DNA from: Hippasteria phrygiana
Lineage: Eukaryota > Echinodermata > Asteroidea > Valvatida > Goniasteridae
DNA length: 64,000 bases
Assembly: GCA_037893225.1 (NCBI GenBank)
Contig: JAZGUH010000719.1
Span: forward strand, 806,001-870,000
Reading direction: 5' to 3'
The notes beneath the pieces were generated by a model, which saw only the letters and a program-made list of their open reading frames with translations, made no database searches and was not told the DNA's origin. Below are positions 1 through 64,000 of this stretch, piece after piece. Position 1 is the stretch's first letter. The number at the start of each line of letters is the position of its first letter. Both the position numbers and the translations under genes were made by a program.

Positions 1-1956
1 TAGGTCCAATTGTCATGAAGCCTGGTGGGTAGGGCAGACTTGTCACAAGCAAGCAAAAATCGCAGTGACATCATAAAAAAATAATGCGGAAAAGCCCTAT
101 GTTCTGTTCAGCGAAGAGACATAGAATCCTAGTTTTTCATTTCTTTTCTTTTCCTTTTTTGTGTGTGTTTTTTTTGTGGGGAGATTGTTTGTTTCTCTTT
201 GTTCATTCGATGTCTCATTCAAAAGTGAATAACATTTGTATTGCTAGAAAAACAGCAATTAAGATAAATTAGTTTACAGGCTGAAACTTGAAAAGAGTGT
301 GGACAGTATATCTTTAAGTAGATTTTACTTTTGTTTTGAGTTTTCCTTTAAATTTGATTTGTGTATGTTTATGAAATATGGTGCAGTATGAAACAAAATT
401 TCACATTAATCGTTGCCTTGGTTTGGAGTTTTCCCTGTATAAAGGTAAAAAAAATGTGATTCGTTTACTACTTTTTGAATTTCATTTCAAAGTACAATAA
501 GCCAGTTCGGTATTTCAACTGCACATGTGCACAATGACATAGGTCACTGGTCATTCGGGATAACTAACGCGCGCGTATGAACACGCAAGGTGGTCGCACA
601 ACGCGCACGTGTTCAATTTCAATCAGAATAGAGTACCGAAGTGATGACGTCAATGCAATGTTTGAAGCCAGAATACTTCTATTTTAACAAAGGAACAGCC
701 GAAATCTCCATTTGTTTGGAGCCAGTTGTGCCAACTGACGTCAGACTTCGGTACTGTGGGTGTTGGCATAACATCACGTGACATTCCATCAGCAATTTTA
801 TCCGGAATAACCTTTGACCTTCAAGATACCAAACTGGCTTATTTTTTGAAACCGGCCAACTTGTTGCTGAGTACGATATTTGGATTCACTACATATTTAA
901 TGTTTTCTTTCATGGATCATACTGTGATTGAATCACAATTGAAGCATGTTAACCACATTGGTTTTTCAATCTGCTTTGTCATTTTATTGTGGTTTGGATC
1001 TAGTTCTCAGCTGACTTTTGTCTGGCAATTAGTAAATTTGTTAAGCAATAGTTTCTGCTTAGCAAGTCCTGGGGCCAGTTTCGTGGACCTGCTTAGCACA
1101 ACAATTTGCTTAGCGTGAAAATAGGATTGACAACCAAATTTCCATGTGGTTTTTATAGTGTAATAGGCAAGACCACGCGCTTGGCAATCAACAACATTCA
1201 ATAATCGTCACACATAACAAAAGAAAGGTATTTTGCTATTATGAGAAGGTCATATTCTTTTAACTTTCTCGACTACATTATTTATAATAATTGTACATTA
1301 GGTTATTACTGGATTATTAAAACACTCATAGCAGCCCGAAGGCTGAATTAAAAACAGTTATTACAGACAACATGTCTATGGTAGCGGCTGCAGCCACTTC
1401 CCATAGACTCGTGTGTAATTTCAAGCCGCAGCCAATTAATTCGGACAGGGCCTGATACTGCTAGGATTCAAAATGTCAGGCCGTCTAACATAAATTTATC
1501 ACGTTTTTTTCTGTATCACTAGTATCAGTGTAATGAAACAAAATGAAAAAATATTGAAATTATATAAATACATTCAAATTTTAAGTAAATCTTTTGTTGT
1601 TTGAAAACTTTTGATGGTTGCAGGATCTGGTTTACACAGTACATAATATGAAAAGTGCTTTATCTTAAAGTAAGCAACAATGGAAATTTTACCGACAATA
1701 GGTTTTGTCATATTTCATCATATGTGACCTGGCAGCACATATATAAAATCATAGTTGTGGTTAAAGGTAATATACAACGTTTGCAAACATACAAAAACAA
1801 AAAACTACTGAATTATTACGAAATACCGTGCTAGACTAAATAGCAGTCTCACGCATCCTGTGAAATCATGGTACCTGGTGTGCTGTCGTTTTCAAGAAAA
1901 GTGGAAATTTATAATTATAGTTTTTCAACGATTGTCCGCCGACAATATAATCTTTG

Positions 1957-2147
1957 ATACCCTGCACGATATGGGGGAAAAGGGTACCCCCCTTTTATCC
2001 CTATACCCTAAGCACACTCCAGATTGTTATCTAACACATCCCCCTAGATTTCTGAAAAGAATTCCTGAGATTCTGGGAACGCAATGACCAACACAAAAGA
2101 GGAAGATCCCTCCCCCCCCCCCCCCCCCCCATATCGTGCTTCATATG
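1957..2147. mobile_element. MITE, CGATATGGGG family, copy 1
   Basis: A 191-bp inverted-repeat element. The left end reads ATACCCTGCACGATATGGGG and the right end is CCCCATATCGTGCTTCATATG-like, followed by an imperfectly repeated TAATCTTTG/A target. The paralogous site in copy B (about 49595-49610) lacks it and reads straight through AATATAATCTTTGGGAATAG, so this is a real insertion with a 9-10-bp target duplication. A 19-nt C run (2112-2130) sits next to the right terminus. Long target duplications suggest a Mutator-like non-autonomous element. Confidence 0.8.
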
Positions 2148-2281
2148 TAATCTTTAGGAATAGTCTAGTTCCCGACCTGATAATTCCATGACTCTATATA
2201 AAATGGTTCCGTTTTATCTTAAGTAGGATCAGGAAGCCAGACTTTTTTCTGTTTTTCCAGCATCTATGCACAAAATTTTAG

Positions 2282-2424
2282 ATACCCTGCACGATATGGG
2301 GGAAAAGGGTAACCCCCCCCCCCCCCTTTCTAAAAAGAAATTCCTGAGATTCCGGGAACACAATGACCAACACAAAAGGGGGGGGGAGGAGTGGTCCCTT
2401 TTCCCCCATATCGTGCTTCATATG
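2282..2424. mobile_element. MITE, CGATATGGGG family, copy 2 (internally shortened)
   Basis: It has the same termini as the element at 1957-2147, with a 14-nt C run at 2313-2326 and a G run near 2378-2386. The internal part is shorter. Copy B is uninterrupted at the matching place (around 49745-49755). The flanking A/T-rich target repeat is degenerate. Confidence 0.75.
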
Positions 2425-2654
2425 AAACCCTAAACAAGTCAGTGTTACAGTATTTGCTAGCACGCTATAAAATATTATACAACACCTGAATAAATCCCAC
2501 CCATCGGATTGGTGGATCGTCGATCACGTGTATTGAATTATTCGTCCCATCACACGACGCGAACCTGCACCGCCAAAAACGTTCTATCACATGGTTCTAT
2601 CAAACGGTAATGCGTTTGATAGAACTTTCCCAACGCTACAATACGGCTGTCATT

Positions 2655-2735
2655 GGACTGGTTCCCGGTCCCTCCGTTGTCCTTCGGACTTCAAATGTAT
2701 ATACATACGGGGACCGGGGACCGGGAACCAGTCTA
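2655..2735. repeat. Short fold-back insertion with 10-bp direct repeats
   Basis: Arms GACTGGTTCCCGGTCCC (from 2656) and GGGACCGGGAACCAGTC (to 2733) form a hairpin of about 80 bp. It is flanked on both sides by GGCTGTCATT (2645-2654 and 2736-2745). A 10-bp target duplication fits a Mutator-like or fold-back insertion. Confidence 0.65.
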
Positions 2736-2753
2736 GGCTGTCATTCACACAAA

Positions 2754-3030
2754 ATGGCGGACGGTGTTTCCGAACCGCGGTTTGTTTTCCGACGACGAAA
2801 TATTGGAACTCGTCGTAGGCGATGCTGATGCTGCTAACACAAAGAGACAAATGAAATATGCAGTCAAACGATTAGAGGAATTTGCAAGACGCGCAGGAAC
2901 AACAATTAAAGCTTTAACTGATTCGGAACTGGACCACTTTTTGTCGCGGTTTTATGCGGAACTGAGAAGGTAAACGGCACGTTGTACACCAAGAAATCCA
3001 TGCATGCAATCTGTCGGATTTATTCAGGCA
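2754..3030 (+). pseudogene. Crypton-type tyrosine-recombinase N-terminal fragment (KIAA1958/DUF3504-like)
   Basis: The ATG at 2754 opens MADGVSEPRFV. After an extra T in the run near 2782-2786 the reading continues in another frame with SDDEILELV, then ANTKRQMKYAVKRLEEFA, LSRFYAELRR and, after a second shift near 2970, NGTLYTKKSMHAI. This order matches the N-terminal core-binding (SAM-like) part of Crypton-derived tyrosine-recombinase proteins (KIAA1958, QRICH1/ZMYM relatives) found in many invertebrate gene families. The catalytic domain is missing because a palindrome follows at 3030. Two frameshifts and truncation make it a pseudogene. A host gene exon ending at AAG|GTAAAC (2970) is an alternative reading but does not repair the first shift. 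Confidence 0.6.
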
Positions 3031-3210
3031 TTGTATAAAACAAATAATGAATGTTTCACATTCGTGCAATGGTAAGAATAATTTTCTTCGGTGACAGATG
3101 GAATGTCCCATTCCACTCGGCTTCGCCTCGTGGAATGGAACATTCAATCTGTCACCTCATGAAATTATTCTTACCATCGCACTCATAAACATTAGTGATT
3201 TGTATACTAT
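3030..3210. repeat. Long palindrome (MITE-like)
   Basis: Arms of about 85 bp (3030-3115 and 3128-3210) are imperfect reverse complements. They share blocks such as ATGGTAAGAATAATTT, GGTGACAGAT and CCATTCCAC around a short loop (TCGGCTTCGCC). The right end coincides with the right edge of the copy-A-specific insert. Confidence 0.8.
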
Positions 3211-3421
3211 TATCCCAAATCCATTTATTTCTGAAAATTACAGCAAAAGCAAATGTTTTATACTGTCTTTAAAAGAACAAGACTGGATAACTGATAAGTG
3301 GTATACAACAAACACTCGATTTATTCCAAGGTCTATCCGAATGAATATGCTTCCATGTGACTCGCAAAGACTACTGACCAGTAATGTTTAAGATTAATTT
3401 TAATTGAAAACTGGTGAATAT

Positions 3422-3750
3422 TGCAGCGTTGACCGTGCGCGGGACTCTTTCACACCTGAAGAACCAACTCCGGCACACTTTATCTGGGTTTGAGAGGCTC
3501 TGTGCCGTTTATTCTAGCACAAAATCACACAACAGACTGTCCAGATATTCCGGGGGAAAGCACCTGCTTGTTGCTCATGGCAACCGGCAACGGGTCTCCC
3601 CGGTCGACCAGCAGGGGCTCCGCTGCAACAACTCCGCTGTGGTGCTGTGCTGGTGCCCTCTACTGGCCGGTCAGCTGGGGCTCCACCGCAACGGCTCCGC
3701 CGTGGTGCCGTGCTAGCGCCCTCCGCCGACCAACCGGCACCGGCGCTACA
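3422..3750 (-). repeat. Gypsy-1 3' LTR
   Basis: A 329-bp direct repeat of 13817-14159, bounded on the plus strand by TGCAGCG and CGCTACA (TG...CA type ends). It lacks the short GC-rich stretch after GGCAACCGG that is present in the other LTR. Confidence 0.85.
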
Positions 3751-4955
3751 TCGCCCCCTCCGAGGACCTTTGTTCGTCCCCAAACAAGGCGACGAGCACC
3801 GATGACTGGATGCCCAAGAAGACCCCGATCCGGACGGCGCCCGCAGCAGCAGCGAAAACAAAAGGGGACAATCATAACAGTTTTGGGGAAAAGACAACAG
3901 CAAGGGCGACTGGAAGGGGAGGTCATTCGGTCCTCAGTTGGAAGGTGGGGGCTGCCTCTGGACCTCCGTCTGCCAGAACAGGTCTTCCCAAAAGCTGCGG
4001 GGAATGTTGCGGGGATAATGGGGAGGTGGAGGCGCTCCAGGTGGCAAGAGTCCCCCCAGGGAGGGCTGGGCGGACACGGATGGATCCACGAAGTACTTTC
4101 CGTACCGCTGCCCCTGGTACGTCTGGAGAAAGCGACCCGGGACCTCATACGTGTCGACCACCCGCTTCCGACCCACCTCCATGTGAGTGACGGCCTCCCG
4201 AGTGGCGCGCTGGGCAGTCGGGCGGCCGCGGTCTTGCTCAGCTTGAGCCGTCTTCTGTCAGGGAAGAGTACCCTCGCCCCGGCCGGGAGCTGGTCGTCCA
4301 TCCCACGCAGGCCAGGGGGCGTCGGTAGCTGCAGGAACGTTCGCCAGGGCATCTGGCCCTGTCTGGGTCGGCCGGCCTCTCCAGCCCTGGCGTCAGTTCC
4401 AGCCATGATGCAGGGAGGGGCCCCGTGGGGTGCTCCGGGGGTCGCAACGCTTCGGTCAGCATGACCGCCTCGTCGAGGGACGTCCCGGGTGGAACGGTCT
4501 GAGGGGGGGGGGAATTCCGGGTGGACGCAGCCCGTGGACGCAGCCCCCGGACCCGCTGGAAGGCTCGGAGACTCGATGGCCCCACTCACGAGTAACGTGC
4601 AGTGGTGACGCCGACTGCTCCGTGTCAGGCGTGGCTGCAGGGGGAGCCGCCCGGGTGGCTGCGGTCCCCCTCGACGGGAGGTCTGCGACGGAGGTGGGGT
4701 GGCGTCTAGCTCGTCCCCGCTGGCATGGACGTCCAGCTCGTCGGCCTCGGCACTCACCGACCCCACGAGAACTCCATTGCAGTACAGGTGGTGCCGTTTT
4801 CGGATGTCCCTCCTGTAGAACGCCTTCCCGCACCCCCGGTGGCAGGTGTAGGGGCACTCCGGGTGGAGCACTCGGCACGCCGTCCGGAGGTGCCTCTGGA
4901 GGTTACGGCCCCGGTTGAAAGTCTTGTGGCAATGGGGGCACTCCGTCGGGTCCAT
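3660..4955 (-). CDS. Accessory C2H2 zinc-finger ORF of Gypsy-1, 3' of pol
   Basis: An open frame of 431 codons starts at the ATG at 4955 and runs into the 3' LTR. Residues 6-27 form CPHCHKTFNRGRNLQRHLRTAC, a C2H2-like finger with a Cys in the last position. Residues 34-59 hold a second one (CPYTCHRGCGKAF...HHLYC). The rest is proline/arginine-rich. Other minus frames over 3934-4182 carry a plausible tract (RYGKYFVDPSV), so the downstream half is probably frameshifted. It occupies the position where some Ty3/Gypsy elements keep env or an extra ORF, but nothing env-like (signal, transmembrane segment) is visible. Once the transposon at 4960-7873 is removed, a pyrimidine tract followed by CTGCAG lies just before the ATG, like a splice acceptor. 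Function is unknown; nucleic-acid binding is inferred. Confidence 0.5.
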   Translation of the reverse strand: MDPTECPHCHKTFNRGRNLQRHLRTACRVLHPECPYTCHRGCGKAFYRRDIRKRHHLYCNGVLVGSVSAEADELDVHASGDELDATPPPSQTSRRGGPQPPGRLPLQPRLTRSSRRHHCTLLVSGAIESPSLPAGPGAASTGCVHPEFPPPSDRSTRDVPRRGGHADRSVATPGAPHGAPPCIMAGTDARAGEAGRPRQGQMPWRTFLQLPTPPGLRGMDDQLPAGARVLFPDRRRLKLSKTAAARLPSAPLGRPSLTWRWVGSGWSTRMRSRVAFSRRTRGSGTESTSWIHPCPPSPPWGDSCHLERLHLPIIPATFPAAFGKTCSGRRRSRGSPHLPTEDRMTSPSSRPCCCLFPKTVMIVPFCFRCCCGRRPDRGLLGHPVIGARRLVWGRTKVLGGGDVAPVPVGRRRALARHHGGAVAVEPQLTGQ

Positions 4956-5640
4956 CCTGCACGTACGTCCTTGAAATGTTCGCGTTTTTCATGTCAATAT
5001 GTTTCCCAGCACTTCATAGCCCTTTAGTTCTGGTAATTTTTCCAACATGTCATAACAAAGCTAAGATTTTTTGCTGAGCAAACCTTTTCAATCTCGTTGG
5101 CCCATATCGCGTTTCAAGGTCACATTTCACGTGTAAAGCAATAGAGAACTTACCGTGTACAAAAGGCATGGCTGAATTCCCGTGTGTTTAATCCTTTTCG
5201 TGAAAATCACAGACTACTCTTTTTGATCGGCCATTTCTCGAGTTTAATCAGATTCAAATTATTTACCGGTTCTCCCAATGTCACAAATAATTGCTTAGCA
5301 ATAGGAAAATAAATTGAACATATATTCTATGTATCTCCCGATTTCTTTTCAGATTGGCTTAGTTTCTTTCCTAACCCCTATCCTATCCTGCCCAAGAGTT
5401 TGCAGTGCTAGTACCCAACATCTCTAGCTCTTCAAGTCTTTTCCACTTCAACTTCAAGGCCCCAGGCTTCTTAACATTTCCAGGGCCAGCTGAGGGTTCC
5501 TAGTACTACTTCGGAAGGAATTTCAAAGGCCAGCACCCATTAAGCACGAATGAAATAAATAGAACAATGGCAGAAAAACTGAGAATTTTCCGAAGAAAAC
5601 TGGTAAACCAATTAGTAATAATGTGGTTTAGGGGCACCAC

Positions 5641-5702
5641 TACATGTACATGTACATGTATTGGGTTTATTCAACAAAATAGCACATGTACATGTACATG
5701 TA
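5641..5702. repeat. ACATGT tandem tracts
   Basis: Two runs of ACATGTACATGTACATGTA (about 5641-5660 and 5682-5702) surround a short unique spacer. The unit is self-complementary, so each run can fold. Confidence 0.6.
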
Positions 5703-7300
5703 AATTGTAATTGTCTATTTTTCTTTGAATTTTCCTTTTTTGTTATTTGGAGGAGATAGGGGGATAGGCGGTTAGGTGAGAATGGTTTTCAACCTTGATG
5801 ACAAGGTATGAATTTCTGAAAACTTTAACATAGTCTTAATAAACACTGTATAACATTTTCTTCCAGACTAACTTGTTGGATTTCAAAAAAAAATTTAATT
5901 AAAAGCAGAGCAATTATATTTGATGCAGATTTGTAAAACAATTAAATATACAATCTTTACTGAAAAGTGAAATTAACTAGGAAATTTTATGGCACTTGCC
6001 ATTTTGTTGTGAACATGAAGGATTTAACTATTGTTTTTAGCATGGTATAACTTCTCACTGAATTATTAGGACTCTACAGAGCAGGACTGTCTTTTAATTG
6101 TTTTTTATCACCACTTTTTATTTATTTGTGGACTTGCCTTTTCAAATATTAAAACAGGAGAATGAAAGAATAAATGTAAAATTACTTTAAATATCATTAT
6201 GGTACTCAGCCAAACAAATTCCCCCAGTACAAAATCATGATTCAATTTACCCTGTCAATATTTTTAAAGTAATCTTACAAAATTATGTCCAGAAAATGTG
6301 GCATTGTTTTTAAGGGGAGAGAACGTGTGAGAATATTGTCTAAACTCAAGTCAGCCCAAAACTCAGAAGCTAGTCAACCATTTGCTTTCCCATCATAGAG
6401 CAAACAGGAGTCCAGGCTTTATATCTGAATTCAAATTTTCAATGCACAACTTCATGACAGTTCTAAGCATCACAGGGAAAGACGGGTAAATTTCCACTCC
6501 CCACCGTCGACGAAAAGCCATCGCAGATCCTCAAGAGTCTGCCTCCGTCAACCATCACATCTTTAAGGAACTGCAGAGGATGACAGAAAATAACAAAATT
6601 AAGTATAGGGCCTATGGTTCACATTCGATTGTGGTTTTTTGGTAGCTCTCTGGTCTGGAAAAAAACACACCTTTTTCTCACCACAAGTGGACCACAATCC
6701 TTCTCATGCTTGATCACGGTGTAGGGGGGCTACTGTTGCTAATCCCCGGGCTTAAATCCTCACATCAAACAAAGATAGGGGTGATGATAGTTATTTTGAC
6801 TCCGAGCATGCATACATGTAGTCACCTAGTACTGGTACGTAGTACGGGTACGGCGGGCGCGTGGGGCATATCCACGCCGGGTCCAGACAGCCCAGTGCCC
6901 GGCATGCAGTACATGTAGATACATGGCGCCATGGTCCGGTGTCGTGTTCTCTTCCCACGAGTATCGGTTTACAAGGCCCCAACAATCCCACGGTGTCCAG
7001 TTCTGCTGAAGAAAATCTTGCTTCAGAAGGTTGAAAATGTTGCATTTTTTCACAACAGAATGGAAATATAGCTTTTGAGCGTACATCAGAGCATTCTTGA
7101 AGTGTATATCTCACCGTCCATGGCGAGTTGCTTGTAACTTGAAGACGAAAATCCGCGGAAAAAGACATTCATGGAGGCTTCTTCTCGTGCCAAACAATTT
7201 TAGCCTTGTCGCCATGTTGTCCAAACCAAATGTCAAAACTTACATTTTGTTGAAATAATTATCTTTTACCTCTAAAAAAAAGCGAGTAAAGTGGACTATA

Positions 7301-7564
7301 TGGGCTCCGTGCAGCGGAAAGAAAAGGCGAGTTGGGGTCAATATCGACGCCATCTTGCCTGACTTCAATTTAAGTGTCTGGTTCCCGCTATGATATTCTT
7401 ATTGAAAAAGCAACTATCGAGAGTCGGCAAACAGACAAAGCAATCCCACTGGTATACGAGTATCAAATGAACGAGAAGCGCAGTGCGTAATACCAGCGAC
7501 GTACTCCCTATGGAAGTGCGGTTGCTATGTGGACAGCGCCCTCTTTTGGTGCGCACGGAGCCCA
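7301..7564. mobile_element. TA-flanked MITE nested in the 2.9-kb transposon
   Basis: A 264-bp element with ends TGGGCTCCGTGC and GCACGGAGCCCA, each next to TA (7299-7300, 7565-7566). The inverted similarity continues imperfectly inward (AAGAAAAGGCG against the complement of GCGCCCTCTTTT). A TA target and short inverted ends suggest a Tc1/mariner-type non-autonomous element. Confidence 0.65.
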
Positions 7565-8015
7565 TAGCACAAAAATGTGAGTTTTATGCTGAAAATTAGT
7601 ACAAAGTTTGACATTGCGTAACGTTTTAATTAAATCATTTAGAGCCTTACTGTTTCGAGTAAGTTCTGTTCTCATGAATAATAGTTAGTTCGCGCGGTAT
7701 TAATATACAATGAATTAAACATATCTACTTCAAAATGACCTTTCTATTGGCCTATACGACTGTCAATCAAGCCGCGTGGTAAAAATGCATATTCATGAGG
7801 TGATAATAAGCACAACCGCCATTAAAAATAACGCGCGTGCGCACAAACAAAGTTAGACGCAAGGACGTACGTGCCTGCAGGAGAGAGAAAGAGGAACATT
7901 AGTTAGCTGGAGGCAGTAACGACTGGGTCTGTTAATTTTCTGCCCTGCCCTGCTGACGCTGCTGGGGGCCGGCTCCGAGGATGCAGGGGCCGCCTGTCTA
8001 TCATCTCGCGCCGTC

Positions 8016-9499
8016 TCACCGGGCTCGGCCCTTGGCTCGTCCTGCACGCCAGGGGCCGTCACTGTTGTCACTGTGGACTGGGGAAGCCGTGGTCGCCGGT
8101 TCCGTCCCCGGGGCCTCCGCTCGGCTAGGAGTTGCTGGGAGTCCCTCTACGGGGGTGCTGTCCTTCTCCGCTGGGGGTCCACTAGCAGCACGCCTCCACC
8201 AGTCCACGTCGGCGTCACCCAGGTATGGCTTCAGTCGGTTGTAGTGAACCACCTTGGCTTTGGCCCGAGGGGACTTCTGGACCCGGTAGGTGACGTCGTC
8301 TATTTTCTTTATCACGACGAGTGGTCTGTCCCACCAGCATTGCAGCTTGGGTGTGCGACCAACCTTCTTGGCGGGTGTGTACAGCCACACTGGTTGGCCA
8401 GGTTCGTACCCGGCTCCTTCGGCTCTGCGGTCGTACTGCTGCTTTTGGTACGCTTGACTGCTCCGTAGGTGGCGACGGGCGAACTCGTGGGCACGCACCT
8501 GCTGTTCGCTCCTCGGGCAGTCCCACCACCAGATCCAGGGGAAGCCTGACCTCGCGGCTGAGCATGTTCGGCGTGAACCTGGTGCTGGGAGGAGCGGTAC
8601 GCCATCATTACGTATGGCAGGTGTTCATCCCAGTCAGACTGAGGGTGGAACGGTGTAGTGCAGGTCTTGTGGATGCCGAGCAATGCACAGACTCCTTGGA
8701 ACAGTCCGGCTTCGAACTCCTTCCCCTGATCCGTGTGGATTTCTAGGGGGGTGCCGAACCGCCTGACGACCTGCTCGACAAGGACCCTGGCGACGGTTTC
8801 CGACATTTTGTCAGGGATCGTAAAGGCCTTCACCCACTTCGTGAAGTAGTCGGCGACCACCATGATGCCCGTGTTCCCGGCCCTCGTCCTCGGAAGTCTG
8901 CCCGTCAGGTCAATTGCCAGGCACTCCATAGGAGCCCCCACCAGGTATTGCTGGAGTGGGGCCTTCCGGGGTCTGGGAGGCGACTTCTTTGAGCCACACT
9001 TGTGGCACTTCCGACACCACTCCTCCGCCTGGCGTTGCATCCCTCTCCAGTACACGGAGGCTTGCCTCAGTCGTGCGAGGTCCTGTTGTCATGGACCAAC
9101 CTCGATCATGACGACCACGACCTTCCACGTTGGGGGTCCCCCGCCGGGCTGTTCCCACTTCAGCTGCAGGACACCCCGGGCCAGCCGTAGCCTTTCCGAC
9201 TTGGCCCACCAGAACTTGGTACCCTCGTCTAGCGCCGAGACATCAGCCCAGCCGGGTCGGGGGACTGCATCCTCCAGCCAATGCATGAGCTTGCCCAGTT
9301 CGGGGTCGCTGCGTTGCTCCCACACCAGTTCCTCTGGGTCCCATGTCTCCAGGAGCCACTCTGGGGTGGCGGCCCGTCCCTGTCCGGACTCGCCGACGGT
9401 TCCCACAAGTCCGTCCACCTGTGCCTCCCCGGGTACTACACCGGTCCTCCCCTGTGTAGCATTCCTGGCCCTCCTCTTTCGACCGTCCACACTGGCCAC
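8016..9499 (-). pseudogene. pol: Gypsy-1 integrase region (broken)
   Basis: Pieces in element order are as follows. 9499-9089 is the spacer between RNase H and integrase. 9055-8312 has the zinc-binding end (CRKCHKC) and catalytic core with IDLTGRLP and the second Asp in TDQGKEFE. 8498-8016 has the C-terminal DNA-binding part (YDRRAEG..., VVHYNRLKPY) and a Pro/Ala-rich tail. After TTPFHPQSD the core jumps directly to WDEHLPYVMMAYRSS. The segment that should carry the third catalytic residue (Glu of the D,D-35-E triad) is deleted in frame. Frame changes near 9060-9090 and 8490-8560 also break it. The enzyme would be inactive. Confidence 0.85.
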
Positions 9500-9539
9500 A
9501 CGGGATTCTGTATGCTTCTTGCCCGCTCGGTGCTCGATG

Positions 9540-11050
9540 TCAAACTCGTAACACCCTAGCCTTTGGATCCACCTGGCTACCTGCCCTTCGGGTTCGCAGA
9601 AATTGAAGAGCCACTGCAGCGACCCATGGTGTGTCCTGAGCAGGAATCGTTAATACCCAGGAGATAGTGCTTGAAGTAATGGACCGAGTAGTACAATAGT
9701 TGCGTTCGACTTTGGACAGAGCACGGCTACCGTAGGCGATTACTCGCTCCCCATCGTCTCCTTCGTGCGACAGCACCGCTCCAATGGTACAGTGGCTGGC
9801 ATCCGTGTCTAGGACGTAGCGATGCTCCGTGTTCGGGTATCGTAACACTGGCGTCGTGGCTAACGCGTCCTTAAGGTGGCTCGAAGGCCTACTGACAGGA
9901 GCTGGACCAGGAGCTGGACCAGGAGAAGGTCTTCTGGCTCTTGCTGGTAAGGGCATGGAGGGGACGGGCGATCTCGGCGAAGTTCGCGATGAAACATCGG
10001 TAGTACGACGCGAGGCCCAGGAAGCTTCGGACTTGGGTCAGGTTTGCTGGTTGCGGCCAGTTCCGGATGACGGTGACCTCCTCGGGGTCCGTCCTCACCC
10101 CTTCAGCTGAAACCCGGTGGCCCAGGAAGGACACTTCCGTCTTGAAGAGGTCAAATTTCTTCGGCTTCAGCTTCAAAACGGGCAGCTCGGAACCGCTCCA
10201 GCACGTTGGCTAACCGTTGGTAGTGTTCCTCAAAGTCGGACCCCCATACGATCACGTCGTCCAGATAGACTACCGCTATCTGCCACTGGAGTCCCCTCAG
10301 TACCCGTTCCATTAGCCTCTCGAACGTCGCCGGCGCATTGCAGAGCACGAATGGCATTACCGTGAACTGGTACAAGCCATTCTGCATGCCAAAGGCCATC
10401 TTCTCCCGGTCCTTCTGGTCCATGCCGACCTGCCAGTAGCCGCTGGCTAGGTCCAGCGTGCTGAACCACTTCGCCCCGTCCAGGGCATCCAGGTTGTCCT
10501 CGATTCGGGCGATGGGGTACGCGTCTTTCAGCGTCACCTCGTTGACCTTGCGGTAGTCTATGCAGAACCGTACCGACCCGTCCTTCTTTTTGACGAGGAC
10601 GACCGGCGAGGACCAAGGGCTATAGGAGGGTTCCACAACGCCTCCCTGTAGCATCTGTTCTACTTGCCTCTCCGCCTCCCTCTGCTTGTGCATTGGTAGG
10701 CTACGTGGCGGCTGTAATACGGGGGGTGCCGCTCCGGTGTTAATCGTGTGCTGGGCCAAATTTGTTCGGCCGAGCTTGCCGTCTGGGCCCGTGAAAGCTC
10801 CCGTGAAGTCCGTCAATAATTCAGCCAACCTGGCACGCTGGTCCGGGTTCAGGTTCATGGCACCTCGATCCCAAAGATCCTCAAGATGAGCCGATACTTT
10901 CCTGCTTCTCTGCGCCGGGGGAGGGCACTTGGCGGCTAGCTTCGGCCGCCCCTCGTCGAGCTCCATCACGTCCAGGTCGTCCATGGGCGAGAACAAAGCT
11001 AGGCGACTTCCTTTGTAGACCGTCACAGGGTCGGCCGTCGGGTTGAACAC
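9540..11050 (-). pseudogene. pol: Gypsy-1 reverse transcriptase and RNase H (broken)
   Basis: 11050-10151 encodes the RT: KKKDGSVRFCIDYR, FSTLDLASGYWQV, NAPATFERLM and the catalytic YLDDV are all visible. The residue before NAPATF is in FVLC, where most relatives have FGL. The frame shifts near 10160, and 10176-9889 continues with FLGHRVSAEGV and SFLGLASYYRCFI. 9956-9540 continues into RNase H with VLDTDASHCTIGAVL and VIAYGSRALS before degenerating. A short tandem CTGGACCAGGAG (near 9901-9925) lies at the second junction. At least two frameshifts make the polyprotein non-functional. Confidence 0.85.
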
Positions 11051-11130
11051 CCGGATAGGTACGGTCCCATTATCAGTGTTGACGAGGCCAGTAGCGACCG
11101 CAATCTGACAATTGTCCGTAGCCTCAAGGT

Positions 11131-13038
11131 TTAAGGGTATACCATCCCGACTCCCATCCGTGGCTTGGCCCCCATGCCGCCCGCAATGATCGCCTCATGA
11201 CCCGCCGGTACGATCATGCTCGCCATCACCTGCACCCTGGCGACCATCGGCTGCCGGTGGGAGCCCTCCAGGGGGATGGCCTTTCCGTCAATGATGACCA
11301 TGTTATCGCCCCATCGCCATTCGCAGTGATACCTTGACAGGAAGTCAATCCCCAGGATCACATCCGGCTCAATGTCGGCCATGGTGCAGACGTGGTTCAC
11401 GAGTTGATCTCCGATTTTCAACTCAAAGTTGGCCATCCCCCTTGCTGGCATAGAACTTCCGTCCGCTATCCTCAGGGCTGGCACGGAACGAAGGAGTCTC
11501 GGCCTCTCTGTCTTCTCCAAAGTGCCAACAACTCTCTCGGATAGCAAGCTCACTGCTGCCCCGGTGTACAAGAGGAAACGCACCGGCTTCCCGGCAACGT
11601 TACCTGCGACGTAGTTCGCCTTTATAGTAGGCTTAGCCTGAGCAGCCGGCTCTCTGCTTGGGGCCTGGCGTCTCGGCGCTGCTCCTGTCGGTCCCCGTTG
11701 CCGGTCGGGAGTGGACCTCCGTCTGGGGCAGTACCGCCGGATGTGTCCGAGTTCATGACACCCGTAGCACTCCACTTGGGGGCGGGTGGCCAGTGCGTAC
11801 CCGGTCTCGGCGGCTGGTTTGTGCTCCTCGACTGGAGGTTGGGCTACCAGTCGAACATCCTTGGTTCCCAGCCTTCCCTTCTGGCGCGCCTGTGACTCGA
11901 GAAATGCCTCCATCTCGGCCGCCAGGGTGACTGCTTCGTTCAACGTCGTCGCTTTCCTAGAGAAGACGTGGCGCTGCAGCTGTTGATTCCCCAATGCGTT
12001 GCGGAAGGCCTCCACCGCCAGATCTTTGCGGGCCGGTGTGGGCAGTTTCAGGTAGCTTTTGTAGACCAACCGTCGAATTGATTGCCCCAAGCTACCAAGT
12101 GACTCCCCGCGGCCTCTCACACGCATGGACAATTGAGCCCGATGTAACGGAATCTGGGCGGCCACTCCGAATCGTTGTTCGAAACTCTCTAGGATGGAGG
12201 CGTACTCCATTCGCGCCTCCGGCGCCATATCCGCCAATGCCTCCTGGGCCGTGCCCCTCAAATGAGAAGCCAGGAATATCGCCTTCTCGGCCTCACTCCA
12301 ATGGTTGACCGCCACAACGCTCTCGAAATGGATCAGGTAGTCTGACCACGACGAGCCTCCATCGAACCTGTCTGGGAACATCATCGGCTTCCGACCCCCT
12401 GGGTCAAGTTGCCCAAGCCCCGTGGTCTCCTTCCTTATCCCGGGTGGCGATGTGACCTCCCCCGCCGGTCCGACGGCCCGTGAGCACCCGGGGCAACTTG
12501 CTGGCTTACGGCGGTGGAGGGCGCATCGGTCTCGCACGGTGGCTCCGGGTGGTGCCGCCCCGCGACACCGAGTCCCTCCTTCCGACTGGCCGGCCCCGCT
12601 CCGCAGGCTCCCATGTGAAGCGGCTCTCCTCCATAGACTCCCGTGCGGAGGGCCTCCGTCCCATTGACTCCCGTGCGGAGCGGCTCTGCTCCATAGACTC
12701 CCGTGCGGAGCGGCTCTGTCCCATTGGCTCCCGTGCGGAGCGGCTCTGTCTGGGGGCTGGGGGTCACCGTGGCGGTATAGAAGATGTGGGGTGTCTCCGG
12801 ACGAAACCCCACCCCCGCTGCGTCGGCAGACGCAGCTCGACCGCATTCCCGGGTGGAACGGAGAGTCCGCCATGTCACCGTACCCAGCGGGGGGCAGTCC
12901 CTCGTGGTGTCCCCCGCTGGGCGTACTGGTACGAAACTCATGGTCCGTTTCCGCGCGAAGCCCCACCCCCGCTGCCCCAGGGAACGCGGCTCGGCGGCGT
13001 TCCGAGTGGAACGCAGTGTTTGCCCTGTTGCCGTGCAC
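11131..13038 (-). CDS. gag: Gypsy-1 gag-protease ORF
   Basis: An open frame of 635 codons. The first about 200 residues translate GC-rich tandem repeats (HGSQWDRAAPHGSLW-type units) and may be leader rather than protein, so the true start is uncertain. The capsid-like core follows (FPDRFDGGSSWSDYLIHFES, then LASHLRGTAQEAL). A CCHC zinc knuckle is CYGCHELGHIRRYC. An aspartic-protease-like region follows with FLLYTGAAVSLLSE and ILGIDFLSRY. The expected DTG/DSG active site reads YTG, so the protease Asp is changed to Tyr. It is separated from RT by a frame change near 11051-11130. Confidence 0.75.
   Translation of the reverse strand: MHGNRANTAFHSERRRAAFPGAAGVGLRAETDHEFRTSTPSGGHHEGLPPAGYGDMADSPFHPGMRSSCVCRRSGGGVSSGDTPHLLYRHGDPQPPDRAAPHGSQWDRAAPHGSLWSRAAPHGSQWDGGPPHGSLWRRAASHGSLRSGAGQSEGGTRCRGAAPPGATVRDRCALHRRKPASCPGCSRAVGPAGEVTSPPGIRKETTGLGQLDPGGRKPMMFPDRFDGGSSWSDYLIHFESVVAVNHWSEAEKAIFLASHLRGTAQEALADMAPEARMEYASILESFEQRFGVAAQIPLHRAQLSMRVRGRGESLGSLGQSIRRLVYKSYLKLPTPARKDLAVEAFRNALGNQQLQRHVFSRKATTLNEAVTLAAEMEAFLESQARQKGRLGTKDVRLVAQPPVEEHKPAAETGYALATRPQVECYGCHELGHIRRYCPRRRSTPDRQRGPTGAAPRRQAPSREPAAQAKPTIKANYVAGNVAGKPVRFLLYTGAAVSLLSERVVGTLEKTERPRLLRSVPALRIADGSSMPARGMANFELKIGDQLVNHVCTMADIEPDVILGIDFLSRYHCEWRWGDNMVIIDGKAIPLEGSHRQPMVARVQVMASMIVPAGHEAIIAGGMGAKPRMGVGMVYP
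12640..12752. repeat. About 30-bp tandem repeat in Gypsy-1 leader/gag
   Basis: Four to five copies of a unit containing CTCCCGTGCGGAGCGGCTCT, with spacers alternating TCCATAGA and CCCATTGG. Translated in the gag frame it gives HGSQWDRA/HGSLWSRA-like peptides. Confidence 0.75.
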
Positions 13039-13470
13039 AGCGCAGGGCGGCCCCCCCGTGGGGCCCCCCCCACCGGACGCACCGGTGTGAAACTCACAGG
13101 CCGTCTCATCACCAGGCTCCGCCCCCGCTGCCCCAGCGAACGCGGCTCAGCAGCGTTCCGAGTGGAACGCAGCGTTTGCCCCGTCGGCGTGCACAGCACA
13201 GGGCGGCCCCCCGCGAGGCCCCCCACCGGACGCACCGGTGTGGGCTCACAGGCCACAAGGCCCCGCCCCCGCTGCCCCGGCGAACGCAGCTCGGTGGCAT
13301 TCTGAGTAGAACGCATTTGCCCCGTCGCCGCGCACAGCACAGGGCGGTCCCCGTGAGGCCCAGCACGCCAGGACAGGGGTCGTGGGGTGTCCCACAGTGA
13401 AGCCCCGTCCCCGCCACACCGGCCGGTGCAACTCGGCAACGTTCCGGGTGGAACGGAGCGTCTGTCACCC
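12805..13470. repeat. About 140-157-bp tandem repeat in Gypsy-1 leader
   Basis: Roughly five diverged units begin near 12808, 12966, 13123, 13267 and 13408. Each starts with CCCCGCTGCCCC-like sequence and contains GTTCCGAGTGGAACG and GCACAGCACAGGGCGG variants. It lies between the 5' LTR and the conserved gag core. Such reiterations are plausible regulatory or packaging leader sequence, but that is inference. Confidence 0.7.
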
Positions 13471-13816
13471 TGACTTCGGCGGCGTGGGACGGTTCACCGA
13501 GGGACCCATAGCTAGTCTGAGAGGAATTGGTACAGATGGAACATGGAATGCAACAAAATCGCCCTCCCTGGTCTACAATCTCTGCCTTCCCATTCCCCCC
13601 GTCCTCCCACATGAGAGATTCCGATCCCGGTGACCCCCCAGTCTCCCTCTTATCTCCCGGTTGGCCTGCGCTCCGTGGAGCTGTATCCCGGCCAGTCTGT
13701 GTCCGCGCCGTGTGGCGAGTTGGACACCAGACTATCCCTACACGATTTATCCATGCTGAACAAACTTGGAGTTTTACCTGATTCTCTTCCTTCAGGTGTG
13801 CCACCGCTGCCTCCAA

Positions 13817-14159
13817 TGTAGCGTTGACCGTGCACGGGACTCTTTCACACCTGAAGAACCAACTCCGGCACACTTTCTCTGGGTTTGAGAGGCTCCAGGC
13901 CATTTATGCTAGCACAAAATCACACAACAGACTGTCCAGATATTCCGGGGGAAAGCACCTGCTTGTTGCTCATGGCAACCGGCCACTGCGCGTGCGCCGC
14001 CCGGCAACGGGTCTCCCCGGTCGACCAGCAGGGGCTCCGCTGCAACAACTTCGCTGTGGTGCTGTGCTGGTACCCTCTACCGGCCGGTCAGCTGGGGCTC
14101 CACCGCAACGGCTCTGCCGTGGTAGCGCCCTCCGCCGACCGACCAGCACCGGCGCTGCA
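13817..14159 (-). repeat. Gypsy-1 5' LTR
   Basis: A 343-bp direct repeat of 3422-3750, from TGTAGCG to CGCTGCA on the plus strand. In element sense the internal sequence after the LTR begins TTGGAGGCAGCGG. A TGG is present where a tRNA primer site would start, but the tRNA was not identified. Confidence 0.85.
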
Positions 14160-14504
14160 ATATTTTGTAAAGTGCACCATTCTTGACTTGAATTCATTTA
14201 GTTGCTGATAAAAAATTTAACTTTAAATAGAGTCATGACTTTTCACGTGTTTCATTGTGATCTGACAAATTTTCAAGAACCTAAACATACACAAAACTTA
14301 CTTAGGGGCCTAATACAGAAAATGAACAGCTTGAATTGGTTGGGGGAGGTGGGAGAGTTTAACCACCAAGAATTTAACTTCTGCTTCAGTCTGGCTTTCT
14401 GCTCGAAAGATGAATTTATCTGGCATTCTTTCCTTCTGGGCAGAGTGCCGATTCCGGTGGGGGGGGGGAACCCTCCCCGAAATCACCACCATCACACACC
14501 ACAT

Positions 14505-14646
14505 TTGAAGCAAGATATGAGACGGAGGGAACCCCCTCTTTTGTGTTGGTCATTGTGTTACTTTCAGATATCCGGGGCAGATGTGTTGGGTAACAATACT
14601 CGAGTGTGTACAGGGTATAGGGACAAGGGGGGGGGGGGGGGGGGGG
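14505..14646. mobile_element. MITE remnant, CGATATGGGG family (copy A)
   Basis: TTTGAAGCAAGATATGAGACGGAGGG followed by TTTTGTGTTGGTCATTGTGTT matches the internal part of the family in reverse. It ends in a 20-nt G run (14627-14646). The paralog at 50350-50520 in copy B shows that it predates the segmental duplication. Confidence 0.6.
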
Positions 14647-14944
14647 TGGATTTTAGATCAAAGAAGAACAAAAACGTATCTGGGGAAAAGTACTGCAATC
14701 CAATTTTCCAATCATCTATTTTGAAGTGTTCCGTTTTGATATATTTATTCAAAGTGCTTAGGTCCAAAATCAGCCTCTTTTTACTTTGGGTTAGTGACGT
14801 AAGGGGATGATTTTTCTACGATTCTTCCCGAGGCAAGCAATTCAAGCACGGTTTTGGAAACAAATTCATCATTTAAAAAAACATGGATTTTGGATGTTCG
14901 TAGAAAGGTATAAAATAACCCTTGGTAATAATAAAAATAAAGTA

Positions 14945-15262
14945 AGCCTTGGGAACGAGGTTGCGGTGCGATGTATAGCGCGCAACCACTGATCTCTTTA
15001 TAAAAATCTGGATTGCGCTTTGGCCGTTCAAGTTGTAGACGGCCGTCCACCACCTTACCACTCCATCCATAGCCGTATCCCCAAACGTAACGCGAACGTA
15101 TAGGCCTACTACGTATTCACATGTACACAGGCAGGCACGCGCTATGGCTAGGATAGAGGCGTCACACTGTGTATTTTGGATGTTCCACACATGCGCGCGC
15201 GTGTAACCTGGGAAATTAGTCCTTAGTCTATTTACATACAAAAAAAGGTTTTCACTCCATTG
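14945..15262. repeat. Left arm of inverted-repeat element hosting Gypsy-2
   Basis: GCGGTGCGATGTATAGCGCGC and TATAAAAATCTGGATT followed by TTTGGCCG recur in reverse orientation at 22240-22660. Both lie outside the Gypsy-2 LTRs, so Gypsy-2 sits inside an older inverted-repeat element. The rest of this stretch (15030-15262) has no recognisable feature. Confidence 0.55.
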
Positions 15263-16016
15263 GTTCAAGGAATTGGGTCGCAGACTATTTTTAGGGTAGG
15301 ACACAAGAAATAAAAAATTAATACAAATAGCTTTTCTCAGTTCCAACTAATAAAAAAAACAAATTTATTTGCTGCCACAAGAAAATAATACAGAATCAAA
15401 GTGCAATCCGGAAGTTTCCAAAATGATTAGAAATAAAACGTCTAAAGTGAATTGGACCTTAGGATAGATTCAAAGGAATTTAGATTAAAAAAACAAAAAG
15501 AAAACAATTGTCCAAGTCTTGCAAAAATAACGGGAAAGACACTAAATTGAGGTTTTGCCCAGTCCACTAAAATGTTTAAGGAAAAAGAAACAAAATAAGA
15601 ACTAAAAAAACGAATAGAAAACAAGAGAACAACCCAACACAGCACTAAAAGCAAATTACCACCATGGTACAGATACAATCCAATAATTCAAAAGCAGACA
15701 AACTCCAGCAGGATGTACATGTAATTTCGAGCGGGTACAAGGGCCATGCTTTCCCTTCTCTGCTAATCTGCTAAGTGAGGGACCTATCTCAGGGTACAGA
15801 GCACATGGTCTCTTATCAATGGGCTACTATCCTTGGGGGTCATGTTACCGGGGAAACTATTTGTACTAGACCAGGAGGGCACTACTGTGAGCCAAGGACA
15901 CAAAAACAGAGGGACTAGACTTAAAAAACAAAAAGGTACACTTTGCACAGGGAGAGCTACTCCTATAAGCTCCAATCAATAGAAAGTAAAAACAAACTTA
16001 ATTTACCCTGCCACAC
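15263..16016 (-). repeat. Gypsy-2 3' LTR
   Basis: The near-identical partner of 21401-22153. The exact outer base is uncertain by a few nucleotides because the expected TG/CA end is clear only at the right (plus-strand CCCTGCCACA). Confidence 0.85.
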
Positions 16017-16100
16017 TCACCACTGCTTAAAATCTTGTTGTCCTCAACAAGGCATACTAATGTGCATACAGAATTTAATTATACACCAGAGGATGTCTAC

Positions 16101-19100
16101 TCATTGCCAGTCCCCAAAACGCTGTGGTGGCCTGGTCATTCTTCGCAGACGATATTTGGGGGTCTCCTCTTCTGATGAGGACGAGTTGTCATCTCTGGGG
16201 AATTCGCTGTCTTCTTGCGGCCTGGTGCTCCCTGGGGGGTCAAGGCCAGCATCACTACGGTCGTCTTCGTCGGTGGGACTGGACCATCTTGAGGTGCCGT
16301 CCTCTTGGCCGTCGTCCATCAAGTTGTTGTGGAGGGGTTGGGCAGTCGTGTCACCGAAGCCAACTGAACGGGGGAATACATCTGAACCCTCGTCACAAGG
16401 AGCTACTCCATCTGGTGCCTGTCCTGTGGTAGGGGCTTCATCCACTGAGTCTATGTCAAATGGGCACAGCATAATCAGATTCCTGTGGAGAGTCCCAGTA
16501 AGGCCTCGCACTACGTATACTGGGATGCCATTTAGCTTCCTTACCACCACGTAAGGGATTGATTCCCATCGATCTTTGAGTTTGGATTTGCCACACTGAG
16601 ACTTGTTTGCAGCCAGGACCTTATCACCAGGGTGGAGAGCACCTTCACTTGCTTTCTGGTCATATGCCGCCTTTTGTTTCCCTCTGGACTTGTCTGCAGA
16701 TGCTTGTGCTTCCCGGTAGACCTGACGCATGTGCTTCCTTAAACGGTGAACGTAGTGTTGATGGTCATGGTTTGATGGAGGCTCCGCTTGATCGGATGAA
16801 GATGGTGGAAAGAGGTCGTCAACAGGGAGCTTCGGCTTCCTCAGGAACATGAGGTAAAACAGAGAGTATCCGGTCGATTCATGTTGTGTGCAGTTATATG
16901 CATGAGTGAGTGCTGCAATGTGTGTTGCCCAGTTTACCTTCTGGTCTGGCCTCAATGTCCCCAACATGGATAGCAGGGTTCTGTTGAAACGCTCTACCAT
17001 CCCATTTCCCTGGGGATGTTACGGGGTGGTCCTGGTCTTCTTTATGCCGAGTAGAGTGCAAAGCTCCTTGATTACCGCCGAGTCAAACGACTTGCCCTGG
17101 TCAGAATGTAGTCTCTCCGGGATGCCGTAGTTTACTATGTACTTCTCCCAAAGGACTTTGACGACAGTGGTGGCTCTCTCATCCTTGGTGGGGTATGCTC
17201 GGGAGTACCTGGTATAGTGATCAGTAATCACCAAGATGTGCTCGTATCCTCCCTTTGACCTCTCCAGACCAAGAAAGTCCATGCATACCAGCTCGGTTGG
17301 GCGTGTAGTACGGATGCTTTCAAGCCCTGCCTGTTGTTTCGTGTCTGGTGTCTTCCTTTAGTGTGCAACGTCTGCATCGTTTGATGTATGCCTGTGTCTC
17401 AGAGTACAGGCCGGGCCAAAAGTATCGGTCCTTCACAAGGTGCAACGTCTTCTCCAAACCTAAATGGCCCATGCTGTCATGGAGGTGATTCAGAACCTGG
17501 TGTCGCATGCCCTTTGGAAGTACCATGAGGTTTTGGACCCTCCCACCAACTTCTTTACAGAAAAACAGCATTCCAGCGCGGACATGAAGCTGATCCCATC
17601 TCCTTATCAGCTGCCTGACTGGGAAGGGCTCTTTGGCGACTTGTCTCCTACTTGGTTTTGCTGCCCTCTGCTGCTTCATTTCAATGACTGCAGATCGCCA
17701 AGTCGTCTAGCTGAGCCTGCTTCAAACTGGAAGCGGAAGCGACATTTGTTCCCAATTTGGAACTGCATCCATCACCCAGACCGGTATCGGCATCTGTTGT
17801 CTGACTAGACTGGTCTTTAGTCACCCGCTTAGATGTAGTTGAAGGAGCCTCCACAACAGGGCAGGACATGACATGCTCACTGGACTGGTGGTTGCTAACT
17901 TGTTTGAAACCCTTGTAGCCCTCAGTAGCATCAAGGATCCTGGTTACTTCCGACCTTGGAATCCTAGACAGGGAATCAGCATTGGCATTTGACTTGCCTG
18001 GCCTGTAGACAATGTCGATGTCAAAGACGGCAAGATCGCTCACCCACCGTTGACCTGTTGCATCCAACTTTGCCTTGTCAAGCACATAAGTCAAGGGGTT
18101 ATTATCTGTGACTGCCGTAACTCGATGCCCATACAGGTAATCCCTGAACTTGGTTGTGACGGCCCAATGCAGTGCCTTGAATTCCAACTTATGGACGGGA
18201 TACCTGGCCTCGGCTGAAGTAAGGGTACGGCTTGAGTAAGCGATCACCCTTTCTTTTCCATCTTGCTCCTGAATCAGTACTGCTCCAAGTCCATCACGGG
18301 AAGCATCCGTCTGTACTCTGAATGGGAGCCCATAGTCGGCGTATGCCAGTATAGGGGCAGATGTCAGTTTGGTAAGGAGTCTGGTGAATGCCTCTTGACA
18401 ATCGTCTGTCGAGTTGAAGGGTGCCTCCTTGGTATTCCGTTTGCCTCCAATAAGGCCAAATAGAGGAGCTGCAATCTTGGCGTAGTTGTGAACGAAACGT
18501 CGGTAATACCCAGTAATACCCAGGAAGCACGTCCTTCTTGCACTTCGGAACAGGCCAGCTCTCCACTGCTGAGATCTTGGCTGGATCTGTTGTGATGCCA
18601 TCGGCCGACACCACATGGCCCAGATAATGCACACTGGTGTTAAACAGTTGACATTTGGCTGGCTTCAATTTGAGCCCATGCTCCCGTAATCTGGCAAACA
18701 CCTTTCCCAAGCGATCCACATGTTCCTCAATGGAGCTGCTGAACACAATGATGTCATCCAGGTAGATTAGCAGGCTTTCAAAGGCCATGTCTCCGAACAC
18801 CGTGGACATCAACCTCTGAAATGTGGCCGGTGCATTGACAAGTCCAAAGGGCATCCTCCTAAATTCAAATAGCCCCATCGGTGAGGTAAATGCTGTCTTG
18901 GGCTGGTCCTTTGGCGCCATCTTCACTTGATGGTAACCCGAAGTGAGGTCCAAGCATGAAAAGTACTTGGCATTACCAAGAGCATCTAAAGACTCCTCTA
19001 TCCTAGGCAATGGGTACGCATCACGGACTGTCTTTGAGTTAAGTTGACGGTAATCAACACACAACCTGATCGCTCCATCCTTCTTCTTCACAATGACAAT

Positions 19101-20310
19101 AGGTGATGCATATGGACTCGTGCTCGGCTGTACCACACCTGATTTACGAAGATCTGCTATGTGTTCTCTGACTTCTTGGAATTGGCTGGCCGGGATCCGC
19201 CGGTATGGGAGTCGGACTGGTGTTGCATCCACTAGGGGAATTTCATGCTCCACCGTTTCAGTGAACCCAATATCTTGTGAACTTGTGGAGAAGACATCAT
19301 TGTTTCTGTGGATGAGCTCCTCAACTTTCTTCCAGTCCTCCTGTGACATGCAGCCATAATCCACATCAATGCCAATGCCTTCTTGGTCCTCTACTGACAA
19401 TTCACTACAGACAACAGACCCTCTGGCGTTAATATAGGAACCATCCTGTTGTTCAAGTCTGTGAACTTCTCGAACTGCAGTCAGGGTTGCCAGATGAGTG
19501 TGAGGCTTCATGGTGACGGCTTGCTGAGACAAATTAGAAACTCGAACAGGGACGACTCCTCTTCGGACTTCAGTGAGGCTTCTTCCTATCGCAAGACACC
19601 CCTCTGCATGCCGTTCTGTAGGTTCAACTAAAGCCTGAAAGATTCTACCTCGAACATGTTTAGGAGCCTTTGTCATCACGTCCATCGTCATGCCTGGCTG
19701 GATCACGAGATGTTTGTTGCTGACGTACCTCAAGGCACCTATTTCCCCATCCTTCTTTGCCAAGTCAGTGCCATCAGTATTGATGCACTGGAATGCCAAG
19801 TGCCAAGACGCAGACTTCCTCTTCGTTCTGGTCATGAACCATCTGCCGTGCCTTGAATGTACTGAGTCTCGGACTGCCACCATCACTTTGGTCCCTAGCA
19901 GCAGTGGAATAGGTTGTCTGAACCTCGTCACTGGAACTACAAAAACCGGCACATCCGTCAGCGTTACACCAAGGGCAACAAGATCTAGCAACACGTAACC
20001 CAAATGAGGAACACTCTGCCCCCCAGCTCCATCTATCACAATATCTGTTTTCCGCAGGGGTTGTTGCTGCAGAACTGGATGTTTGGCTACTTATTCATCG
20101 GTGATAGTCGTCACCTGGGAGCCTGTGTCTAACAGAACCATGCATGGTTTCCCTGTTACTTCAGTGCTGCTCACTGGACCAACGAGTTGCCCTTCATTTA
20201 CTGGTGATATGCCTGGCTGGAGTAAAAGTGAAGTGTCTTGAGGGCTCTCCTGTGTCATTAAACCCACTGATTGCCCAGCATCAGTAGGTTGGCCTAGTTT
20301 AACGGGTGTC
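16101..20310 (-). pseudogene. pol: Gypsy-2 pol polyprotein (protease-RT-RNase H-integrase), broken
   Basis: pol opens in a frame overlapping the end of gag near 20300, consistent with gag-pol frameshifting. The protease motif is VLLDTGSQVTTITDE, followed at once by an in-frame TAA (20091-20093). RT shows KKKDGAIRLCVDYR, FSCLDLTSGYHQV and LIYLDDIIVF. A frameshift lies near 18525, at a duplicated TAATACCCAG. RNase H shows FRVQTDASRDGLGAVL. A frame change near 17690 precedes the H2C2 zinc-binding domain (17679-17320), and another near 17340 precedes the integrase core (VITDHYTRYSRAYP, HSDQGKSFDS). An in-frame TAA at 17019-17021 interrupts the TTP-HPQGNGMVERFN block. The catalytic Glu (VERFNRTLL) and C-terminal domain remain open from 17000 to 16101. 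Confidence 0.9.
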
Positions 20311-21388
20311 CATGAGCTTGGGTTGCCTCGGGGTTACTGGTGCGTGGGCATTCTCGTGCAAAGTGACCAACTCCCCCACAGGAAAAGCAGCGGCCCTCCT
20401 GCCTTGCATTTGGGTTACGTCTCGGTGGATTCATCCTTCCTCCCTGGTGGTTTGGGTGTTGAACCCGTGGCCCGATGCAATTCTCTAGCCGTTGCACCCT
20501 GAAATCAAGAGATTGCTGGCCCTGGAGAACACGGTCTAGTGTGGTCATCTGCTGGTACATCAACATTGTCAACTCTTCCACGCGATCTGGCTTTGGTGGT
20601 GATTTGCTATCCCCTACTGGTGGGCTCGACTTTGGCCCCCCACTTTCAGTGCCAGGCTGTTGCACCTGCTTCTGTCCTGTCGTCTGCTGGACCAGCTGAT
20701 AGTGGAGTCTCCTCGCCTCCTTCGCCTGGCGCATCTCTTCACTGATAACCTTCAATTCTTGCCGCAGTGTCTTGAAGGTCATGCTGCGAGGCTGCATGGG
20801 GGCCAACCGCTGCCGCACACTGTCGTCATGCAGGCCTGTCATGAACTGGGTCGTCAGCAGTAGGTCCCTGCTCTCCCCCAGCATTGCTTGTCGCCCTCGT
20901 CTCCTTTGCAACTCCTCGATGTGACGCAAAAGTGCCTCCAGTGCTATTGCATACTCCCCTGCATTCTCCTCAGGCTGTTGTTTCCGGGCAAAAAATGCAG
21001 CTATAGGTGTCGTTGCTTGACTTCCCTCGCCAAACTCATCAAGGAGTTCTGTGATTGCTGCTTCAGCCGTCACAATACCACCCCGGCTCTCCAAGTTTAG
21101 GACCACGTCTCGGGCTCCACCTCCTGTGTGACGAACTACCTCATGGAATTTGACCTGATCCGGCTGTGGCTCCTTTGCCTCCAGGAGGTATCTCATATCC
21201 CGGGCCCATTCTTCCACCTTTAATCCGTGCTTGTCTGATAAGCCCGAAAAGTTGGGAACATCCTTCAGCTGGTGTGCTGTGTAGGTGAATGGTATGTTCG
21301 GCTTGACCTTTGTGATGGGGTCAAATCCGGCCATCTGGAGGGGGCTGGCTGCAGTCCCTTCGACATGGAAAGGGCTCTGGGGGTGCAA
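20294..21388 (-). CDS. gag: Gypsy-2 gag
   Basis: An intact 364-codon frame starts almost at the end of the 5' LTR (13 nt away). A capsid-like region contains FSGLSDKHGLKVEEWARDMR, AFFARKQQPEENAGEYAIAL and LLTTQFMTGLHDDSVRQRLA. A basic/proline-rich linker follows, then one CCHC zinc knuckle, CFSCGGVGHFAREC, near the C terminus. Length and order are normal for Ty3/Gypsy Gag, which forms the RNA-packaging particle. It is the only element ORF here that looks fully intact. The start could also be a little upstream within the LTR, since that frame stays open. Confidence 0.85.
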   Translation of the reverse strand: MHPQSPFHVEGTAASPLQMAGFDPITKVKPNIPFTYTAHQLKDVPNFSGLSDKHGLKVEEWARDMRYLLEAKEPQPDQVKFHEVVRHTGGGARDVVLNLESRGGIVTAEAAITELLDEFGEGSQATTPIAAFFARKQQPEENAGEYAIALEALLRHIEELQRRRGRQAMLGESRDLLLTTQFMTGLHDDSVRQRLAPMQPRSMTFKTLRQELKVISEEMRQAKEARRLHYQLVQQTTGQKQVQQPGTESGGPKSSPPVGDSKSPPKPDRVEELTMLMYQQMTTLDRVLQGQQSLDFRVQRLENCIGPRVQHPNHQGGRMNPPRRNPNARQEGRCFSCGGVGHFARECPRTSNPEATQAHGHPLN

Positions 21389-21400
21389 TGCTGACCCGGA

Positions 21401-22153
21401 TTCAAGGAATTGGGTCGCAGACTATTTTTAGGGTAGGACACAAGAAATAAAAAATTAATACAAATAGCTTTTCTCAGTTCCAACTAATAAAAAAAACTAA
21501 TTTATTTGCTGCCACAAGAAAATAATACAGAATCAAAGTGCAATCCGGAAGTTTCCAAAATGATTAGAAATAAAACGTCTAAAGTGAATTGGACCTTAGG
21601 ATAGATTCAAAGGAATTTAGATTAAAAAAACAAAAAGAAAACAATTGTCCAAGTCTTGCAAAAATAACGGGAAAGACACTAAATTGAGGTTTTGCCCAGT
21701 CCACTAAAATGTTTAAGGAAAAAGAAACAAAATAAGAACTAAAAAAACGAATAGAAAACAAGAGAACAACCCAACACAGCACTAAAAGCAAATTACCACC
21801 ATGGTACAGATACAATCCAATAATTCAAAAGCAGACAAACTCCAGCAGGATGTACATGTAATTTCGAGCGGGTACAAGGGCCATGCTTTCCCTTCTCTGC
21901 TAATCTGCTAAGTGAGGGACCTATCTCAGGGTACAGAGCACATGGTCTCTTATCAATGGGCTACTGTCCTTGGGGGTCATGTTACCGGGGAAACTATTTG
22001 TACTAGACCAGGAGGGCACTACTGTGAGCCAAGGACACAAAAACAGAGGGACTAGACTTAAAAAACAAAAAGGTACACTTTGCACAGGGAGAGCTACTCC
22101 TATAAGCTCCAATCAATAGAAAGTAAAAACAAACTTAATTTACCCTGCCACAC
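21401..22153 (-). repeat. Gypsy-2 5' LTR
   Basis: A direct repeat of 15263-16016. It carries the promoter side of the element in minus orientation. The internal boundary reads TTGAA|TCCGGGTCAGCA, with no obvious tRNA primer match. Confidence 0.85.
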
Positions 22154-22293
22154 GTGCACGCACGCACGATTATTTAAAAATAACCAATCAGCGTTGGAAA
22201 TGGGGAGTGGAAATATGGCGGCTGCTGGCGACATCTGTGCGTAAAGCGCGCAGCGGCCAATGCCAAATCCAGATTTTTATACATGTAGATCAG

Positions 22294-22546
22294 GGCCCAA
22301 TTTCATGGCTCTGCTTACTACCGTTAGCGAAAAATCCCCGCTTACTGTAGCAGAAAATTCTGTGGTTACGGCAAGCGTATTTCACGCGTTAGCGGGGAAT
22401 TTTGGCTTCTGAGCATGCGTACATCTCGTAACTAAGGATTCTGTGCTTACAGGGCTAGCGCAGAATTTTTCCGCTGGCGCTGTTAGCGCAAAATGGTTAT
22501 CGTAAGAGCAGAAAGCTGTGGTTTAGCAGAGCCATGAAATTGGGCC
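22294..22546. mobile_element. MITE with CAG target duplication
   Basis: A 253-bp element with about 24-bp inverted ends (GGCCCAATTTCATGGCTCTG and its complement), flanked by CAG at 22291-22293 and 22547-22549. Removing it joins GATCAG to TGCGCGC, which restores the match to the left arm at 14980. Same family as 48989-49223. Confidence 0.8.
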
Positions 22547-22550
22547 CAGT

Positions 22551-22638
22551 GCGCGCAACGGCCGGCCGACAGCGCCCTCTAGCAACACACTCATACTGTG
22601 TGTGTAGCGAGAGGGCGCTGTCGGCCGGCCGTGCGCGC
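22551..22638. repeat. GC-rich hairpin
   Basis: GCGCGCAACGGCCGGCCGACAGC...GCTGTCGGCCGGCCGTGCGCGC: arms of about 38 bp pair almost perfectly around a TACT-centred loop with TGTGTG stretches. Absent from the left arm at 14965-14985, so probably a separate insertion. Confidence 0.75.
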
Positions 22639-22675
22639 TATACGTCGCACCGCTAAGGACGTCTTGGAACCAAGA

Positions 22676-23143
22676 CTACTCCTGGTTATGAGGCGGTTGG
22701 GTCGGTTGGCGCCGCCGGCGCCCATGGTTGTGTTGGCGATAGACGGCAACAAAGGTCTTCGTAGCCTTGATCAAGGCTGTCAAGCTTGTTCCCATACGAG
22801 CGAGCGAGTTTATACCCATAGCAATGATAAGTGCCACAAATGCCATCATTTCGGGAATGTTGATTGGGTGCCAGGAGAAATGTTGGTCAGGATTTGAGTC
22901 TATTGTTTGCTGCGCATAGCGATTAGTCTCGTCGACGAGCATATCCCACACGACTTGACAAAAATACAGCTTGAAAATCTCCACTGCCGACAGCGTGGCA
23001 AAGTCGCCGGTGGGGCGAGGGTTTCCAGTGAGCTGCACGGTCCCACACTCGTAATGGCCTCGTCGTTCCCAACCGGTACGGAAATCTAACTTTCCTGTCG
23101 TCCTCAATCTCGGCCGGCTGCCACCTTGATACGTAGGCTGCAA
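22676..23143 (-). pseudogene. piggyBac-type transposase N-terminal fragment (PGBD-like)
   Basis: On the minus strand the reading GNPRPTGDF, then EIFKLYFCQVVWDMLVDETNRYAQQ (residues about 53-77), then HFSWHPINIPEMMAFVALII and MGINSLARMG, matches the start of the DDE_Tnp_1_7 domain of piggyBac-derived proteins. After this the similarity stops and the frame runs into a repeat, so the DDD catalytic part is absent. Upstream, a pyrimidine-rich TTTTTCTATTGCAG (about 23130-23143) could be a splice acceptor. Either a broken transposon copy or an exon of a domesticated gene. Confidence 0.65.
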
Positions 23144-23734
23144 TAGAAAAACAAGGCAAAGGACGATTAATCTCGGTCCTACATTTGTAAATGCAATATC
23201 CCACTGCTACTTTGCTGCATGTGCACTTGTATTGTGCTGAGAAAAGAAAGATGGCAGCCTCCCCTCTCCGAAAGTCATTGCCTATCATTATAAATTGTCC
23301 TTTTAATGTGGAATAGTGCATGTGATTTCCCTCAACTTCTGGCATAATACGACATAATTATGAGGGCCATTCGAATATGAGGCTATTCTTTGGGAAGCTT
23401 ATAAGAGTGCATTTTCAGCTTGTTGATGATAAATAGCACGACCGGTTATGGGTGGATGTTATACAATTTCTATGCTGTAGACCTATAGTAATAGAACATC
23501 CACTAACGTTAGCTGTTTCGATCGATGAAATAACCTCAAGATGGCAAGAACTTAACTGGAACACTTTTGCATCTAGCCCCACTAATACAACTACAAGGCC
23601 ACACATCGTGACACGCTTTTTTTGGTTGAATACTCTTTCCAATCTGTGCGCATTTGTCCAAGGAACTTGCGAGTTGCAAATATACTGGATGGATGTATTC
23701 GGTAATCTCTCAGCTTTTATTATCTTACATTCAA

Positions 23735-24877
23735 ATGAATGTAAGAAGCGAATGACCTCCAAATTTTCGAGAAATTTTGGCATCTTTTCCAACGTCTCTT
23801 GTGATGCGACGGCTGTTTCTTGTACAAGAAACTCGCACGCAGGCGCGCGGCGCCCCGTACAATTATTGCCATCGATACTGCCCGGTGTCATGCCAAAAAG
23901 TGTCCGGTGCCAAATACTGTCCGCTCATTAGCATACTGCTCTCTGATTGGTCAAGTGGGTATTACGTCATCGCGATACCGGAAGCTTGCTAAATAGTGTC
24001 CGGGCGCACGTACGTCGATCGCGTCCTTGCCGTCAAGCTATCAACATATACTGCGTGACGATAAGTTCTCATTCGCATCTTTTAATATCACCTTTTTGGG
24101 TTTATTTTACCTCTTTTATTGTTGATTAACTTGAGTTTGCGTATATTGCTTTGTATGTTGTTCGGCCTGTTTCTGTGTGTTTTGTTGGCATTTTCGTTCA
24201 CGTCTTTTCTAAGTAATAAGCAGATATTATGATTAAATTGAACGGGCTGTCAAGAAAAAAAAGTTGATAAAAACTCATCCAACAATTTAAAATAGTCGCT
24301 GGTACATGAATACGTATAAGCATGGTATGAGGTATAGTAAAACAAAAAAGTATTTGGCAAGGAACGGACAGTATTTGGCAAGGAACAGACAGTATTTGGT
24401 AGCGTGCTTTGTGTGTGTGTGGGTGTTCATATTGTGCTGTGCATAAATGCAACATACATGCACGTTGCAACGCATGCATGAGCGGACACTTTTTAGCAGC
24501 GGACACTATTTGGCATGTAATACATGCCAAATAGTGTCCGTGACTTTTGCGCGTGCTCAGCGGCCAGTATTTGACCAATCAGAGAGCAGTATGCTAATGA
24601 GCGGACAGTATTTGGCACCGGACACTTTTTGGCATGACACCGGGTTGTCGCCGGACCAAGTCAGAAAACATCGTTTCTGTACCAAGGTTTGCGATTAGAA
24701 CCCCCATAGGAAGAGCAACTCATGTTTTTTGTCACTTAAAGTCAGGTAGGGCCTATGTTAAATTCTTCCAAGAGAAGAAACAGCTGTCGCATCACAACTC
24801 GTGAAGAAGAGAGCGGCAAGAGCGATTTGCATAACACGACGTCACAACTTTGGGGTCATTCGCTTCTTACATTCAAA
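23735..24877. repeat. Imperfect long inverted repeat around the 74-bp-TIR element
   Basis: GAATGTAAGAAGCGAATGACC (about 23737-23757) and GTGATGCGACGGCTGTTTCTT (about 23801-23822) recur inverted at 24853-24877 and 24776-24796. They lie outside the perfect arms at 23881 and 24644. Two opposing open frames over 23415-23931 have no recognised domain. Confidence 0.6.
23881..24644. mobile_element. Non-autonomous element with perfect 74-bp terminal inverted repeats
   Basis: The left arm 23881-23954 and right arm 24571-24644 are exact reverse complements by eye (ends CCCGGTGTCATGCC / GGCATGACACCGGG). The interior repeats the arm motif GGACAGTATTTGGCA several times (24350-24400) and contains a small palindrome, GCCAAATAGTGTCCG with its complement (24510-24540). 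No ORF of note. No clear target duplication was seen, so the superfamily is unassigned. Confidence 0.75.
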
Positions 24878-24907
24878 ATGGCTGCCGCCAAGAGACGTTG
24901 TAGTACG

Positions 24908-24950
24908 TTACTCCTAGAACTATGAGGTTCCTGACATGAACCTCATAGGA
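24908..24950. repeat. Partial copy of the CTCCTAGAACTATGAGG hairpin
   Basis: CTCCTAGAACTATGAGGTTCC followed by TGACATGAACCTCATAGGA is a shortened version of the palindrome at 26136-26189. The remaining 24645-25220 sequence shows nothing else recognisable apart from an A run (25138-25153). Confidence 0.55.
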
Positions 24951-25220
24951 AGACGCCGATTTTTCCCATAGGCTAGTACAGCAAGAATAAGAACGTCATT
25001 TCCATGCAACACGAGTCTACATTTTTCGCGCTGAATTACTTCATGGCTGCCCCCCAAAAAAATAATATGCCGCATTTACCTCCTCACCTCGGTTGCGCCA
25101 AGTCAATTTTCGCCTGAAACGGGTCCAATTTGCGGGGAAAAAAAAAAAAAAAATGCAGTCGTTCCGAAGCGATCACACACGCACACCATCGATTAAGCCG
25201 CACACACGAAGCTCCTGTTT

Positions 25221-25638
25221 TGCGGGGGGCCGTGGGTCGGTCAAGTCATGATTATTCATCGAAAATTCGAAGCGCGGTACGGCAGGCAACTGCCGCGTGT
25301 CCGTTATTAGTCTAGGTTCCAAGACGTTCTTAGCGGTGCGACGTATAGCGGCCGACAGCGCCCTCTCGCTACACACACACGCGCCAAGGCCAAATCGCTA
25401 ACAACCCGATTTGGCCTTGGCGTGTGTTTGTGTGTAGCTAGAGGGCGCTGCCGTTCGCGCTGTACGTCGCACCGCGATAAGAACGTCTTGGAACCAAGAC
25501 TAGTCCGTTATATACCGTCTGCATGCATTGCCTGTCGTCGCAGACGGTATATAACGGACACGCGGCAGTTGCCTGCCGTACCGCGCTTCGAATTTTCGAT
25601 GAATAATCATGACTTGACCGACCCACGGCCCCCCCGCA
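25221..25638. repeat. Large palindrome with a second hairpin inserted in one arm
   Basis: Arms 25221-25397 and 25408-25638 are near-complete reverse complements around a CTAACAACC loop. Shared blocks include CGTGGGTCGGTCAAGTCATG, CGGTACGGCAGGCAACTGCC, GTTCCAAGACGTTCTTA and CCAAGGCCAAATCG. The right arm alone has an extra hairpin (25504-25558, CCGTTATATACCGTCTGC paired with its complement). The GGACGT/GGTTCCAAGAC motif links it to 22640-22675. Confidence 0.85.
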
Positions 25639-25776
25639 CATTACCCGGCTGGATGCATGCTGGGATATCTTACAGGCATGCATCTACTGTTTCGTGAGTG
25701 GTATAACGGTCGAGGTACGTGTTCGTGTGTAGATACATGTACATGTATGATGTGCCTGTTCCTGCTTATCACAGTT
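25639..25776 (+). other. Region upstream of the KRAB exon
   Basis: Unique-looking sequence with an ACATGTACATGTA tract (25734-25747). TCCTGCTTATCACAG at 25760-25774 is a good splice-acceptor match just before the ATG, so an untranslated first exon may lie further left. No promoter motif is recognised with confidence. Confidence 0.4.
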
Positions 25777-25903
25777 ATGGCAAAGGAGAGCGCTTCATCA
25801 GATGACATCCAACAGTTTTTCACTGCCACTGAGTTCAAGGCGCTCTCTGAGCAAGAGAAGCTTTGTCCAAGAAACATCAAGAAGAATCACGAGATAACAA
25901 AAA
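25777..25903 (+). CDS. PRDM9-like zinc-finger gene, exon 1: KRAB-type domain
   Basis: Begins at the ATG at 25777 in good context and ends at the donor AAA|GTGAGT (25904), phase 1. The 42 complete codons contain DDIQQFFTATEFKALSEQEK followed by RNIKKNHE. This fits the PRDM9-type KRAB box: acidic start, FF/YFT, E-W/F, SE-EK, then R-N-x-K-x-N. In PRDM9 this region mediates protein contacts in meiotic nuclei. The Trp of classic KRAB-A is Phe here. The phase and the following LPAHRRKSR exon match the PRDM9 layout, in which KRAB is followed by a short basic exon. The link to the finger exon 19 kb away rests on splice phase and homology order, not on transcript data. Confidence 0.7.
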
Positions 25904-26135
25904 GTGAGTTTACAATTTTTTTAATCAGCCACAATGGATTGAATACATGTAAACAGTTTTTATAAGCATGCTAAGTAGCAAAAAAAGCATGTAGCTTGAG
26001 AATTCCAGCTCTGGGCTCATATTACATGTGGAGGTAAATGCCATAGCCTGGATTCCCAGCGTTTTTTCTTTGAGTGAAGATTATCTTCCGTTTCCCTTGA
26101 ATAATAACAACCAAACACTCACCTACAATTACATT

Positions 26136-26189
26136 ACTCCTAGAACTATGAGGTTCCGTTCATGTCAGGAACCTCATAGTTCTAGGAGT
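26136..26189. repeat. 54-bp perfect hairpin with 11-bp direct repeats
   Basis: Arms ACTCCTAGAACTATGAGGTTCC (26136-26157) and the exact complement (26168-26189) surround a loop GTTCATGTCA. ACAATTACATT flanks it on both sides (26125-26135, 26190-26200). Length and 11-bp duplication suggest a minimal Mutator/fold-back-like insertion. It lies in intron 1 of the KRAB gene. Confidence 0.75.
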
Positions 26190-26358
26190 ACAATTACATT
26201 AGCCCACAGAGTAGTCATTCATGCAGCGTCTGATCTCAAAATTAGAATACGATCAAGTTAAACCCGAAAAAAATATTGTTTTTAATCGCGGTGATAAAAA
26301 CATGCGTAAATCTATATCTCTATGTAGCAATGCCATACTGGTTCCAAAGTGCTACACT

Positions 26359-26446
26359 GGCATGCTTCTTCTCAATTTGGAAAAAGCATTTGACACTGTG
26401 AACCATACAATTTTACTGGGTAATAAGCTGAGAGGGTTTCGAGTCA
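26359..26446 (+). pseudogene. Non-LTR retrotransposon RT fragment
   Basis: The reading LLLNLEKAFDTVNHTILL matches the conserved RT motif (D-x-x-KAFDTVNH) of LINEs such as CR1/L2/Jockey types. Both sides are unrelated, so only about 25 residues remain. It adjoins a minisatellite. Confidence 0.6.
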
Positions 26447-26662
26447 ACTCGGACCCACGGCCAACTCGGACCCACGGCCAACTCGGACCCACGGCCAACT
26501 CGGACCCACGGCCAACTCGGACCCACGGCCAACTCGGACCCAACGATGACCAACTCGGACCCAACGATGACCAACTCGGACCCAACGAACTCGGACCCAA
26601 CGATGACCAACTCGGACCCAACGATGACCAACTCGGACCCAACGATGACCAACTCCGACCCA
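26447..26662. repeat. Two-unit minisatellite (17 and 21 bp)
   Basis: About six copies of TCGGACCCACGGCCAAC are followed by about six of TCGGACCCAACGATGACCAAC (one lacking the GATGACC part). Both share CTCGGACCCA. Open in several frames because the unit lacks stops. Confidence 0.9.
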
Positions 26663-27770
26663 TCGTGCAAATGTTGCCTTTCAATGTTTTGATACACTAA
26701 GCACGAAGATGGCAATAGGTCCTCGTGTACATGTAGGCCTACGTGATTACAAGCAAAAATGAAGCACTCGGACAGGGCGGGCACTTGAACTTATGGATTC
26801 ACCACGAACGGGGCCTCTAGGGGGGGGGGGGGGGCAACCACTGTGGCAGAAAACAGGGGTGGAGAGGATGTATAGGAGGTTGACGATTTTCCTAAAAGAA
26901 CCCTCGATATAAACATTATCACCAGGCGGAATAGTTAGGACTTAAACCCCCGGCATTCCGCCTCTCCAGTAATTTCGCGATGGATCAACTGACCAAAGTA
27001 TATACCGGGTAATAACAAAGTTAACTTGAAGGGATCACCTCGCGGAAAAAAAAGACTGAAATAAGTACAGCCTGGAATCCAGAAATTCAGAACAAAACTG
27101 GAACAATATCACTTTAAGAAAATAACTTGCGACAAAGTTCTGCCTTTATACACAATCCTCAAGCCTGATGTTTCAAAGTTGGCTAATGTAATAAGTACAT
27201 CTCAGCTGATATTTAAACAACGTGATTAAAATATTACCAGCTGTTTGTTTTTGCGATGTTCTAAAACCTATGTTTTATAACCGACCGTAAATATTTTTGA
27301 CATTAATTAAGGCAAGTTTGTATTATCACTTTTTGTGTAAATATTTTTTTATAGCTTTTCATATTGTAAATGGAAAAAGTTTAGGCTGAAATTTGCTTAT
27401 AAATGATTGAATACCCCATTCAATCAGCACAACAAAATGGCCCAACAAATTTCAGACCTACCTACCCCTATTTTTGAAAGGCATGTATTAATTGGAAGCA
27501 GATTACTGACAATTTGGGAGACCGCCAACATAGGGCAAGAGGTAACCCACCTCGCAAGCAGCCTGAAGCAGGGTTAGAAATTACATACCTGGGTTAAGTG
27601 GGGTTTTGAGGCAGTTAACCTGGAAAATTTCTAACCCTGAGAAGTGTAGTGTGAACACTCCATAGTACTTGGGTAATCTCGGGGTTAAATTTTTTGTTAT
27701 AAACCCTGTGATTACCCGGGTAACAGTATAGTGTGAAGCAGCTATTATCCTAGCCTGACTGGTTCCATAT
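26663..27770. other. Non-coding stretch of intron 1
   Basis: A 12-14-nt G run at about 26821-26833 and a SINE fragment at 27504-27541 (CTGACAATTTGGGAGACCGC...) are the only recognisable items. No coding potential is seen. Confidence 0.5.
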
Positions 27771-29780
27771 TAGGGCTGTGCGTTCACGGGTAATTTTGGA
27801 TCCGGGTACCCGAACGCCACACTGGTTCGGTTCTCGGGTACCCGGAAGTGGACCGTAAAAAAACAAACAAAAAACAAACACTGTCTAATCATAGAGCAAG
27901 GTTTGTAATGTCCTTGTGTGCACCGTGCAGCCGCTAAAAGGCCCCCGCAAAAATAGTTTTGCTTCCGGTTACCCGATCTACCCAAATTTTACGGCTGCGA
28001 CCCTAAAATTTGTATCGGCAAGTAAAAACAAAACATTAAAAAATCAATAAAAAAAATAGTCCTGTTGTATTTTCCGTCTTCACAAAACGCCTCTCAATAA
28101 CATATTTCCGTCAAAAACGCTTGTAATTTGTTTGCCTACTTACATTCGCTATTTTTTAAAAAGAAACCTCCGTTGTTTTTACAAGTTCCCTTCGCGATTA
28201 CAAGTTCCTTTCGGTGTGTGATTTCCTATCACCATGATGAAAACACGTGTGTCATGCTCAATGCAGCAATGCTGTACTGGTTCCCGCCGCGCCGCCCACT
28301 AAGTGCCAAAGAAGGCATGATGGAAATGCGGCAACCAGTCTATGCATGCACTGCATGCCGCACGTGCACTGCACACAGGGCCGGGGCCGGGGAGCGAGTG
28401 CCGTGTGCTGATTGGACGGCACGTGTGCGAGGTGGACTCACTGAACTGCGTGATTGGTCTACTATGGCTCTTCATATGGACTTATTGGTTGTTCGGCGCC
28501 GGCCAGATATCACAACGTTCGTAATAGCCTGTGATTGGGCGACTGCACGGAGCGTGCCACTATCTTCTTGGTAAAAAAAGAGGTAAGCCTTGTCCAAAGC
28601 GATTTTATACTGGGGCGGTTCTTCTGTCGCAGGGACGGCGAAAAATATCCAGCACAAGAACAAAAATGGGGGGTCATGTAGTGTAACCGCCTTATTAAGG
28701 CAAAGTTACGATCTTGGCTTTGTGTTTATTACTGATTTCAATTATTTCAGGGACACCAGGACCTTTGAAATTGAACATTAATTATGTTAAATTTGACCTA
28801 TTATATAAGACATTCTCCATTGAAGACGTTTTCACAGCTGCAGTCATTACCTGTCGTCCAGTCTCTATAAAAATATCGTTTAGAAGGTTCAGATATTTAA
28901 AAAGACCTCGAGTACGGTTATTTACAGGAGGCGCCGGGGTGTCGCGCCGGCCTTTGCTTGTGCAGTCAAGCGTAACATACACAATAATCCAACAATGGAT
29001 TGAAATTGCACAAATAGCGGCAAATGGCGTCATCCGGCCTGGTGGTACTGTTTTTTGTTTTTTGCGCCATTTTGGCGTCTTCCGTACGCAAGGGGTTAAA
29101 TATTAAATCATCCACAGAGTACGAGTTAACCTGGCATGCCTGGGTACGAGTTAACCTGGGTACGAGTTGACTTGGGTACGAGTTGACAGGGCACATGTAC
29201 ATGTAGTCGGACACCAAAATAATCACACACCATAAAACAAATTTAATACTCCAAATTTAAGCAAAGCCTCCTCCAAGCAAAGCCTTGTATTGTTTTTGTT
29301 TTAACGTATACCCGTAGGCCTAATACGGAGAGCGCTTCCCATTCCCGCTGCCCCAGTGTCTGAGCAACGTTCACTCTCTCAAGATCAATATTACTCCCGC
29401 CCGCTCTTTGATCATACCGCGGAGCTAGTTTAGCGCCAGCGTAAACCGCAGTTCACTTCCATTGACAGACTATAATAAGCAACAAGATAGCTATAGATAA
29501 GATACAAACAGCGTTGGCCGACCACATTATTGATACTTTCCATTCACTGCATTTTTGTTGACGCATTGTTTTCAAAACACCGCCGGACGGTTCGGGTCTT
29601 TCGAGTCGGAACAGAGTTTGAAATATATCGAATTCTCTGTATTTATTTATTTATTTTTGGTATGAAACCTTACATTGAATTTTTCACCGTAAGTTTCGGG
29701 TACCCGAACCGGAAAAATGGAACCGGATATTGACGCCGGCATTCGGGTACCCGGGTACCCGGATACCCGGAACAGGCCTA
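27771..29780. mobile_element. hAT-1: non-autonomous hAT element
   Basis: A 2010-bp element with hAT-like ends TAGGGCTGTGCG and (complement of right end) TAGGCCTGTTCC. It is flanked by the 8-bp duplication TTCCATAT (27763-27770, 29781-29788). Subterminal regions repeat GGGTACCCG at both ends. The interior has a short tandem (GGGTACGAGTTAACCT/GACTT, about 29120-29190) and no transposase-like ORF; the 28128-28574 frame has no domain. Confidence 0.8.
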
Positions 29781-29814
29781 TTCCATATGACAGAGATATA
29801 ACTCTGAGAACTCA

Positions 29815-29835
29815 CCCCCCCCCCCCCCCCCCCCC
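29815..29835. repeat. Poly-C tract, 21 nt
   Basis: An uninterrupted C run just outside hAT-1, bounded by CTCA and AACAAAAAC. One of many such tracts in the window. Confidence 0.9.
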
Positions 29836-30142
29836 AACAAAAACACAATTTGTACACAATCAGTCTGAGCACACAGTCGTACTTCCCCAATACGTCCGAG
29901 GACAATGCTTTGTGTTTCCTATTGTTCCTTTAATATAACCAACCCCCATAGACTAAGCACGTATCCTTACGTTCGAGGACCGATTTCAACAAAAGACTCT
30001 ACGTTCGAGGACTGAAAGGTTTCTTTGTGTTTCCTTTCTTCTCTTGTCCTCGGAGATATATACAGTGCACGTACCAGAGTACAAGGCAGCTTGGCTTTGT
30101 GTCTCCAATCATCCCCCCACATGCCTGGTTTTTGGGTCATAC

Positions 30143-30522
30143 GCCATCAGCCTCGGTCCACCGGTATCAAATGATCGAAAGGAGCAATACTCATAGCGAT
30201 TTTTTGCAAGGTATGCACACCCAGAGTTGGAAAGTGTGTGATAGCATTGCAACGTGAGCGGTGGCAGATTTTTGGGGTGTTAGTACTTTTTTTTTTTTTT
30301 TTTCAAAATGGCCGCTAATATTCTTGTTACTGGATTAATTATATGTGGTAACAAGCATGTTGGCAGCCATATTTTTTAAAAGGGTGATAGCACCCAAAAA
30401 GCTGCCACCGCTGCAATGCTATGACATATTTTCCAACTTCAGGGGTGCATATACCTTGCCAAAAATCACCATGGGCATTATTCCCCTCATTTGATACCGA
30501 CTAACCCCCCAGGCTGATGGCC
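30143..30522. mobile_element. Long-inverted-repeat MITE
   Basis: Arms of about 145 bp (30143-30285 and 30365-30522) are imperfect reverse complements, sharing GCCATCAGCCT, CGGTATCAAATGA, TTGCAAGGTAT and CATTGCA...GCGGTGGCAG. The loop holds a T run (30289-30303). No ORF and no clear target duplication. Confidence 0.75.
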
Positions 30523-33457
30523 TATCATGGTTGACAGTGTCTGCTGCCAACAGGACAATTCTGAGCCCGGATTGGGGTTGGAGAATTAACTTTCCAGCTG
30601 TCAGCTTATCAGGCAGCATGATGTATATGTGTATATATACAATACTAGGTGAATAAAGTGTGACACACATGGCAAAAAATTAAAAGTTTTCAGGAACAAT
30701 GCAGAATCTTTTATTTCAATGTTCATCCCTCAAGCAAGCTACTTTAAAGGGGTAAAGATAGTTCGTCACAAGGAAGTCCACTTTTCTAGCTTTCAAATGT
30801 ATGTAGTTGCACTTGTAACGTATGTAACATGGTGTCTTTTAGGTGTCTGGCATCACACAAAGAGTAAGTTCCCTTTGACTTTGTATCATGTAGGTACATG
30901 TCTCACTATGATCAGACCAAGTACAAACAAGAAAAATATTCTGATTTTTTTTTAAAGTTTGAGTTACATGAGCAAGTAAAAAGGACACCGTTACATACGT
31001 TTGCAGCACATATTAAAGTTAATTAAAGTTTTTTATCCAGGTGGTTTTACAAGAACAATCTTCTATATTTTAAAGGGAAAGTTTGTTTATGATAAACACG
31101 ATGTTTAACGACATTTATTAAAATCCCATTTTCAACGAAAAACTGTTGTTAACATCATTTATTTAACATTTGTAACAAGGACACCGAACCAGAACACAAT
31201 ACATGTACATGTACTAACAATTTCTGTTTTTGTCATCACTCTGTACTGTACTATTCAAACTTATTCAGTTCAACTCCATTCAATTCAACTCCAATTTAGT
31301 TAAGTCAATTCAAGTTAATTAAATTAATTATTAATTAAATTAATTTAAAGAGGCAAGAAAATTTGTGAGGTCAGCTGAACAAAAAATTGAATTCTATGTA
31401 TTATTATTCAAAATTTTACTGCAATAAAACTTGCACGTGCTGGAAAACCTTGTGCTTGCATTCCATTAATGTGCCTATCAATCCCACTCCCCCCCCCCCC
31501 CCCCCCCAGGCTGCCCCAGGTCTTACAAAATGTATGTGGGGTTTGGTCATGTTTTTCAAGCACCAGGGTGGGGATTTTGGTCACTCATTTTTCCATTGTT
31601 TCCCCATCATAAGTTAAAACCATGAGGTGGGGATGCCCCAACCATGTATGTCGGGGATTGTATCTCAAATTTTGCCCCAGGGGTGGGGATTGTCACTTCA
31701 AAAATACTGAGTCTTTATTCACATGAAGAAGAGAATCCATAGAAATTATCATGATTATGTTTGCAACGACTGACACCAAAAAGTAGGCTGTGGTCTTGTG
31801 TCTCAATGTTACAAACGTATGAACTCCAATTACAAAATAATATGCAAATCTTGGGCAGGCTACTTTAAAAGTTATTGGGAATGCAAACACTAAAAAAACA
31901 GACACTGTTATTAGTGTTAAGAAATAGTTTCGTTCTTTATATTCAATGCAAAACGAACATTTCAACGCTCGCAACGGGAAAGACCCGACAAACATGCGAC
32001 ATAATCACGCGTGGTGTCTTTCCGTTACGACCAAAGTCGACATTAAAATTGCCGACGTTTGTTCACAGCTCATCACAGTCTAACACAGTGAGTGAAACAT
32101 AGCTTATTGCTACATTGCTGGCATTTAAGATCAGTGAAAAACTCGCTGATTCAGCCACGAATTGCACTAAAATCTTCGGAGTTACTTTTGAGAATTAACG
32201 TTCGTAAAATAAGACACGGTACAATCCAGCATTCGCAGCCATGATACAATAACAAAATCGACTTCAAACAAACTTGACGACATAATCGAGGAAAAATGTT
32301 GTGACAATTACATTAAATAGTATCTTAACTTTCTATATCAACAAGTACATGAAGTATCGAAGCCCGATGGCCAAAAATCACGATGTGATTTAGACGGATT
32401 TCATTTGGGTTCGAGCGTTGCTAACGTACGCAACACGGATTCCATGAGCGGACGACGAATAGTTCATGACCCCTATCCTCGTCCTAGCACGTGGAATCAG
32501 ATTATACCACGGTCTATAATACAGGAACACTGGTTGCCGGATTTTGTGTGTACGTTGCGCCGGAAACCATCGACACAAATTCGGAGGAGCTGCATGTCTT
32601 ACGTTCGTAACAAAGTGGACACGGAACAAGGACTCGTGAATGATTTTGATTTTATTTCGTTATTAATTAAGACATGGGAAACTCAGTGTTACAAAAATGA
32701 AAAATATTAAATTGGAGCGAAATTGGAAAGAATGGGAAAAGCCAGGTCTGAGACTGGTACGCATAAGAGTGATGTGGATTTGGGAAGAGGGGTGTCAGTA
32801 GATACATGTATCCCACCCCTGGATCCACCCCTGGTATTTGGAAACTACATTGTAATTCTGCTAAATAATTTTGTTAAATTAAATAACTGCAGCTAATTTA
32901 ATTTGTTTAATTTTAACACTTGCCTATAGCAATGTCGAGTTTACTTGACAAGGAAACCACACACCAGAGAATCCAAACAAATATCTTCACCATGTTTCAA
33001 TGAACTGTAGTGCTTGTGTTTTTCCCTGTCCATACATGATCTACCAGCAGAAAGAGCTTGTTCAGATCTTTCCAATGATGCTATCAAATTCATGTGTCAC
33101 CATTATAATATTTTGAGAAAACTGTTTCCGAAGTTTCCCTGTAGAGTTATGTATGCTTTCCTATTTGATAAAGCGGGCCAGAAGAGAATACATTCATAAC
33201 TTTGTTGTTTTAGCAGTTATGGCTTTAATTTTTACACCATATAAAAACAAAATTGATGGAAGAAACTTTGCAAGGTGTGAAACCTTTGGTTGATTTGCAA
33301 CCATTCAACAAGCAGTCAGCTGCTTTTTCTGTGTGAGTGGTTTTATGCTTGACTAAACAAAGAATGTGGTAAGGAAAGGGTTAATTTGTTGAATTTTTCA
33401 AAGTGAACAAAGAAACTGGTTTGTGGTTTGTTTGACGAATTGTTTAATTTTTGACAG
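30523..33457. other. Rest of intron 1, no gene recognised
   Basis: AT-rich sequence with an ACATGTACATGTAC tract (31202-31215), a 19-nt C run (31489-31507) and simple TTAATTAA-rich sequence (31315-31350). Short open frames (31387-31617, 31693-31995, 32405-32710, 33014-33199) show no domain and are treated as chance. Confidence 0.5.
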
Positions 33458-33537
33458 CATTACCAGCCCATAGGCGGAAAAGTAGAACTCCAGTGAAGCG
33501 TGTGAATCTAAAAACGTCAGCATCGGATGAATTGAAG
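33458..33537 (+). CDS. PRDM9-like zinc-finger gene, exon 2
   Basis: An 80-nt exon between acceptor TTTAATTTTTGACAG and donor AAG|GTACCA. It enters in phase 1 (joining the A left by exon 1) and leaves in phase 0. It encodes LPAHRRKSRTPVKRVNLK then TSASDELK, a basic patch. PRDM9 has a short basic exon (A-F-M-x-R-R type) directly after KRAB, so position and character agree. Confidence 0.6.
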
Positions 33538-33974
33538 GTACCAGTGCACTTGCAATTACATGTAATGCAATTATGTTTAACCACACATTAAAATTGTGTG
33601 TAGATTGTTTCAATTTTTGAAGTCGTCTTGAAATATACTTCAAATTATGTATGGGACCTTTTTCCATTTAGAAATTGAAAGCAACTATCACGTACCAACC
33701 ATGCTGTACTTTAGACTGGCCTTAGCTCCACGTATTGTGAAGTTAATATGCAATAATATGCAATACATGTATGCAAGCATACTCGGTCCTTGCCAGACCA
33801 TTAGTATTATTTGATATCACCATAACAAAAGCAATGGAAAGTGACTGCCAGCTTCGTGATTGAACGTCACATTTTGAAGATTAATTTTGAATGCTCAAAT
33901 GAATCTACCCAATAGATGAGGACAATTTAAGCTTGCAGTCACGATTAAAATTTAACATTTCTATAATCACCATA

Positions 33975-34115
33975 CATGTACATTCAATATTGGGTTTTGC
34001 CCTTCACCGACGTGTTTCATAAACACTGTATACTCAGTGTTGTCTCGGGTGGGCCTTGAACCCATGACCTCCTGCTTTCTAGTGCAGATGTCTTTACCAC
34101 TCGACCACCGAGCTT
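33975..34115 (-). mobile_element. tRNA-derived SINE, copy 1
   Basis: On the minus strand it starts GCTCGGTGGTCGAGTGG (A-box-like) and has GGGTTCAAGGCCC (B-box-like). A non-tRNA tail follows with CAGTGTTTATGAAACACGT and CAATATTGAATGTACATG. Confidence 0.7.
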
Positions 34116-34201
34116 GTCGGAGTCGGTTGGCTGGTTCAAATCTGATATAGCAGAAGGTACCGCAGCCAAACTATTCACAAGATAGAATTTTCATCGGGAT
34201 G

Positions 34202-34332
34202 ATGTACATTCAATATTGGGTTTCGCCCTTCACCAACGTATTTCATAAACACTGTATACTCGGTGTTGTCCCGCGAGATTATTTGGAAAAAATCACTCGG
34301 GTGGGACTCAAACCCACGACCTCCTGCTTTAA
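34202..34332 (-). mobile_element. tRNA-derived SINE, copy 2 (head truncated)
   Basis: Repeats the tail and B box of the copy at 33975-34115, with a short insert (GCGAGATTATTTGGAAAAAA) before GTGGGACTCAAACCCACGACC. The A-box end is missing. Confidence 0.65.
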
Positions 34333-34613
34333 TACCATACTCCAAATTTTAGCCAGTTTAAAAGGGGTCGGGTTTAAATTTCCATTTTATTGATTTGACT
34401 TGAAATGACCCCGTTTATAAATGTTTTTTTTTATTTTTTTAAATAAAGACTATGTTCTTTGCAGAAATCATTTATTGACCTGGGATTACTTTATACATGA
34501 GATGATGATTGTGAAGAGAATGTCTACCGGTACAGCTTGCCATTTTTATATTTTCTCTTAATCTGTCTGTGTCTTTGAATTATGATCATCAAAACAATGT
34601 TTGTAGATGTTAA

Positions 34614-36224
34614 AGAGGAACTAAAACGCCAATTTTTTTTTGACATTTTTGACTTATCTGATAGTTTATGCCTCCCCAAATCTAATGTAACAAGTTTCAT
34701 GATTCTGAAAAATCAAAAAAAATGTTTTTGAGCCTTTTCTTTCTGAGCCACTTTGACTCGATTCAGAAAAGGCCGAGGTCAACTGCGTGCCGTATCGCGC
34801 GAGTATTGACGTACACGTGTAGAAACATATGACGTCACTGTATTATACGACAATGTTTTACGTAGAGTCTGTACGTATTTTTTTGTCTAAGGCTAGTATT
34901 ACTTGCTGTGCTTTTTGCTCATGATTCAGGAGTAACACTACGATAAACATATTTTAAAGTGTTGACATCTTTGTGAGACACATTAAGAATTGGGGTTGTA
35001 GGCTTGTTCTTGCTGAAAAGCTAGTTATGAGTCATACTTTCCTTTGTTTGCAGTCGGCTTTTATTGGAACCTGCGCGGTGAGTTGTGTGTGAGCTGATGC
35101 TATACTCTAGTCTGGCGACTTTGATTATGCAGCCCTCATAAGGACCCGCACCTTCTCAGAACTATACACACAATTTCTGTTATAAGGTACCAGACTCAAT
35201 CGCATGCATCGAATGCGGTCATATGCAGCACGATATGGGGCAGCTTTTTTCACCATGCATCATCTGCAGGACCTACAACTTCCTACAGTCCTACACAAAA
35301 CTGGTTCACTGTATCCGTCTTTGCTTTTTACTTTGTGCACATTTCAATGGTGTAGGACTGTAGGAAGTGTAGGATCCTACAAAATATACGGAGTGAAAAA
35401 AGCTGCCTCATATCCGGCAGGGTATGCATGCGGTACCGTGCGTGTACAATGCATGTTGAGTCAAGCGAGCGTGGACAGGGAGACGACCGGGGCTCTCTGG
35501 CTGCTCGAGACGGCAACCGCAGTTAACGTCGTCGCGCTGGTGCGCGTGAGTCCGGGACACGATTGGAATGCTCGGTGCTTTTAGAGTTGGAATGGCTCCA
35601 TCCTTCAAACGGAATTGTGCCTTCAAACCCAGCTGAGTTTTCATACTAACACTATCATCTATTCTATACAGTCTTTGGCGAAATGTTCTGCACATATTTT
35701 CGACCATTTCGACAGCCCAAAATCAGATATTGTATTGTCTACAAAGCGGACCCACTGTCGCCTTTGAGCTCCATTCAGCACTGGGAATCGCAGTAAGGTT
35801 GGGTCAGGGTTTTTGTCGCTGTTCCTCATGCAACCCCCAAATACACATGATGGAGGCATAATGATTATCTCAGATCCATGGTCATACTGAAATAATATCA
35901 AAATTAGACAAAATAGACGGGAAAACGGAGGAGTTAGGTCGACAAAAACTCTTCAGCAGCATCAACTCTACGTACGTACATGCATAGTGTTTGGCTGTAG
36001 CATCAACCGACTCTACACATGTACGTCACGGGGTCACGTACATACATTTAACATACATAATGAGCTTTCGCGAAACAGGATAAATGGTTCAGAATAAACA
36101 ACCCTTTTTTTTTTAATAAAAAAATTTCTCTCGTCTGCGAACTAATCTCCATCAGTTAAAAGAGTATTTAAACTGTCGGAAAAGTCCAAAAAGTCAAAAA
36201 AAAATTGCCGTTTTAGTTCCTCTT
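34614..36224 (-). mobile_element. TTAA-flanked DNA transposon with a THAP domain (Kolobok-like)
   Basis: A 1611-bp element with about 35-bp inverted ends (AGAGGAACTAAAACGCCAAT left; same with one change inverted at right), flanked by TTAA (34610-34613, 36225-36228). TTAA is used by piggyBac and Kolobok elements. The AGAGG-type end and an internal THAP domain favour Kolobok. The catalytic part is not visible, so the copy is defective. It lies in intron 2 of the zinc-finger gene. Confidence 0.7.
35582..35859 (-). pseudogene. THAP zinc-finger domain, frameshifted
   Basis: Starts MPPSCVFGGCMRNSD at 35859. The C2CH ligands are Cys-5 and Cys-10 of that start (CVFGGC), and the later Cys and His of KICAEHF. 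The conserved Trp (QWVRF) and a proline after the first loop (LLRFPVL) are present. Near 35665 the frame changes, and the C-terminal THAP motif (equivalent of AVPTIF) continues as RLKDGAIPTL. THAP domains bind DNA and occur at the N terminus of P-element and Kolobok transposases. Confidence 0.7.
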
Positions 36225-36280
36225 TAATAGTATGGACAAGTTGGAAAAAACCTAAATCTATAAACTTATCTTTATTTTAG

Positions 36281-36458
36281 TCTCCATCCAGGCAAAATGC
36301 TTCTTCCAAAGCTCCAAGACAAAGGGATGATGAAGAAACATTGGACTACCTTGGTCCTGTGATAATCAAGGATGAAGAAGACCTATTACCAATAGAAAAC
36401 TTCCAGCCTCAAGATGCAGAGCCATTAAATCCAAAGACAAAGAGAATAAAAACAGAAG
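36281..36458 (+). CDS. PRDM9-like zinc-finger gene, exon 3 (linker)
   Basis: A 178-nt exon from acceptor TCTTTATTTTAG to donor GAAG|GTATTT, entering in phase 0 and leaving in phase 1. It is open without stops and encodes SPSRQNASSKAPRQRDDEE, then LDYLGPVIIKDEED and KTKRIKTE: acidic and lysine-rich, low-complexity linker character with no domain. VIIKDEE and IKTE resemble SUMO-consensus contexts, which is only suggestive. Phase continuity with exons 2 and 4 is the main support. Confidence 0.6.
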
Positions 36459-38040
36459 GTATTTGGTTGCTATTTTGACTCCCTTTAGTTACGTCTTAAA
36501 AATATAACAGCTTTCACAGCAAATAACTTGGGAAAAGATATTATTAATGCATCCACATATGCAGGTTATGGAGGATTATTCAAAAAGTTACATTTATTCT
36601 TTTGGAGGCTCGAAATGTTTCTAAACAGAGGGGAAGGCATTTAAAACTTGTAGAGCTCTGGAAAAGTACAGATAAAAATGCACTGCGCAATTGTACATTG
36701 CCATTTTAAAACATTACAGGGTACAGGATTCTGCCCCCGGGGATAAAACTATAGTGACAGGGAAAGTCATCCCCCCCCCCCCCCCCGACATAGATTTGTA
36801 TGTTTACAGAAATTTAAACTCTTGGACTCTGTGCAATGAAACTTTATGGAGGCACAAAGCAGTTACTGTCCTTTAAACAATTTAATTAATTAAACAATTA
36901 ATTTCCTCCTGTCCCATAAAAGGCGCAACAGCTACAGAAGATTCTTCCTTAGTTTTATTGTATTGTTATTTGTAATCCATTTTCTTTTATAGTTGAATGA
37001 ATGATATTCATCAGACAATCAGGGATGAGTGTGTGAAATATCTAGGGAGCATGCTCATTGTGAAACTGTTGAAATTTTCTAGTGCACTTATCCAAAATGT
37101 AAGAAAAGATACATGTTCGAGCAAAAATGCCTCACATGGTTGCCCCTCCTACAAAAATAGTTATGTATTATGGATGGCGTGGTCTATTCTGTCTCTCCAA
37201 GGATCCTCTTTTCCAAAATTTCTAAAAAAGGGCCCCAGCCTCATCTATTGAAGAGGACACCTGCTTCTTGTAACACCCTGCAAACTTACACAACTGATTG
37301 CACTTGTTTATTGGCTTTTCTGCTGCCATTTCCTATGTTTTTCTTTATGTGGAACTGCCAAAAGTGCGGAGCCATTTCCCGAAAGTGGAAAAAGTGGGGG
37401 CCAAATGCCCCCTCGCCAAATTCCCCCTCGCCAACCCCCCGTTCCGCCGCCATTGGTTCAAACTTGATATCTAGATAGCCAAGAATGTGTTACAGATGAA
37501 AATTGATGTGACTTCACACGATTTGATATACATTTTTTAGTTTTTGAACATAAAAGTTTCTTAAAGCCATATCTCATCAACAGAACATGCTAAATTCAAA
37601 ATTCTTTTTGCAATAGGTTTGTTAGCTCATACCTTCTTTCATGTAAAATGTGCTTTTTTAAAACCCATATAAAGTTAGGTCTGATCGTAATTAAAATTGG
37701 TGGGAAGGTAGATATTGTCACCAGCATGCAAAATCCAAAGTGACGTCATGACAGAGTTGTAATTAAGTCATTCAAAAGTCAATCACGATGATGCGATATT
37801 CGCCGCCCAAAAATCGAAATTGGCTACATGTTTTTTTCTAATCGAAAAATCGAGATATCGCCGATATACTTTCTAAAATTTCTTTTCGGTTCGGGATCAT
37901 TCTTTTTAAATGCTAATTCAATTTTAAAAATTACATGTGATTCAACAACTCGCAGAAAAATAAAAATAGGGGAGAAAACTGTTTTTTTTTTTCGGTTTAA
38001 AGTCTAAGTTTATAATAATGGACAAGCTGTCAGTAAATTC
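36459..38040. other. Intron 3, left part
   Basis: No confident gene. A 16-nt C run at 36771-36786. Around 37081-37250 several short coding-like tracts follow TTTTCTAG (see findings). 37560-37760 is a diverged copy of 44640-44850 (copy C of the intron unit: AAATTCTTTTTG...GGTTTGTTAG, GGTGGG-AGGTAGAT). Confidence 0.45.
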
Positions 38041-38439
38041 CCCCCCCCCCCCCCCACAGCCGTGTGGGAGGGGTCTACTAGCGAATACTTACCCGTAGAG
38101 CCACTACTAATGCATATTTCCCTAGAGGGCGCAATACGTCCGCCAAGAGTTCACACAATTGCCTACCCACCATGCCCTGCGGCACACCCGCCATATTTGC
38201 TTCCTCTTTTCTCGAGAGCCATAGCAGGTGAAGTCTGCATCGAGTCCCTCAGTGGGGAGGAGGGAGGGATGCTCTACGGGTAAGTATTCGCTAGTAGACC
38301 CCTCCCACACAGCTGTGGGGGGGGGGGGGGGGGTCTACAGCGCTCATCTTACCTGTAGAGCCACTACTAATGCAGATTAGCACCGAGGTTAGGAGGTGGG
38401 TTGTGAGATGCTACCGTGTGACAGAACAGTAGGTCCCGT

Positions 38440-39445
38440 CTACTGCGGCTGCTGAGGGAAGGCCTGTGAGGCTCGTGGAACATGGTCTCTCGCCGTCAGC
38501 AGCGCTGATCTTCCTGCGCATCCCTCGGACTGGAGAACGTCCTGGAGGCTGCAGGATATGAACGTGTTAGGAGTCTTCCAACACGCTGCCTTAATAATGT
38601 CACGTAGTGGTACTCCCTGGAAATAGGCCCACGAAGTTGCCACTGCGCTTACATCGTGTGCTCTGACTTTGGAGTCCACTTCTGATGCAGTCGGCCAGTT
38701 TCGTTCAGCTGACTGGATGGCTGTGACGATCCAGTGTGCAATAGTAACTCGTGAGGCTGCACGATGTGGGGGAATAGATGTGATGAAGAGATTTGACACC
38801 TTTCCCCGTAGCAGTTCGGTTTTGTTGATACCATTTCAGGGCGCGAACTGGGCACCATTTCCTGTCTTCGGACATGGAAGAGGAAGACTGAATGTCCGGT
38901 ATGAAGACGTCAGGAGGAACAAAGGATTCCGACTGATTCTTAGTGAGGAACGATGTATGTGGTACTAGCCGTACTCCATGTGGTTCCCAACGAATATGGC
39001 CAGGGTCAAGAGATAAAGCCTGAAGTTCGCTGCGGCGTCTTGATGTGGCCTTGATGGATAAGTTGAGCAAGGATGCCTGTTCCATGGGTTCATAAGGAGG
39101 TCGTGAAAGCGTTTGCAGGACTTGAGGGAAATCCCACGAGGGAAGGAGCTTGCGAGTGGGAGGTCTCTCGATGAACATACCACGGAGGATGTGGCCTAAG
39201 GTATGATTGGTGGAAATCGATGAGCCGTCAGGGAAGCCTCCATGAATGGCCGCTATTGCCGATCGGTAATTTTTGATGGTGGCTACCGTAAGGCCCGTGT
39301 TGAAGAGATAGACGATAAAATCGCCGACCTTGGTTAGAGTAGCATTGATCGTTTCGTCTGCACCATTTATAGTAATGTCGAAGTCGGCTGTTGTAGACTT
39401 TCCGGGTGGATGGTCTGCGGCTACCTGCTGCAAACGTGGCAGCAT
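38440..39445 (-). pseudogene. DIRS tyrosine recombinase (frameshifted, catalytic residues changed)
   Basis: 39445-38705 holds the core-binding part (TGLTVATIKNYRSAIAAIHGG) and the first catalytic Arg region (TSRRRSELQALSL). After a frame change near 38790, 38799-38440 continues with VRAHDVSAVATSWA and TPNTFISCSLQDV. In this family the first block should be H-x-x-R and the last should contain the nucleophilic Tyr (F-Y-x-x-D-V-like). Here they read HDVS and CS, so the second Arg and the Tyr appear replaced by Ser. The N-terminal part is in the RNase H frame near 39350, a further shift. Confidence 0.7.
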
Positions 39446-41174
39446 CTGCCGAAAGGCCCGCTGGATCGTTCGACAATACCCAGCATGTCAGGTGATGATT
39501 CTCGGGAGCTGGGTGAGTGATGGTCGAGTCCGGCTCAAAGAGAATGTCCGGACGACGTGGGAGGACAAGTGGTTCGTGGACTAGCAGGTCGATCAGTCTC
39601 GGGAACCATGGCTGTCGAGGCCAGAATGGGGCGATGAGGTGAAGTCTGCAATGTTCCCGTTCTATCTTCGTGAGAACTCGTGAGATCAGGGAGATTGGGG
39701 GAAAGGCGTATGCGAGCATGCCCTTCCATGGAATTGACAGAGCGTCGGTGTGCCATGCCCGTGGATCGGGTCGTCTGGAGCAGAACACCGGAAGCTGGTT
39801 GTTGATTCCTGACGCGAACAGATCTATGTGTGGGCGATCGATCATCAGGAAGATTTGTTCGACGACACTGCGCTGTAAGGTCCATTCTGTTGGCCGGATC
39901 CTTTCCCTGGAGAGGGCATCGGCTACAACGTTGTCCTTGCCTGGGACATGCGTGGCTGACAGCGTTATGCCGGAAGCTATGCACCAGTGAAGCATGTCCC
40001 ATGTGAGGAGGCAGAGCTGGGCTGATCGTGTGCCTCCCTCGCGGTTGATATATGCCACTACTGTGGTGTTGTCGCATTTGATGAGGACATGCTGGTTCTG
40101 TATGAACTTGCGAAAATGTCGGAGAGCATTGAAGACCGCATGCATCTCGAGGACATTGATATGTAGGTCCCTCTGGCCCGAATTCCACTTCCCTGCAGTC
40201 TGTCGCGGGTAAAGAGTGGCCCTCCAGCCAAGGCATGATGCATCCGTGGAAATAATCTTCATCGGTTGGGGTTTTGGAAAAACCAGTCCGCCTGCCACGT
40301 GAAGTGGATCCGCCCACCACTGGAGGTGTAAGCAGAGAAAGGGAGCAACTGGGACCATGCGATAAGCGGAGTGAAGCTTTGGGCGGAAGTGTGCTAAGAG
40401 GTGGAGTTGGAGTGGGCGCATATGGAGTCGGCAATGTGCCACAAGGTCCAGCATACTTGCCATGAGCCCCAGTAGTTTCAGCCATGCTGCTGCTGGGGCC
40501 GCCGATTCCCTGAGGAATAGTCAGACGCACTGTAGCAGGTTTTGAACACGCGCGTCCGTAGGGAAGGCCGTGCTTGTGCTGAGGTTGAGAACGGCGTTTA
40601 GGAACGTTGGTGTTCGAGTAGGAATTGGGTTTGATTTCTCGATATTAACGAACCCAAGTTGAGTGGTCAAAGTTAGAGTTTTGCGGAGGGCTCGGTTGGC
40701 TTCGAGCTCCAAGCGGCCAACAATGAGCCAATCGTCCAGGTACATAAACACCCTAACGCTGTTCTTGTGGGGAGCTCCACCCACGGATTTCACAATCCTG
40801 GTGAAGACCCGTGGGGAGGTCGACAGACCGAAAGGGAGCGCTGTGAATTCGTAGGTTACTCCTTTGTACTGGAAGCGCAGGAATCGGTAATGACGTGGGT
40901 GTATGGGCACATGCAGATACGCATTTTTCAGGTCGAGTGATGTGGCCCATGATGGTACCGGGATGGAGTCGAAGATTATCCAGAGTGAGTCCATACGAAA
41001 ACGTCGGGGATGGATGAATTTGTTCAAAGGTTTCAAATTCAGGATTGGGCGCCAGGTTCCCGAGTCTCGTTTGGGTGTTAGGAAAAAGGTTGACAGGAAA
41101 CCGGTCGACTCTCCTGCTGGTGGCGCTAAGTGGATTGCGTTCTTGAGCAGGAGCGACTCGATCTCTGATTCCAA
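39228..41174 (-). pseudogene. DIRS reverse transcriptase-RNase H (one nonsense codon)
   Basis: A single frame interrupted only by TGA at 40518-40520. RT: FFLTPKRDSGTWRPILNLKP, SLDLKNAYLHVPI, LPFGLSTSPRVFTRI and the catalytic YLDDWLIV. After the stop come LGLMASMLDLVAHCRLHMRP and RNase H with ISTDASCLGWRATL, LEMHAVFNAL, IKCDNTTVVAYINREGG and HVPGKDNVVADALSR. This order, with the LHMRPLQ link, is typical of DIRS and not of LTR elements. The frame ends downstream, shifted relative to the recombinase. Confidence 0.85.
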
Positions 41175-41400
41175 GGCGAGGCGTTTGGCCGGGTTGTCTG
41201 GAACCTCGGTTTGACGGAGGATGGTGTCCGACGGGGGGGGGGGGGGGGGGGGGGGGGGTGCTTGTGAACTCCAAAAGATAACCGAGCTGAATTGTCCGAA
41301 GCACCCACCGGTCGAAAACGACCTGGGACCAGGACCCTATGAAAGCTTGAAGGCGCCCCCTACGGGTCCGGCTTTGGGGGGTTCGCCGAAAACTAGACAG

Positions 41401-43460
41401 TCAACGCCGCCAGCCCCCGAAATACCGAGGGGCCGTTGGTCTGTAAGTCTGGCCACTTGGCCGGGTGGGTTGGCTTCGGCGTTGGTCCATCGGGTGTGTC
41501 GTGGGTTCGACGTAGCGGCAGAACGGCCACGAAAGAGTCGGCCCCGAAAAGATCTCGCAGAGCGGCCCAAAGGGGGGCTGGAAAGGCTGGGGTTTCTTAG
41601 CCTTTGCCTGATCCGGGCCGGGCTTTGAGGTCGATTTGCGAAGGTTGATCTTGTCCGTTGCATCAATTCGCTTTGCCTCGGCCTCCATGGCCTCTTGGAA
41701 CTTGCCAGCGAACAGGTCTGGCCCCGTAAGGGGGAGAGACTCTAGACGCTTGCGAGCACCCTCTGTCGGCAGGAAAAGGGCGTCCAATATATTGCCACGG
41801 CGATAGGTGGTCGTCAGTGTCGAATTACGGGAAAACTGTTCCAAGGCCAGGCGGAGAGAATCGTCCAGACTGCAGGAAAGCAGCTGAAAGCATGTCGAAT
41901 GGAATGGTAGAGCCATCCTCACAGCCCCTAACGAGGTATTCAGATAAGAGGAGCATGAAGGATGTGGTGCGCATGCCGAATCTAGAGGCCCAGTCTGCTT
42001 TCTTGAGAACGTTTTCCATCTTATTTCTAGTGGCATCCATAAACAAGGAGCGGGCTGAACTGGAAGCACTCCCGTCTGCAGTCAGTTTGTCCTTGACCAA
42101 ATCAGGGACCGATGGTACTGCTAGAAACTCATCAAAATCCTTCTGAGGGAAGCGGAAGTACGCATTCGCTCGTCTGTCGAAGGCCTTCCAATCCTTGCGA
42201 TTAGCGATCCCCTGAATATGCTTGATGCAGAACTGATCTTGGGGAAGGACAGGGAAGGGCCCGGGGCGGCCTGACGAGTCATCCGCGGCCGTACGTTGCT
42301 TGAATGACTGTTGGGGGGCGAGAACAGGCTCCGTGGCAGTCGAATCCGGTAGACCCAAAATGCGGATCATATCACGTTGTACCAGACGGAATTGGGTCTC
42401 CAGCGGGGACAGGTGTCGCGTGTCGATGACGTCATCACCCTTGTTATCCGAACCATGGTCCGACCGTGGGGTTCCTGCTGTAAAGGCTGCAGCGCGATCT
42501 GCGGGGAACATGGGGTCACGTAACGGGGCGACGGGAGGAGAGCAGAACACCTCCAAGCCCTGGCCCGAGCCCCCATCCGAGCCGGAAAGTTGTGTTGAAG
42601 GATGGATGGAGATAGCAGGGGGCGATGCAGGAGGACGGCTTAAAGCTTGAGGGAGATGTAGCTGATCGCGACGAACCCATCCAGGGTCAGGCGGAGCCGA
42701 TGGGGCGACACTGGGGGCGAGTTGTCCCATGCCCGGGGCATGTCCACCCTGCGGGGCAAGATGGCCTGCCTGGGGGGGCAAACTGGCCCGTGAACGGGGC
42801 GAGTTGTCCCATGGGAAAACCTGAAGATGACATGGCCGAAAGAGATGCCGAAAATGCCTGGAAAGCCTGCAGAAAATCGGCCGTCGAAACCGACCTCGAA
42901 TGCTTGCGATGTTTGGTGCGGTGCTGGGCTCGGTCCGAAGAAGACTCCGAGTCGGATGACTGGTGGCGCCGCTTATGGCGGGAGGATTTAGCCTTCTTCG
43001 CTAGGCGGCCCCGGCGCTCTCCTGATGTGGGTTCGGAAGAAGGTGGGGCCGCGGTTACTCCGGAACATCGAAAGAATTCCGAGGTTGAAGACAGACTGGT
43101 CGGGGGGACCGGAATGGTCGACTCCAAAGACCGGTGAAGATCCCCCACTGACAGGCCAGGCACTGGCGGGCCGGTGTCGGACTGGAGTGTGGGGGTAGCC
43201 TGATGGTCTTGACCCGTTGGGGACCCAAAGGCTACCACCGGAGGCCCGGTCACGCTTGGCGTGCCGGGGGCCTTGAACACAGAGCTTGAAACCGGAGCTT
43301 GTGCCGAGGCAACAGAGGGCAAGTGACTGGGGGGATTGCCTAGCTTGCCCTTGAAGCTAACTGCCGTGGCTCTATGCTGACGGCTCTTACCGGCAGGCTT
43401 CTTGATCGGCTGTTTGTCCCCGTGACTAGCGGCCGGAGGAGTGAGCTGGCAATAGCGCAC
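41401..43460 (-). pseudogene. gag: DIRS gag-like ORF (frameshifted)
   Basis: Three overlapping frames: 43460-42687 (Ser/Pro-rich start, then a basic SRHKRRHQSSDSESSSDR tract), 42781-41825 (FPVLPQDQFCIKHIQGIANR, FRFPQKDFDEFL, FGMRTTSFMLLLSEYL) and 42069-41401 (GNILDALFLPTEGARKRL, LTGPDLFAGKFQEAM). Together they resemble the first ORF of DIRS elements. Frame changes lie near 42720 and 41870. There is no zinc knuckle, as expected for DIRS. Confidence 0.65.
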
Positions 43461-44099
43461 CTCCCGGTCTATAGGGCCACCGCCACTCGGTCCCGGGTGG
43501 CGGGGTGAAATCTGCGTACGAGGGGGGGGGGGGGGGGGGTGCCCCTGGCAGATTCCCGGTCAAGGGAGAGTCCGCGGAAGGGAAAACCTCCGGAGACACA
43601 CCCCCTGAAGGAGCCGGCGGTCCCGTGGAACCTCCGTGCCCCCAGCCGATCTACGCTTCACATTGTTATCCATCATACATACACGTGAAGTCAAAACAGT
43701 ACTGAAATGAACGTACTTACGGGGACAAACACATAGACAAAATGAAGACATAAGAGAAGGAAGATACTCTACTTTATTATCGAAGAAGACAAACTCGAAG
43801 CGGACTAAGGATGGTGAAGAAATTCCCGGATTGTGCTGCGGGAAAAACACGTCTATCACCGTCCGACGCCAAGAGAAAAGAGGAAGCTAATATGGCCGGT
43901 GGGCTGCGGGGCATGGTGGGTAGGCTATTGTGTGAACTCTTGGCGGACGTATTGCGCCCTCTAGGGAAATTTGCATTAGTAGTGGCTCTACGGGTAAGAT
44001 GAGCGCTGTAGACCTAAAGTATACAATCAGCGTACTCCGCACTTCATTGTAATAAGTAATTTCATTCACATGCAAATTAGCCAGCCCAGCTCTGGCCAT

Positions 44100-44240
44100 T
44101 TGAAGCACGATATGTGGGCAAGGGACACCCCCCCCCCCTCCCCCCCTTGTGTCGGTCATTGTGTTCCCCGAATCTCAGGAATTCCTTTAAGAAATCTAGG
44201 GAGATATGTTAGGTAACAATAGTCTGGAGTGTATAGGGTA
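44100..44240. mobile_element. MITE remnant, CGATATGGGG family
   Basis: TTTGAAGCACGATATGTGGGCA, a C-rich tract (44127-44146), TTGTGTCGGTCATTGTGTT and AGTCTGGAGTGTATAGGGTA follow family order. The far terminus is lost. 44241-44770 has only an inverted 14-mer (GATATCGCCGATAT at 37854, complement at 44435) and copy-C-like intron sequence. Confidence 0.6.
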
Positions 44241-45002
44241 ATGGCTCTGGCTAGTGGCGGTAACAAAGAAAAGGCTTTGATCCAGATATCCGCAGACAAA
44301 GCTTAGACTACGCTGTTTCTCAATATTGATGGTTGGCCTAAGAACGACCTCAAACACGTCCGGCGATTATGTAGTTATGAAAGAACTTTTGCGACATTTC
44401 AATCATGCTGAAATTTGTTGACTATTTTATCGCCATATCGGCGATATCGCAAGGGTACAAAAATCGACTTCGAAAAAAATCAATCTCGTCAGCCCTAGGC
44501 ACAAGGCAGATCACAAGTCAATCACAAGCTAAATGGGATGAGCAATGACAAAGGAATGCTTTTGTTATATAGTGTGTTTGAATAGCTTGTTACATGGCTT
44601 GAGACCAGAATTGTGATGCAGTTTTATAGCATTTTAAAAAGTGCTAATTTTAAACATGTTAATTTCGAAATTCTTTTTGACATGGTTTGTTAGGTCCTAG
44701 ATATGTAAAAGAAATATGCAAAATACGTGTGACATCATAATGACATAATTTCTTGAAACACATGTAAATTGGTGGGCCCAATTGTCATGAAACCTGGTGG
44801 GTAGGTAGATTTGTCACTAGTAAGCACATTTTGAAGTGACATCATAAAAAATAATGCGGAAAAGCCTAGTTCATCGACGAGACATAGACCTCTTGTTGAA
44901 ATTTTATTTATGGTGATATATAGAGAAATGGGTTTGATTTTTAGTGGTCCAGTTGTTTGAATTTGCTGTCAGCCTCCGACTTTGTATTTCCTTTTGGCAC
45001 AG

Positions 45003-46444
45003 ATGCTGAGCGTCATCCATGTCCAAAGTGTAGTAAGATCTTCACAGATTACAAGTTTCTGGCTGGACATCTACGGCATTCTCACCAGTCTTTAGCTGAG
45101 TGGTATGACTACCTGAAGCAGCAGAAAATCAAAACATCGGTCTTCAATATTAATGCATGTAACAAGAGAGCTGCGTCGCAGTTACATAATTCACTTGGTA
45201 GTATGCGTATATCATTTAGGAAGGGAACTCGGCAGCTGAAACTCACGAATAAATCAAAGCAGCTAGTCTGTAGTCACTGTGATAAATCATTCACAACAAA
45301 AGGTAACTTGAAGTTGCATATGAGGATCCATACAGGTGACCGTCCATACACATGTAGCCACTGTGATAAATCATTCACACAAAATGGTGTCTTGAGGAGG
45401 CATATGAGGATCCATACAGGTGAGCGTCCATACACATGTAGCCACTGTGATAAATCATTCACACAAAATACTCACTTGAGGGAGCATATGAGAATCCATA
45501 CCGGTGAGCGTCCATACACATGTAGCCACTGTGATAAATCATTCACACACAATAGTTACTTGAGGGAGCATATGAGGATCCATACAGGTATTAAGCGTCC
45601 ATACACATGTAGCCACTGTGATAAATCATTCACACACAATGGTCACTTGAGGACGCATATGAGGATCCATACAGGTGAGCGTCCATACACATGTAGCCAC
45701 TGTGACAAGTCATACACACAAAAGGGTAGCTTGACTATGCATATGAGGATCCATACAGGTGAGCGTCCACACACATGTAGCCACTGTGATAAATCATTCA
45801 CACACAATGGTCACTTGAGGACGCATATGGGGATCCATACAGGTGAGCGTCCATACAAATGTAGCCACTGTGACAAGTCATACACACAAAAGGGTAGCTT
45901 GACTATGCATACGAGGATCCATACAGGCGAGCGTCCATACACATGTAGCCACTGTGATAAATCATTCACAGATAAAGGTTCCTTGAAGAAGCATATGAGG
46001 ATCCATACAGGTGAGAGTCCATACAAATGTAGCCACTGTGGCAAATCATACACACAAAAGAGTACCTTGACTATTCATACAAGGATCCATACAGGCGAGC
46101 GTCCATACTCCTGTAGCCACTGTGATAAATCATTCACACACAATGGTGACTTGAGGGAGCATATGAAGATCCATTCAGGTGAGCGTCCATACACATGTGG
46201 CCACTGTGATAAATCATTCAGACGAAGTACTCACTTGAGGATGCATATGAGGACCCATACAGGTGAGCGTCCATACACATGTAGCCACTGTGATAAATCA
46301 TTCGCACAAAATAGTGTTTTGGGGATGCATATGAGGACCCATACAGGTGAGCGTCCATACACATGTAGCCACTGTGATAAATCATTTACACAAAGTTGTA
46401 ACTTGAGTACGCATATGATGAGGATCCATAGTGTTAAGGCATAG
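45003..46444 (+). CDS. PRDM9-like zinc-finger gene, terminal exon: proximal finger plus 14-finger C2H2 array
   Basis: The acceptor TATTTCCTTTTGGCACAG precedes 45003. Entry phase 1 completes GAT (Asp), and the exon runs 479 codons to TAG at 46442-46444. The opening [13 protein letters not shown], then [12 protein letters not shown], is a lone finger (C-x2-C-x12-H-x4-H). It matches in place and sequence the isolated HPCPSC finger of PRDM9. A linker of about 60 residues leads to 14 tandem fingers (from about 45270) of 84 bp each, with TGERPYTC linkers. Residues -1, 2, 3 and 6 vary strongly while the framework hardly changes. Fingers 5-6 and 7-8 have identical contact sets (HGHT, QGSM), a recent two-finger duplication. 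Finger 5 has an extra linker residue (TGIKRPYT). Probable role: sequence-specific DNA binding. A meiotic function is inference. Another C2H2 family member is the alternative. Confidence 0.85.
45268..46430 (+). repeat. 84-bp coding minisatellite (zinc-finger array)
   Basis: About 13.8 units of 84 bp encode the finger array. Blocks such as CCATACACATGTAGCCACTG and GATAAATCATTCACACA recur almost unchanged, so unequal crossing-over or gene conversion is likely. Confidence 0.9.
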
Positions 46445-46547
46445 TCATCATGGTGGTCACAGTCATGATTCATTCACCGACAATGGGAACTTGAAATTAA
46501 GATCCATTTAACTAACTAGTTTAATACTTTGTAGCTATTGTGATAAA

Positions 46548-46553
46548 AATAAA
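46548..46553 (+). promoter_or_regulatory. Candidate polyadenylation signal
   Basis: AATAAA lies about 104 nt after the stop codon of the zinc-finger exon, in a reasonable position for a short 3' UTR. No downstream element was assessed. Confidence 0.45.
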
Positions 46554-47488
46554 TCTAAATTGATGTGCAAATGAGTTGCCACAAAGCAAATCATTCAGCG
46601 TTATCAATTATTCAATAGCTAAACTTTTTTTGTATGATTTTTATGTTTCTTTATTTCTTTTCTTTTACCTTTTTTGGTGGTGTTTTTTTGTAGGGGGATT
46701 GTTTGTTTCTCTTTGTTCATTCGATGTCTCATTCAAAAGTGAATAACATTTGTATTGCTAGAAAAACAGCAATTAAGATAAATTAGTTTACAGGCTGAAA
46801 CTTGAAAAGAGTGTGGACAGTATATCTTTAAGTAGATTTTACTTTTGTTTTGAGTTTTCCTTTAAATTTGATTTGTGTATGTTTATGAAATATGGTGCAG
46901 TATGAAACAAAATTTCACATTAATCGTTGCCTTGGTTTGGAGTTTTCCCTGTATAAAGGTTGAATAAATGTGATTCGTTTACTACTTTTTGAATTTCATT
47001 TCAAACTACATTTCAAGCATACGTACAATAAGCCAGTTCGGTATTTCAACTGCGCATGTGCGCAATGACAGTTATCCCGAATGACCTGTGACCTAACGCG
47101 CGCGTAAGAACGCAAGGTGGTCGCACAACGCGCACGTGTTAAATTCAATCAGAATAGAGTACCGAAGTGATGCCGTCAATGCAATGTTTGAAGCCAGAAT
47201 ACTTTTGTTATTTTCTGTCAATGTGTTTGCATGACTGGCTGTTAACAAAGGAACAGCCGAAATATCTATTTGTTTGGAGCCAGTTGTGCCAACTGACGTC
47301 AGACTTCGGTACTCTATGGGTGTTTGCGTACCATCGCGTGACATTACGTCAGCAATTTTATCCGGAATAACCTTTGATCTTCAAGATACCAAACTGGCTT
47401 ATTTTTGAAAACCAACTTTGTTTAGTTGCCGAGTACGATATTTTGATTCACTACATATATAATTTTTTTCTTTCATGGATCATACTGT

Positions 47489-48833
47489 CACTATGGTCAC
47501 TATGCCTATCTTGGTCACTATGGTCACTATGCCTATCTTGCCACAATATATTTTACCAAAGCTTTTGATAGGGTCAATCACTCTACTGTTGTTTCCAAAC
47601 TAATTCAATTGGGGGTACGGAGATCGATTATTTCAGTCATTTGTAGCTTTCTCACTCAACGCACTAAAGTGGGAGGTCAGATTTCACCACCACTTACTGT
47701 GTCATGTGGAGTGCCACAGGGCACTAAACTTGGGCCAATTTTGTTTTTAATCCTAGTTAATGATGCGGCAATTGAATGTCCCTATAGATGGAAATACGTT
47801 GATGATTTAACTCTGGGTGAAGTCGTGATTAAAAATCAACAACCTAGTTTACAGAATTATTTTGACAATATTTCTGATTGGTGTATACGAAATAATGTTC
47901 TTACCAAACCTGCCAAATGCAACATAATAAATATTTTCTTTTTAAGAGGGATAACACCTAAAACGGACTTTATCCTTAATGGTGTTCAGTTAAATATAGT
48001 GTTGCATTTTAAGCTCTTAGGCGATATTATTCAAAATGATCTTAAATGGAATTTGCATGTCTCTGAAATCGTCTCTAGAGCCTCTTGTCGTTTGTATACG
48101 TTATGCATTTTGAGAAAATCAGGTGTCCCTGTGCAGGATATGGTAATTGTTTAGAAAACCTACATAAGGCCCATTTTGGAATATGCCTCGCCAGTCTGGC
48201 ATACGGCCATTACTCAAACTCAGTCGAAGAAAATAGAATGTATTCAAAAAAGAGCTGTTCAAATTATACTTGGAAAGAAATACAGTTACAAAATGTATAA
48301 TGCGGCTCTTGAAATGACTAAATTATCATCCTTGGTTGAACGGAGAAATTATTTACTCTATAACTTTGGAACTAAACTTCTTAATTCAAACCAGTACAGA
48401 CACTGGCTTCCACCATCTAAGTCTAATACAAATTGCAGAGCCTTACGTAACATGTCTGGTTTAAATATGATTAGATGCAATACAGAAAGGTGCAAAAAAT
48501 CAACCATTCCACAACTTGCTAAGATTCTTAATTAATGGTCTGTCTTCCCAACTCTCTTTCCTTGTTGTGTCCTATTTTAATGTTTAAGTTTGAGTCATTA
48601 TTTATTTAATTTAACTTGTTTTTCCTCCTTTTTTATTACTGAATGAACAAGGGTTAATTATGTAGGTTTTGTATTATACTGTCGTTTTATGCTATTTATT
48701 GTATTCGTATCAAGTTTTATTAATTCCTGTAATTGAATTTTTTATGTGTAATATATTGTGTATAATGACCCTTTCAGCTTTTGCTGCTGGTCATTTTGTT
48801 TATGCCAATAAATAAAAATAATTTAAAAACAAT
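47489..48833 (+). mobile_element. 5'-truncated LINE (CR1/Rex-like) inserted in copy B
   Basis: Copy A is uninterrupted at this point (around 925-935). The insert starts with a 28-bp tandem (TCACTATGGTCACTATGCCT) and ends with an A-rich tail AATAAATAAAAATAATTTAAAAA (48807-48829). 48540-48805 is 3' UTR. The 5' truncation and A-rich 3' end are typical of target-primed insertion. Confidence 0.85.
47531..48535 (+). pseudogene. LINE reverse transcriptase, C-terminal half
   Basis: One continuous frame except for TAG at 48152-48154. RT motifs are IYFTKAFDRVNHSTVVSKL, SCGVPQGTKLGPILFLILVND and the catalytic YVDDLTLGE. After the stop come PILEYASPVWHTAITQTQ and IECIQKRAVQIILG, the conserved C-terminal thumb/connection block of CR1-, Rex1- and L2-like elements. 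The endonuclease and N-terminal RT blocks are missing because of 5' truncation. Confidence 0.85.
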
Positions 48834-48988
48834 TGAAGCATGTTTAGGACCACATTGGTTTTTCAATCTGCTTTGTCATTTTATTGTGGCTTGGATCTAG
48901 TTCTCAGCTGACTTTTGTCTGGCAATTAGTAAATTTGTTAAGCAATATTTTCTGCTTAGCAAGTCCTGGGGCCAGTTTCGTGGACCAG

Positions 48989-49223
48989 GGGCCAATTTCA
49001 TAAAGCTGTTAAGCACACAAATTTGCTTAGCATGCAAATGCTTCCTTGATAAAAACTGGATTACCAACCAGATTTCCATGTGTGGAATATTGCTTTTGAC
49101 TGGTATTCAGCTGTTTGCATGCAAATTACATGGACTTTCGGCTGGTAACCTGTTTTTACTAAGCAAGAAATGTTCATGCTAAGCAAATTGTTGTGCTTAT
49201 TAACAGCTCTATGAAATTGGCCC
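48989..49223. mobile_element. MITE with CWG target, copy-B specific
   Basis: A 235-bp element with ends GGGCCAATTTCATAAAGCTG and its near complement, flanked by CAG (48986-48988) and CTG (49224-49226). Copy A has GTGGACCTGCTTAG at the same place (about 1090-1103), so the original target was CTG and the left copy has mutated. Confidence 0.75.
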
Positions 49224-50520
49224 CTGCTTATAATTAGCACAACAATTTGCTTAGCGTGAAAACAGGATTGACAACCAAATTTCCATGTGGTTTATTTAGT
49301 TAGGCAAGACCACGCACTTGGCAATCAACAACATTCAATAATCATCACACATAAAGGTTTTGTCATATTTCATCATATGTGACCTGGCAGCACATAAAAT
49401 CATAGTTGTGGTTAAACGTAGTATACAACATTTGCAAACACACCAAAACAAAGCTACTGAATTATTACGAAATACCGTGCTAGATTTAATAGCAGTCTCA
49501 CGCATCCTGTGAAATCATGGTACCTGGTGTGCTGTTGTTTTCAAGAAAAGTGGAAATTTATAATTATAGTTTTCCAACGATTGTCCGCCGACAATATAAT
49601 CTTTGGGAATAGTCTAGTACTCTAGTTCCCCGACCTGATAATTCCATGACTATATAAATGGTTCCGTTTTATCTTAAGTAGGGTCAGGAAGCCAGACTTC
49701 TTGAACATAATTGTTTTCTCTTTGTTTTCCTAGCATCTGTACACATAAAACTTTAAACAGGTCAGTGTTACAGTATTTGCTAGCACGCTATAAAATACTA
49801 TTATCCCAAATGCATTTATTTCTGAAAATTACCGCAAAAGCAAATGTTTTATACTATTTTTAAAAGAACAAGACTGCAACAAACATACTCGATTTATTCC
49901 AAGGTCTAGCCCAATGAATGTGCTTCCATGTGACTTGCAAAGACTACTGACCAGTAATGTTTAAGATTGATTTTAATTGAAAACTGGTGAATATTTGTAA
50001 AGCACATCATTCTTGTACTTAAATTCATTTAGTTGCTGATAAAAGCTGAAATTTGTGAGTTATGACTTTTTACGTGTTTCATTGTGATCTGATAATTTTC
50101 AAGTACCTAAACAAACACCAAACTCAAATGGGTACAGCAAATGAACATCTTAGTAGGAGAGGTGGGAGAGTATAACTACCAAGCTTTTCGCTCGGCAGAT
50201 GAATTTATCTGGCATTCTTTCCTTCTGGGCAGAGTGCCGTATCCGGCAAAAGGGGGGGGGGGGGATAATGCTGTTGGCAGTACCACCAATTCAATCTGAT
50301 ACAACCCCCCCCCCCCCCCCCCTCCCCAATCACCACTATGCACCGGACACCACATTTGAAGCAAGATATGAGACGGAGGGAACTTCCCTCTTTTGTGTTG
50401 GTCATTGTGTTCTGAAATCTCGAATTCCTTTCGGATATTGGGGGGGATGTGTTGGGTGACAATACTCTGGAGTGTGTATAGGGTACAGGGACAAGAGGGG
50501 TACCCCTTGGTGCCACATTG

Positions 50521-51343
50521 TGCCGGGTATAGGACACCAGTATATTCATGAGTGGGGGAAATTGCAACCCCCCTCTAATCTTAGTTAACCATTATGCTTG
50601 AAAGCTGGATGCTGTTGAATCATAATGTTAACTTATTTCAAGTACTGTTGAATTCATTTAACTCTTTCAATACCAAATTGTTTATACACAGGGAGCTGTT
50701 GAGGACCACATTGTTCACAGTGTGTGTACAGTCCAGAACCGAATTGTTTTGCACTAACTGCAGCCGTCAGAGGTCATTTCTTTCAAACTTGTTTTTCACC
50801 AGGATGAGTTCGTTGTACAAAAAAAAGTTGTGCACGCGATTTGTACTAGACAATCTGGCCTTTCTAATGATGCCAATTTTGTTTTACTGTTTGCCACAGC
50901 AAACCTATGTTTTATCATATATTTGTGCAGTTTGGGAGAACATTTTTTTTAATGAAATTTCTACTTTTTCAAGTACAAAGTTTCTGTTTCAATGTCATTT
51001 CAATGTCATAATACAGTGTACTTCTCTGAGATTGCTTGGATCTTAGCGCTCATAGCATATGATTAGCAGTTTATAAGGCCTTGGTTTTTGTTTCACATAC
51101 TGAAAAGTATTTCGGGGCATATTGCCCCCCCCCCCCCCCCCCCCGAAATATACAACCTGAAAGAAAGACAATTATTTTGCCCCTTGTCTCTGTACTCAAA
51201 ATACACTGCCCCATACTCTGCGCAAATTATCTTGTGGAGACAATTAGCCTCCTCTTATAGTTTGGAATTTCCTTGTAGAGACCCTTTTCATCCGTTTGTC
51301 CTCTATTGTTCCTCGGTCTCCACAAGGGTCTCCACTTTGGACC

Positions 51344-51376
<33 letters not shown>

Positions 51377-51520
51377 ATAAAAAATAAATAAATAAATAAA
51401 AACTATTAAAAAAAAAAAAATTAAAAACATTTCCATATTTATACTATAGATGGGTTTTCTTTAAGTTGCGAGAATTAGAAAATGCATGTTGCGCGTGCTC
51501 AATGAAATCGGACCCGATTG
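50521..51520. other. Non-coding, poly-C-rich
   Basis: C runs at 51125-51144 (20 nt) and 51345-51374 (30 nt), then A-rich simple sequence. The open frame at 50594-51046 has no recognisable domain. Confidence 0.5.
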
Positions 51521-51702
51521 ATGCCTAGCACGATATGGGGAAAGTGGCACCCCCACCTTTTGTCCCTATACTCTATACACGCTCCAGACTATTGTTACTT
51601 AACACATCCCCCTTAGATTTCTGAAAAGAATTCCCGAGATTCCGAGAACACAAAAAGGGGGGGGGGGGGGGGGGTTCCTTTGCCCCATATCGCGCTTCAT
51701 AT
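51521..51702. mobile_element. MITE, CGATATGGGG family, full-length reference copy
   Basis: A 182-bp element between exact 10-bp duplications GACCCGATTG (51511-51520, 51703-51712). Ends are ATGCCTAGCACGATATGGGG and CCCCATATCGCGCTTCATAT. It carries an 18-nt G run (51657-51674) next to the right end, as in the other copies. This is the best-defined copy of the family and supports a Mutator-like origin. Confidence 0.85.
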
Positions 51703-51840
51703 GACCCGATTGGTTGAAAGTTGGTTTCAGCTTTGACTGTGGTAGTATAGCGCCCTCTCTTGTTTTAAGATAACTTGTATGATGAATAACTGGTGTCACA
51801 TTGGGTTGTCTTTCCCCGGCGCGGCCCTGAGCGGGGGAAG

Positions 51841-51841
<1 letters not shown>

Positions 51842-51879
<38 letters not shown>
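51842..51879. repeat. Poly-G tract, 38 nt
   Basis: The longest homopolymer in the window. Its neighbourhood (51720-52360) shows no gene. Confidence 0.9.
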
Positions 51880-51880
<1 letters not shown>

Positions 51881-52369
51881 GGGTAGAATAGCCGAAGGTC
51901 AAGTGTCTCCCCTACATATATAGGGTTTTCTGTCTCTCGGGAGATTTTGTTTCCAATTCAAACTCAAATGACACTCCAACTTGAAACTCAATTAATCTCT
52001 ATTTAGTGGCTCTATTTATAGTGGATCTGCACAACAGTATAATTCCCAATCAGATTAATCTTTGCCAATCATAACAAACATAATTATTTTCAGTCTAAAC
52101 GCTTACTGTTGAAAAAGATTATCCAACTGCAAGTACTCCTAAGAAGTAGTTTCCGAACGGTCTGAAATACTGTCATCTTTGAGAAATTTTTGAAGACCTT
52201 CCAAAACGCCGTTTGTTTGTTTGTTTGATTTTTCAATTAAGTTTTGAACCTCCCAAAAGGCTTTAATAGGCCTATTCTTAATTGCTTTTGCGCATAGTAA
52301 TGGTAAAGATATACGCCCGAATTATTGTCGGGCTGCAAATAATTCAATAATTATTCGATAACTTTTGGC

Positions 52370-52620
52370 AAAACGCCAACGTAGGGCAAAATGGCTCAGT
52401 TGGTAGAGCGCCGGTCCGGTATTCCGGAGGTCGCAGTTTCGAATCCGCTCCTGCCAGTTTCTTTTTGTCACTTTGAGAATTTCCAGGTTGTATCGTAAAA
52501 TTAGGTGTGATCCCTGGCTATACGGAATCCTGGGTTTATGACTCTTCTGCATGACTAGCGCCCACCCGAACAAAGATACTGACAATTTGGGAGACCGCCA
52601 ACATAGGGCAAGATACACTA
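52370..52620 (+). mobile_element. tRNA-derived SINE (dimer-like)
   Basis: tRNA-like head GGCAAAATGGCTCAGTTGGTAGAGC...GTTTCGAATCC...CTGCCAG at 52391-52466 with degenerate acceptor and anticodon arms. A non-tRNA body follows (CCAGGTTGTA, GGTTTATGACT, GCGCCCACCCGAACAAAG, GACCGCCAACATAGGGCAAGA) and leads into a second head that stops early. Same family at 52705, 61937, 62465 and 62625. Confidence 0.7.
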
Positions 52621-52704
52621 TGAACATCCAACAAAAGAAAAACGATGCACTAACAATGAACATCCATTGTTAATATACTTGGCACTAAATCCATTGTTAC
52701 TTGT

Positions 52705-52860
52705 TCACATGTGATAGCTCAGTTAGTGGATCGCCGATACAATATTCCGGAGGTCGCAGGTTCGAATCCCGCTCCTGCCAGTTTTCTTTGCTCACTTTGA
52801 AAATGCGTTCAAAGTTTACCTAGTCAGTTTCCCTTGTGGACTGTTTGACGAATTTTGTTT
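52705..52860 (+). mobile_element. tRNA-derived SINE copy
   Basis: Head ATAGCTCAGTTAGTGGATCGCC with a B box GGTTCGAATCCC and CTCCTGCCAG, then the tail CTAGTCAGTTTCCCTTGTGG and TGTTTGACGAATT shared with the copies near 62 kb. Confidence 0.7.
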
Positions 52861-53176
52861 TTCGTTTGATGTTTATTCAAAAGTGAAGGACTTTTGTATT
52901 CTAGAATAGAGCAATTATTTAAACTCGAAAAAGGCACGAACAATATATCTAAAGAATATAAACAAGCAAGAAAATAACTGTTTTCCCCATCACTGCACAT
53001 CGAGTTAGAAAAATAAAAACTATCGAAAACTGCATCTTGAGCCCGGCTAGATGAGATAATAAAGGTCACTAGGCCGTGTCCGAATTTACTTTAGGCTGCG
53101 GTGTGGCGGCGGACACGGCTTTTACACAAAGTTACAGTCCGCCCTCTATTGTATACAATACGCCAACCATTTCAAC

Positions 53177-53420
53177 ATGGCGACTCCCATGCGAGAAAAT
53201 GAACTTGAACACAAGATACATTCAAGTGGTACAAAACAGTCCGATCCGTTACCGTACGGCAATAGGATGTTTTATGAATTTCCACAGCACAGTAGAGCAC
53301 AGAATTTATCCAAGAAAACTGGTGTCGGAATCGAAACAATTGCAGAATTTATGTCATATATCGACAACAGTGTGATCGGTCGTGATTCGACTTTTTACGG
53401 ACCATTTGGCGAACGCAAAG
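53177..53420 (+). CDS. First coding exon of a class-V aminotransferase / cysteine-desulfurase-like gene
   Basis: ATG at 53177 in a strong context (CAACATGG), open to the donor AAAG|GTATGT at 53421, leaving in phase 1. The 81 codons begin MATPMRENELEHKI and end IGRDSTFYGPFGERK. The closing block resembles the N terminus of a family of PLP-dependent class-V aminotransferase/cysteine-desulfurase-like proteins, in which a GP(Y/F)G-R run is followed by a YCDY-TASG block. That block would be in the next exon, which I could not find before the BEL element or later in the window. There is no signal peptide. The PLP lysine would be far downstream, so activity cannot be judged. Assignment is from remembered family pattern and moderate. 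Confidence 0.5.
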
Positions 53421-54095
53421 GTATGTAAATTTTGTTACTTCTAGTAAAAAAATATATACATGTATTTTATTGTGTAGTTTAGGAGGTAATTACTTTTAGG
53501 ACACCTCTTTTTTTTACGAGTTCCGTTCAAAACTGACTTTTACAGATGACTTTACAGTAACAAAGTCATGAAAGGGAAAGAAATAGTTCCATATATCCGG
53601 CCATCACTGACTTAGACCTCGTGCACAAAAGTCTATGGGCCATGACAGAAAAAGTCAAAGTATTTTCAAAGAATATGTTGACATTTCCCCCCCCTAAATT
53701 CGTGTTTCTTCATCAGATTTACACTTTTTTTGTAGTTTTTTAGTCATATTAAGGGAAAATAAGTGATGGCCGGATATGGAACTCTTTCCGTCTTTTTTTC
53801 TTCAGAACTCAGGTTTGTTGTAATTTTCAAACGCACTTTCAAAGAAAATGTGACTTTCCTACCTTTTTTGCAGTCAGAGACGTTGCCGTTTTACCCTATA
53901 ATTTCCCTCATAAATCAAAACCCTGCCCTCTTTCCACAAAATTAAGCTTGCTCATATTCTAGTCCGAGTAACTTGGACCCTCTATCGCCTTTTTTTAATA
54001 TTTGGACATGATCTGGTGATAGTAGGGTCCAAGTACAGAAGTAAGTCTGCAGTGGTCGTGCGGTGATTCCGAAAATATGTCTGAAATCCCAACAA
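53421..54095. other. Putative intron, no feature recognised
   Basis: AT-rich sequence after the aminotransferase-like exon. Open frame 53763-53945 has no domain. Confidence 0.4.
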
Positions 54096-54104
54096 AAACA
54101 TCCG

Positions 54105-54350
54105 ATTTCACCCTTAACCCTAACCCCCTCGACCCTTTTTGCTAGGAACCATCCTCAATCCTCCAAAATCCTCCAATTGCCCTGCCCCAAAAATGCATTT
54201 ATCCTCAATCCTCCAAAATCCTCCTGTGCTTGGAACACCATTCATCCTCAATCCTCCTAAATCCTCCGCTTGAAATACCATTAATCCTCAATCCTCTAAA
54301 ATCCTCCAAAACTGCAAGGAGGATTTTGGAGGATTGAGGTGGGTTAGGGT
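54105..54350. repeat. ATCCTCAATCCTCC repeat with inverted TTAACCCTAACCC ends
   Basis: Five or more copies of ATCCTCAATCCTCCAAAATCC-like units, bounded by CCCTTAACCCTAACCCC and GGGTTAGGGTTAA. The complementary motif (GATTTTGATGGATTCAGGAT) recurs at 62880-63130. Looks like a small satellite-bearing inverted-repeat element. Confidence 0.6.
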
Positions 54351-54397
54351 TAAAACGACCACCAAAATACTAGATACGCCACCTGTGGAACAAGTGG

Positions 54398-54716
54398 TGT
54401 ACTGTCCTCCTTGAGGTGTATCTAACAAAAATTAGACAGCCAGCCAAACTCCATTCAAAGACGATATGGGAGTCAGGAAATAGCCTCCAAGCTCCAGTGT
54501 TTTATTCAGCCACACAGGAGTGACGTCAACGAACAAGGAGTGAAAAGGCAATGCTTACGAAGGCGCTAAATACAGATGGCAATGGGTGATGGGATGTTAT
54601 TGATCCCCAAAATGTGTCAAAACAACGTACAAATGCACATGAAAAACCTTCGTCTGGAAATTGTTACAAAATGTATGTTCAGCAAAGTGCGGGTGCAGGA
54701 TGAACAATCCAGAATA
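54398..54716 (-). repeat. BEL 3' LTR
   Basis: 319 bp. Lacks a stretch of about 20 bp (GCTTCAGATCTACAGTCAATG region) present in the other LTR at 61857-61880. Confidence 0.85.
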
Positions 54717-54765
54717 CTCCCCGCCTGGCATCATTAAGATGTCACTGTTCAACATACATGTACAT

Positions 54766-56103
54766 TAAGCCTGTTCGATATGACGATATTTCCCGATATT
54801 TCGATTTGTTTTTTATATCGAAAATCATATCGGCCCCTTAAAAAAACACCGGAATATCGGGGAATTCGATATACCGAAGAATATCGCGATATATGTTCCT
54901 TTTGGCCGCATTACGTGTGGATTTGTCCGGTTTACTTTGCTCAAAATTCCAGTTATTTCCAATTATTGGACGGTAGGAATAGTATATAATGTATCATGAT
55001 GTACCATGGAGGAATAAAACAATACATACATGCACTAAATGTGTCTTTCTTCGACCGTTTTCTAAGCCCCGACATGACATCTCCGCTCCGCGCGATTTAC
55101 CTTCCGCGCGATTTACCTTCCGCGCGATTTACCTTCCGCGCGATTTACCTTCCGCGCGATTTACCTTCCGCGCGATTTACCTTTTGCGCGATTTACCTTT
55201 TGCGCGATTTACCTTTTGCGCGATTTACCTTCCGCGCGATTTACCTTCCGCGCGATTTACCTTCTGCGCGATTTACCTTCCGCGCGATTTATCTTCCGCG
55301 CGATTTATCTTCCGCGCGATTTACCTTCCGCGCGATTTACCTTCCGCGCGATTTACCTTCCGCGCGATTTACCTTCCGCGCGATTTACCTTCCGCGCGAT
55401 TTACCTTCCGCGCGATTTACCTTCCGCGCGATTTACCTTCCGCGCGATTTACCTTCCGCGCGATTTACCTTCCGCGCGATTTACCTTCCGCGCGATTTAC
55501 CTTCCGCGCGATTTACCTTCCGCGCGATTTACCCTCCGCGCCGTACGTTGTCAAAGTGCAAACAACGTCTTATTCCCAGTGTACAATGTACGTACCTACA
55601 CGCTTGCGAACTCATCTTGAGATCGAGGGGTATGGCAATTGTTTGCAATAAGGTCAACCCCTGTAGCGCATCTGCGCTTGCGCGTTGCTTTGTTGCTAGC
55701 CTTGGTCAAGTGCAAGCAACTGCACTGAATGCCACCGTCTTTCCCCAGTGTACAAGGCACACGTAGTTAGGTGTAGTTACGTGTAGCGAACTGCGTCGCG
55801 TCTTGAGAAAAGATTAAAACACGTGCCGCGCATCCATTGTACATTGTGCAATGTCATGTCGTAGCCAACTGAAGGTAAATGTCGTAAAACTCCAAATACT
55901 CAACGAGCGAAGGGAAGCTTTGTCAAACCGGCCCCCCGTTTCTGCCGCTCAATCCTGGCGGGCCCGATCCCGGTGGCCCCGATCTCATGATGCCGTGGTG
56001 ACTTCCGTCATGTATTTTGTTATTCCTCCGTTCTTCCGGTAATGAAAAAGTGACGTCATCACGATATTTCGGTATCAAAATAAATGGATGTCGAACAGCC
56101 TTA
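54766..56103. mobile_element. hAT-3: non-autonomous hAT element carrying a large minisatellite
   Basis: A 1338-bp element with ends TAAGCCTGTTCGATAT and ATGTCGAACAGCCTTA, flanked by ATGTACAT (54758-54765, 56104-56111). Subterminal ATATCG-type motifs. The 55085-55545 minisatellite makes up a third of it. No transposase. Confidence 0.85.
55085..55545. repeat. 16-bp minisatellite, about 28 copies
   Basis: Unit TTCCGCGCGATTTACC, highly homogeneous with a few TTTTG/TTCTG or ATC variants near 55190-55310. All frames are open because 16 bp is not a multiple of 3 and the unit lacks stops. Long frames over it (54989-55766) are artefacts. Confidence 0.95.
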
Positions 56104-56113
56104 ATGTACATAG

Positions 56114-56311
56114 TTAGTTTTCTTTAGGCAAGAGGAGTACTACCTCCGAGATGGGCCTTACGAACTTCTTGGTGATGCCTCGTGCAGTGACCTTGACTTC
56201 TACGGTGCGGACCTTCCCATCATCGCTCACAACGGCGGAAGTGACTAGTCCCAGTGGCCACTCATTGCGGGCAACTTGCTTGTCTTTCAAGAGGACAAGA
56301 TCTCCCTCCAC
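56114..56311 (-). pseudogene. pol: BEL integrase C-terminal (DUF5641-like) segment
   Basis: The reading GDLVLLKDKQVARNEWPLGL, then VEVKVTARGITKKFVRPISEVVLL, matches the chromatin/DNA-binding tail of BEL/Pao integrases. It is frame-shifted from the preceding piece, which ends LFKSQWRQVQSLASMFWSR at 56350. Confidence 0.8.
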
Positions 56312-56349
56312 TTTCGTCGGCTCTGTAAGGTGGGGAGGTACTCACGGCT

Positions 56350-57567
56350 CTAGCGGGACCAGAACATACTGGCAAGGCTCTGCACCTGTCTCCACTGGCT
56401 CTTGAAGAGGTCTTTGTCGGTGAAGTCTCCGGGAGGAGCGGGTGCACCAACTTTCTGGGTAAGTAGCATCGCAGGCGTCAAGATGAATGGCGAGTCAGGA
56501 TCGGTGGAGACTGGAATTAGAGGTCTGGCGTTTATGATGACACTCTTAGCTTGAACAAACTCGTCTGGAGTGCGGGGTTTACTGCACTGATGCCAACCTC
56601 TGCATTTGGTTGTCTGGCTTGTTGAATCAGTCTTGTAAGAGCGAGCGACATGAATGAGTAGTGCAACTCCTCTCAAGAGTGAGTCCCAGGTCGAGAAGCA
56701 TTCAAAGCGTTCTGACGTAAGCTGTCTCACTTCGGTCTGGGTGACGAAACTTCTCACCTCAGGACGAACATCTACATCCAAGTCGGGAGTGACCAGCTTG
56801 AAGGGATCTTGTTCCTCTGTGTGAACTGGGTCAGGCTTACGCAGGAAGGCCGGACCCGTGAACCATGACGTACTTGAGAGCTGGGACGCTGGAACTGCCC
56901 TTGAAGCATGATAAGCTGGATTGTGTTCTGTTGCCGTTTCCCAACACAGTCCAAGACTTCGTTGCACGGGTTGAGATTCACCTCCAAGGCCTAAGTCCTT
57001 CGTGCCCTTGGCATGATCGTCTGGGGAAAACGCCTCCATCACACTGGTACTGTTTGAAGCGATCTTGTGCAGCCGTAGGTTGGATTCTGCCAGTGACGCT
57101 TGGGTTCTCCGCAGCAAGTCGATAGCCTCCACGTCTGTGGGCAGAGATTTGAGTCCGTCATCGATGTAGAAATGTCTCACCACGAACTCCCTTGTGTCTG
57201 CGCCATGGTCGTACTCACCTTCTCTGGCAGCTCGCTGGAGACCGTATATGGCTACTGCAGGAGAAGGGCTGTTACCAAATACGTGGACTTTCATTCGGTA
57301 TTCAACGACATCTTTTGTCGTGTCGTTGTCTCTGTACCACAGGAATCTTAGATAGTTTCTGTGGTCCTCTCTCACTATGAAGCAGTGGAACATCTGTTGG
57401 ATGTCTGTAGTAATTGCTACTGGTTCTTTCCTGAAGCGGACCAGGAGGCTGTTATTCAGGTCTGGGCCGGTGAGCAGCACGTTATTCAGCGAGACGCCGT
57501 CGTATTGTGCGCTCGAGTCGAAGACCACCCTAATTTGGCCTGGCTTTTGAAGGTGGTAGACAGGCAT
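56350..57567 (-). pseudogene. pol: BEL reverse transcriptase joined to integrase remnant
   Basis: An open frame of 405 codons. RT begins HLQKPGQIRVVFDSSAQYDG, continues DIQQMFHCFIVREDHRNYLR and contains the catalytic FYIDDGLKS. After LGLCWETATEHNPAYHASRA the sequence jumps past RNase H and the integrase core to KSVIINARPLIPVSTD and FILTPAMLLTQKVG, which belong to the integrase distal part. The frame stays open through the deletions. Catalytic integrase residues are absent. Confidence 0.85.
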
Positions 57568-58543
57568 GGAGACCTTTGGTGTCCAGGGGGAATTTGACTA
57601 CTATCGTACAGTCCTTTGCGAGATGAGATGATGATGCGCAGCACTTGAAGCATATTCCATTCTCTCTGAGGTAGGCCCTACGCTCGTCGATGGGTTTAGC
57701 TCTAAAACCTCTGCACTTTCTGAGCGGATGTGGTTTGTGGTGGATGGGGCAGCTTTTACCAGGACCGTCTTTCCTTGCAGTAGCGTCTGCGTTTGTGTTG
57801 GTTACTGTGGAGTGCCCGTCTTGTGCACAGATATACAATGTAGGGGTTCTTGTAGTCGTGTTTCTCACGGTGGGTCTCTCGCTCCTCGCTGGACCACTAG
57901 TGGTGCTGCTGGAGAAGGCGAAACTAGGGTTGTTTCTAGTTTTGGCTTCGCTGCAGATGAATTCTGTGAAGAAGGAGAATGGGGGAAAGCACATGTGATG
58001 TTCGTTTTTGTACCTCGACCCCTTGGTGATCCATCTCTCCTGCAGGCCGTGTGGTAATTTCTCCACTATAGGGTTGACACCACGGGCAGTGTCCAGGTAG
58101 GCAAGACCGGGTAGGTATCCATCTTCTTTTGCAGACTGCACTTCCATCAGGAGATCTCCGAGTTCCCTTAGCCTGAGGTAGTCTCTGCTGGAGATTCTGG
58201 GGAAGTTGTCCAATTTCTTGAAGAGGGCGTTCTCGAGTACTTCTGGTGAGGCGTAGCACTCTTTCAGTCTGTCCCAGGCCTTTTTCAATGCTGCACCTGG
58301 GTCATCGATGTGCACGGAGCGGATTCTTCTAATGTGTTGTGAGGACTCATTGCCTAGCCACTTCGTTAGCAGATCCAGTTCATCACTCGCTGTGAGACCT
58401 AGGCCCTTGGTAGCATTGGTAAACAATGACTGCCATGCCCTGAAGCTCTCTGGTCGGTCGTCGAATTGCGTTAGCCCTGTGTTGACTAGTTCACGCCGTG
58501 CTAAGTACCTCGCAAAATCGTTGACGACAGGAGTAAGGTTCAA
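57530..58543 (-). pseudogene. gag: BEL gag, distal part with zinc knuckle
   Basis: Reading from the hAT-2 junction: NDFARYLARRELVNTGLTQF and SFRAWQSLFTNAT (BEL capsid-type), GDLLMEVQSAKEDGYLPGL, then CPIHHKPHPLRKCRGF and ICFKCCASSSHLAKDC (Cys/His knuckles). It ends close to the RT frame, so the aspartic protease region normally found between them is deleted. Confidence 0.8.
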
Positions 58544-60749
58544 CCGATGTTGGATTTGCCTGCCGATCCGATGGCCGATGTTTTATTTGGAACATCGGCC
58601 GATGTCCGATCCGATCCGATGTTTTTAATCGACATAAAACAATGCCATCAAAAACGTCAACAAATCGTGCTGCGCTATCGGTAGATCGTGACGCTATGGA
58701 CCGATCGCGCTGCCACCAGTCGAACACATTTTCTTTCTAATTCACGGCTCTAGAGGATTTTTTTAAAAGGTAAGTAAAGTCCAAGATATCCGTCAGAATC
58801 GACTGATAGCGCAGCACGATCGACCGATTGCGCCCAACCAACAGTGACATACCCAAGACAAACCACGACTCCCTTAACACAGTAATAAATTGGGCCAAAC
58901 AAAAAAATGCCTTCAGTTCGGGTCGCCCTATTTTCGAAAGCCATAAAATGTTATTAGGTAGAGGAAGACAAATTAATTCTACGATACCGATTTCTGATCA
59001 TAATATAGTAGGAATTGCCGACCGGGCGTCCGGAATTCCCATACAAGTAGCGGTACTTGCCGACATGTGAAACTATGCGTAACTCAAAGATCGTGTACAT
59101 CTTGTCGATGTTCGGCCGGGAGTACGTGCGCATGCGGCAAAATAAGTACGGGCTCGATCATGGGGAAAAGAAACCGTTTGCACCTCGAATTGCACAGAGC
59201 GGGTCCGTTGTTGTGGGTGTTTATTCATGCAACACCATGCTTTGACACGCGCGCATGCTTTGGAGGCAACAAATTACTAAAAGATTCTACTTCTAGAACT
59301 TCGTAGGCCCACTCGACAAGATTTGTTCATAAAATCCCGGCGAAAACCAACAAAGAATCGGACCAACAAGGATAGTCAAAATCAGGATGTGTTTTAATCA
59401 AAACTTTCGACAAATTGCGACAAGAAGTGGACCAGTGGTTGAGTGATATGCGTGATAAACGGCTGTGTGGATAATTCCACGTGTCGCCATCGTGTTACGG
59501 TGACGCACCGTGCATGGAGCTGTCAGTTGGCCGGGCTCGCCCGCGCATTGTACGGCATGGACTGCTTTCGTATCGCGGCACTCTGTGCGTGCAGTTTGTG
59601 ATATGGTGATCGCAGTTTCATATTTATTTTGTTTAGTTTATTGCTTTTGCTGATTAATAGGCTATCAATCATGTATCTATCTTTGTTCTGAATAAAAAGG
59701 TCGATTATTCACAATACGAGAGTTTTGGCTTAACCATACAAGTTTACAGTTTTAAAGAAATAGGAAGGAAGCTGGTTATTTTTACAATACGTACATTTTA
59801 TTTTTCACTTTGCAATGCTCGTATCACATCAAATTCATCAGGCATATTTCTCACAAAGCATCTCAAAATTTGTACATGTACTTCGTTTCGGGACCCCTCT
59901 AACACAGGTATTGCGTTAATTATTCTCACCTTTAGCATGGAGGTAGAAAATTAACATGTTATGCCTACCAACTGACCCTATTAAATTAAATTTTAACACT
60001 GCTGGTTGTTGGATAGAAGTTGAAATGGAGAACAAATTAGGACAATGGGCAAAACTAATCCAGGCATTTATTTACATGTACGTAGAAAAATCTGCGGTCG
60101 TAAAAATACGACGCCGAACTCGCAGTGATTTCAATTCAATTCAAGCTTCAGTCCAGCAAAATTGGCACACGTGAAGGGAATTCCCCGTTAGGGCGTCTAT
60201 GCTGGTCTTTTTTCCAGGGTATTTTTGTATTCACGCTGTATATAACATTACACGGTGCACACATATTGCCAATGCTGTGCATGCAAGAGACACGTGATCG
60301 GCTGAACTAAAGTCCACAACGCGTCGTGGCTTCACACAGTGTAGTTCCCCGACTCCGTTCATGACGTTCAGTAGACCAGTACAGTCATGCACTGACTGCT
60401 AGCTTCGTTGTCTTCGGATCGGGCACTGAGTTTTCACGCATGCGGTGCAGATAGCGCGGATCGCATAGACGCGGAGCTCGGAGATATTTACACCGGTATG
60501 ATAATATACATCACAGCATAAAACTGTTCATTTTTCACACAAAAATAAAACATCGTTTTTACTCGCGCTCTAATAAAAAAACATGACATTTGTGTATGAT
60601 AAAATTGAGTGTAAAGTTTGCTAATTGACATTGCCGAACATCGGTTCGTCATCGGTTAAACCTTACAAATTTTGCCGATCTGATGTTTTGCCGATATTGC
60701 CAAACATCGGCCCGATCCGATGTCCGATCCGATCATCGGTTAAACCTTA
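58534..60749. mobile_element. hAT-2: non-autonomous hAT element in BEL gag
   Basis: A 2216-bp element with ends TAAGGTTCAACCGATG and CATCGGTTAAACCTTA, flanked by GACAGGAG (58526-58533, 60750-60757). Subterminal CCGATCCGATGTCCGATCC repeats at both ends. No transposase is seen; small frames inside have no domain. Confidence 0.85.
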
Positions 60750-60757
60750 GACAGGAG

Positions 60758-61493
60758 CTTGACTTCGGTTTCATGACGCCGTATTTTGCAGGAGGGGAAT
60801 TAGGCTGAACTTGATGATTACTGGACTCGTCATGAGCTTTTGCATCTGAACAGTGTACGTCGTTCGGTGACTCTGGGGCGCCGTTGGTGGGTGTACATGA
60901 ACATGTACGTGTCGGCTTGGGAAGTGTTGAGTTAGGGTTGGAGATTGATGTTTGCATTTTTCTTGACTTTACGCTGTGTTGCTCGTCAGGGTAGGTCAAT
61001 GGGTCGCCGTCGGGTGTGACTCAGGTGTGGTCAGGACGGGGCGGCGAGTTAGGCCTCATGTTGTCGTACTCTGGTTCCAGGACTGGCATTGACGAATAAC
61101 TGGTGTGCAGGTCGGCTTGTTGCTGCACGAATTCGCCTGTGCGTTCAGCAATGTATTTTTGTGTTAGGGGCATGCTAGTGTTGATGCGAGATGCCCCAGT
61201 TTCAAATTCCACTGCTGCCTCCAAGGCCTCGGCCTGAGCCAAGGCTGCTGTTGCGTCTCTCTGAAGATTCAATGCTCCTAACTCAGCATCTAATTTAGCC
61301 CTTTCCAGTCTCATTTTAGCGTCTCTTTCAGCACTTTCCACTTTTATCTTTGCCTCTTTCTCGGCAAATGATGCACGGACACGTGCTGCCTCTGCCTTGG
61401 CACGCTAGCCGCTTCACTAGTTGCTGACGAAGATGAACGTGTGACCTTTGAACTTGTCTGGGATGCTCGGTCATCATATCTGGTTTCTTCCAT
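60758..61493 (-). pseudogene. gag: BEL gag, N-terminal part
   Basis: ATG at 61493 (MEETRYDDRASQTS). After a frame change near 61405 a charged coiled-coil-like stretch (ERDAKMRLERAKLDAELGAL, then AQAEALEAAVEFETG) is typical of BEL Gag N termini. A TGA at 61019-61021 and another frame change interrupt it before hAT-2. Confidence 0.75.
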
Positions 61494-61576
61494 GATGATG
61501 ATGATTCACAGTTGTGCTGTGCCTAGGTCCACTGCTGTAGTTGTATATAAGGCCAGCTGGTTACCTGCCTTTTCAC

Positions 61577-61915
61577 TGTACTGTCCTCCTTAAGGTGTAT
61601 CTAACCAAAATTAGACAGCCAGCCAAACTCCATTCAAAGACGATATGGGAGTCAGGAAATAGCCTCCAAGCTCCAGTGTTTTATTCAGCCACACAGGAGT
61701 GACGTCAATGAACAAGGAGTGAAAAGGCAATGCTTACGAAGGCGCTAAATACAGATGGCAATGGGTGATGGGATGTTATTGATCCCCAAAATGTGTCAAA
61801 ACAACGTACAAATGCACATGAAAAAGCTTCGTCTGGAAATTGTTGCAAAATGTATGCTTCAGATCTACAGTCAATGTTTAGCAAAGTGCGGGTGCGGGAT
61901 GAACAATCCAGAATA
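61577..61915 (-). repeat. BEL 5' LTR
   Basis: 339 bp, direct repeat of 54398-54716. Outer flank AGTGG. Confidence 0.85.
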
Positions 61916-61936
61916 AGTGGAGTTCCATGATCAAAC

Positions 61937-62062
61937 AATCCACAAGGGAAACTGACCAGGTAAATTACCCTACCGGCGCTCTACCAACTGAGCTATCTTG
62001 CCCTATGTTGGCGGTCTCCCAAATTGTCAGTATCTTTGTTCGGGTGGGCGCTAGTCAGAAGG
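61937..62062 (-). mobile_element. tRNA-derived SINE copy, reversed and internally deleted
   Basis: Complement of CTTCTGACTAGCGCCCACC, CGCCAACATAGGGCAAGATA and GCTCAGTTGGTAGAGCGCCGG, joined directly to the tail (complement of ACCTGGTCAGTTTCCCTTGT). The B-box region is missing. Confidence 0.7.
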
Positions 62063-62464
62063 GAAAGATTTTACTTTAATACCCCCCACAAAAATCGGTC
62101 AAGAACAGCAAAATCTTGGAAAATAACCAACCCTCTTAGGCTCTTTGATACCAACTGTCTAAACATGTGGCACAACCTGTTATTTCAAGATTTATGTCAG
62201 CAAAATCTGTAAAAAATGAGGAAGAAATCAACATGTATGTGAACACATTGAGTGACTATACATGGTGCCAAGAAAGTTCTAACACAGAAAACACAAACTT
62301 TCTTCCCCTATATTGCACTAAAATGTCCAAACAAAATTCTCAAAATTAAAGGTTGTGCCAAGTGTTTATATACAATTATGAACACAGACGGATGGTTATT
62401 TTCCAAGATTTGCTGTTCCTTACCGATTTGGTGGGGGGGGGGGGGTATAATAGTAAAATCTTTC

Positions 62465-62572
62465 CGTCAGAAGTCCCGGAGGTCGCAGGTTCGAATCCCG
62501 CTCCTGCCAGTTTCTTTGTTCACTTTGAAAATTTACCAGGTCAGTTTCCCTTGTGGATTGTTTGACTAATTA
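62465..62572 (+). mobile_element. tRNA-derived SINE copy (3' half)
   Basis: CCCGGAGGTCGCAGGTTCGA (B box) through the tail CAGTTTCCCTTGTGG and TGTTTGAC. The A-box half is replaced by unrelated sequence and a G run (62430-62440). Confidence 0.7.
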
Positions 62573-62624
62573 TAAGTTAAAAAGTCGTATCCTCATTGAG
62601 TGATCCCCACAATGTCGCTTCCAG

Positions 62625-62885
62625 GTTGTATTGTAAAAATTGGGTGTGAACCCTGGTTATACGGCATTCTGGGTTTATGACTTCTGACTAGCGCCCACCC
62701 GAACAAAGATACTGACAATTTGGGAGACCGCCAACATAGGGCAAGATAGCTCAGTTGGTAGAGCGCCGGCACGGTAACCCGGAGGTCGCAGGTTCGAATC
62801 CCGCTCCTGCCAGTTTCTTTGTTCACTTTGAAAATGTATTAAAATTTACCTAGTCAGTTTCCCTTGTGGATTGTTTGACGAATTA
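62625..62885 (+). mobile_element. tRNA-derived SINE copy (most complete)
   Basis: Body (GCGCCCACCCGAACAAAG, GACCGCCAACATAGGGCAAGA), complete head TAGCTCAGTTGGTAGAGC...GGTTCGAATCCCGCTCCTGCC and tail to TTTGACGAATTAG. The head keeps D- and T-arm sequence, but the anticodon arm is not a normal 5-bp stem with 7-nt loop, so it is not called a tRNA gene. Confidence 0.75.
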
Positions 62886-63135
62886 GGAGTTTACTCTTAT
62901 TTGTTAACCCTAACCTACCTAAATCCATCAAAATCCAAACCCTGTTTTGGAGGATTTCGGCGGATTCAGGATACCTGCATATTGAAAACTGGGGGATTTT
63001 GATGGATTGAGGATTGTAAGCCTGGCGGTACTGCAGGATTTTGATGGATTCAGGATACCTCCCATATTGAGCAGTCACCAAAACCAACTTTTTGTGCATG
63101 ACAAAATAGGTGGATTTTGGCGGATTTAGGATACT
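62886..63135. repeat. GGATTTTGATGGATTCAGGATAC degenerate tandem
   Basis: Five or so imperfect units containing GGATTT(T/C)GGCGGATT or GATTTTGATGGATT and AGGATAC, after TTAACCCTAACC. Related to 54105-54350. Confidence 0.55.
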
Positions 63136-63365
63136 TTCTAGTAAAGTTACCCAAGGAGTAAGGTTAATGAGTGAGTTTACATGTACTTTGATTGCCTACC
63201 TGCCATTTCCATGGCACTACCGAAATAGGTCACTGAGCATGAGTATTAAATACCCCATCAGAATTGGCCAGGAACAGCAATATATTACCACCTTTACTGA
63301 TACCAATTATCTAAGCATGTGGTACAATCTGGTTTTTTTTTTTTTAAATAGTTGTTGATGTAATA

Positions 63366-63814
63366 TGTGACCGGCTCTGCAAAAAGGGCTATTATGTCGC
63401 AAAATTTGAAAAATTAGTTATATACATAGTTGAATTTGTCACATCCTCAGCTTTAATAATTTGGTGTAGGTTTGACCCATGTGGCATTTTGTGTTCTCGA
63501 GATATCTTGACATTTGTATACTGCTTTTTTCTGAATTTAACGGAAGTGTGTTTAGAGATACAGGCCTTTAAACACAAAAAGTGCAAAGAAATAAGATATA
63601 AGTAATTTTTATCAACATTTATTTTGTCATCTTTATTCATCAATAATAATGTTTCTGAAAATAAATTCTGACAATATAGATATAACAGAAGCCAACAAAC
63701 CAAAAACAAAAATATCACTTACTTGAAGATTTTTTCGCCCGCTTCACATAGAACAGCCCTGTGTGTGTTTTCACACAGTGCGACATAATACCCCTTATTG
63801 CAGAGCCGGTCACA
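63366..63814. mobile_element. TA-flanked MITE
   Basis: A 449-bp element with inverted ends TGTGACCGGCTCTGCA (inverted similarity extends to TATTATGTCGCA), flanked by TA. No transposase. Tc1/mariner-like by target only. 63815-64000 shows nothing recognisable. Confidence 0.75.
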
Positions 63815-64000
63815 TATAGTAATCACTATTTTTCTCATTTGTTTACCAGTGGTATACTGTGATTACACGGCATCGGGGAGGTGAGTTTGGTCTTGTGCTT
63901 AAGAACTTCCATTTGAGAACTGATGAGAACTGTGGTTAGAATATTGGCCCTTTTGTGGGGAAGTTAGTTATTTCTTCCGGTCAGATGGTCATTATAATAA

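Follow-up and report, generated by a model that had tools for sequence, protein, structure and literature searches.

A PRDM9 paralog of the sea star Hippasteria phrygiana lacking the SET exons and probably encoding a KRAB zinc-finger-like factor

The gene at positions 25777-46444 of the window, the 64-kb stretch of DNA analysed here (C719:806001-870000), is probably a SET-less PRDM9 paralog belonging to a tandem family of one echinoderm lineage. It combines a KRAB-A box, a basic exon, a linker, a lone finger and a diverse C2H2 array, and would encode a chromatin factor resembling KRAB zinc-finger proteins. Its four exons are homologous to exons of a SET-bearing PRDM9 gene on another contig of the same genome (C430); KRAB-B, SSXRD and both SET exons are absent, and a second copy of like structure (g1) carries a deletion junction at the SET site. 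In mammals, PRDM9 chooses the sites of chromosome recombination.

Joining the four exons gives an open frame of 608 codons. AG acceptors are present on exons 2-4 and GT donors on exons 1-3, the exon lengths give junction phases of 1-1, 0-0 and 1-1, and the exon coordinates give introns of 7.6, 2.7 and 8.5 kb. The predicted protein contains 15 C2H2 motifs, one lone and 14 in tandem. A sequence-only reading of this DNA had described a last exon that opens with a lone finger and continues with a tandem array; this arrangement is present, and the coordinates, phases, splice sites and finger count given there were all correct. The features are listed in the table.

Table. Features of the SET-less PRDM9 paralog and its surroundings, in window coordinates
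Feature	Position	Strand	Remarks
5' flank	25224..25751	.	no homology to flanks of other copies; homology starts ~25 nt before ATG; inverted repeats in part
Exon 1, KRAB-A box, ancestral (PRDM9) type	25777..25903	+	127 nt; phase 1 donor GTGAGT
Exon 2, basic exon, homolog of PRDM9 exon after KRAB-B	33458..33537	+	80 nt; donor GTACCA; 60% to C430, E 0.001
Exon 3, acidic linker, homolog of PRDM9 exon preceding SSXRD	36281..36458	+	178 nt; phase 1 donor GTATTT; 74% to C430, E 3e-25
Intron 3 stretch where homology skips SSXRD and SET exons	37142..37247	+	homology search
DIRS-like retroelement in intron 3	38040..44014	-	inverted ends, reverse transcriptase, RNase H
Exon 4: lone finger, linker, 14-finger array, stop	45003..46444	+	1442 nt including stop
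Lone HPCPKC finger, PRDM9 hallmark, start of last exon	45008..45091	+	46% to human PRDM9
Tandem finger array	45269..46418	+	84-nt unit, 13.7 copies

A search for a second, SET-containing copy in the genome found the PRDM9 gene on C430. With splice points placed by eye, its order is KRAB-A, KRAB-B (GLKVPKPEFM), basic exon, linker, SSXRD, zinc knuckle with SET1, SET2, lone finger and fingers, and its exons match all four window exons in the same order. The PR domain of the C430 protein matched the Pfam model at E 1.2e-44. The best proteins for its spliced sequence, among 120 listed of 569, were the PRDM9s of Patiria miniata (77%), Acanthaster planci (74%) and Asterias rubens (63%). Identity to the C430 protein is 77.5% for the window KRAB-A exon (C430 residues 1-39) and 86% for a segment of 87 residues holding the lone finger. 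At the MLE site the window KRAB reads RNIKKN, which by eye corresponds to the gapped ancestral form as given in PMC8835667. The modern MLE motif associated with TRIM28 binding was, also by eye, absent from the window KRAB.

Searched against the whole genome, the window KRAB exon matched four places, namely the window itself, two positions upstream on C719 and one on C430. The lone-finger exon matched ten, five of them closely, comprising the window, three positions on C719 and one on C430. Exon searches of C719:696001-880000 placed the window copy in a PRDM9-derived tandem cluster. Within it, g1 agrees with the window gene in its four exons (KRAB-A, basic, linker, lone finger) and its splice signals, and these searches revealed no KRAB-B, SSXRD or SET for it. 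Its open frame runs for 717 codons to a stop, beyond which two more complete finger motifs lie in the 1.5 kb examined. The copies g2a and g2b form a seemingly rearranged pair, the front half of g2a consisting of KRAB-A, KRAB-B and SSXRD without SET. In g0, at C719:673 kb, the SET exons are in place but broken; SET1 lacks the segment bearing the GLGVW motif and SET2 is disrupted. No front exons of g0 were found in the 9 kb upstream, where the best candidate was a basic-exon match of 34% (E 0.020). Upstream of the ATG, the window copy has only ~20-25 nt in common with the other copies, against >200 nt that those have in common with one another. Its KRAB box is shorter, and has a proline, common to g1, where C430 has a leucine.

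To what extent these copies are maintained as coding sequence was judged from frames, gaps and substitutions. Four-exon dN/dS was calculated for the window gene, g1 and C430 only, as the other copies lack some of the exons. Over 213 shared codons the values were 0.51 for g1 versus window (p 0.0185), 0.38 for window versus C430 and 0.56 for g1 versus C430 (p < 0.05 each), all uncorrected, with the comparisons against C430 including constraint on C430 itself. Without correction, p < 0.05 was reached by 3 of 3 four-exon tests, 3 of 6 three-exon tests and 10 of 36 single-exon pairs, g1 versus window not being among the last. The basic exon looks unconstrained (dN/dS ~1.1 against C430). In the exons shared by g1 and the window gene, with the array left out, two gaps were seen, both in frame. 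The non-coding flanks of the same two copies showed 21 gap events per 880 aligned bases, or 18 per 730 without one poorly matched pair; one of the four non-coding pairs, with 37% differences, may be non-homologous. When neutral sequence change was simulated at 0.072 changes per site, the whole window frame stayed free of stops in 0.5% of cases and the 642 nt before the array in 14%. The open frames, in-frame gaps and modest dN/dS point to coding constraint on the window gene and g1. Strong purifying selection is not claimed, because the test counts are mixed and uncorrected and C430's own constraint is included.

These data bear on the explanation that survives best beside the proposed one, namely that the copies are recent PRDM9 duplicates on the way to death, whose leftover open frames yield no useful protein. 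The condition of the cluster lends it some weight: the SET exons of g0 are broken and its front exons are missing from the 9 kb upstream, g2a/g2b appears rearranged, the 5' flank of the window copy is unlike that of the others, and finger motifs persist beyond the g1 stop. There are also precedents, since PMC5519329 describes the partial PRDM9 orthologs of placental mammals as mostly without an array or with a truncated one, and primate PRDM7 as under little constraint. Decay of the window gene and g1 is nevertheless unlikely, as both keep the same four exons, splice signals and long frames, all gaps in the compared shared exons are in frame and dN/dS is below 1.

The domains missing from the window gene were established by several searches. 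The first 418 residues of human PRDM9 were used as a tblastn query against the whole 64-kb window with filters off. The lone finger was the best match (E 1.5e-4) and the KRAB box the second (E 0.079), both on the expected strand and in the expected order, and no convincing SET match was obtained. Domain profiles built from the PRDM9s of other species were then run on open frames from three regions: the window, C719:696001-806000 and 80 kb of C430. Among these frames the KRAB-A profile matched KRAB exons only: those of C430, g2a (two matches, one partial), g1 and the window (E 1.6e-9, 31 of 36 positions aligned). The KRAB-B and SSXRD profiles matched in C430 and g2a, and C430 was the sole match for SET1 and SET2. 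In the window open frames nothing was found at E <= 1 for SSXRD, SET1 or SET2, and the single KRAB-B match (E 0.55) was on the opposite strand, with none on the strand of the gene. Of the domains sought in the window, KRAB-A was found and SSXRD and SET were not, and the PR/SET domain is missing from the gene as the sequence-only reading had supposed. The loss of KRAB-B and SSXRD goes beyond what that reading had noted. A lone-finger profile drifted until it recognised fingers in general, and is uninformative. The Pfam KRAB model PF01352 did not match the window box at E <= 1; in a search of the genome it matched nowhere, controls included. Because it also missed the KRAB boxes of C430 PRDM9 and g2a (E <= 10), it was considered a weak test and the PRDM9-derived profiles were used instead.

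At base level, the loss can be followed in g1. Its sequence matches the 3' end of SSXRD and then, within 11 nt, continues with sequence from beyond SET2 of C430; in C430's present form the joined sequences lie ~8.0 kb apart. For the window gene, homology skips the SSXRD and SET exons at 37142-37247; the last match before this stretch ends at 21181 and the next begins at 31066 in C430 (reversed stretch), compared to 28895 and 29498 in g1. By eye, and in line with the homology search, g1 and g2b have a common deletion inside SSXRD; from the window, the stretch that bears this scar is also gone. The exons flanking the lost blocks join in phase 1, so the losses keep the frame intact.

Intron 3 of the window gene contains the DIRS-like retroelement, in which Pfam models did not confirm a tyrosine recombinase. 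It had been suggested, as an alternative, that the SET exons were merely displaced by this element. This was not supported, as the SET profiles matched no open frame in either the window or C719:696001-806000, and g1 lost SET at a deletion junction. The element as the cause of SET loss was rejected for g1 on account of that junction, and a SET domain elsewhere in the window was rejected for want of a profile match in its open frames. A separate observation is that window positions 44147-44240 match a C430 intron out of order, for which the proposed history gives no account.

It could also be supposed that the SET exons are simply absent from the assembly, or are spliced in from far off, given that the introns are rich in repeats and the genome of 944 Mb is in 1285 contigs. 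We regard this as very improbable. There is no N in C719:696001-880000, the g1 junction is continuous sequence, and genome-wide searches with SET1 and SET2 gave C430 and the broken g0 as best matches. For SET1, six matches were returned (E <= 10), of which only C430 and two fragments of g0 fell below E 0.2. For SET2, C430 (100%) and g0 (77%) came first of 15, followed by 13 at 33-50% (best E 2.7e-12) that were taken for putative other PRDM/SET genes. The unbroken PR/SET copy found in the genome is that on C430. That the KRAB-like exon and the finger exon are separate genes lying in line by chance, as the long introns and a gene model built from sequence alone might allow, is scarcely credible, since C430 and g1 have the same exon order, the phases match and the public Patiria PRDM9 protein runs across the corresponding joins.

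The window gene is thus best described as a PRDM9 paralog that lost SET, the relationship proposed by the sequence-only reading; this follows from the SET-bearing C430 gene, the four exons in the same order and the position of the copy among the PRDM9s of its species. For the last of these, a protein tree of nine rows was constructed, with one of the two Asterias copies, no Amphiura and no vertebrate KRAB zinc-finger protein (KZFP), and with partial rows for g0 (last exon only), g2a (front only) and g2b (without KRAB). The window copy, g1, g2b and g0 grouped together at 99/99. The cluster with C430 and g2a formed an own-species clade at 96/98, apart from Patiria and Acanthaster, so the window copy falls inside the species' own PRDM9 lineage and the copying of PRDM9 looks specific to this lineage. 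In the last exon g1 is close to g0, which retains SET remnants. This grouping suggests that SET was lost more than once, or that conversion mixed the copies.

Protein database searches returned no other relatives of this type. For the first 214 residues of the window protein, only the PRDM9s of Patiria miniata (P0001) and Acanthaster planci (P0002) were returned (2 of 431 candidates), at 70-71% identity over 36-37% of the query. For the KRAB region of C430, 11 of 23 candidates were returned, all with a PR or SET domain. Both searches are weak negatives because shared words were required. In the open-access literature, as represented by titles and the starts of abstracts, no SET-less PRDM9-derived KRAB zinc-finger gene was found outside vertebrates.

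The finger array was described as hypervariable, and its diversity is indeed concentrated at the DNA-contact residues. In the 13 of the 14 window array fingers that fit the single pattern used for counting, mean entropy was 2.09 at contact positions -1, 2, 3 and 6 versus 0.43 elsewhere; when all 5985 sets of four columns were compared, 2 reached this value. The same trend was seen in the other four arrays. At contact residues pN was 0.48 versus a pS of 0.13, compared to 0.08 versus 0.16 at other positions. These values, like the clustering test, rest on fingers that fit the same pattern. Clustering of fingers by gene is weak (the observed value was reached in 86 of 2000 shuffles), and the contact diversity may therefore be older than the loss of SET.

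Based on its domains, the window protein would be a KRAB-ZF-like DNA binder. It would bind through the array without methylating H3, while the ancestral-type KRAB and the basic region would recruit partners. Such a chromatin factor would most likely act in the germ line, and its targets might be repeats, or it might compete at PRDM9 sites.

Compared with the sea-star PRDM9s of Patiria miniata, Acanthaster planci and C430, the window gene shares KRAB-A, the basic exon, the linker, the lone HPCPKC finger and the terminal fingers, but lacks the KRAB-B, SSXRD and PR/SET exons. SSX genes consist of KRAB and SSXRD without SET; the front half of g2a (KRAB-A, KRAB-B, SSXRD, no SET) resembles them, whereas the window gene, having no SSXRD, does not. 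Vertebrate KZFPs, including the coelacanth ancestral-KRAB type, also have a KRAB with a long C2H2 array, no SET and a tandem cluster (some of these features are given in PMC8835667 and PMC4592553). Unlike these, the window gene sits in the PRDM9 lineage of one species and keeps the lone finger and an ancestral-type KRAB-A without KRAB-B. PMC8835667 counts 666 ancestral-KRAB entries from 155 species, made up of coelacanth KZNF and of orthologs or paralogs of PRDM9 and SSX. The partial vertebrate orthologs PRDM9-beta and PRDM7 are likewise PRDM9 relatives that lost domains. According to PMC5519329, PRDM9-beta retains a SET but has neither KRAB nor SSXRD, and fingers were lost from PRDM7; the window gene lost SET and kept KRAB-A and fingers. 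The parallel that had been drawn with the origin of vertebrate KRAB zinc-finger genes is fair as far as architecture is concerned.

A more far-reaching reading, which we put forward tentatively, is that a KRAB zinc-finger family has been born a second, independent time. An echinoderm PRDM9 would have been copied in tandem and have shed KRAB-B, SSXRD and SET by frame-neutral deletion, with its fingers now diversifying in an arms race that does not depend on SET, retroelements being one possible opponent, and with the intermediates g0 and g2a still in the cluster.

A similar signature at the contact residues is seen in the copies without SSXRD and SET. Unless it dates from a time before the loss, this bears on the rule, stated for vertebrates in PMC5519329, that fast finger evolution occurs only with the complete PRDM9 domain set (KRAB, SSXRD, SET), with one possible exception. 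Several copies on C719 have lost the SET exons and kept a KRAB box and variable fingers, which is the change that has long been put forward as the origin of vertebrate KRAB zinc-finger genes. In print, such a loss from a PRDM9 relative has so far been inferred, PMC4592553 stating that SET was apparently lost at some point from a KRAB-ZFP derived from PRDM9; the same architecture, arisen in a sea star, would be an invertebrate counterpart. As the donor gene, a junction at base level and broken intermediates are found in one genome, the steps can be ordered and tested.

In the tandem cluster of PRDM9-derived copies on contig JAZGUH010000719.1, the front half of the seemingly rearranged pair g2a/g2b (g2a, 764982-772913 of the contig) carries a KRAB-A exon, a doubled KRAB-B exon and an SSXRD exon, and SET was not found there by exon and profile searches. 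This front half is SSX-like in arrangement, with KRAB and SSXRD present and SET not found. In the copy g0 of the same cluster, the SET exons (673070-673630) are broken yet in place and are followed downstream by a last exon that is open and carries an array; no convincing KRAB was found across the 9 kb upstream.

Within the window, the segment 44147-44240 matched an intron of the SET-bearing PRDM9 on the other contig, C430, at 72% identity, its position being out of order relative to the remaining matches. Further features of the window are listed below. More than one frame is open across the 16-bp tandem repeat.

Other repeats and reading frames in the window
Feature	Position	Strand	Remarks
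16-bp tandem repeat	55087-55541		28 copies, 97%
Further retroelement reading frames, reverse-transcriptase and gag-protease	10154-13038, 18297-20039, 47609-48151		
Open frame with C2H2-like motifs at its start	3660-4955	minus	by eye

Among the matches listed from the protein database, three proteins from the sea urchin Lytechinus pictus (P0009, P0012 and P0121) combined a match to the KRAB region of the C430 gene with a PR or SET domain. Two of them bear the names zinc finger protein 724-like and 345-like.

In the last exon of the SET-bearing PRDM9 itself (C430:1415484 region, minus strand), the reading frame shifts in the finger array past five complete fingers. This change of frame may reflect a genuine truncation or else an error in the assembly, and it bears on whether the species retains a working PRDM9.
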